NCBI GenBank assembly: GCA_020438865.1
Contig: JAGQTU010000016.1
Coordinates: 29,054 to 61,949 of the forward strand
Direction of reading: 5' to 3'
From: Mycobacterium sp.
GTDB lineage: Bacteria; Actinomycetota; Actinomycetes; Mycobacteriales; Mycobacteriaceae
Length of the DNA: 32,896 nucleotides
The notes under the pieces are model-generated. The model saw nothing but the letters and a program-made list of their open reading frames with translations. It was not told where the DNA came from and ran no database searches. Both the position numbers and the translations under genes were made by a program. Shown in pieces: positions 1 through 32,896 of this stretch (the first letter of the stretch is position 1; every line of letters starts with the position of its first letter).

Positions 1-201
1 TACCTGGTCGCCGACACCGTCGAGTATCCGGTCCAGGTCAACGGCAAGGTGCGCGGGCACATCACCGTCGCGGCCGACGCCGACAACCCGACCGTGCAGG
101 CCGCCGCGTTGGCCGACGACAAGGTGCTGGCGTTTCTGGCCGGCGCGGAACCGAAGAAGGTGATCGTCGTGCCGGGCCGGCTGGTGAACCTGGTGGTATA
201 G
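1..201 (+). CDS. leuS: Leucyl-tRNA synthetase, C-terminal end (partial)
   Basis: The window opens inside a reading frame of 66 codons that ends at a TAG at 199-201. It contains the sequence VNGKVRGHI followed by a short alpha/beta tail ending in [11 protein letters not shown]. This is the C-terminal domain typical of bacterial leucyl-tRNA synthetase, which charges tRNA-Leu in the cytoplasm; the C-terminal domain contacts the tRNA elbow. The catalytic and editing domains lie outside the window. The identification is supported by context: a MarR regulator, a GntR regulator and an F420-type oxidoreductase follow, as I recall for leuS in M. tuberculosis (Rv0041 to Rv0044c). Confidence 0.93.
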
Positions 202-253
202 CGGGGAGAGGAGACCGTTGCCCGAGATCGCCGCCCCACCCGCCGGGCCCACG

Positions 254-259
254 TACCAT
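254..259 (+). promoter_or_regulatory. -10 box of a leaderless transcript (peptidase gene)
   Basis: TACCAT fits the mycobacterial -10 pattern TANNNT and ends 7 bases before the ATG at 267. Transcription would start at or next to the start codon. This favours ATG 267 over the in-frame ATG at 258, which overlaps the -10 box itself. Confidence 0.5.
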
Positions 260-266
260 GCCGTTC

Positions 267-932
267 ATGGGTGTCCGGCGGTTAGCCAGCGGTAAGGGCC
301 GCGTGCTGGCGCTGGCTGTCTCGGTCGCGCTGTCGGCCGCCGTGATCTACGTCCAGAGCACCGAGCATCCGACCCACGTCCAGGCGCAGGCCGCCGCCCC
401 CGCACCCCCGACGATGGCGCCGCCGGCGGCCGCTCCGCAGCCCGTCCCCGCCTCGCAGGCGGACCTGCTGGCCGCCAGTGCGCCGGTCGCCGCCCAGGAC
501 TACCAGCTGGCCCTGCCGCGCGGCATCGCCCCCGAACAGGGCCTCCAGGTCAAGACCATCTGGGTGGCCCGGGCCATCAGCACGCTGTACCCACAGATCA
601 CCACCATCGGCGGCTACCGCCAGGACCCGCTGAAATGGCACCCCAACGGGCTGGCCATCGACGTGATGATTCCCGACTACCACAGCCAGGAAGGCATCGA
701 GCTGGGCAACGAGATCGCCGGGCTCGCACTGGCCAACGCGAAACGCTGGGGAGTGCTGCACGTGATCTGGCGGCAGGGCTTCTACCCGGGTATCGGTGCG
801 CCGAGTTGGACGGCGGACTACGGCAACGAGACCGCCAACCACTACGACCATGTCCACATCGCCACCGACGGCGGCGGCTACCCCACCGGGAAAGAGACCT
901 ACTACCTCGGCTCGATGAGCTCCGGGTCCTAG
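267..932 (+). CDS. Secreted M15-like zinc peptidase domain protein
   Basis: Encodes 221 residues. Residues about 10-30 form a signal peptide or membrane anchor, followed by an Ala/Pro-rich linker (about 38-75) and a C-terminal domain (about 80-221). That domain carries HPNGLAID (His125, Asp132) and, near the end, NHYDHVHI (His195 and His197). An H-x6-D followed by H-x-H is the zinc-ligand pattern of the D-Ala-D-Ala carboxypeptidase/M15-like fold, and the whole resembles the ARB_07466-like C-terminal family of actinobacterial secreted proteins. It probably acts on or near peptidoglycan outside the membrane, but the substrate is inferred. An upstream in-frame ATG at 258 would add MPF. The stop codon shares the four bases CTAG (929-932) with the convergent SDR gene. 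Confidence 0.75.
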   Translation: MGVRRLASGKGRVLALAVSVALSAAVIYVQSTEHPTHVQAQAAAPAPPTMAPPAAAPQPVPASQADLLAASAPVAAQDYQLALPRGIAPEQGLQVKTIWVARAISTLYPQITTIGGYRQDPLKWHPNGLAIDVMIPDYHSQEGIELGNEIAGLALANAKRWGVLHVIWRQGFYPGIGAPSWTADYGNETANHYDHVHIATDGGGYPTGKETYYLGSMSSGS

Positions 933-1624
933 CGGCGCGGCCGCGGGCGGACGATCACCTCGTGCACGTGCGCGTCGTCGGGCGCGTTGATGGCCTCGGC
1001 GGTGATCCGGGCGACGGTCTCGGCGCTCAGGAAGCGCGCCGGGTCGTAGTCCCCTCCTTCGTAGGCCACCAGATCGCGCTGCATCTCGGTGTCGACCCGG
1101 CCGGGATGAATGCTGGTGACCCGCAGCAGCGGCTCGTCGGCGCGCAGCGAGTCGGCGAAGGCCCGCAGCGCGAACTTGCTCGCCGAATACGCCGCCAGCC
1201 CCGGCGAAACATTGATGCCCGCACCCGAATTGATGAACACCACCTGTCCGCGCGCGGCCCGCAGTGCCGGCAGCAGCGCCAGTGTGAGGGCCACCGCACC
1301 GGTGACGTTGACATCGAAGGTGGCCCGCCACTGCTCGGGGGTGGATTCGTCGACGCGCCCCGCGTAGGCCACCCCGGCGTTGTGCACCAGCACGTCGAGT
1401 TCGGCGAGCACCTCGGCCGCTGCCTCGATGCCGTCGAGGTCGGTCAGGTCCAGCGGCCAGGTGGGCGCGCCGAGCCGTTCGGCCACGGCGTCGAGGCGCG
1501 CCGACGGGCGGCCGGCCAGCAGCACGGTGTGGGTGGGTGCCAGGGCGGCGGCGATCGCCGCACCGATGCCGCCACTGGCTCCGGTGATCAACGCGGTGCG
1601 TCGGTCCTGCCCGCCGGTCGACAT
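929..1624 (-). CDS. Short-chain dehydrogenase/reductase (SDR family)
   Basis: Encodes 231 residues, a usual length for classical SDR enzymes. The N-terminal cofactor motif TGASGGIG lies at about residues 14-21, the structural motif HNAG at about 86-89, and the catalytic group is the Ser of INSGAG with YSASK downstream. These enzymes use NAD(P)H to interconvert alcohols and ketones in the cytoplasm; the substrate cannot be read from the sequence. It has no obvious operon partner: it converges on the peptidase gene with a 4-base overlap and diverges from the glucosylglycerate hydrolase gene. The start is supported by a -10 box (TAGGGT, 1631-1636) exactly 6 bases upstream, consistent with a leaderless transcript. 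Confidence 0.9.
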   Translation of the reverse strand: MSTGGQDRRTALITGASGGIGAAIAAALAPTHTVLLAGRPSARLDAVAERLGAPTWPLDLTDLDGIEAAAEVLAELDVLVHNAGVAYAGRVDESTPEQWRATFDVNVTGAVALTLALLPALRAARGQVVFINSGAGINVSPGLAAYSASKFALRAFADSLRADEPLLRVTSIHPGRVDTEMQRDLVAYEGGDYDPARFLSAETVARITAEAINAPDDAHVHEVIVRPRPRR

Positions 1625-1630
1625 GCAGTC

Positions 1631-1636
1631 ACCCTA
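1631..1636 (-). promoter_or_regulatory. -10 box of a leaderless transcript (SDR gene)
   Basis: On the minus strand the sequence reads TAGGGT, then 6 bases, then the ATG at 1624. The TANNNT form and the short distance fit a leaderless mycobacterial start. Confidence 0.5.
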
Positions 1637-1676
1637 CCGACCTGCATTCGGCCACAGGGCAACGCAGAATGGATGC

Positions 1677-3017
1677 GTGGCCTTCGACCCGAGCTTCGCG
1701 CCCACGCAGCTCGCTGCCCGCGCGGCCTACCTGCTTCGCGGCAACGACCTGGGCGTGATGACGTCGGCGGCGCCGCTGCTCTATCCGCACATGTGGAGCT
1801 GGGACGCCGCATTCGTCGCGGTCGGCCTGGCGCCGCTGAGCGTGGAGCGGGCCGTGGTCGAACTCGACACCCTGCTCTCGGCCCAGTGGGCCAACGGGAT
1901 GATCCCGCACATCGTGTTCGCCAACGGGGTGGACGGCTACTTCCCCGGCCCGGCGCGCTGGGCGTGCTCGGCCCTGGCCGCGAACGCGCCGCGGCACCGG
2001 CACACCTCCGGCATCACCCAACCGCCGGTACACGCCATCGCGGTGCAACGCATTCTCGACCGGGCGCGCACCCGCGGGCGTTCCACCCGCGCGGTCGCCG
2101 AGGCCTTCCTCGACCGGCGCTGGCCCGATCTGGTCCGCTGGCATCGCTGGCTGGCCGAGGGCCGCGACCAGCAGGGCCATGGCCGGATCACGCTGTATCA
2201 CGGCTGGGAGTCCGGCATGGACAACTCGCCACGCTGGGATGCCCCGTACGCAAACGTGATTCCGGGCAACGTCCCGGAGTACCAGCGCGAGGACAACAGC
2301 ATCATCACCGATTCCAGCCAGCGCCCCACGGACGGCGAGTACGACCGGTACCTGTGGCTGTTGGAGGAGATGAAGACGGCCGGCTACGACGACCAGTTGC
2401 TGCCCAAGGTGATGAGCTTCGCCGTCGAGGACGTGTTCGTCTCGGCGATCTTCTCGGTGGCCTGCGATGTGCTGGCCAACATCGGGGAGGACTACAAACG
2501 CCCGCGCGCCGATGTGCGGGACCTCTACGCCTGGGCCGAGCGGTTCCGCGCCGGGGTGGTCGAGACGACCGACGAGCGGACCGGCGCAGCAAGGGATTTC
2601 GACGTCCGGGCCGGCAAGTGGATCGCCACCGAGACCGCGGCCCAGTTCGCGCCGCTGCTGTGCGGCGGCCTGCCGCACGAGCAGGAGCGCACGCTACTGA
2701 AAGTCCTTGAGGGCCCGCGGTTCTGCGGACATCCGGACCTGAAGTTCGCGCTGATCCCCTCGACGTCGCCGGTGTCCAAGGACTTCCGGCCGCGCGAATA
2801 CTGGCGGGGACCGGTGTGGCCGGTGCTGACGTGGCTGTTCTCCTGGGCCTTCGCCCGGCGGGGCTGGTCGGAGCGCTCGCTGCTGCTGCGCCGGGAAGGG
2901 TTGCGCCAGGCCAGCGACGGGACTTTCGCCGAGTACTACGAGCCGTTCACCGGGGAACCGCTGGGCAGCATGCAGCAGTCGTGGACCGCCGCGGCCGTCT
3001 TGGATTGGCTTGGCTAG
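1677..3017 (+). CDS. ggH: Glucosylglycerate hydrolase (GH63)
   Basis: Encodes 446 residues from a GTG start. I recall that the M. hassiacum enzyme (family GH63) is about this length and uses Asp43, Asp182 and Glu419. Counting from GTG 1677, residue 43 is Asp in WSWDAAF, residue 182 is Asp in GMDNSPRWD and residue 419 is Glu in TFAEYYEP. This fixes both the function and the start. The enzyme hydrolyses glucosylglycerate to glucose and glycerate and is linked to recovery from nitrogen starvation in rapidly growing mycobacteria. No signal peptide is visible, so it should be cytoplasmic. The frame stays open well upstream of 1677, but that part is antisense to the SDR gene. A weak -10-like CAGAAT ends 6 bases before the GTG. 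The stop codon overlaps the convergent MarR gene by four bases (CTAG). Confidence 0.88.
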   Translation: MAFDPSFAPTQLAARAAYLLRGNDLGVMTSAAPLLYPHMWSWDAAFVAVGLAPLSVERAVVELDTLLSAQWANGMIPHIVFANGVDGYFPGPARWACSALAANAPRHRHTSGITQPPVHAIAVQRILDRARTRGRSTRAVAEAFLDRRWPDLVRWHRWLAEGRDQQGHGRITLYHGWESGMDNSPRWDAPYANVIPGNVPEYQREDNSIITDSSQRPTDGEYDRYLWLLEEMKTAGYDDQLLPKVMSFAVEDVFVSAIFSVACDVLANIGEDYKRPRADVRDLYAWAERFRAGVVETTDERTGAARDFDVRAGKWIATETAAQFAPLLCGGLPHEQERTLLKVLEGPRFCGHPDLKFALIPSTSPVSKDFRPREYWRGPVWPVLTWLFSWAFARRGWSERSLLLRREGLRQASDGTFAEYYEPFTGEPLGSMQQSWTAAAVLDWLG

Positions 3018-3475
3018 TCCTGGTTTTCGGACTGGGTGGCGAGGCGCTCCAGCGGGGCCAGCGCCCTGGCCAGGGTGTCGCGCTCCTCGTCGGTGAGCTT
3101 GCCGAGCATCGACTCCAGATTGGCGCGCCGGACGGCCAGCGCCTCGCGGTGCCGCAACAGGCCTTCGGGGGTCACCTCGACCAGGACGGCGCGCAGATCC
3201 GAGGGATCGCGGGAACGTTTGACCAGGCCGAGCTTCTCCAGCCGGCGGATCGCCACGGTGGTGGTGGGGGTGCGCACCCGCTCGCGGGCGGCCAGCTCGG
3301 TCATCCGGATCGGACCCTGATCGAGCAGGGTCAGCAGGATCGACAACTGGGCGAGGGTGAGGTCTGGGCCGTCGGCGCCGCGATGGTCGCCGCGGCGCAG
3401 CACCGAGAAGAGCTTGGAGAGAACCCGCTGCAGGTCCGCCGACAAGTCGGCGAGCTGCGGTTCGGCCTCAATCAT
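3014..3475 (-). CDS. MarR-family transcriptional regulator
   Basis: Encodes 153 residues. A winged helix-turn-helix spans about residues 38-108: LAQLSILLTLLDQGPIRMTEL, then a recognition helix region RVRTPTTTVAIRRLEKLGLVKR, then the wing DPSDLRAVLVEVTPEG. Helices at both ends would form the dimer interface. MarR proteins are homodimeric, usually ligand-responsive repressors. The position near leuS matches Rv0042c of M. tuberculosis as I recall. A -10-like TAGACT (3484-3489, minus strand) lies 8 bases before the ATG, so the transcript probably has almost no leader. The regulator is read in the same direction as the ABC importer upstream of it, but a strong hairpin separates them. Its target and ligand are unknown. 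Confidence 0.9.
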   Translation of the reverse strand: MIEAEPQLADLSADLQRVLSKLFSVLRRGDHRGADGPDLTLAQLSILLTLLDQGPIRMTELAARERVRTPTTTVAIRRLEKLGLVKRSRDPSDLRAVLVEVTPEGLLRHREALAVRRANLESMLGKLTDEERDTLARALAPLERLATQSENQD

Positions 3476-3552
3476 AGTTCGCTAGTCTAACCTGTGCTCC
3501 CGCGTCAATTGGCGGGTTGAGCCATGTCGCGCCCGCGAACCTCGATTTGGGG

Positions 3553-3580
3553 CTCTCCCAGGTCAGAGCACCTGGGAGAG
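3553..3580. terminator. Perfect 11-bp hairpin overlapping the ABC ATPase stop codon
   Basis: CTCTCCCAGGT (3553-3563) is the exact reverse complement of ACCTGGGAGAG (3570-3580), with a 6-base loop. On the minus strand, the last codons and the TGA stop (3563-3565) of the ABC ATPase gene lie inside the stem and loop. There is no U-tract after it, which is common for mycobacterial terminators. It probably ends the importer transcript before the MarR gene. Confidence 0.7.
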
Positions 3581-4306
3581 GAACCGCTGCAGCCGGTCGG
3601 TTTGTGCCGCGGTGAAGATCTGCTCCGGCGGCCCGGACTCGATCACGGTGCCGTGGTCCATGAACACCACCGAGTCGGCGGTCGACCGGGCGAAGCCCAT
3701 CTCGTGGGTGACCACCACCATCGTCATGCCGTCGGCGCCCAGTTCGGCGATCAGCGCCAGGATCCCCTTGACGAGTTCGGGGTCGAGCGCCGAGGTGGCC
3801 TCGTCGAAGAACATCACCTGCGGCGCCATCGCGAGGGCGCGGGCGATCGCGACCCGTTGCTGCTGGCCGCCGGACAGCGTGCCCGGCCGGGCGTCGGCCT
3901 TGTGCCGCAGGCCGACCTTCTCGAGTTGGGTCAGCGCGAGTTCGCGGGCTTCCCCGGCCGACAGTCGCTTGAGCCTGCGGGGTCCCAGGGTCACGTTGTC
4001 CAGCACGCTCTTGTGTGGGAACAGGTTGAACTGCTGGAACACCATGCCGATGCGCTGGCGCAGCTTGTCGGGATCGTCGTGCAGCACCGAGCGCCCGTCG
4101 AGCAGGATGTCGCCGCGGTCGGGTTCGTAGAGGCGGTTCAGGGTGCGCAGCAGCGTGGACTTGCCCGACCCGGAGGGGCCGATGACCGCCGCGGTGCTGC
4201 CGGCCGGAACGTCGATGTCCACCCCGCGCAGCACGGCGTTGTTGCCGAACGCGAGGTGAATGTCCGTGGCCGCCAACGACACCGGCTCCGACCGCGGCTG
4301 CGCCAT
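3563..4306 (-). CDS. ABC importer ATPase, polar amino-acid (GlnQ) type
   Basis: Encodes 247 residues, the normal size for GlnQ/HisP-type ATPases. All nucleotide-binding motifs are present in order: Walker A GPSGSGKST, Q-loop MVFQQFNLFPH, signature LSGGQQQRVAIARAL, Walker B VMFFDEATSALD and the H-loop in VVVTHEMGF. It powers uptake of a polar amino acid through the fused binding protein-permease encoded just upstream. The two genes overlap by one base (TGATG at 4304-4308), indicating translational coupling. The substrate is probably glutamine, glutamate or a similar amino acid by family, but this is inference. Confidence 0.92.
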   Translation of the reverse strand: MAQPRSEPVSLAATDIHLAFGNNAVLRGVDIDVPAGSTAAVIGPSGSGKSTLLRTLNRLYEPDRGDILLDGRSVLHDDPDKLRQRIGMVFQQFNLFPHKSVLDNVTLGPRRLKRLSAGEARELALTQLEKVGLRHKADARPGTLSGGQQQRVAIARALAMAPQVMFFDEATSALDPELVKGILALIAELGADGMTMVVVTHEMGFARSTADSVVFMDHGTVIESGPPEQIFTAAQTDRLQRFLSQVL

Positions 4307-6078
4307 CACACCATCTCCTGGCTCGCGGTCATCGGGTCGAACGGATCCTCCGCCGCCGCCGGCCGCCCACGGCGCAGCCGACCGTCGATGTAGTTGACCA
4401 GGTGCGTCAGCGGGATCGTCAACAACAGGTAGAACAGGCCGGCCGCCACCAGCGGGGACAGGTTGCCGGTCTGGGCGTTGAGGTCGCGGCCGACCTGGAA
4501 CAGCTCGCGCTGGCTGGCCACCAGTCCCAGGAAGTACACCAGCGAGGACGCCTTGAGCAGCGAGATGAACTGGTTCACCAGCGCGGGCAGCACCCGTCGC
4601 ACACCCTGGGGCACCACCACCAACCGCATCGACGAGGCGTAGCTGAAGCCGAGCGCGCGGGAGGCCTCGAGTTGTCCGGCCTCCACGCTCTGGATGCCGG
4701 AGCGGAAGATCTCGCCGATGTAGGCCGCGGCCATCAGTCCGAGGGCCGCGATCCCCAGCGGGTAGGGGTTGTTTCCGGTCAGCCCGCCGACGACGGGCCC
4801 GACGCCCAGCCCGATCAGCAGGATGATCACCACCTCGGGCAGGCCGCGGAAGATGTCGGTGTAGATCCGCGCGGGCCACCGCAGCCAGCGCGCCCGGGAG
4901 ATGCCGGCGACGGCCAGCACCATGCCGAGCAGCAGACCGATGATGCTGGCGCTGAAGGTCAGGATCAGCGTGTTGGGCAGGCCGGTGCGGAACAGGTCCG
5001 GGATGGCCTTCTTGTAGAGCTCCCAGTCCAGGAACGACGACCGCAGTTGGCTGAGCACGGATTTCGGCGCGACCGGCGCCGCGGCGGGCTTCTGCCGGCT
5101 GGCGGCGATTGCGGCGAAGTCCGGAAGTTGGGGCACCGGCGCGGCTTTGGATCCCGGTTTCCAGCCGGGCGGCAGCGCCCGTGGCACCCACTCGGAGTAC
5201 AGCCGCGACCAGGTGCCGTCGGCGATGACGGCGTCCAGGCCGGCGTTGAGCGCGTCGATCAGCGGTCGGTTCTCGGTGGCCACCGCGTAAGCCACGAAAT
5301 TGTCCAGGCTGAAGGTGTTCTCGACGATTACCGCGGGGTCGCCGGCGCGCACCGTGCCCTGGGCCTGCTGCGACGGCGCCGCCCAGGCGTCGATCTGCCG
5401 GGTCTTGAGGCTGGCGTAGACGGTGTTGTAGTCGGGGAATTTCACCGGCTGCAGGTGGAGGGTGTCGATGACGTAGGACTCCTGCACGGTGCCCTGCACG
5501 ACGCCGATGCGCTGGCCGGGCCCGAGTTCGTCGAAGCCGGTGATCGACGAGCCGGACGGCACCACCAGGGAGAAGTAGCCGAAGTCGTAGCCGTTGGTGA
5601 ATCCGACGGTGCGGCGGCGGGCATCGGTGGTGGTGATCGAGGACGAACCGACGTCGAACCGGCGGGCGGCGACCTGGGCGAGCAGCCCGGAGAACTCGGT
5701 GCCGACGAAGGTGACCTTCAGCCCGAGCTTGTCGGCGATCGCGCGCAGCAATTCGTTGTCGAAGCCGGTGAACTGTCCCTGCGAGTTGATGCAGATGCTC
5801 GGCGGCGCGTCCGAGAGGGTGCCGACGGTCAGCGTGTCCGGGGTGATCAGCCGCAGCGCGTCGAGGTTGACGGCGCTGAGCGGCTCGGTCGTGGCGGTCG
5901 TGTACTTGTCCTCGTCGGGACCTTTGGCGGCGGCGGCAAGGTTGGTGGGTAGGGCACTGGCGGACTGCTCGCCGGGTGGGGCGCACTGGTCGGCGCCGGC
6001 CGGCGCCGTCGGGGCCAGACCGAGCACCAGCAGCAGCACGATCAGCGCTGCAGGCAACCGGCGAAGGAAGGAGGCCAT
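4306..6078 (-). CDS. Fused amino-acid binding protein and ABC permease
   Basis: Encodes 590 residues and joins two proteins that are usually separate. Residues 1-30 are a Sec-type signal peptide. There is no lipobox: a Cys follows at about position 32 in ADQC, not in an L-A-G-C context. Residues about 80-310 form a family 3 solute-binding domain (DTLTVGTLSDAPPSICIN, FTGFDNELLRAIADKLG, VGSSSITTTDARR). An Ala/Pro linker leads to a HisM-type permease (about 360-575) with several membrane segments and an EAA-like loop (EASRALGFSYASSMRLVVVPQ). Tethering the binding domain to the channel is known in some Gram-positive importers; a permease dimer would carry two binding domains. The start is favoured by TACGTT (6086-6091), 7 bases upstream. 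The frame extends further upstream but there overlaps the GntR gene. Confidence 0.9.
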   Translation of the reverse strand: MASFLRRLPAALIVLLLVLGLAPTAPAGADQCAPPGEQSASALPTNLAAAAKGPDEDKYTTATTEPLSAVNLDALRLITPDTLTVGTLSDAPPSICINSQGQFTGFDNELLRAIADKLGLKVTFVGTEFSGLLAQVAARRFDVGSSSITTTDARRRTVGFTNGYDFGYFSLVVPSGSSITGFDELGPGQRIGVVQGTVQESYVIDTLHLQPVKFPDYNTVYASLKTRQIDAWAAPSQQAQGTVRAGDPAVIVENTFSLDNFVAYAVATENRPLIDALNAGLDAVIADGTWSRLYSEWVPRALPPGWKPGSKAAPVPQLPDFAAIAASRQKPAAAPVAPKSVLSQLRSSFLDWELYKKAIPDLFRTGLPNTLILTFSASIIGLLLGMVLAVAGISRARWLRWPARIYTDIFRGLPEVVIILLIGLGVGPVVGGLTGNNPYPLGIAALGLMAAAYIGEIFRSGIQSVEAGQLEASRALGFSYASSMRLVVVPQGVRRVLPALVNQFISLLKASSLVYFLGLVASQRELFQVGRDLNAQTGNLSPLVAAGLFYLLLTIPLTHLVNYIDGRLRRGRPAAAEDPFDPMTASQEMV

Positions 6079-6085
6079 CACTAGC

Positions 6086-6091
6086 AACGTA
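6086..6091 (-). promoter_or_regulatory. -10 box of a leaderless transcript (ABC importer)
   Basis: Minus strand TACGTT lies 7 bases before the ATG at 6078, matching TANNNT and the leaderless spacing. The box sits in the 47-base gap after the GntR gene, so the importer probably has its own promoter. Confidence 0.5.
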
Positions 6092-6125
6092 GCGGCGTGC
6101 GGGCGGGGGGCACGCCTTGGGATCA

Positions 6126-6788
6126 CTAGGAGTCCAAGTCGGTGAAGACGCCGCGGCGATCCAGGTCGGCGATCAACAGGTCGGCCATCACGTCGGCGCG
6201 GTCGACGCAGGCCCGCCGCGCACCGGCCGGGTTCTTGCGCAGGATCGCCGCGTACTCGACTTCGAGCATCGGCAGGAGGCGACTCTTGTTGTCCTCCAAC
6301 TCCGCCCAGAAGTTCCACGGCATGAAGCTGCGCGACGAGCGGATCGTCGCGGTCAGCCGCGGTCCGGCGTAGGCCGCGATGACGACATCGCGGAATCTCT
6401 CCGCGCCTTCGACGAAGGTCCGGGGACCGCCGGCGTTTCGCATGATCGTCATCGCGCCGTCGAGCTCGTCGAGTACCTCGGGCCGGGATTCGGCGGCCGC
6501 CCGAGCGGAGACCGCACCGGTCAGCAGGCCGTGGACCTCGTGATGCTCGCGCAGGGTGGCCTCGTCGAACCGCTGCACGAAGGCGCCGCGGTGGTACCGG
6601 GTCTCCAGGATGCCGTCATGTTCGAGCTGCACCAGCGCCTCCTGCACCGGGACGCGGCTGACCCCCAGCGCCGCGGTGATCTCATTGCGGTCCACCCGGT
6701 CGCCGGTCCGCAGCCGACCGGTCAGCAGCAGCTCGAGGATGTGGGCGACGACCTGGTCTTTTTCCTTGACCCCATACTTCTTGGGCAT
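6126..6788 (-). CDS. GntR-family transcriptional regulator (FadR/FCD type)
   Basis: Encodes 220 residues. The N-terminal winged helix spans about residues 10-75 and contains the GntR hallmark RTGDRVDRNEITAALGVSRVPVQEALVQLEHDGILE. The C-terminal part (about 85-215) is helical, with EVHGLLTGAVSARAAA typical of the FCD ligand domain. It is a likely one-component repressor that responds to a small organic acid. It is transcribed divergently from the P450 gene across 149 bases holding two dyads, so it probably controls that P450 and itself. Its place between the MarR gene and the F420-type oxidoreductase matches Rv0043c of M. tuberculosis as I recall. The start at MPKKYGVKEKDQ agrees with the family; a longer in-frame extension looks non-coding. 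Confidence 0.9.
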   Translation of the reverse strand: MPKKYGVKEKDQVVAHILELLLTGRLRTGDRVDRNEITAALGVSRVPVQEALVQLEHDGILETRYHRGAFVQRFDEATLREHHEVHGLLTGAVSARAAAESRPEVLDELDGAMTIMRNAGGPRTFVEGAERFRDVVIAAYAGPRLTATIRSSRSFMPWNFWAELEDNKSRLLPMLEVEYAAILRKNPAGARRACVDRADVMADLLIADLDRRGVFTDLDS

Positions 6789-6872
6789 CGTGCTTTCAGG
6801 TTCTTCCAGGCTCTTTTCGACCGCGCCCGGTCCGGGATGCCGGGACGCACCGGCAATCCTCCCGGTTTCAAC

Positions 6873-6931
6873 GATCGGTGTCGATCGAATGCCCGATTCG
6901 GACCGAACAAGACTGTCAGTCTCGTTACGCT
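6873..6931. promoter_or_regulatory. Divergent control region: two dyads and the P450 -10 box
   Basis: Three elements lie between the GntR and P450 genes. GATCG-GTGT-CGATC (6873-6886) is an inverted repeat. GACTG-T-CAGTC (6911-6921) is an 11-base perfect dyad just upstream of the -10 box TACGCT (6926-6931), which ends 6 bases before the P450 ATG. The second dyad is placed where a bound GntR dimer would block RNA polymerase. Neither dyad is a clear FadR-type consensus, so the assignment is tentative. Confidence 0.45.
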
Positions 6932-6937
6932 CCGGGC

Positions 6938-8116
6938 ATGACGACGACGGAAATGCCCGACACCTACTACGGCGCGGCACCGTTGCAGGACGGCCGAACC
7001 GCGGCCATGGAGTACCTGCGCCGACCGGGGCCGGTGTACCGGTGCGGCAGCACCTGGTTCATCACGAGCTACGACGGGGTGCGCTTCGCGCAGAAGAACC
7101 CGGACCTGTTCTCCTCGGCGAAGGCGTTCGACGGTGTCGCCAACGCCATCAAGATGATCCCCCTGGCGATCGATCCGCCGAAACACGCCGACTACCGGCG
7201 GGTGCTCGACCCGATGTTCGGGCCCAAACGGATGGCGGCCATGGACGCCGACCTGCGGGCGCAGCTGCGGGGGCACATCGACGCCTTCGCCCCGTCGGGC
7301 CGTTGCGACGTGGTGGCCGATCTGTCCTACAAGTTCCCCACCCAGGCGATCCTGACCTTGTTCGGCCTGCCGCTCGAGCACCTGCCGCAGTTTCTGGAGT
7401 GGACCTACGGGATCATCAAGGACCGCGAGGTCGGCTCCCTGGATGCGGAGACGGCGTCGCCGCGGGTGATCGAGTGCAGCATCGCGCTTTTCGGTTTCCT
7501 GGCCGAGCAACTCGAGATCAAGCGGAGCCATCCGGGTGAGGACATGCTCAGTTCCATCCTCGCGCTCGACGGCGACGAGGCCTGGTCCGACGAGGAGATC
7601 CTCGGCCTGTGCTTCCTGATCGTGCTGGCCGGCCTGGACACCGTGACCGGCGCGATCGGCTACTCGATGCTCAACCTGGCCACCAATCCCGAACTACGGC
7701 AGCGGCTTATCGCCGACCAGAGCTTGATCGCCCCGTTCGTCGAGGAGGTGCTGCGTCTCGACGGCCCGGTGCCCGGCGTGCCCCGGCGCACGACACGGGA
7801 CGTCGAGGTGGAGGGCATCGTCATCCCGGCCGATTCGCCGGTGCTGCTGATGTTGGGCACCGCGAACCGGGAGGTGCCGTCGGCCGCCGACGCGCCGAAC
7901 GAGATGAACCTGAACGCCAAGCCGACCCATCTCGGCTTCGGCGGCGGGATCCACCGCTGCCTCGGCTCGCACCTGGCCCGCCGCGAGCTGCGGCTGACCA
8001 TCGAGGAGTTCCACGCCCGCATCCCGGAGTACCGGCTGGCCGGCGAGGCGCACACCCTCTGGCCCGCAGGCACTTTGGGGCTGGAGGCGCTGCCCCTGCA
8101 GTTCGAGCCCTGCTGA
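6938..8116 (+). CDS. Cytochrome P450
   Basis: Encodes 392 residues, standard for a soluble bacterial P450. The oxygen-binding I-helix reads VLAGLDTVTG, the K-helix ExxR is EVLR within FVEEVLRLDGP, and the heme-binding loop is FGGGIHRCLGSHLARREL with the thiolate Cys at residue 341. These features predict a monooxygenase that takes electrons from a separate ferredoxin and reductase; neither is encoded nearby. The start follows a -10 box by 6 bases; a frame extension of 20 codons upstream would run through that promoter and is rejected. The divergent GntR gene is the likely regulator. The CYP family and substrate are not recognisable by eye. Confidence 0.93.
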   Translation: MTTTEMPDTYYGAAPLQDGRTAAMEYLRRPGPVYRCGSTWFITSYDGVRFAQKNPDLFSSAKAFDGVANAIKMIPLAIDPPKHADYRRVLDPMFGPKRMAAMDADLRAQLRGHIDAFAPSGRCDVVADLSYKFPTQAILTLFGLPLEHLPQFLEWTYGIIKDREVGSLDAETASPRVIECSIALFGFLAEQLEIKRSHPGEDMLSSILALDGDEAWSDEEILGLCFLIVLAGLDTVTGAIGYSMLNLATNPELRQRLIADQSLIAPFVEEVLRLDGPVPGVPRRTTRDVEVEGIVIPADSPVLLMLGTANREVPSAADAPNEMNLNAKPTHLGFGGGIHRCLGSHLARRELRLTIEEFHARIPEYRLAGEAHTLWPAGTLGLEALPLQFEPC

Positions 8117-8123
8117 CGCCGTG

Positions 8124-8147
8124 CGTGCGCGTTCAGCACCGCGCACG
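8124..8147. terminator. Hairpin after the P450 gene
   Basis: CGTGCGCG (8124-8131) and CGCGCACG (8140-8147) form a perfect 8-bp stem with an 8-base loop, starting 8 bases after the P450 stop codon. There is no T-run. A terminator role is inferred from position. Confidence 0.5.
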
Positions 8148-8162
8148 TCGAATCAGTAACTA

Positions 8163-8209
8163 CGCACTGAGCCACTCGCACTTCTTGTGCGTGGTTTCTG
8201 ACTCAGCGT
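8163..8209. repeat. Imperfect palindrome, copy 1 of an inverted dispersed repeat
   Basis: Between the convergent P450 and F420-type oxidoreductase genes there is a hairpin: CTGAG (8167-8171) pairs with CTCAG (8202-8206), and CCACTCGCAC (8172-8181) with GTGCGTGG (8187-8194) apart from one bulge. Positions 8175-8204 match the reverse complement of 19974-20003 at 26 of 30 bases. It may act as a bidirectional terminator; its recurrence suggests a repeat family. Confidence 0.7.
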
Positions 8210-8213
8210 TGAG

Positions 8214-8999
8214 CTAACGGCTGTCCCGCCACCGGATCAGCGTCTCGGCCTGGCTCAGGTCGTAGCGGGGCCCGTCGCATCCGACGGTCATCAGCGTCAC
8301 GCCCAGCTGCGCCAGCGCCTCGGCGTTGGCGGTCAGGCTCTCGGCGTCACTGCCCTGCACCCCGGACGAGCGTTCGACGGTGGCCGGATCGCGGCCGATG
8401 GTCTCGCAGTGACGCTGCAGCGCCTCGGCTTTACCGGGGTAGGTGTTGGCGTCGGTGAAGCTGTGCCACATGTCGCCGTGCTCGGCGACCAGCCGCAGCG
8501 TCTTTCGTTCGCCCTGACCGCCGATGAGGATCGGGATGTCGCGGGTCGGGGCCGGGTTGAGCTTGGCGAACCGGGACTTGATCCGCGGCAGCGCCTGCGC
8601 GAGGTCGTCGAGCCGGCTGCCGACGGTGCCGAATTCGTAGCCGTACTCGTCGTAGTCCTTCTGCTTCCAGCCCGAGCCGATGCCCAGGATCAGCCGTCCG
8701 GCCGAGATGTGGTCCACGGTGCGGGCCATATCGGCCAGCAGTTCCGGATTGCGGTAGGAGTTGCACGTCACCAGCGCGCCGATCTGTACTCGTGAGGTCT
8801 GCTCGGCCCAGGCACCCAGCATCGTCCAGCATTCGTAATGCGCGCCGTCCGGGTCCCCGTACAGCGGGAAGAAGTGGTCCCAGTTGAAGACGACGTCCAC
8901 CCCGATGTCCTCGCAGCGGCGCACCGCGTCCCGGATCTGGTTGTAGTCGGTGGAATGCTGCGGCTGAAGCTGGACTCCGATGCGGATGGGGAAGGGCAT
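8214..8999 (-). CDS. LLM-class F420-dependent oxidoreductase
   Basis: Encodes 261 residues with a bacterial luciferase-like TIM-barrel pattern. Recognisable segments are IRIGVQLQPQHSTDYNQIRDAVRRCEDIGVDVVFNWDHFFPLYG near the start, RVQIGALVTCNSYRNPELLADMARTVDHISAGRLILGIGSGWKQKDYDEYGY in the middle, and PILIGGQGERKTLRLVAEHGDMWH. The last two are typical of mycobacterial F420-dependent LLM proteins, the family of Rv0044c, which I recall at the equivalent place near leuS in M. tuberculosis. These enzymes use reduced coenzyme F420 in redox reactions; the substrate here is unknown. The start is supported by a -10 box (TACGCT, 9006-9011) 6 bases upstream. The gene diverges from the ESX locus and is the last gene with the conserved leuS-side order. 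Confidence 0.9.
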   Translation of the reverse strand: MPFPIRIGVQLQPQHSTDYNQIRDAVRRCEDIGVDVVFNWDHFFPLYGDPDGAHYECWTMLGAWAEQTSRVQIGALVTCNSYRNPELLADMARTVDHISAGRLILGIGSGWKQKDYDEYGYEFGTVGSRLDDLAQALPRIKSRFAKLNPAPTRDIPILIGGQGERKTLRLVAEHGDMWHSFTDANTYPGKAEALQRHCETIGRDPATVERSSGVQGSDAESLTANAEALAQLGVTLMTVGCDGPRYDLSQAETLIRWRDSR

Positions 9000-9005
9000 G
9001 GCTTC

Positions 9006-9011
9006 AGCGTA
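9006..9011 (-). promoter_or_regulatory. -10 box of a leaderless transcript (F420-type oxidoreductase)
   Basis: Minus strand TACGCT is followed by 6 bases and the ATG at 8999. It is the same hexamer and spacing as for the P450 gene at 6926-6931. Confidence 0.55.
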
Positions 9012-9138
9012 GGCGGGCGGAGTCCTGGGCGGCATGCCCTGTGCCCGACTTCGAGCGACTCCTGCGCCCGCCGGATGCCGGTTACCGACGGCGCGAGCGG
9101 GATCGAAATTGGTTTGCTGGACTTGCGAAAAAGGTGAG

Positions 9139-9168
9139 TCGACAACTTGCTGGAGCAACCCCTAGGAT
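9139..9168 (+). promoter_or_regulatory. Sigma-A-like promoter of the ESX locus
   Basis: A -35-like TCGACA (9139-9144, 5 of 6 to TTGACA) and a -10-like TAGGAT (9163-9168) are separated by 18 bases. Transcription would begin about 40 bases before the PE start. The direct repeat TTGCTGGA (9115-9122 and 9147-9154) and the dyad TTGCT-GG-AGCAA (9147-9158) inside the spacer could be a regulator site. This suggests that the operon starts at PE. Confidence 0.5.
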
Positions 9169-9214
9169 CAGGTGATACCGCAGACGGGGCTGCGATGACC
9201 ACTGGGAGGGGCAA

Positions 9215-9514
9215 ATGGTATTGAATGTCAGCGCGGCCGCGGTGGGCACGTCGGCGGCGACGGAGAGCGGAATCAGCGCGGGGATGGCTGCTGCAACCGC
9301 GGCGGCCGCCGAGCCGCTGACCGGCGTGATGCCGATGGGTGCGGACCTCGATTCAATCGAGTTCGCCGCGGCACTCAACGCCGCGGGCGCGGCCTACCTC
9401 GGTAGCGCATCGGAGCACCTGGGGAACCGGGGTATGTTCGCCGGCGCCCAGAACTTGGCGGCGGCGACCTACACCGCGACCGACGTCATCAGCAATACCG
9501 CACTCGGCCTGTAG
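9215..9514 (+). CDS. PE36: PE-family protein of an ESX-2-type locus
   Basis: Encodes 99 residues, a PE domain alone with no C-terminal extension. It is Ala-rich and helical and has the type VII export motif YxxxD as YTATD (Tyr86 to Asp90) after the second helix. The literal Pro-Glu near the N-terminus typical of PE proteins is not present. It is expected to pair with the PPE protein encoded 14 bases downstream and be exported as a heterodimer through the ESX apparatus. The name follows its position at the head of the ESX-2 order, where M. tuberculosis has PE36; orthology is inferred. A strong ribosome binding site (GGGAGGGG) precedes the ATG. Confidence 0.82.
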   Translation: MVLNVSAAAVGTSAATESGISAGMAAATAAAAEPLTGVMPMGADLDSIEFAAALNAAGAAYLGSASEHLGNRGMFAGAQNLAAATYTATDVISNTALGL

Positions 9515-9528
9515 GGCGGGTGTCCGCT

Positions 9529-10755
9529 ATGCCGGATCCCGCATGGCCGTCGTGCACACCTGAGACCAACTATCTGCGGCTGGTCGGGCCGGGTGCCGCC
9601 GGTACCGCCACCACGATTGCCAATGGTGTCGCCTGGCAGGCGCTGATGGGAAGCCATGAGCTGGCCTTTTCACTGTCCACCCTCAACACCGCGGTCACGA
9701 CCCTGAGCTTCGAGGGCGTCGGGGGCCTGGGTTCGGCGACCGCAGTGACCGCGCTCAACTCGGCGCTGCAACTGCTGGCCGGCTGGGTTCAGGAGAAGCC
9801 GCCCATCGCTGCGAGCGCCGTGTCCGCGTACGAGACCGCGGTGTCAGCGATGATCCCGGCCGAGGTATCGATCGCGAACCGAACCGAACAGGCCTCCGAC
9901 GTGGCGATCAACCCAGCGGTGCTGGGGGCGCTGACGCCGGCCATAGTTGCGCTGGACACCGAGTATTTCGGTGAGCATTGGCCGCACAATGCCGCCGCTG
10001 GCGCGTCCTACGGCGCGGCGCTGGCCGCGCTGGTTGCCGCACTCGCCGTTCCACCCCCGCTGTCTCCGGACGGTGCGTCACCGGCCGCCGCGTCGAGCGC
10101 CGCCGCGGCCATTGCGCAGACCGCCGGCAGCACCGCGGCGGGCAAGGCAATGAAGGCGTCCGGCCAGGCCACAAACATGGCGGGCCGGAACGCCACCGCG
10201 CCAACCGGCGAGGCAGCTCAGGTCGGATCGATGATGACGCAACCCATGGACGCGGCCATGGGTGCGACGCAGCCGGCGATGGGCATGTTCCAGACCCCGA
10301 TGCAGGCGTTTCAAGGGCTGTCCGGTCTTCCCCAGTCGATGATGGGCTCCTTCGGTGGGATGTTCGGCGGAATGAAGGCCGGGGAGGTTGCGGTCCCGCC
10401 GGCCGATCTCGTCAAGGCGAACGCGTCCGGCTCAAGCGCGTTCGGCGGCGCCTCCGGGGGCGGCGGCGGTGCGGCCGGCGGCGGCTTTCCGGGCGCCGGT
10501 CTGACGAGCTACACCCGTCCCACGAGTGGCTTCGCACCAGAAACCGCGGGCCGTCCCGCCGCGTTCAGGCCCGGATCTCTCAGCGGGGCCGAACTGCAGG
10601 GCCCGACCAGCACGCAAGGCGGTGCCGCAGTGCCGGTCGCACCGGCCGGCGCAGGCATGCTCGGGCACGGCAAGGACGAGAGCAGCAAACGCGAAGTAGC
10701 CCATGCCCGCATCGCTCTGAGCGAAGAGTTCCGGTCGGGGGGCCGACTCAGCTAA
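9529..10755 (+). CDS. PPE69: PPE-family protein of an ESX-2-type locus
   Basis: Encodes 408 residues. The first 170 or so form a PPE domain: TPETNYLRLVGPG near the start, then a helical bundle with IANRTEQASDVAINPAVLGALTPAIVALDTEYFGEHW, matching the conserved NR...N...LG...PAI...EYxxxW pattern. The remainder is Ala/Gly/Met-rich with repeated QPMDAAMGATQPAMG and MGSFGGMFGGM segments and a Gly-rich stretch. The start MPDPAW agrees with what I remember of PPE69 of M. tuberculosis; a GTG nine bases upstream (9520) is the alternative. It should pair with the PE protein and be bound by EspG before export. The Pro-Pro-Glu motif itself is reduced to TPE. Confidence 0.85.
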   Translation: MPDPAWPSCTPETNYLRLVGPGAAGTATTIANGVAWQALMGSHELAFSLSTLNTAVTTLSFEGVGGLGSATAVTALNSALQLLAGWVQEKPPIAASAVSAYETAVSAMIPAEVSIANRTEQASDVAINPAVLGALTPAIVALDTEYFGEHWPHNAAAGASYGAALAALVAALAVPPPLSPDGASPAAASSAAAAIAQTAGSTAAGKAMKASGQATNMAGRNATAPTGEAAQVGSMMTQPMDAAMGATQPAMGMFQTPMQAFQGLSGLPQSMMGSFGGMFGGMKAGEVAVPPADLVKANASGSSAFGGASGGGGGAAGGGFPGAGLTSYTRPTSGFAPETAGRPAAFRPGSLSGAELQGPTSTQGGAAVPVAPAGAGMLGHGKDESSKREVAHARIALSEEFRSGGRLS

Positions 10756-10892
10756 TGATCTCTCCAAGAGGGGGTGTGCCCGGCGAGGTTTGCCGGAGGT
10801 GAAGTGACAGCTGCCGGGCAGCCGTCGATACTCGGTTCGCATATCTCCCCGACGTGGGGATTTGAACAACAACAACGAGAAGGGGAGGACAT

Positions 10893-11198
10893 ATGACGCT
10901 CGTCGTTACGCCGGAGGTGCTGCGCACCACGCAGCAGGCCATCGAATCGGCGCTCGAGCACGCCACCGCCATCGCCAACGGCTACCTGAGCAGCCATGAA
11001 GGCCTCGGCTCGGCGGTATGGGGCGGCCAGGCTCAGCTAGCGTCCGTCAACACCGCGGCGCAGATCAACCACGACTTACAGCAGACCATTGCGGGCGGCA
11101 CCCGCCTGGCGCACGGCCTCAGCCAGGCGGCGTCCACGATGGAGCAGCACGAAGCGGACTCCGCGCACAGCCTGACCAGCTTCGCCGCGAACGCCTGA
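10893..11198 (+). CDS. esxD: WXG100-family protein EsxD
   Basis: Encodes 101 residues, the usual size for WXG100 proteins. Two helices flank the turn motif WGG (Trp43-Gly45). The C-terminal helix holds HEADSAHSL. The protein should form a heterodimer with the next gene product and be secreted or act in the ESX apparatus. Its position after PPE and before esxC is that of EsxD in ESX-2. A strong ribosome binding site (AGGGGAGGA) lies a few bases before the ATG. The 137 bases before the gene hold a short hairpin (TCCCC/GGGGA, 10846-10860) and could carry a second promoter, but no convincing one was seen. Confidence 0.85.
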   Translation: MTLVVTPEVLRTTQQAIESALEHATAIANGYLSSHEGLGSAVWGGQAQLASVNTAAQINHDLQQTIAGGTRLAHGLSQAASTMEQHEADSAHSLTSFAANA

Positions 11199-11226
11199 CC
11201 CACAACGACTTCGAAAGGACATTCGT

Positions 11227-11514
11227 ATGTCAGACCACATCACCTACAACCATGGCGGGGTCGCCGACTTCGCCTCCGACGTCGGCGCGCGTTCGGCGCA
11301 GCTGATGGAGATCCACGACGACATCCTGCAGCGCACCAACGCGATCGCGGACTTCTTCCAAGGCACCGCGGCGGCGTCATTCCACGAGGCACAGGTGCAG
11401 ATGTTGCAGGGCCTGCGGGGACTCATCGAGACGATGAACCAGCACGGGCGGACCATCAGCAGCGTCAACGACAGCGCGCACCAGACCGACGTGATGATGG
11501 GAAATCTCTTCTAG
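11227..11514 (+). CDS. esxC: WXG100-family protein EsxC
   Basis: Encodes 95 residues, the same length that I recall for EsxC of M. tuberculosis, and begins MSDHITYNHGGVADFASDVG, very like that protein. The turn motif is FQG (Phe44-Gly46) where most family members have WxG; I recall a Phe there in EsxC as well, so this is a subfamily trait and not damage. It is the likely partner of EsxD, 28 bases upstream, with a ribosome binding site GAAAGGA in the gap. The close match to EsxC is one of the best reasons to assign the whole locus to ESX-2. Confidence 0.9.
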   Translation: MSDHITYNHGGVADFASDVGARSAQLMEIHDDILQRTNAIADFFQGTAAASFHEAQVQMLQGLRGLIETMNQHGRTISSVNDSAHQTDVMMGNLF

Positions 11515-11577
11515 CGACGAGGCGTCAGCCGTGGGGGCGTACGACGGTGCGCCCCTGCCGCGCGTACCGGGAAAGCA

Positions 11578-12411
11578 ATGTTGACGACGACGGTTGACGG
11601 ACTGTGGGTGCTCCAGGTGCTGTCCGGCATCGAGGTAGTGGCTCCCGAACTGGGGCTGCGGCCGCACTTGCCGAGCATCGAGACCGCGGAACTCGCACTG
11701 GTCCATCCGGTTTCGGGCGAACTGCGCGATGCCGGCGCGATCACCGCCGGCGACACCGCAGACGAGATCGTCCTCGAGTGGCTCACCGTGCTCTCGCGGC
11801 GAGACATGGCGCTGCTGGTGTATCTTCAGTCACCCGAGCAGTCCATCGCGCCGGCAAGAGTTCTGTTGGCGCGTTTCGCGCATTGGTGGGTGGCTCTGGA
11901 GCGAAACGGCGAGCTGGTCCGGGTCAGCGGTATCGGGACGGCGACCACCGAAGGCGCGGCCAGCATGCTGATCAACTCCCAGGTCCAACGGCTCTGTGGG
12001 CCGCTCAGGCCGGCGGCGCTGCGGCCGACGACCATCGATGTCGCCGAACTGATTGCGGGCGTGAAAGACTCGTCCGGCCTGCGGACGTACCTGCTCGACC
12101 GCGGGTTCGACACCGAGCGGATCAACGCGCTGACCGCCGCTGCCGATGGAAACCGGTCAGCCCAGGCCTCAGTGGTTGCGATCCAGTCCGGCGTGACGGG
12201 ATCGCCGAACCGGTCGCACATCGAATCCGGAGCCGTCACGATCATCGACACCCCGGTAGGACGACTGGTGACTGAACGCGTCGCCCGCGCAGGTAAGTCC
12301 TGGATGATCGTCAGCCCGGGCTCACCGGGCAACATCAGCTCGGCCGTGCGAAACATGCTGCGCCGCCTGCCCGCCGAGCATGACTGGTACTCCCACAGAA
12401 AGGTGGTCTAA
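11578..12411 (+). CDS. espG2: EspG-type PE/PPE chaperone
   Basis: Encodes 277 residues, within the EspG range. It starts TTTVDGLWVLQVLSGIEVVAPELGLRPHLPS, where the V-x-G-L-W-V-L and PELGLRP pattern is typical of the EspG N-terminus. EspG is a cytoplasmic chaperone that binds the hh motif of the PPE partner and keeps the PE-PPE dimer soluble until it reaches the ESX membrane complex. Its clients are probably the PE and PPE encoded at the head of this locus. It lies 63 bases after esxC and directly abuts the next gene (TAA then GTG, no gap). No membrane segment is visible. Confidence 0.87.
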   Translation: MLTTTVDGLWVLQVLSGIEVVAPELGLRPHLPSIETAELALVHPVSGELRDAGAITAGDTADEIVLEWLTVLSRRDMALLVYLQSPEQSIAPARVLLARFAHWWVALERNGELVRVSGIGTATTEGAASMLINSQVQRLCGPLRPAALRPTTIDVAELIAGVKDSSGLRTYLLDRGFDTERINALTAAADGNRSAQASVVAIQSGVTGSPNRSHIESGAVTIIDTPVGRLVTERVARAGKSWMIVSPGSPGNISSAVRNMLRRLPAEHDWYSHRKVV

Positions 12412-13443
12412 GTGACCAGTCCCTGGAGCGATCCGGCGCACTCCATCGACACACAGGAATCCCCGCACGGCGGCAACTTCAGTCCTGGCTACCGGCACCA
12501 GCAGGGCTCGGTATCGGGCACGCTGCGAATCTCCGACATGGTGGCACCGCGAAAGACTCCGCCGGGCTCCGGCTGGCGCAGGTTCGTCTACAACACCTCG
12601 TTCAAGACGATCAATCTTGGTGAGTCGCCTGCCGAGCGGCACTACCGGGAACTACGCGAACGGATACGAAGGCATATCCGCAAGCAGTACGTGATCGGGT
12701 TTGTATCGGGAAAGGGCGGCGTCGGAAAGACCACGATGACCGCCGGTGTGGGCGCGGTGTTCCGGGAGTGCCGCCCCGAGAACGTCGTGGCCGTCGATGC
12801 CGCCCCCGGGTTCGGCACTCTGGCCGGCCGAATCGACGAGTCACCGCCCGGCGACTACGCGGCTGTGTTGAATGACAATGACGTTCAAGGCTATGCCGAC
12901 ATCCGGGAGCACCTCGGCCAGAACGCGATCGGGTTGGATGTTCTTTCCGGTAATCGCGTCTCGGATCAGCCGAGGCCGTTAGCGCCCACGATGTTCACCG
13001 GTGTCCTGGCGCGGCTGCGAAGGACACACAACGTGATCGTCGTCGACACCGCCGACGACATGGAGCATCCGGTCATGAAGGCAGTTTTCGACGCCTGTGA
13101 CACGCTCGTCTTCGTGTCGGGCCTGACAGCCGATACGTCGCTGCCGGTGACTCGCGGGATCGATCTGCTCCGCTCGATGGGTTACCACGACCTGGTGTCC
13201 CGGAGCATGGTGATCCTCAACAACAGCCGGAACAGCGACGACTCCGATGCCCGCGCGTATCTGACCGAGCGTTTCAGTCGGTCCGGCGCCACCGTGGAGT
13301 TCATGCCTTACGATCCGCATCTGGCCAAGGGCGGCATCATCGACGTCCAGCACGAAATGAACAAGAACACCCGACTTCGGCTCTTCGAGATCACGGCGGC
13401 CCTTGCGGACAAGTACACCCCGGACGCCGACAGGCCGCGCTGA
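12412..13443 (+). CDS. MinD/ParA-like ATPase of the ESX-2 locus (Rv3888c-like)
   Basis: Encodes 343 residues. After an N-terminal extension of about 90 residues, a deviant Walker A motif GKGGVGKTT sits at about residues 100-108, followed by VVAVDAAPGFGTLAGR and VIVVDTADD (switch regions). This is the MinD/ParA/SRP-like P-loop class, related to EspI of ESX-1. In M. tuberculosis ESX-2 the gene between espG2 and eccD2 is Rv3888c, which I recall as this type. A role in assembly, localisation or regulation of secretion is plausible but unproven. The GTG start directly follows the espG stop, and the end overlaps eccD by one base (TGATG), so the genes are translationally linked. Confidence 0.85.
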   Translation: MTSPWSDPAHSIDTQESPHGGNFSPGYRHQQGSVSGTLRISDMVAPRKTPPGSGWRRFVYNTSFKTINLGESPAERHYRELRERIRRHIRKQYVIGFVSGKGGVGKTTMTAGVGAVFRECRPENVVAVDAAPGFGTLAGRIDESPPGDYAAVLNDNDVQGYADIREHLGQNAIGLDVLSGNRVSDQPRPLAPTMFTGVLARLRRTHNVIVVDTADDMEHPVMKAVFDACDTLVFVSGLTADTSLPVTRGIDLLRSMGYHDLVSRSMVILNNSRNSDDSDARAYLTERFSRSGATVEFMPYDPHLAKGGIIDVQHEMNKNTRLRLFEITAALADKYTPDADRPR

Positions 13444-14924
13444 TGGCGAAGGTGGCCTTCCCCGCTCGCTGCGCAGTCGCGGTCGTATGCGGAGGACACC
13501 TGGTATCGCAGGTCTATCCGGCTTCGGTACCGGTCGAGGTCTTCATCGACAATGTCGTCGAACTTCTGAACGAAGAGTTGAAACGCCGAGGTGTGGCCGG
13601 CCTCGATCCGGCAAGGGCTTACGAGTTGAACCGAGCCAACGGCACTCGCCTCGACGTCACCAAGACACTGGATGAACTTGGAGTGGAGGATGGCGCCACC
13701 CTGGTGCTGATTCCTGCGCAGGAAGGAGAATCCTTTGAGCCGCAATACGAGTCGCTGTCCACCGGACTTGCCCGAGTCGGTAGTCGACTTTTCGCGCCGG
13801 TGACGGCCGAGTTCGCCGCGACCACCGCGCTGGCGATCCTTGCGATGACGGTGACTGCGGTCGTCGGGCTGGCAGTACTTACGCGCGTCCATACGGAAGG
13901 GTCGACCCCTGGCCTCGTCACCGGATTGCTAGGGATGCAACTGGCAGCCGGAGCCGGTTGCGTCTGGCGGTGGTGGCCCGGTCGGCGTGACTTGCTGAGC
14001 GGATTGGGTTGGCTGACGGTGCCATTGCTGTCGGTCAGCACCGCGGCGGTGGCCCCTGGGGGAATTGGCGCACCGCATCTGTTCATCGCCGCACTCACGG
14101 CAGCGGTGCTGACGTGTGGCATCGCCTCGATCACGCAACGGCATGTGACCGGGGCGGCCACGGTGGTGACACTCTGCGCGGTCGCGGGGATAGTCACGGC
14201 GGCGCGGATGTGGCGCCCCGTTCCAGCGCAGTGGTTGGGTATGTGCACACTCGTCGGTCTGCTCTTGCTGCTCGGCATGGCCCCGACGATCACACTGTGG
14301 GTGGCCCGAATCCGGCCGCCGCACTTCGGCTCGATCACCGGCCGGGACCTATTCCGGCGCAGCGACGGCTCGCCCGTCGACACCGTCTCTCCGGTTGACG
14401 ATGACGGTGACGACGAGCCGAACAGGGACACCACCCCGCGCGGCGCCACGATCACCGCTGCGGCCAGGAGAGCCAACGGAGTCCTCACCGGGATCTGCGT
14501 CGCCGCGGCGCTCACGCTCCCCGCCGCGGTGTGGGCCATATTGATGCCGGGCAGCCCGCACTCCAGCGCCGCCGCGGTCCTGGCGGGACTTTTCGCGTTC
14601 ATCTTCATCAGCCGCGGCCGGGCGTTCGCGGATCGCAGGCAGGCGGCCGCCCTCGTGCTGGGGGCGGCCGCTGCGGTGTGTGTCGGGGTGGTTCGCTACG
14701 TCGTTTCCACAGAGCCGTATTCAGGGATGGCGTTGCTCTGGGGCGCAGTCGTTCTGGTCGCTTTCGCGGGACTCGGGTTGGCAGCAGCACTGCTGGTGCC
14801 GGTCACCCGGTTCACGCCGCTGATCCGGATGGTCGCCGAGTGGCTGGAACTGGTCGCGATTGTCGCCGCCTTGCCGCTCGCTGCCGGGATCGGTGGACTG
14901 TTCACCTGGGTTCGAATGCGATGA
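13443..14924 (+). CDS. eccD2: ESX membrane component EccD
   Basis: Encodes 493 residues. The first 95 or so form the cytosolic ubiquitin-like domain (PVEVFIDNVVELLNEELKRRG, LDELGVEDGATLVLIP). The rest is a chain of hydrophobic segments, roughly ten or eleven, with a charged cytoplasmic loop near residues 290-340 (RDLFRRSDGSPVDTVSPVDDDGDDEPNRD). EccD is the main membrane subunit of the ESX inner-membrane complex and dimerises around EccB, EccC and EccE. It is the expected neighbour of the MinD-like ATPase and mycP in ESX-2. Both ends overlap the neighbouring genes by stop/start codons. Confidence 0.9.
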   Translation: MAKVAFPARCAVAVVCGGHLVSQVYPASVPVEVFIDNVVELLNEELKRRGVAGLDPARAYELNRANGTRLDVTKTLDELGVEDGATLVLIPAQEGESFEPQYESLSTGLARVGSRLFAPVTAEFAATTALAILAMTVTAVVGLAVLTRVHTEGSTPGLVTGLLGMQLAAGAGCVWRWWPGRRDLLSGLGWLTVPLLSVSTAAVAPGGIGAPHLFIAALTAAVLTCGIASITQRHVTGAATVVTLCAVAGIVTAARMWRPVPAQWLGMCTLVGLLLLLGMAPTITLWVARIRPPHFGSITGRDLFRRSDGSPVDTVSPVDDDGDDEPNRDTTPRGATITAAARRANGVLTGICVAAALTLPAAVWAILMPGSPHSSAAAVLAGLFAFIFISRGRAFADRRQAAALVLGAAAAVCVGVVRYVVSTEPYSGMALLWGAVVLVAFAGLGLAAALLVPVTRFTPLIRMVAEWLELVAIVAALPLAAGIGGLFTWVRMR

Positions 14925-16582
14925 GACGCTTCGGTGCAAGCCGGGGAGCGGCGCTCGCGGGTGTCGTGCTGCTGTTTGCCGCGGTGGCAACTGCACCTGA
15001 GGCCCAGGGCATTTCGCCGCCCACCGTTGACCCGTCCCGGGTGCCCCCGGACGGCCAGCCCCGCTCGGACCAACCGATGCGGCAGAGCAACATCTGCGCC
15101 CGCACGATCACCGTCGCCGAGCCGAGTGTCGCTCTGCCGGCACCGGGGTTCGCCATGCTCAACATCGCGAGTGCCTGGCAATACTCGACCGGCAACGGAG
15201 TGTCGGTTGCTGTGATCGACACCGGGGTCAACCCCAGCCCGCGACTGCCTGTCGTCGCGGGGGGTGACTACATCATGGGTGGCGACGGCTTGATGGACTG
15301 CGACTCGCACGGGACGATCGTGGCCTCGCTCATCGGTGCTGCGCCGCAGGGCAGTCCGCTGCCCGCGCCAATGCCGGCCAAGCCTGCCTTTCCGCCCGGG
15401 GCGGGCGCCCCAGCGGTGATCTCCGCACCGCCGCCACCCGGCGCATCGCCGCCGCCACCGGAGCCTCCGCCACCGCCCTCGCCGGTCACGGTGACCGAAA
15501 CCAAACAACTGCCGCCGCCGCCGCCGGAGCCTCCGCCGCCGCCACCGCCACCGGACCAACCCTCAAACGCCCCGGGCGATCCCGACCCGAGCGGCCCCGA
15601 GCACCCCGAGGTGCCTCCGCCCGCCCCCGGGACGCCGGATGGGATCGTCGGGGTCGCACCACACGCCACGGTGATATCGATCCGGCAATCATCCCGTGCC
15701 TACGAACCCGAGAATCCGGCGCCCGGTGACGGCGAGGCGCGTCGCAAGGCCGGCACCGTTGCGACCCTCGCCAGCGCGATCGTCCATGCCGCCAATATGG
15801 GCGCCAAGGTGATCAACATCAGTGTGACAGCGTGCGTTTCGGCCGCCGACCCGCTCGACCAGCGCGCCATCGGCGCGGCGGTCTGGTATGCGGCAACGGT
15901 CAAGGATGCCGTGGTCGTCGCGGCGGCCGGCAACGAAGGGGAGGACGGCTGTGCGCAGAACCCGGCATTCGATCCCCTCGATACCACCGATCCGCGGGAC
16001 TGGCACCAGGTGAAGACGGTGTCGTCACCGTCCTGGTTCTCCGACTACGTGTTGTCCGTAGGTGCCGTTGACAACAGCGGGGCGCCGATCAGCAAGAGTC
16101 TCGCCGGCCCGTGGGTGGCGGCCGCCGCGCCGGGGGTTGGCATCATGGGTCTCTCTCCCCAGACCGGCGGCCCTGTGAACGCCTATCCGCCGGTTCGCCC
16201 GGGCGAGAAGAACATGCCCTTCTGGGGCACCAGCTTCTCGGCGGCATATGTCAGTGGTGTGGCGGCGTTGGTGCGCGCCAAGTATCCGCACCTCTCCGCG
16301 CACCAAGTGATTCACCGTCTTCTCCAGACTGCACACAATCCGCCGCGTGGGGTCGACAACCAGGTCGGCTACGGGGTGGTGGATCCGGTTGCCGCGTTGA
16401 CCTTCAGCGTGCCCCCTGGTGACCGGCTGGCTCCCGGTGCGCTGACGCGCGTGCTCGTCCCGCCGTCGGCCCCGCCGCCGCCCGATCACCGGGCGCGCAA
16501 CATGGCACTGGCTTTCGCCGGCACAGTCCTCGGCGCCCTGTTGCTGGTCGGGATCATCGCGAGAGCGAGGCGGGCGCGATGA
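14921..16582 (+). CDS. mycP2: Mycosin, membrane-anchored subtilisin-like protease (MycP)
   Basis: Encodes 553 residues. Residues 1-30 are a signal peptide and about 527-548 a C-terminal membrane anchor followed by ARARRAR. The subtilase residues are all present: Asp100 (VIDTG), His130 (DSHGT), oxyanion Asn338 (AAGNEG) and Ser438 (GTSFSAAYVSG). Between His130 and the rest of the domain lies a Pro-rich insertion (about 141-240) with long Pro runs; I recall MycP2 and MycP5 as having such long loops. Mycosins sit on the periplasmic face, stabilise the ESX complex and process some substrates. ATGA overlaps join the gene to eccD and eccE. The start ATG 14921 gives a proper signal peptide; the longer open frame upstream is antisense-like shadow within eccD. 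Confidence 0.92.
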   Translation: MRRFGASRGAALAGVVLLFAAVATAPEAQGISPPTVDPSRVPPDGQPRSDQPMRQSNICARTITVAEPSVALPAPGFAMLNIASAWQYSTGNGVSVAVIDTGVNPSPRLPVVAGGDYIMGGDGLMDCDSHGTIVASLIGAAPQGSPLPAPMPAKPAFPPGAGAPAVISAPPPPGASPPPPEPPPPPSPVTVTETKQLPPPPPEPPPPPPPPDQPSNAPGDPDPSGPEHPEVPPPAPGTPDGIVGVAPHATVISIRQSSRAYEPENPAPGDGEARRKAGTVATLASAIVHAANMGAKVINISVTACVSAADPLDQRAIGAAVWYAATVKDAVVVAAAGNEGEDGCAQNPAFDPLDTTDPRDWHQVKTVSSPSWFSDYVLSVGAVDNSGAPISKSLAGPWVAAAAPGVGIMGLSPQTGGPVNAYPPVRPGEKNMPFWGTSFSAAYVSGVAALVRAKYPHLSAHQVIHRLLQTAHNPPRGVDNQVGYGVVDPVAALTFSVPPGDRLAPGALTRVLVPPSAPPPPDHRARNMALAFAGTVLGALLLVGIIARARRAR

Positions 16583-18117
16583 GCTTCATGACCCGGGTCG
16601 CAATAGTCATCGGGGTGTTGGCCATCGGTCTGGTCGGTTTGAGCGCCGGCGGCTATACCACCGCCGTTGTCGGACTCGTCGTGGGAGCGGCGCTCCTCGC
16701 CGTTCCGTGGCGGAGCCGACCGATGTGGTCATGGGCGGCGCTCTACGCCCGCCGCAACCGCCCGATCGTGTCGGCAGAGCCGGTCACGGTCGCCAACGAC
16801 CGGTCCGGTGGCGGCGTCCGTTACCAGGACGGCGTCGCTGCCGTGGCGATACAGCTGCTCGGGAAGCCATATTCACCAACGTTTTTCACCGGATCGACTT
16901 CCACTCAGACACGTAACACCATCGATGTCAGAGACCTTCTTGCCGACATGCACCAAAGCCTCGGGGTCACCTTGGAGTCGTTGACCGTGATCAGTGCCGG
17001 CGCAAGACGGCGAAGTAGTGGCGACTATCCGCGGGTATACGACACGCTGATCGGAACCCCGCCGTACGCCGGCCAACGCGAGACCTGGCTGGTGATCAGG
17101 TTGCACGCGCTGGACAACGCGGATGCGCTGCAGTGGCGAGTAAGCGTCGGAACCATGGCATTGGCCGCCGCCCAACGGATCGCAGCGGGGTTGCGGTGCA
17201 GGGACGTCCGCGCGCGGGTAGCGACGGCGCCCGACATCGTGGAACTCGAGCGGCGGATGGGTCGGGCAGCGCTGGAATCGCACAATCAACGTTGGCGCAC
17301 CGTCCGCGGAGACGGGGGCTGGCTCACCACCTACGCCTACCGGCCTCGCGATGTGACGACCGAACTGCTCGGCCAGGCCTGGTCCTTGCGTGCGGACGGT
17401 GTCATCCAGAACGTCACTGTTTTCCCCGATGGCGAGGCCACCGCGACGCTCACGGTGCGAACTCCTCAGCCGCCGAACACCCCGCCCAGTGTCATGCTCC
17501 GGCCCCTTCCCGGCGAGCAGGCAAGTGCCGTCGCAGCCGGGATGTGCGGGGCACGGCCGCACCTACGGGGTGTTCCACGCGGAGCATTAGGACCCCACTT
17601 GGTGATACCGGTCGGTCCCTCCGGGATCCTGCTGGGCAAGTTGCCCACCGGTGAGCGGTTGTTGCTTCCGCTGGCCGACCCCGGCGAGTTCAGCCGGGTC
17701 CACATCGCAGCCGAGGACTCGATCGCCAAGCGGATCATCGTCCGTGCGGCGGGCGCAGGTGATCGGATCACGGTTCACTCCAGCGAGCTTCGACGTTGGA
17801 CGAGTGTGCGAATGCCGCAAATCGCCGTGACCGATCAGGCCCGTCCCGCTTCGGCGACCACGATCAGTGTGGTCGACGGCACCGTTAATCCGGCACCCCG
17901 ACCCAACACGGTGGTATCGGTCGGTCCACCGGGTGTCACGCGACGCGGCCCGGCCGATGTCCTCATTGTCCAAACCGGACCCGCGACTGTCGAGGTCACC
18001 ATTGCGACCGACGTCTACCAGGTCGAGGTCGAACTGTTCCGCGCCGAGAACCGCTACGTGTCAATCGAACCGATGGATCTCGGGCCGGCGGCACCTGAAC
18101 CGGCGAGCCAACGATGA
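16579..18117 (+). CDS. eccE2: ESX membrane component EccE
   Basis: Encodes 512 residues. Two hydrophobic helices lie at the N-terminus (about 6-24 and 28-44: VAIVIGVLAIGLVGLSAG and AVVGLVVGAALLAVPW). The remainder is a soluble domain with the EccE-type segment VAAVAIQLLGKPYSPTFFTG and a C-terminal region starting near HLVIPVGPSGILLGKL. EccE lies on the outside of the ESX membrane complex in the species where the structure is known. It overlaps mycP at the ATGA 16579-16582 and eccA at 18114-18117. Identification rests on position, size and topology more than on a sequence motif. Confidence 0.85.
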   Translation: MSFMTRVAIVIGVLAIGLVGLSAGGYTTAVVGLVVGAALLAVPWRSRPMWSWAALYARRNRPIVSAEPVTVANDRSGGGVRYQDGVAAVAIQLLGKPYSPTFFTGSTSTQTRNTIDVRDLLADMHQSLGVTLESLTVISAGARRRSSGDYPRVYDTLIGTPPYAGQRETWLVIRLHALDNADALQWRVSVGTMALAAAQRIAAGLRCRDVRARVATAPDIVELERRMGRAALESHNQRWRTVRGDGGWLTTYAYRPRDVTTELLGQAWSLRADGVIQNVTVFPDGEATATLTVRTPQPPNTPPSVMLRPLPGEQASAVAAGMCGARPHLRGVPRGALGPHLVIPVGPSGILLGKLPTGERLLLPLADPGEFSRVHIAAEDSIAKRIIVRAAGAGDRITVHSSELRRWTSVRMPQIAVTDQARPASATTISVVDGTVNPAPRPNTVVSVGPPGVTRRGPADVLIVQTGPATVEVTIATDVYQVEVELFRAENRYVSIEPMDLGPAAPEPASQR

Positions 18118-19967
18118 CAAACAGCAACGGGACCGCTGTGGCACGCCGCCAGTTCGATCAGGCGATGGCGGTGCTCGACGTGGACAATGACGCGGCGCAC
18201 CGGCACTTTCGAGGGGCCACCGACGCGGACCCGTCGATGGCGGATGCCTGGCTGGGCCGAATCGCGGTTGGCGACGACGCGCTGGCGACATTGCAGGAGC
18301 TCTACGCCTACGGCAGCCGTATTCACCGCGAGTCCAACCGGTTGGGAGTCGGCTTGGCCGCCGTCGCCAAAGCCGGACCGTATCTGTCCATCACAGTTAC
18401 CGAGGCGTCCCATGCGGGTCTCGCGCTGGCCAGCGCGCTCATCGACGGCAAGCAGTTCGAGAAAGCCGAAGCAGTACTGGCTGATTCGGCATTGCTGGAC
18501 AGCTGGGAGAACCATCAGTGGCAGCAGTACGTCCGGGCTTACCTGATGTTCGCGACCCAGAGGTGGCCGGATGTCATCGCCGAGGCCGCCCGAATCCTCC
18601 CGGCGCAGGCAATCATCATGTCGGCCGTCACCGCGGCCACCAACGCGCTGGCCGCGCACGCGGCAGCACATCTTGGCCAGGGGCGGGTCGCGCTCGACTG
18701 GGCCGAGCGGGTCGAGTTGAGCTCAGAGCGCGACTCGTTGACCGAGGGCCCCCGGCGCAGCATCCCTGATAGTGCGGTGACTGCCATCGATCCAGCCCAG
18801 TTCCCGCTCATCGCGGCCGATCTCGCCTACATCCGCGGGATGGCTCACCGGCAGCTCGGCGACGAACAGAGCGCACAGATCTGGTTGTCCAAGGCGACCA
18901 TCAACGGCGCGCTCATCGACCCGGCCAAGCAGGCCCTGGCCGATCCCAGGCTCCAGTTGGTCATCACCGATGAAGACGCCATCAACAGCCGCACCAACAA
19001 GTGGGATGTCTCCACGGAACAGTCGGAGCAGGAGAGATCCGAGGAGGAGAACGCGGAGCGGCGCGCGGAACTTCTGGCGGCCGGCCGTGCGTTGCTGGCC
19101 AATCAGGTGGGACTGATCGAGGTCAAGCAGGCCGTCGCAGAGTTGGAGGATCAGATCGAGGTTCGCGCGCTGCGGCTCGCACACGGACTGCCGGTGGCGA
19201 ATCAGACGAACCACATGTTGCTCGTGGGCCCACCGGGTACCGGCAAGACGACCACGGCCGAGGCGCTGGGCAAGATCTACGCGGGGTTCGGCATCGTCCG
19301 GCATCCGGAGATCATCGAGGTCAAGCGCTCCGACTTCTGTGGTGAGCATATCGGGTCGTCGGGCCCGAAGACCAATGAACTCATCGAGAGATCTCTCGGC
19401 CGAATCCTTTTCGTGGATGAGATGTATTCGCTCGTCGAACGCCACCACGACGGCCGACCGGACATGATCGGGATGGAAGCTGTCAATCAGCTCATGGTTG
19501 CGCTCGAAGTCCACCGGTTCGACTTCTGCTTCATCGGCGCCGGGTACGAGAGGGAGATCGACCAATTCCTCACGGTGAACCCGGGATTGGCGGGCCGGTT
19601 CAACCGCAGATTGCGGTTCGCGTCGTACAGCCCCGACGAACTCGCAGAGATCGCCGTTCGCTACGGAGCGCCGCGGGCAACGGTGATCGAACCGGCCGCC
19701 CGTGAGGCGCTCAGCGCGCTTTGTCGCAAGCTGCGCGGGTACCTGGGGCCGGACGGCGCCCACGGCATCGACACGATGCAGAACGGTCGGTTCGCCCGCA
19801 ACGTGGTCGAACGTGCGGAGCGGCTTCGTGATTCGCGCGTCGCGGCGCAGCACCGCACCAGCCGGGGGTCGGTCACGGTCGAGGACCTCGAAACCCTGCG
19901 CACCCAGGATGTGGTGGCCGCGGTCGTCGACGCCTGCGCGGAGAAGCACGTGCCACTCGAGCTGTGA
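18114..19967 (+). CDS. eccA2: ESX cytosolic AAA+ ATPase EccA
   Basis: Encodes 617 residues, close to the M. tuberculosis EccA2 length. The N-terminal half (about 1-300) is helical and TPR-like, suited to substrate or EspG binding. The C-terminal half is a CbxX/CfxQ AAA+ module with Walker A GPPGTGKT (372-379), Walker B ILFVDE (Asp435, Glu436), and a sensor/arginine-finger region near GLAGRFNRRLRFASYSPDEL. EccA probably releases EspG or other chaperones from PE-PPE substrates. The ATGA overlap with eccE makes it the last gene of the operon. A hairpin follows 6 bases after the stop codon and the next gene is convergent. Confidence 0.93.
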   Translation: MTNSNGTAVARRQFDQAMAVLDVDNDAAHRHFRGATDADPSMADAWLGRIAVGDDALATLQELYAYGSRIHRESNRLGVGLAAVAKAGPYLSITVTEASHAGLALASALIDGKQFEKAEAVLADSALLDSWENHQWQQYVRAYLMFATQRWPDVIAEAARILPAQAIIMSAVTAATNALAAHAAAHLGQGRVALDWAERVELSSERDSLTEGPRRSIPDSAVTAIDPAQFPLIAADLAYIRGMAHRQLGDEQSAQIWLSKATINGALIDPAKQALADPRLQLVITDEDAINSRTNKWDVSTEQSEQERSEEENAERRAELLAAGRALLANQVGLIEVKQAVAELEDQIEVRALRLAHGLPVANQTNHMLLVGPPGTGKTTTAEALGKIYAGFGIVRHPEIIEVKRSDFCGEHIGSSGPKTNELIERSLGRILFVDEMYSLVERHHDGRPDMIGMEAVNQLMVALEVHRFDFCFIGAGYEREIDQFLTVNPGLAGRFNRRLRFASYSPDELAEIAVRYGAPRATVIEPAAREALSALCRKLRGYLGPDGAHGIDTMQNGRFARNVVERAERLRDSRVAAQHRTSRGSVTVEDLETLRTQDVVAAVVDACAEKHVPLEL

Positions 19968-19973
19968 GCAGTC

Positions 19974-20012
19974 GAGTCAGAACTCGCGTACAAGAAGTGC
20001 GAGCTCTGACTC
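19974..20012. terminator. 14-bp hairpin, copy 2 of the inverted dispersed repeat
   Basis: Arms 19974-19987 and 19999-20012 pair at 13 of 14 positions around an 11-base loop, directly between the ends of the convergent eccA and MFS genes. The segment 19974-20003 is the inverted counterpart of 8175-8204 (26 of 30 identical). A bidirectional terminator is the simplest role. Confidence 0.75.
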
Positions 20013-20020
20013 AACGCCAC

Positions 20021-21583
20021 TCAGGCCTCACCCCGCCGCACGAACAGCGCCAGCACCGCACCCGTGGCAGCGGCCACGGCACCGACGACCATCGAGGTCT
20101 GCAGCCCGGCCATGAACGCCTCATGGCTGCCGGTGGCGACCATCGCGTTCAATTGCGGCGGCGCACCAGGAATCGACGGCGCCATACCCTTGGCCACCAG
20201 TTCCTTTGCCGGCGCGAGCTTTTCGGCGACCGGCAGCGGTGTACCCGCGGCGGTCAGCTTGTCGACCAGCGTCGAGCCCACCTTGCTGGACAGCACCGAG
20301 CCCAGGATCGTGGTGCCCAGCACCGCGCCGAGCTGAACCGAGGTGCTCTGCAGCCCGCCGGCCACCCCGGCGTCGTCGACCGGGGCGTTGCCCACGATCG
20401 CATCCGAACTCGCGGTCAGCACCAATCCGATGCCGGCCCCGAGCAGGGTGAACGCCGGCCAGATCGAGCCGTAGCCGGAGTCCGCCTCCAACCCACCCAG
20501 CAGTGCCAGCGCGCCGGCGACACCGAGCAGGCCGAGCACCATCGCCGGGCGCGGACCGAACCGTTCGGTGATCACCCCGGACAGCGGGGCCAGCACCATC
20601 ATCGCCAGGCTGAGCGGCAGTGTGCGCACACCGGTCTCCACCGGGCTCCAGCCCTGCAGGTTCTGCAGGAACAGCGTCATGAAGAACAGCGCGCCGAAGA
20701 GCGCGAAGAAGTTGATGGTGACCACAGCGGTCCCGATCGACAGCGACCGGTTGGCGAACAGCCGCAGCGGCAGCAGCGGGTCGGCCGTGGTGCGCTCGAC
20801 GATGATGAACGCGCCGACCAGCACCGCGCCACCCATCAGGAACGCCACCGTCTGCGGATTCAGCCAGCCCCACTCGGGGGCCTTGATCAATCCGTAGACC
20901 AACAGGAACAAGCTGCCCGACAGCGTCAGGATTCCGGCCACGTCGAGCCGGTGCTCGGCGTCGCTGCGGCTCTCGGTGATAGCGGCCGCGCCGAGGAGCA
21001 CGGCGATCACCGCGATCGGTACGTTGATGTAGAACACCGACTCCCAGTTGAGGTGCTCGACGAGCACGCCGCCCAGGATGGGTCCGGCGGCCACCGAGAC
21101 CCCCGTGGCGGCGCCCCAGATGCCGATCGCGGTGTTGAGCTTGTGTACCGGGAAGACGCCGCGGATGAGCGCCAGCGTGCTGGGCATCAGCAGCGCACCG
21201 AACACGCCCTGCAGGGCCCGCATGGTGATGACACCGCCGACGGTGCCGATCAGGCCGATCGCCACCGACGTGACGGCGAAGCCCACGACGCCGATGAAGA
21301 AGGCCCGCCTGCGGCCGAACATGTCGCCGAGTTTGCCGCCGAAGATCAGCAGGGCGGCCAGGGCCAGCAGGTAGGCGTCGGTGATCCACTGCAGGTCCGA
21401 CAGCGTCGCGTCGAGGTCGATGGCGATCCGCGGGTTGGCGATCGCGACCACCGAGGCGTCCAGGCCGACCATGATCACGCCGACCGACACGGCGGCCAGA
21501 ATCCACCACGGATTGCCCCGGACGCCCGCTCTGGGCGCCGCGTGCCGCGCCCGCCCGGGCGGCTGAACTGTGGAGATTGCCAC
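20021..21583 (-). CDS. MFS drug exporter, DHA2 family (14 TM)
   Basis: Encodes 520 residues, the size of 14-helix DHA2/EmrB-type proton antiporters. Motif D appears as LDASVVAIANPRIAIDL in the first helix, motif A as GGKLGDMFGRRR in the loop between helices 2 and 3, and the motif C region as LGGVLVEHLNWESVFYINVP. It probably expels a toxic or antimicrobial compound. The start is the GTG at 21583, preceded by AAAGGAG with a 7-base spacing; longer frames are rejected. The gene is divergent from a TetR regulator with inverted repeats in the shared 101-base gap, so it is very likely repressed by that TetR and induced by a substrate. Confidence 0.92.
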   Translation of the reverse strand: MAISTVQPPGRARHAAPRAGVRGNPWWILAAVSVGVIMVGLDASVVAIANPRIAIDLDATLSDLQWITDAYLLALAALLIFGGKLGDMFGRRRAFFIGVVGFAVTSVAIGLIGTVGGVITMRALQGVFGALLMPSTLALIRGVFPVHKLNTAIGIWGAATGVSVAAGPILGGVLVEHLNWESVFYINVPIAVIAVLLGAAAITESRSDAEHRLDVAGILTLSGSLFLLVYGLIKAPEWGWLNPQTVAFLMGGAVLVGAFIIVERTTADPLLPLRLFANRSLSIGTAVVTINFFALFGALFFMTLFLQNLQGWSPVETGVRTLPLSLAMMVLAPLSGVITERFGPRPAMVLGLLGVAGALALLGGLEADSGYGSIWPAFTLLGAGIGLVLTASSDAIVGNAPVDDAGVAGGLQSTSVQLGAVLGTTILGSVLSSKVGSTLVDKLTAAGTPLPVAEKLAPAKELVAKGMAPSIPGAPPQLNAMVATGSHEAFMAGLQTSMVVGAVAAATGAVLALFVRRGEA

Positions 21584-21602
21584 GATGTGGCTCCTTTCAG
21601 GT

Positions 21603-21678
21603 AAGTGGAGGAGCTCCACCACTTCTTCCAGGAACCGTACCGATAAGCGGTGGTGTTCCTCCACTTCTGGGGTAATCT
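21603..21678. promoter_or_regulatory. Operator/promoter region between the MFS and TetR genes
   Basis: AAGTGGAGGA (21603-21612) and TCCTCCACTT (21657-21666) are exact inverted repeats. A second dyad GTGGAG-GAG-CTCCAC (21605-21619) overlaps the first arm. The -10 box TAATCT (21673-21678) ends 6 bases before the GTG at 21685. TetR dimers bound at both arms would cover both promoters. Confidence 0.6.
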
Positions 21679-21684
21679 GAGGTG

Positions 21685-22371
21685 GTGATTCCTCCCGCAC
21701 AATGGGGTGCAGAGCGATCCAGGCCACTTCGCGCCGACGCCGAACGCAACCGGGAACGTATCGTCACCGCTGCCAGCCGACTGTTTGCTGAACAAGGGCT
21801 GTCGGTACCCCTCGAGGATGTCGCCCGCACCGCGGGCGTCGGCGTCGCCACCCTCTACCGCCGCTTTCCCACCCGCACCGACCTGGCCATCGCGGCCTTC
21901 GAACGCAACATGTCCTCCTACATCGACACCGTGGAGAAGGCGCTGGCCAATCCGCTGCCGTGGGACGGGTTCCGCGACCTGGTCTATGACCTGTGCGCGC
22001 TGCAGGCCTCCGACCCGGGCCTGCGCGCGCTGCTCACCACCGCGTTCCCGGCCAGTTCGGTCATCGAGCAGCGGGCCGCCGAGACAGTCGACAAGGTCGG
22101 CGAGGTGATCGCCCGCGCCCAGCAGGCCGGGGCGCTGCGCCCGGATGTCGGCGTCGGCGACGTGGTAGTGCTCCTGCTGGCCAACGCCGGTGTCCTGGAG
22201 GCCACCCGCGAGCACGCGCCGCAGGCCTGGCGCCGCTTCGCCGCGCTGATGGTCGACGCCATGCGCGCAGGGACGCACGAACCGCTGCCCCCACCCACCC
22301 CCGCGGAGGAGTTGCGCAGCTCGATCGCCATGCTGACGGGCGACACCCTGCGCATTCCGGCCGGGGACTGA
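21685..22371 (+). CDS. TetR-family repressor of the MFS exporter
   Basis: Encodes 228 residues. The helix-turn-helix lies at about residues 20-66: ERNRERIVTAASRLFAEQGLSVPLEDVARTAGVGVATLYRRFPTRTDLAIAAFE, a textbook TetR N-terminus. The C-terminal part is the ligand-binding helical domain. GTG 21682 and GTG 21685 are both possible; I prefer 21685 because the -10 box TAATCT lies exactly 6 bases before it, as for several leaderless genes here. It is divergent from the MFS exporter and should repress it and itself. Confidence 0.92.
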   Translation: MIPPAQWGAERSRPLRADAERNRERIVTAASRLFAEQGLSVPLEDVARTAGVGVATLYRRFPTRTDLAIAAFERNMSSYIDTVEKALANPLPWDGFRDLVYDLCALQASDPGLRALLTTAFPASSVIEQRAAETVDKVGEVIARAQQAGALRPDVGVGDVVVLLLANAGVLEATREHAPQAWRRFAALMVDAMRAGTHEPLPPPTPAEELRSSIAMLTGDTLRIPAGD

Positions 22372-22376
22372 CCGGG

Positions 22377-23633
22377 TCAGGGGTTGATGGTGTACTCGCC
22401 GATCTGACGGCCCCACACGTATTCGTTGAGGATGGGCTGGCCCAGCTCGAAGTGGTTGTAGGGCGCGATCGAGGCGCCGGTGTCGGCGACCAGGTACGGC
22501 GCCGGCCAGAAGTCGCGGGTGATGTTCTGCCAGCAGCCCGGCGCCCCGCCGGGGCCACCGTGCGCATTCACCCGGGGGAGGTTGTCCGGATAGATGTACG
22601 GGTTCGGTGCGCCCGTCAACATGATGTGGAAGTCGATCGAGTAGCCGTTGCCGCCGGCTGCTGCGGCGGCAACGGGGTCAATCATGGCGTGGTTGTGGAT
22701 GATGCAGTAGATGGCCGGGCTGTAGGTATCCAGCGTGCGGGCGGTGGTCAACAGATCCTGTTGCCCCCGAACGAAATACGGCTCGCCCCGCTCGAGCACG
22801 TCGCCGGCGGTGTTGCCGAACCCGGCCGCGGCCAGCAGTGCGGCGTCGAGGTCGCCGCGCTGGCGGTTGAGAGTCTGCGCGGTGGTCACCGCGTTGTCGA
22901 GGGATCCCCAGAAGTCCGGTGAGGCGTTGGCGTAGACGTCGGCCAGGTCGGCCAGCCGGCGCACGTCGTAGCGGATTTGCGGCATCTGCGGATTGAGGTC
23001 GTCGAGGATCGCGTTGCCGTTGAGGATCGCCTGGCCGAACTTGGTGCCCAACCCGCTGAGCGCGTCGGCGGCGGCGGCCAGGGTCAGGTTCAGCTTGACC
23101 GGGTCGACCTTCTCCGAGATGTTGGTCAGCGTCTCGAACAGCGTGTTGAACTCGGTGGTCACGTGGGTCACGTCGATCACCTGCGAACTGGAGATGCGCG
23201 CCTTGCTGGGGTCGGGCGGGCTGCGGAACGACACGTACTTGTTGCCGAACACCGTGGTGGCCTTGATCTCGGCGATGGCGTTGGCCGGGATCAGGTGCAC
23301 GTATTTCGGGTTCACGTCGAGCTTGAGTTCGGCGTTGGTGACGCCGCCCTGCACGCGCGGGCTCACGTCGGTCACCCGGCCGATCTCGACGCCGTTGTAG
23401 GTGACTTTCGAGCCTGGATCCATCACCAGGCCGGCCCGGTCGGAGATCATCGTCAGTCGGGTCTTTGGGGTGAACTGGCCGCGGAACTGCATGAACACCA
23501 GCACGACGGCGACGATCACCAAGAGCGACAGCACCGTGAACGAGGTCTTCAGCGGGGGGTGGAACTGCCAGTGCCGGGTCTTGTCGTGCCACCAGCCGGC
23601 CAGTCCGGTGTATTCGCGCCGGTCCTCAACCAT
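22377..23633 (-). CDS. Solitary MCE-family protein
   Basis: Encodes 418 residues. One membrane helix (about 28-50: TSFTVLSLLVIVAVVLVFMQF) is followed by the MlaD/MCE domain (TRLTMISDRAGLVMDPGSKVTYNGVEIGRVTDV...) and a helical region. The C-terminal tail is rich in Pro, Gly and aromatic residues. MCE proteins are the extracytoplasmic lipid-binding subunits of lipid importers. Normal mce operons have two YrbE permeases and six Mce proteins; here only one is present, so it must work with subunits encoded elsewhere or has another job. It most resembles the MceA type. The start ATG 23633 has GGAGG 8 bases upstream; a GTG at 23660 would add nine residues. It converges on the TetR gene with a 5-base gap. 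Confidence 0.88.
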   Translation of the reverse strand: MVEDRREYTGLAGWWHDKTRHWQFHPPLKTSFTVLSLLVIVAVVLVFMQFRGQFTPKTRLTMISDRAGLVMDPGSKVTYNGVEIGRVTDVSPRVQGGVTNAELKLDVNPKYVHLIPANAIAEIKATTVFGNKYVSFRSPPDPSKARISSSQVIDVTHVTTEFNTLFETLTNISEKVDPVKLNLTLAAAADALSGLGTKFGQAILNGNAILDDLNPQMPQIRYDVRRLADLADVYANASPDFWGSLDNAVTTAQTLNRQRGDLDAALLAAAGFGNTAGDVLERGEPYFVRGQQDLLTTARTLDTYSPAIYCIIHNHAMIDPVAAAAAGGNGYSIDFHIMLTGAPNPYIYPDNLPRVNAHGGPGGAPGCWQNITRDFWPAPYLVADTGASIAPYNHFELGQPILNEYVWGRQIGEYTINP

Positions 23634-23755
23634 CGTCGCTGCCTCCGTGTGCTTTCCCACCCCTGGGTTCGTGGTGCCACTATCCCACGAATGGCGGCGC
23701 GGTCGGGGCTTTCACTCCAAACATCAAGGGTGATCCAACCGGTCCGACCCGGCAA

Positions 23756-24598
23756 CTAGTGACCTGGCTCACAATTCAGCGCCGAATCCGAAGCCGGGGG
23801 CCGCGGTCCACCTGGCGCCGGAGCGTGTGAAACAGGCTGCAGCACGGGGTATTTGGGGTCCAATCCGTCACCGGAGGAGCGGCCACGTGCGTGTCGCCAC
23901 AGCCACGGAATGAACATGCTCCGGGTCCACTGCAGCTGCGCGTAGCCCCGGGCGAGCGGGCCGGCGGGCCTGCCGTCCCCGACCGGCACCGTCCAGGCGT
24001 TGCTGCTGCCCGGTAGGCCGAGTGCCTCCGCGGCGGCCTCGGCGAACAGGGCGTGCCCCCGCGGCGAGGCGTGCATGCGGTCGAAGCTCCAGGTCTGGGC
24101 CTCGGTCATCGACGGTGCGGTGTACAGGTCGACCAGCGCGAAGCCGTGCCGGTGGGCGGCGGCGCGGATCACGGCATTGATCTGCAGGATCCGTCCCCCG
24201 ATGAAGCGGCCGACCGGCAGCATCCGGGCGACGTCGGGAAACGTGGTCGTCACCACGGTGGCGCCGGAGTCGGCCAGCCGGGCGTAGATCTCCTCCAGGT
24301 CGGCCAGTGCGGCGGCGAACGCCCGCCCGGGCCGGGTCACGTCGTTCATCCCGATGCACACGGTGACCAGGTCCGGCTCCATCGCCAGCGCCTGCGGCAG
24401 TTGGTCGTCGATCACGTCGGCGATCTGCCTGCCGCGCACCGCGAGGTTCGCGTACAGCAGCCCAGGGCGCAACGAGTCGAGGGTGGCCGCGAGCCGGTCG
24501 GCGAACCCGACGACGCCGGAGGTGTCGTCGCCGTCCCACAGGCCCTCGGTCTGGCTGTCGCCCAACGCGACGAAACGCGAGAATCCGATGTCGGACAC
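23756..24598 (-). CDS. SGNH/GDSL-family hydrolase
   Basis: Encodes 280 residues from a GTG start. SGNH blocks appear in order: GDS in VALGDSQTEG (Ser15), a Gly/Asn region in LAVRGRQIAD, GMND, and the final DRMHASPRGH with Asp and His of the triad. It should be an esterase or lipase of lipids or acylated sugars. The C-terminal 60 residues are an unusual Pro/Arg-rich tail. There is no clear signal peptide. The start is supported by TAACAT (24607-24612, minus strand), 8 bases upstream; longer frames overlap the divergent TetR gene. Confidence 0.87.
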   Translation of the reverse strand: MSDIGFSRFVALGDSQTEGLWDGDDTSGVVGFADRLAATLDSLRPGLLYANLAVRGRQIADVIDDQLPQALAMEPDLVTVCIGMNDVTRPGRAFAAALADLEEIYARLADSGATVVTTTFPDVARMLPVGRFIGGRILQINAVIRAAAHRHGFALVDLYTAPSMTEAQTWSFDRMHASPRGHALFAEAAAEALGLPGSSNAWTVPVGDGRPAGPLARGYAQLQWTRSMFIPWLWRHARGRSSGDGLDPKYPVLQPVSHAPAPGGPRPPASDSALNCEPGH

Positions 24599-24668
24599 GA
24601 TGGCCCATGTTAGCGGCCGGCGCCGCAGTAGCATCGATCCACGAGCCGAAAGTTGGGATGTACAAACG

Positions 24669-25283
24669 GTGAAGTCCACGGCGCCGGTCACCAACCTGGA
24701 TGCCACCCCGCGCCGGCGGCTCATCGACGCGCTGGCCGCCTCGATCGACGACGTCGGCTACTCGGCCACCACCGTCGCCGACATCGTTCGGCGGGCCCGC
24801 ACCTCCCGCCGCACTTTCTACGAGTACTTCTCCGATCGGGAAGCCTGCCTGGTCGCGCTGCTCACCGAGACGAATCGGCAGGCCATCGAGACCATCTCCG
24901 CCGCCGTCGACCCGGCCGCACCGTGGGCGGTACAGATCCGGCAGGCGGTGGAGGCCTGGATCGCGAACGCCGAATCCCGTCCGGCGGTGATGCTCAGCTG
25001 GATCCGGGACGTGCCCGCGCTCGGGATGGCCGCCCGCCGGCTACAGCGCGAGGTCACCGAGTCGTTCATCACGATGATCCGGACCCTCAGCGACACCGCG
25101 GAACTGCACGCGGCCGGCGTCGACACGGTGTCGCGGCAGCGGGCGATCATGTTGATCGGCGGCCTGCGCGAATTGACGGCGATGAGCGTCGAGAGCGGCG
25201 GCCGGATGAGCGATGTCACCGACGAGGCGGTCGGCGCCGCCCTCGCCCTGCTCGGGCCGCCCGGCGGTCCGGCTAGCGCTTGA
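24669..25283 (+). CDS. TetR-family regulator, probably of the CYP138-like gene
   Basis: Encodes 204 residues from GTG 24669. The DNA-binding domain (about 15-63) reads RRRLIDALAASIDDVGYSATTVADIVRRARTSRRTFYEYFSDREACLVAL. The C-terminal domain is helical. It is divergent from the SGNH hydrolase and lies upstream of a CYP138-like P450 on the same strand. In M. tuberculosis I recall a TetR gene (Rv0135c) next to cyp138 (Rv0136). A perfect inverted repeat over the P450 -10 box is a candidate binding site. The start is the weakest point: no clear ribosome binding site or TANNNT box was found. Confidence 0.88.
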   Translation: MKSTAPVTNLDATPRRRLIDALAASIDDVGYSATTVADIVRRARTSRRTFYEYFSDREACLVALLTETNRQAIETISAAVDPAAPWAVQIRQAVEAWIANAESRPAVMLSWIRDVPALGMAARRLQREVTESFITMIRTLSDTAELHAAGVDTVSRQRAIMLIGGLRELTAMSVESGGRMSDVTDEAVGAALALLGPPGGPASA

Positions 25284-25497
25284 GCCAGGTGCGAACCTTG
25301 TCCAGTTCGCGGGTGTAGGCCTCATAGATCTGGTCGTCGAAGTAGGACGCCCCGGTGACGGTGCTGTCGCCGGTCCAGATCACCCGGATCCGGATGTTGC
25401 CGCGGGTGTAGACGTCGGCGCGGTCAGCGGTGCGGTGCGCCCAGCCGTGGTCGGTGCCCAACTGGGCCAGGGCCTGCCGCTCGTCGGTCGCGGTCAT
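25273..25497 (-). CDS. Small conserved-looking protein, 74 residues
   Basis: The ATG is preceded by AGGAG at a proper spacing, and codon use is coding-like. The product is hydrophilic and mixed alpha/beta: an N-terminal helix (DERQALAQLGTDHGW), two or three beta strands (ADVYTRGNIRIRVIWTGDSTVTGASYFD) and a C-terminal helix (YEAYTRELDKVRTWLKR). I do not recognise a named family; it has the look of small single-domain mycobacterial hypothetical proteins. It lies between the TetR and CYP138-like genes in the opposite direction; its 3' end overlaps the TetR 3' end by 11 bases. Confidence 0.72.
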   Translation of the reverse strand: MTATDERQALAQLGTDHGWAHRTADRADVYTRGNIRIRVIWTGDSTVTGASYFDDQIYEAYTRELDKVRTWLKR

Positions 25498-25557
25498 CGG
25501 TGCTCTCCTGTCGCGAATGTGGTCTGGGTGCAAGGGTACTGCCCGCGACGGCGCGCC

Positions 25558-25587
25558 TTGTCCGGCGGCGGTACATCGGCGTACCGT
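25558..25587 (+). promoter_or_regulatory. CYP138-like gene promoter with overlapping inverted repeat
   Basis: TTGTCC (25558-25563) and TACCGT (25582-25587) form a promoter with an 18-base spacer; the -10 box ends 6 bases before the ATG. CGGTAC-N6-GTACCG (25569-25586) is a perfect inverted repeat that overlaps the -10 box, a good position for a repressor such as the upstream TetR. Confidence 0.55.
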
Positions 25588-25593
25588 TGGGAT

Positions 25594-26964
25594 ATGGCGC
25601 AGGCGACGACCGAACCGGTACGACTTCCGCCCGGCCCCCGCACCCCGCGAACCGTGCAGGGGCTGAGGTTCCTGGTCTCCCGGCGTTCTTCGATCGGCGC
25701 GTTCACCCGCCGCTACGGGCCGGCCATCTCGCTCAACCTGCCGATCTTCGGCAAGACCGTCCTGATCAGCGAGCCGGGACTGGTCAAGGACCTGTTCACC
25801 GCCGGCGGGGACCTGGTCGGCCGGGCCACCAACCTCGGAGAGGTGCTGGGGCCCGGGTCGACGTTCAGCCTCGACGGCGACGAGCACCGCGAGCGGCGCA
25901 AGCTCCTGGTACCGCCGTTCCACGGCAAGCGGATGCACGGCTACGAGTCGATCGTCGAAGAGGAAGTGCTGCTGCGCGAGGTCGCCGGCTGGCCCGAGGG
26001 CGTCGAGTTCGAGACCATGCCGGCGATGATGCGGATCACGCTGAACGCGATCCTGCGCGCGGTCTTCGGTGCCGAGGGGGCGGCCTTCGACGAACTGCGT
26101 GACCTGCTGCCCCGCGCGGTGGTGATCGGCAGCCGGCTGGCGGTCATGCCGCGGTTCTTTCGCCGTGACCTGGGCCCGCGCAGTCCCGGCGGGGTGATGC
26201 GCCGGTACCGGCGCCGCTATGACGAGATCATCGACGGCCTGATCGCCGAGGCGCTGGCCGATCCGGCATTCGAGGAGCGCACCGACGTGCTTTCGCTGAT
26301 GCTGCGGGCGCGCTACGAGGACGGCTCACCGATCCCGAACCGGCACGTGGCCGACGAACTGCTCACCCTGCTCACCGCCGGGCACGAGACCACGGCGACG
26401 ACGCTGGCCTGGGCCATCGAGCGGATCCGGCGCCATCCCGACCTACTGGCGCGGCTGACCGAGGAGGTCGACGCCGGCGGATCCGAACTGCGCCAGGCGA
26501 CCATCTGGGAGGTGCAAAGGGTCCGGCCGGTGATCGACGGCACCACGCGGCGCACCCTGACCCGGATTCGGTTGGGCGAGTGGGTGATCCCGGAGGATCA
26601 CGTGGTGATGGTCAGCTTCGCCCTGGCGCACGCCTCGGCCGACCGGTTCCCGGACCCGGGCAGGTTCGACCCGGACCGGTTCATCGGCGCCCCGCCGGAC
26701 AACTACGCCTGGATTCCGTTCGGCGGTGGAATCCGAAGGTGCATCGGTGCCGCGTTCGCGAACATGGAACTCAACGTCACCCTGCGAACATTGTTGGAGC
26801 AGTTCACTTTCGTTCCGACCTCGGCGCCCGGAGAGTCGTACCACTCCCGCGGCATCGCCTTCGCGCCCGCCGACGGCGGCCGGGCGGTGGTGCACCGCCG
26901 GTCGACCGCCGGGAGCACCGTTGTGACGGCGTCCGCCGGATCGGTGCCCGGAAACACGCGCTAG
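25594..26964 (+). CDS. cyp138: Cytochrome P450, CYP138-like
   Basis: Encodes 456 residues. The C-helix region reads HRERRKLLVPPFHGKRM, the I-helix AGHETTATTLAWAI, the K-helix ExxR is EVQR, and the heme loop is FGGGIRRCIGAAFANMEL with Cys383. The N-terminal LPPGPRTPRTVQGLRFLVSRRSSIGAFTRRYG and PPFHGKRM resemble what I remember of CYP138 of M. tuberculosis. The CYP135-138 group has no firmly known substrate. A TetR gene upstream also fits the cyp138 context. The start is supported by a leaderless-type -10 box; the long open frame before it is antisense to the small reverse gene. No dedicated redox partner is encoded nearby. Confidence 0.85.
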   Translation: MAQATTEPVRLPPGPRTPRTVQGLRFLVSRRSSIGAFTRRYGPAISLNLPIFGKTVLISEPGLVKDLFTAGGDLVGRATNLGEVLGPGSTFSLDGDEHRERRKLLVPPFHGKRMHGYESIVEEEVLLREVAGWPEGVEFETMPAMMRITLNAILRAVFGAEGAAFDELRDLLPRAVVIGSRLAVMPRFFRRDLGPRSPGGVMRRYRRRYDEIIDGLIAEALADPAFEERTDVLSLMLRARYEDGSPIPNRHVADELLTLLTAGHETTATTLAWAIERIRRHPDLLARLTEEVDAGGSELRQATIWEVQRVRPVIDGTTRRTLTRIRLGEWVIPEDHVVMVSFALAHASADRFPDPGRFDPDRFIGAPPDNYAWIPFGGGIRRCIGAAFANMELNVTLRTLLEQFTFVPTSAPGESYHSRGIAFAPADGGRAVVHRRSTAGSTVVTASAGSVPGNTR

Positions 26965-27028
26965 CCGAGCATAGACCGGTCCCGTCGTGGGCATAGGTAC
27001 CCCAATGACACCTGGAGGTCGAGCCACG

Positions 27029-27484
27029 ATGAGCGATGATCCGAACCGCGCGCCCAACGAGAGCCCACAGAAGGACCAGTCCGAGTGGGTGACCGGCGAC
27101 GAGCCGATGACCGGTCCGCAGCGCAGTTACCTGAGCACCCTGGCCCAGGAGGCCGGGGTGGAGGTGCCGGCGCGGTTGACCAAGGCGGCGGCGTCGGAAC
27201 TCATCGACGAGTTGCAGCAGTCCACCAGGGCGGGGCCGATGATCTCCGCCGGCGATGTGGGCGCGCTGCTGCGAGCCGGGCCGGAGGCCGTGCTGGTCGT
27301 CGTCGGCGGTCGGGCCTCGGTAATCGAACCGGCCCAACTCGAGGACGATGCCTTCCGCGGCGCCCTGCAGGTCGTCACCCGCGCCGAGCTGATCAGCCAG
27401 GTCGGCGCCGAAGAGCTGTCGGACCGCGCGCTCACCGAGCAGGCCGCGGTCCTCGACAGCGCCGTGTCCGAGCTGGGCGGCTGA
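27029..27484 (+). CDS. DUF3072-domain protein
   Basis: Encodes 151 residues. Residues about 25-70 contain the DUF3072 motif MTGPQRSYLSTLAQEAGVEVPARLTKAAASELIDELQ, seen in many actinobacterial small proteins without known function. The remaining 80 residues (VGALLRAGPEAVLVVVGGRASVIE...) are an extension that makes it longer than the usual one-domain proteins. The start ATG 27029 has GGAGG at 27014-27018. It converges on the next gene with no gap (27484/27485). No function is assigned. Confidence 0.82.
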   Translation: MSDDPNRAPNESPQKDQSEWVTGDEPMTGPQRSYLSTLAQEAGVEVPARLTKAAASELIDELQQSTRAGPMISAGDVGALLRAGPEAVLVVVGGRASVIEPAQLEDDAFRGALQVVTRAELISQVGAEELSDRALTEQAAVLDSAVSELGG

Positions 27485-28285
27485 TCAACCGCGACGGGCC
27501 CGGGCGGCGAGATCGGCCGCCGCCGAGCGCAGTTCGTCCGCCGAGCTCAGCGGGGCGCCGAAGCCCACCCGGGTGTACGCGCCGCCCCGCGGAGTGCCCA
27601 CCCGCAGATCAAGCCCGTACCGGTCGATGCTCGTGCACACCGCAGCGGTCGCATCCGGGTAGCCGCCCAGCGCCCGGGCCATCTGCGCCAGCGACTCGGC
27701 GTGGTCGGCATTGAGGTGGGCGATCGCCCCGGTCGCCAGCGGCCGGACCGGATCCGGCTGGGCGGCAACGTAATCGGCCCCGGTCGCCGAATCCATCCGG
27801 CCGTAGCCGCCGACCCAGCGCACCCGGTGCACCCGCAGCACCCACACCGAGAAGTCGGAGTAGTCGATGTAGTACTTCGCCGCGGCCACCGCCGCGAGGT
27901 GCGCCTTGCGCGCCGCCTCGAATTCGGCGCCGGCAGGACGTTCGGCCACGCCCGCCAAGGTGATCCGTCCACTGGCCAACGGGTCCGTCTCCGCCGTCGG
28001 GGCCACCACGGCCAGGCTGGCGCGCGGATCGCCGGCCAGGTTGCGGCCGTGTTCGGCCATATGGGAGACGCACAGCACCGGCGCACCTTCGAGCAGGCCG
28101 TAGGTGACGAACGACGCCCATGGATCACCGGCCGCGGTCAAGGTTGCCAGCGTGCCGGTGTTGGTGGACGCGGCGATGGTGCGGGCCTCCTCGGCCGCCG
28201 ACGGCCGCGTGGCGTCGACGATTTCGGTCAGCGGCGGCGGCACCGAGGGTGCATCACCAGGGTCGCCGTGATCGCGGGATGCCAC
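27485..28285 (-). CDS. HugZ-like PNPOx/DUF2470 protein
   Basis: Encodes 266 residues from GTG 28285. The N-terminal half is a split beta-barrel of the pyridoxamine 5'-phosphate oxidase type (TLATLTAAGDPWASFVTYGLLEGAPVLCVSHMAEHGRNLAGDPRASLAV). The C-terminal half carries IAHLNADHAESLAQMARALGG, the DUF2470 signature. This architecture is that of HugZ/HutZ-type heme-binding or heme-degrading proteins, so a role in heme or flavin chemistry is plausible but unproven. Start choice: TATCGT (28292-28297) lies exactly 6 bases upstream, a leaderless pattern. It is divergent from the CsbD-like gene. Confidence 0.85.
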   Translation of the reverse strand: MASRDHGDPGDAPSVPPPLTEIVDATRPSAAEEARTIAASTNTGTLATLTAAGDPWASFVTYGLLEGAPVLCVSHMAEHGRNLAGDPRASLAVVAPTAETDPLASGRITLAGVAERPAGAEFEAARKAHLAAVAAAKYYIDYSDFSVWVLRVHRVRWVGGYGRMDSATGADYVAAQPDPVRPLATGAIAHLNADHAESLAQMARALGGYPDATAAVCTSIDRYGLDLRVGTPRGGAYTRVGFGAPLSSADELRSAAADLAARARRG

Positions 28286-28291
28286 GTCGGC

Positions 28292-28297
28292 ACGATA
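28292..28297 (-). promoter_or_regulatory. -10 box of a leaderless transcript (HugZ-like gene)
   Basis: Minus strand TATCGT, then 6 bases, then GTG. The spacing matches other leaderless starts in this window and decides the start codon. Confidence 0.45.
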
Positions 28298-28377
28298 CCG
28301 CGGTTCACTCAGCGGTTCGCCGCGGCGGGCACGATGCCGTGACGGATCGGATCGGTTCGTGACATCACCGGCCGAGC

Positions 28378-28404
28378 GGTTTCGGTCCGGCCCCGCGGAG
28401 GTAA
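28378..28404 (+). promoter_or_regulatory. Sigma-F-like promoter of the CsbD-like gene
   Basis: GGTTT (28378-28382), 16 bases, then AGGTAA (28399-28404). The mycobacterial sigma-F consensus is about GGTTT-N15-17-GGGTAT. The -35 matches fully and the -10 at 4 of 6. The leader to the GTG is about 45 bases and includes GGAAAGGA as ribosome binding site. CsbD proteins are general-stress proteins in Bacillus (sigma-B), so the assignment is coherent. Confidence 0.5.
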
Positions 28405-28455
28405 CCCGCACGGAGGCTCAATCCCGAGCCGAAGTCAACGGAAAGGACTGCAATC

Positions 28456-28629
28456 GTGAGTGCATCGGACAAGTTCAGCAACAAGGCCGACGATCTGGCC
28501 GGCAAGGCCAAAGAGGGATTCGGCAAGGCCACCCGCGATCAGGGCACCGAGAACGAGGGCAAGGCAGACCAGGCCAAGGCCAGCCTCAAGGACGCCGGCG
28601 AGAAAATCAAAGACGCCTTCAAGGGCTGA
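28456..28629 (+). CDS. CsbD-family stress protein
   Basis: Encodes 57 residues from GTG 28456: DKFSNKADDLAGKAKEGFGKATRDQGTENEGKADQAKASLKDAGEKIKDAF. Lys, Asp, Glu and Ala dominate; the product is fully hydrophilic with repeated GKAK/GKAD segments, as in CsbD-like proteins, which are small and largely helical or disordered stress proteins. GGAAAGGA upstream gives a good ribosome binding site, and a sigma-F-like promoter lies before it. The next small gene starts 8 bases after the stop and is probably co-transcribed. Confidence 0.88.
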   Translation: MSASDKFSNKADDLAGKAKEGFGKATRDQGTENEGKADQAKASLKDAGEKIKDAFKG

Positions 28630-28637
28630 GCGCCGCA

Positions 28638-28796
28638 ATGGAACGGCGTGACCCCGAGCCGACCCCCGCGGACGCCACCCGGGTCACCGACGAACAGCGC
28701 GACCTACAGGGGCAACTCGACCATCGCAACGATGATCCCGACGCACCCGGGGGGCAACTGACCGGCGACCAGATGGCCGACGAGGCCGGACGCTAA
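28638..28796 (+). CDS. Small hydrophilic protein, 52 residues
   Basis: Begins MERRDPEPTPADATRVTDEQRDLQGQLDHRNDDPDAPGGQLTGDQMADEAGR. It is rich in Asp, Glu, Gln, Arg and Pro and looks disordered. It lies 8 bases after the CsbD-like gene in the same direction and ends in a 4-base overlap with the convergent cutinase gene, so it appears to be a second gene of a short stress operon. No clear ribosome binding site is seen; translation may be coupled. I do not recognise a family. Confidence 0.55.
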   Translation: MERRDPEPTPADATRVTDEQRDLQGQLDHRNDDPDAPGGQLTGDQMADEAGR

Positions 28797-29542
28797 CCGT
28801 GCTGCCCGCTCACCTCGACAGGCTCACCGGGGGCTTTCGACGTGACCAGGCGGGCGGCGAACCCGGCCGCCTGGTCCGTCATACCGTCGGCGATGTAGGC
28901 GCCGTGGGCGGCGTTGTCGCTACCGGTCGGCGAGCAGACCGGGTCCGTGGGGATGCACTGGTCGATGGTCTTGGTTGCGTACAGCGGACCGACTGTGACC
29001 GGCGGGGCATCGCGGACAAGAGAATTCAGGAACCCGTTCGACGGCTTGCCGAACAACGCCACCGCGGCGACGTGCTTGGCCACCTCGGGAGCCATCGGCC
29101 CGGTGATCCCCGGCGGCAGGGTGAAACCCGGGGGCACGCTGTCCTGGGTGACGTAGCCCATGACGGCCGCACCCTGGGAGTAACCGCCCAGCACCGCCTT
29201 GGTGTCCGGGCACGTCGCGGACAGGCTGCGTAGCTTGTTGCTTGCGTCGATCACGCCGTCCGCCGCGGCCATGAAGTCCAGCGACGCAGGGTAATTCACC
29301 GGATACACGTCGACCGACTTGCCCGCCAGTTCGGGCTGCGCCCGCAGCGACTCGACGAACGCGTCTCCGATGTACCCGGGCCCAGGCGCCTCGAACGTGC
29401 CGCGGGCGAACACGACCTGCACATCCGGGCACGGTTCGGCTGACGCGGTCGCCGTGTCCCCGATCACGACCCCGGTGCCGGCCGCCAGCACCGCCGTCAG
29501 TACCCGGGCGAGTTGCCGCCGACTAGATTCCGTCACACCCAT
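28793..29542 (-). CDS. Secreted cutinase-family esterase
   Basis: Encodes 249 residues. Residues about 1-35 form a Sec signal peptide ending near TASAEPC. The mature part starts CPDVQVVFARGTFEAPGPGYIGDAF, the cutinase signature. The nucleophile Ser is in GGYSQGAAVMGYV, and the catalytic Asp and His are in CIPTDPVCSPTGSDNAAHGAY. Cys residues are positioned for two disulfides as in fungal and mycobacterial cutinases (Culp family). Mycobacterial members hydrolyse lipid esters outside the cell. The ATG at 29542 has GGAG 5 bases upstream. It converges on the small CsbD-linked gene. Confidence 0.93.
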   Translation of the reverse strand: MGVTESSRRQLARVLTAVLAAGTGVVIGDTATASAEPCPDVQVVFARGTFEAPGPGYIGDAFVESLRAQPELAGKSVDVYPVNYPASLDFMAAADGVIDASNKLRSLSATCPDTKAVLGGYSQGAAVMGYVTQDSVPPGFTLPPGITGPMAPEVAKHVAAVALFGKPSNGFLNSLVRDAPPVTVGPLYATKTIDQCIPTDPVCSPTGSDNAAHGAYIADGMTDQAAGFAARLVTSKAPGEPVEVSGQHG

Positions 29543-29712
29543 GTCGACTCCACTGAGATGTCGCGAATTGTTTGACGTAGCGGTAGGCCTCGATGCCCCG
29601 CTGCGACACTGATGACAAACCGGTTCCCCGGGCGCTCAGCTTTCAAACCAGGCTCGCGGTAGCGGTGAAATTCCGTTGCTGCCCAGCCTGATCCGCGCCG
29701 TGACGGGCGGCC

Positions 29713-30039
29713 TCACCTGCCGACGAGCGCCAGACTCGCGATACGGCGCAGTACGGTCCCAGCACCACGATCGACTCGAGGCCCATCCGCGGCCAGTGTC
29801 GTTGCGGACGGAAAATTAGGCCCACCGGTAGACGACGGTGACCAGGGGGCCAACGCCGCGCGCAGCACCGCCGATCCGAACAGGACGGCCGCGGGCAGGA
29901 GGAGCACCGGAAGAAACGCCTTGCCACCGAAGATGCCGTTGACCGCGAGCCTGTAGTCACCGAGCCGGGTGGAGGCCAGCCCGGTGCCGCTGCGCTCGAC
30001 CGGGACGCCGGCGACCGGGGGCGGCGGCCGCGGCGGAGA
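29713..30039 (-). pseudogene. Probable decayed membrane-protein remnant
   Basis: The 675 bases between the cutinase and GreA-like genes hold no convincing intact gene. On the minus strand, a frame open from 30039 to a TGA at 29713 has no good start codon. Its first part reads VERSGTGLASTRLGDYRLAVNGIFGGKAFLPVLLLPAAVLFGSAVLRAALAPW with strongly G/C-ended codons and one membrane-like helix; after that, codon use degrades (ACA, AAT, TTT, GCA). This pattern suggests the end of a former gene whose remainder was lost or scrambled. I do not recognise the family. It could also be a chance open frame. Confidence 0.35.
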
Positions 30040-30204
30040 TCAGCACCGGTCGCCGGGCAGTCAGGCCCCCGCCCTTTCGTCGGCGCCGGCCGGGCTTCTT
30101 CCGGCCGACTGGCTGCGCTGCCGGTACCCGCACCGCTCCGCGCGCGCCGAATGGACCTTCTTCACATCGGGTGGGGAAACGGCTTCAGAAGTCCACACCG
30201 GCGG

Positions 30205-30210
30205 TACCTT
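30205..30210 (+). promoter_or_regulatory. -10 box of a leaderless transcript (GreA-like gene)
   Basis: TACCTT lies 7 bases before the ATG at 30218 and fits TANNNT. There is no ribosome binding site in this interval. Confidence 0.5.
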
Positions 30211-30217
30211 GTCGTGC

Positions 30218-30697
30218 ATGAACCAGCACACCGGAGCCGGGAACTTCGCCGAACAGGAGCGCAGCCGCGTCGAGGCGGAACTGGCCGAACTGCGTCGGCG
30301 CCGCGATCAGATGCGTGCCGAACTGCGGGATGACGCCGACACAGTCGGCGACCGCGGGGATGCTGCGGACGCGATCCAGCGCGCCGAGGACCTCGCCGGA
30401 ATCGACGAGCAGATCGCCCGGCTCACCTGGCTACTGGCGGGCGGCAACACCGCCGTCGAGGGCCAGCTGCCCAACGGCACCCAGGTGACGATTCGCTTCC
30501 CCGGCGACGAGCCGGTGCGGATGCGGGTGATCCACTTTCTGGAGGAGACCCCGGCCGGCGCGGAGGACACCACCCTGACCGCCGACAGCCCGCTGGGCCT
30601 GGCGCTGGTCGGCCGCAAGGCCGGTGACACCGTCACCTACGACACCCCGCGCGGCGAACTGCAGGTCGACCTGCTCGAGATCGACTACCCGAAGTAG
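30218..30697 (+). CDS. GreA/GreB-family RNA polymerase-binding protein (Rv3788-like)
   Basis: Encodes 159 residues. The N-terminal 70 or so form an antiparallel coiled coil with an acidic tip (ELRDDADTVGDRGDAADAIQRAEDLAGIDEQIARL). The C-terminal domain is the FKBP-like Gre domain (GTQVTIRF...DTTLTADSPLGLALVGRKAGDTVTYDTPRGELQVDLLEIDYPK). It differs from true GreA by length and by a different tip. I recall Rv3788 of M. tuberculosis as a Gre-like protein of this size that enters the RNA polymerase secondary channel and inhibits transcription, and this protein is likely of that type. The first ATG of the Gre-like part has a leaderless -10 box; the open frame upstream is low-complexity and rejected. 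Confidence 0.85.
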   Translation: MNQHTGAGNFAEQERSRVEAELAELRRRRDQMRAELRDDADTVGDRGDAADAIQRAEDLAGIDEQIARLTWLLAGGNTAVEGQLPNGTQVTIRFPGDEPVRMRVIHFLEETPAGAEDTTLTADSPLGLALVGRKAGDTVTYDTPRGELQVDLLEIDYPK

Positions 30698-30726
30698 CCG
30701 GACGGCGGCGTGCAACACTGACGCCC

Positions 30727-31701
30727 ATGCGCGCGATCAGAGTGACCCAGCTGGGCGGGCCGGACTCGGTGGAGTTGGTCGAGATCGACGAACCGGCCGC
30801 CGACGGCGGGATCGTCGTCGACGTGCGCGCGGCCGGGGTGGCCTTCCCCGACGCCCTGCTGACCCGTGGGCTCTACCAGTACAAGCCGGACCTGCCGTTC
30901 ACACTGGGCGCCGAAGTGGCCGGGGTGGTGCGCTCCGCTCCAGCCGGTGCCGCGGTCAAGCCGGGGGACCGGGTGGTCGGTCTGACCCTGATCACCGGCG
31001 CAATGGCCGAGACCGCGGTGCTGACCCCTGAGCGCGCGTTCCCACTGCCCGACAACGTGAGCTTCGAGGCCGGCGCCGGGCTGCTGTTCAACGACCTCAC
31101 CGTCTACTTCGCGCTGACCGTGCGCGGCCGGCTCGCGAAGGGCGAGACGGTGCTGGTGCACGGCGCCGCCGGTGGGATCGGCACCTCGACCGTTCGGCTG
31201 GCCCCCGCCCTGGGCGCGGGCCGGGTGATCGCAGTCGTCAGCACGCAGGAGAAGGCGCACGTGGCCAAGGCCGCCGGTGCCACCGACGTCGTGCTGGCCG
31301 ACGGGTTCAAGGATTCCGTGGCCGATCTCACCGACGGCAGGGGCGTCGACATCGTCATGGACCCGGTCGGCGGTGACCGGTTCACCGACTCGCTGCGTTC
31401 CCTCGCCCCGGCCGGGCGCCTACTGGTGGTCGGCTTCACCGGCGGCGAGATCCCGACGGTGAAGGTCAACCGATTGCTGCTGAACAACATCGACGTCGTC
31501 GGTGTCGGCTGGGGAGCCTGGACCATGACGCACCCCGGTTCGCTGACCGAGCAGTGGGAGGGCCTGGCGGACCTGCTGACGTCCGGCCGGCTGGCCCCGC
31601 CGCAGCCCGAGGTCTATCCCTTCGAGCAGGCCGCCGCGGCGGTGTCCGCACTGGAGAACCGCACCGCCAAAGGCAAGGTCGTTGTGCGCGTCCGGGATTA
31701 G
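30727..31701 (+). CDS. NADPH:quinone oxidoreductase-like enzyme (MDR family)
   Basis: Encodes 324 residues, usual for zinc-independent quinone oxidoreductases. It has the GroES-like N-terminal domain (AAGVAFPDALLTRGLYQYKPDLPFTLGAEVAGVV), the Rossmann motif VHGAAGGIGTSTVRLA, and a C-terminal VYPFEQAAAAVSALENRTAKGKVVVRV. No structural or catalytic zinc Cys cluster is present. It reduces quinones or enals with NADPH; the substrate is unknown. It is read in the same direction as the GreA-like gene, 29 bases after it, but may have its own start signal. I recall Rv3777 of M. tuberculosis as similar. Confidence 0.9.
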   Translation: MRAIRVTQLGGPDSVELVEIDEPAADGGIVVDVRAAGVAFPDALLTRGLYQYKPDLPFTLGAEVAGVVRSAPAGAAVKPGDRVVGLTLITGAMAETAVLTPERAFPLPDNVSFEAGAGLLFNDLTVYFALTVRGRLAKGETVLVHGAAGGIGTSTVRLAPALGAGRVIAVVSTQEKAHVAKAAGATDVVLADGFKDSVADLTDGRGVDIVMDPVGGDRFTDSLRSLAPAGRLLVVGFTGGEIPTVKVNRLLLNNIDVVGVGWGAWTMTHPGSLTEQWEGLADLLTSGRLAPPQPEVYPFEQAAAAVSALENRTAKGKVVVRVRD

Positions 31702-31710
31702 CGTGCGATA

Positions 31711-31766
31711 GTGCGAGTCGGCACGCCGACACGCCGGCGTCGGGAACATTTCGCGCACGCTCGCAC
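31711..31766. other. Nested palindromes between the quinone oxidoreductase and treS genes
   Basis: GTGCGAG (31711-31717) pairs with CTCGCAC (31760-31766). Inside are GTCGGC-AC-GCCGAC (31717-31730) and the perfect palindrome ACGCCGGCGT (31731-31740). The outer stem encloses the inner ones, so the RNA could fold as a branched hairpin. The most likely role is termination after the quinone oxidoreductase gene; a protein-binding site is also possible. Confidence 0.4.
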
Positions 31767-31780
31767 CGGCGGCGACACAC

Positions 31781-31806
31781 GGTTCGGTTCGCTTACAGCG
31801 GGGTAG
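31781..31806 (+). promoter_or_regulatory. Sigma-F-like promoter of treS
   Basis: GGTTC (31781-31785), 15 bases, then GGGTAG (31801-31806). It matches the sigma-F pattern GGTTT-N15-17-GGGTAT at 4 of 5 and 5 of 6 positions. The transcript would start only a few bases before ATG 31817, so treS would be almost leaderless under this promoter. Confidence 0.4.
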
Positions 31807-31816
31807 TGGAACGTGG

Positions 31817-32896
<1,080 letters not shown>

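What the first reader, a model, noticed from the sequence alone, without database searches (positions are those of the whole stretch)
9139..19967. ESX-2-type secretion locus without eccB and eccC
The order PE, PPE, esxD, esxC, espG, MinD-like ATPase, eccD, mycP, eccE, eccA is that of ESX-2 in M. tuberculosis, where eccB2 and eccC2 precede PE36. Here the gene before PE is a divergent F420-type oxidoreductase, and no EccB or EccC sequence occurs in the window. EccC is the motor ATPase and EccB a core membrane subunit. Either the two genes are elsewhere in the genome, or the system borrows EccB/EccC from another ESX, or it has lost its original secretion function while retaining intact reading frames for all ten remaining genes.
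Basis: partly seen in the sequence, partly recalled or inferred. Interest (0 to 1): 0.85.

Follow-up and report, generated by a model that had tools for sequence, protein, structure and literature searches.

The report
A secretion gene cluster split in two
The two genes that seemed to be missing from this mycobacterial protein-secretion cluster are intact elsewhere in the same genome, most likely moved there by chromosome inversions around the replication origin, so the machine is probably complete but encoded at two places.

Summary
In detail: the window holds an intact ESX-2-type gene run (PE to eccA, 9215-19967) without eccB or eccC. They are not lost: the same genome has a lone DUF2710-eccB-eccC unit on contig C88, the unit that sits directly upstream of PE in the nearest relatives G098, G024 and G093. 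Both new junctions (LLM|PE, eccC|ligase block) recur in a second MAG. Trees of the two halves share 12 supported clades with 0 conflicts, and the genes comparable between the two MAGs show dN/dS of 0.06-0.29. The flanks of the halves are exchanged between the two chromosome arms beside oriC with outward orientation kept, as origin-spanning inversions would give; one internal block of C88 does not fit simply. Of 118 genomes of the genus, 57 have an ESX-2-type EccD and all 57 an ESX-2-type EccB: 24 adjacent, 13 split on one contig and divergent, 20 on different contigs. Split ESX-2 is already in print for the M. avium complex, M. paragordonae, M. decipiens and M. riyadhense. What I did not find in print is the explanation (recurrent origin-spanning inversion, at least three splits by parsimony) and this lineage.

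The parts
8214..9158 (-). F420/LLM-class oxidoreductase, new left neighbour of the locus. In G009 and G098 it lies about 35 kb from rpmH/oriC and about 270 kb from ESX-2. The HMM match starts at residue 58, so the true start may be near 8987
9159..9214 (.). left junction (LLM | PE); the same junction occurs in MAG HKST-UBA43 (L023)
   Evidence: L023 matches C77:33066-44529 in one piece, 92.2% nt
9215..9514 (+). PE gene (PE36 position)
9520..10755 (+). PPE gene (PPE69 position)
10893..11198 (+). WXG100 protein, esxD position
11227..11514 (+). WXG100 protein, esxC position
11578..12411 (+). EspG chaperone (espG2)
   Evidence: PF14011
12412..13443 (+). MinD/EspI-like ATPase
13443..14924 (+). EccD2 membrane subunit
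   Evidence: TIGR03920
14921..16582 (+). mycosin MycP2; D-, H- and GTSFSAA motifs present
16579..18117 (+). EccE2 membrane subunit
18114..19967 (+). EccA2 AAA+ ATPase
19968..22376 (.). right junction zone: MFS transporter (20021-21727, -) and TetR regulator (21682-22371, +) between eccA and the next conserved block
22377..32848 (.). block W (Mce-type gene, GDSL lipase and others). On the dnaA arm in relatives (102-116 kb from coordinate 1 in G009; 3.892-3.902 Mb in G098), directly after the block now found at C88:23.9-45.5k

Best explanation
This is one half of a complete but bipartite ESX-2-type type VII secretion locus. Shown: the genome's own eccB2 and eccC2, preceded by a DUF2710 gene, lie on contig C88:15567-21473, and in the closest relatives this unit is directly upstream of PE. 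Inferred: EccB2 and the EccC2 motor made from C88 assemble in the membrane with EccD2, EccE2 and MycP2 made from the window. The window half also supplies the substrates (PE/PPE, two WXG100 proteins), the EspG chaperone, the EccA ATPase and the MinD-like ATPase. Inferred from synteny: the split arose through inversions that span the replication origin. These exchange the distal parts of the two chromosome arms, keep the exchanged genes reading away from oriC, and here cut between eccC and PE. Three such exchanges, together with the absence of two stretches that lie in between in relatives, account for the five new junctions seen.
For: Location: EccB/EccC on C88 without an EccD or EccE on that contig. 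Identity: C88 eccB/eccC are 80-87% identical to the genes directly upstream of PE in L024-L027 and 74-82% in L028. The third ATPase domain of C88 EccC (1097-1356) scores 231 bits against PDB 6jd5, named EccC2, versus 118 for the matching single-domain EccC5 entry 6j18. Synteny: in G098 and G024 the order is C88[10.8-21.5k] - C77[38.3-49.0k] - C88[45.6k...]. LLM lies far away on the rpmH arm, and W lies on the dnaA arm beside C88[23.9-45.5k]. C77 begins at rpmH, i.e. at oriC. Replication: MAG HKST-UBA43 has both junctions, LLM|PE (L023) and eccC|AMP-ligase (L223). Co-inheritance: 57 of 57 genomes with ESX-2-type EccD also have ESX-2-type EccB. Trees of EccB+EccC and of EccD+MycP+EccE+EccA+MinD share 12 supported clades (of 14 and 15) with 0 conflicts. 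Selection between the two genomes that share the split: dN/dS eccC 0.14, eccB 0.29, eccD 0.21, minD 0.22, WXG100 genes 0.06 and 0.10. Catalytic motifs are kept. Inversion pattern elsewhere: 13 of 13 same-contig splits are divergent; origin genes lie between the halves in the three genomes checked, G031, G116 and G046.
Against: C77 and C88 are not physically linked in this 366-contig, 90.9% complete assembly, so distance and orientation between the halves in this genome are unknown. No origin-gene motif was found on C88; its arm is inferred from gene content. The inversion series is a parsimony reconstruction: the 180-270 kb between LLM and ESX-2 in relatives and about 20 kb of the dnaA arm are not accounted for. 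An internal block of C88 (30.0-35.4 kb) lies on the rpmH arm in G009, G098 and G024 and reads towards the origin there, which arm exchange alone does not give. Other rearrangements, including transposition, could give the same junctions. The 13 divergent splits are not independent (about two events). Full-length EccC5 structures score higher overall against C88 EccC (613 bits) than the single-domain EccC2 entry, because no full-length EccC2 is in the PDB. No expression or secretion data exist. eccE and eccA were not on the sister MAG contig fetched, and mycP only for its first 154 residues, so post-split selection was not tested on these.
Confidence: 0.85

Rival explanations
1. The window locus has lost its partners and works with EccB/EccC borrowed from another ESX, for example the ESX-5-type cluster on C302.
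For: A complete ESX-5-type cluster with its own eccB and eccC is present.
Against: The cognate eccB2/eccC2 are present, intact and under purifying selection, and the EccB half is there in 57 of 57 genomes with the EccD half.
Confidence: 0.04
2. The locus is a non-functional relic after the split.
For: A near relative, G004, has lost most of the locus (DUF2710, eccB, 355 aa of eccC and 182 aa of eccA matched). Some split genomes show shortened frames at the best match: G031 eccC and mycP, G100 eccC, G045 mycP. 58 of 118 genomes had no EccB match of 60% identity or more, so the system is dispensable for the genus.
Against: All frames in the window and C88 eccB/eccC are open. dN/dS is 0.06-0.29 across the ten ESX-2 genes compared (mycP in part) between two genomes that share the split. 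Catalytic motifs are kept.
Confidence: 0.06
3. Assembly or binning artefact: C77 or C88 is chimeric or from a contaminant.
For: Fragmented assembly, 366 contigs, 4.2% contamination.
Against: Both junctions recur in MAG HKST-UBA43, which differs by 4-8% at the DNA level. A contaminant with the canonical locus would carry PE-eccA after eccC, and C88 does not.
Confidence: 0.03
4. eccB2/eccC2 were lost and regained by lateral transfer, as proposed for M. paragordonae (PMC6616192).
For: Published proposal for another species (passages seen).
Against: Trees of the two halves have no conflicting supported clades. The C88 flank upstream of eccB (10.8-15.5k) is that of the canonical locus in G098 and G024.
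Confidence: 0.04

Closest known systems
ESX-2 of M. tuberculosis (Rv3884c-Rv3895c)
   Same: Same gene content. The third ATPase domain of the C88 EccC matches the solved EccC2 domain (6jd5, 231 bits) better than the solved EccC5 domain (6j18, 118 bits). Rv range as printed in PMC6616192; the detailed order is recalled.
   Different: Here eccB2/eccC2 are on another contig with different neighbours. EccD is 50-56% identical to the group with M. gastri and M. bohemicum, so this is a divergent ESX-2 subtype.
Split ESX-2 of M. decipiens and M. riyadhense (PMC11237670) and of M. paragordonae (PMC6616192)
   Same: ESX-2 genes in two distant regions; for M. decipiens and M. riyadhense low similarity to M. 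tuberculosis ESX-2 is also reported.
   Different: In M. paragordonae pe36 is listed in the same region as eccC2 and eccB2. Genomes with that pattern examined here (G031, G110, G047 and five more) are cut between PPE and esxD; the present locus is cut between eccC and PE. The M. decipiens and M. riyadhense breakpoints were not seen.
M. avium complex 'transposition of EccB2 and EccC2' (Newton-Foot 2016, PMC4791881)
   Same: Probably the same cut, between eccC and PE: loci of M. colombiense and M. arosiense keep PE and show no EccB/EccC in the 5.6 kb upstream, and G036, G046 and G100 of the same EccD group are cut there. That these species belong to the complex is recalled.
   Different: A separate event: in the ESX-2 trees the present genome is sister to adjacent-type genomes, far from that group.

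Membership tests
ESX-2 type VII secretion locus | EccB, EccC, EccD, EccE, MycP core all encoded | tested here: met
   window plus C88
ESX-2 type VII secretion locus | EccC closest to named EccC2 | tested here: met
   third ATPase domain only: 6jd5 EccC2 231 bits vs 6j18 EccC5 118 bits; no full-length EccC2 in the PDB to compare
ESX-2 type VII secretion locus | one PE, one PPE, two WXG100, espG, MinD/EspI-like, eccD, mycP, eccE, eccA in this order | tested here: met
ESX-2 type VII secretion locus | single contiguous gene cluster with eccB-eccC before PE | tested here: not met
   eccB/eccC on C88. Contiguity is not required for the name in print: split ESX-2 loci are described
ESX-2 type VII secretion locus | secretes its PE/PPE and Esx substrates | not testable with these tools
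   needs a secretome experiment
Locus split by origin-spanning inversion | halves divergent with oriC between them | tested here: inconclusive
   Not resolved in the window genome (two contigs). Elsewhere divergent in 13 of 13 same-contig splits (four of them across the record start, contigs taken as circular); origin-gene motifs between the halves in 3 of 3 checked, G031, G116, G046
Locus split by origin-spanning inversion | flanks exchanged between the two arms, outward orientation kept | tested here: met
   blocks on both sides of the five junctions mapped in G009 and G098; the exception is an internal block, C88:30.0-35.4k, which reads inward on the rpmH arm in relatives

The most novel reading that the evidence does not exclude
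ESX-2 is a machine with two genetic modules that origin-spanning inversions have separated at least three times, at only two places (eccC|PE and PPE|esxD). Both modules were retained under selection each time, because the membrane motor unit and the substrate/channel unit are independent transcription units that tolerate, or even profit from, being placed on opposite arms near oriC.
Probability: 0.25. Interest if true: 0.55.

Novelty: new member of a known kind. Interest (0 to 1): 0.4.

Why it matters
A search by gene cluster would call this system incomplete, although its motor and core subunit are present and conserved. The repeated splits give natural tests of whether ESX-2 needs its genes together, and inversion offers an explanation of published two-part ESX-2 loci that does not need lateral transfer. 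Gene-cluster callers may under-count ESX-2 for the same reason.

Tried and rejected
Considered and rejected: (a) A single origin-centred inversion, which would predict that LLM and the nitroreductase after eccC on C88 are neighbours in relatives. They are not (best nitroreductase match 63-67% identical, about 200 kb from LLM in G009 and about 120 kb in G024). In the sister MAG the eccC match ends 11 bases from the ligase match, so the 2.4-kb stretch with the nitroreductase is probably a later insertion here. (b) That C302 or C309 supplies the partner: C302 is a complete ESX-5-type cluster, and C309 has eccB and eccC on one strand with its own eccD on the other, the order of ESX-4 as recalled. 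(c) A plasmid origin of this EccD: best plasmid match 43.5% identical; 14 records matched, 1 covering at least 80% of the query. (d) A shared repeat at the junctions: the only C77-C88 similarity at E<=1e-3 is 301 bp at 68% between LLM and a gene at C88:53.9k, not at the breakpoints. (e) Mobile elements at the junctions: the 20 proteins scanned gave no transposase family and two ORFs there (384 and 239 aa) had no match; the genes at C88 10.4k, 43.9k and 45.6k were not scanned and no IS search was run, so this is not excluded.

Rows dropped before counts: of the 67 genomes with an EccB match, 7 whose best match was under 60% identical were left out (other ESX types), as were further sub-60% matches in other genomes. 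re-searched only 12 genomes (9 with ESX-2-type EccB but no EccD hit, and 3 with 46-48% EccB) at a looser cut-off and added 6 EccD genomes; the other genomes without an EccD hit were not re-searched. Coordinates were copied by hand. The 20 'different contigs' genomes were not resolved except the window's own. Cut sites were read for 11 of the 13 same-contig splits (not G108, G080). Trees used 22 taxa chosen from those fetched; G116, G036, G017 and G004 were fetched but not used. Some outgroup (ESX-5) rows, eccA above all, may not be true orthologues. Papers: searches. Of the 7 papers (ESX-2 with inversion), passages for both terms were read in PMC11237670, PMC9241763 and PMC10619280; in PMC8025370 only passages on eccC2, eccB2 and ESX-2; the other 3 were seen as listings. 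Passages of PMC8092274 and PMC10619280 did not bear on the split.
Full report
OBSERVATION. The window carries ten open genes in one direction from 9215 to 19967, PE-PPE-WXG100-WXG100-EspG-MinD-like-EccD-MycP-EccE-EccA. The divergent neighbour at 8214-9158 is an F420/LLM oxidoreductase. The window is C77:29054-61949 of a 4.96-Mb, 366-contig assembly, 90.9% complete, and the locus starts 38 kb inside the contig.

WHERE THE MISSING GENES ARE. The own genome has three EccB. FtsK/EccC-type domains lie on the same three contigs, on C317 (taken as the chromosomal FtsK, not typed) and weakly on C66. C302 is a complete cluster with its own EccD and EccE, whose EccC scores 1586 bits against EccC5. C309 has eccB and eccC on one strand and eccD on the other, the order of ESX-4 (ESX-4 order recalled). 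C88 has only DUF2710, eccB and eccC of ESX parts. The C88 pair is 80-87% identical to the genes directly upstream of PE in L024-L027, 82-86% in L031 and 74-82% in L028. Its third ATPase domain scores 231 bits against the solved EccC2 domain (6jd5) and 118 against the solved EccC5 domain (6j18); full-length EccC5 entries score higher over the whole protein (613 bits), and no full-length EccC2 is available to compare. Together with the synteny this makes C88 the place of the missing eccB2/eccC2.

HOW THE SPLIT AROSE. C77 begins at rpmH, followed by genes in the order of the origin region (rpmH and parA motifs), i.e. at the replication origin. In G098 and G024, which have the locus in one piece, the order is C88[10.8-21.5k, to eccC] - C77[38.3-49.0k, PE to eccA] - C88[45.6k onwards]. 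In G009 and G098 the LLM gene is about 35 kb from rpmH on that arm and about 270 kb from ESX-2; in G024 it is about 180 kb from ESX-2. The block to the right of the window locus (W, C77:51.4k onwards) lies on the dnaA arm, at 102-116 kb in G009, directly after the block now at C88:23.9-45.5k. In the window genome the new junctions are LLM|PE, eccA|W, C88 10.8k, eccC|ligase block, and ligase block|C88 45.6k. On both sides of each junction the blocks keep the orientation away from the origin. Exchanges of the distal arms, which is what an origin-spanning inversion does, give this pattern; three are enough for the junctions named if the stretches that lie between LLM and ESX-2 and inside the dnaA arm in relatives were lost, moved or never there. 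This reconstruction is inference. Against it, an internal block of C88 (30.0-35.4k) maps to the rpmH arm in relatives and reads inward there. The junctions LLM|PE and eccC|ligase are also present in MAG HKST-UBA43 (L023 and L223), at 92% and 96% DNA identity; there the 2.4-kb stretch with a nitroreductase seen on C88 is absent. The split is therefore not an assembly error of one genome.

THE SAME THING ELSEWHERE. In 118 genomes of the genus, 51 had an EccD match at E<=1e-100; 6 more were found at a looser cut-off among 12 genomes re-searched. All 57 also have an EccB of ESX-2 type (>=60% identical; 60 genomes in all). The three with EccB alone are G004, whose locus is deleted from within eccC to within eccA, and G003 and G025, listed as 72% and 80% complete. 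Of the 57, 24 have the halves adjacent, 13 have them on one contig but separate (61-72 kb in 9, 156-176 kb in 4, all 13 divergent; four across the record start with the contig taken as circular), and 20 on different contigs. In the three genomes checked, G031, G116 and G046, dnaA and rpmH motifs lie between the halves. Two cut sites were seen: PPE|esxD (G031, G110, G047, G023, G045, G006, G064, G116) and eccC|PE (G036, G046, G100 and the window genome). In the ESX-2 trees the window genome is sister to the adjacent-type G009, G024, G093 and G098 (clade support 100% in both trees). The seven PPE|esxD genomes in the tree form one clade (100% in both). G046 and G100 sit among adjacent-type genomes. 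That means at least three separate splits by parsimony on the gene trees, whose deepest nodes are weakly supported; no species tree was made.

FUNCTION. Trees from the two halves share 12 clades of >=95% support (14 and 15 in all) without a conflicting pair; the distance matrices correlate with r = 0.94 (0 of 2000 permutations reach it; related rows, so not a strict probability). Between the window genome and HKST-UBA43, which share the split, dN/dS is 0.14 for eccC, 0.29 for eccB, 0.21 for eccD, 0.22 for minD, 0.29 for espG, 0.06 and 0.10 for the WXG100 genes, 0.19 for PE, 0.22 for PPE and 0.18 for the first 154 codons of mycP; two neighbour genes give 0.05 and 0.30; eccE and eccA could not be compared. 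EccC keeps its first and third Walker A motifs; the second has the same form as in G024, G098 and G084. MycP keeps its D, H and S motifs and EccA its Walker A and B. The best reading is a complete ESX-2 machine encoded at two places. Assembly of the two products into one membrane complex is inferred from the family, not shown.

WHAT IS KNOWN. Newton-Foot et al. 2016 (PMC4791881; abstract, outline and passages) state that the M. avium complex is distinguished by 'the transposition of EccB2 and EccC2'. The M. paragordonae genome paper (PMC6616192; passages) reports ESX-2 in two distant regions and explains it by lateral transfer. PMC11237670 (passages) reports two-part ESX-2 in M. decipiens, confirmed by PCR, and in M. 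riyadhense, with low similarity to M. tuberculosis ESX-2. PMC9241763 (passages) reports ESX-2 loss in most members of the M. ulcerans/marinum clade. In the searches and the passages read I saw no paper that links the split to inversions around the origin; whole texts were not read, three papers were seen only as listings, and most subscription papers are not held. The finding is thus a further, independent case of a known arrangement, with a mechanism that I did not find stated.

Noticed in passing
genomes G000, G118, G098: These show no EccB match of the strongest group (E about 1e-170 to 1e-178) that G009, G024, G093, G004 and G031 have, presumably ESX-3 (not typed). G098 is a one-contig genome listed as 100% complete with only two EccB. 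Absence of ESX-3 from a mycobacterium would be unusual; G000 and G118 are incomplete.
   Followed up: partly
L201 (G004:C1:5760000-5779999): Near relative with a remnant ESX-2: DUF2710, eccB, a 355-aa match of eccC, then a 182-aa match of eccA; the genes between gave no match.
   Followed up: partly
L048 (M. montefiorense): DUF2710-eccB-eccC directly downstream of eccA, so the halves are adjacent again in the opposite order.
   Followed up: no
L029 and L030 (M. numidiamassiliense): Two copies of the esxD-eccA half with the same match statistics, in opposite orientation about 130-150 kb apart on one contig.
   Followed up: no
L039, L057, L091: PE and PPE kept next to esxD but no eccB/eccC match in the 5.7-5.9 kb upstream: possibly further eccC|PE splits.
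   Followed up: partly
G060, G026, G105, G091, G057, G029, G074; L199, L202, L211: 10.4-12.0 kb between eccB and eccD instead of 7.3-9.1 kb in the other 17 adjacent genomes; in the three read here (G060, G026, G105) the extra DNA lies between eccC and PE, the same place as one split site.
   Followed up: no
L015 13482-15809 (C88:21481-23808): Nitroreductase and a 384-aa ORF without Pfam match right after eccC in this genome, absent at that place in the sister MAG.
   Followed up: partly
G031 eccC and mycP, G100 eccC, G045 mycP: Shortened open frames at the best match in split-type genomes; sequencing error or decay not distinguished. G009, an adjacent-type genome, has a shortened eccE.
   Followed up: no
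L057 (CAMCWJ010000002.1): Contig with a mycobacterial ESX-2 locus in a record titled Bifidobacterium breve MAG: mislabelled or mis-binned.
   Followed up: no
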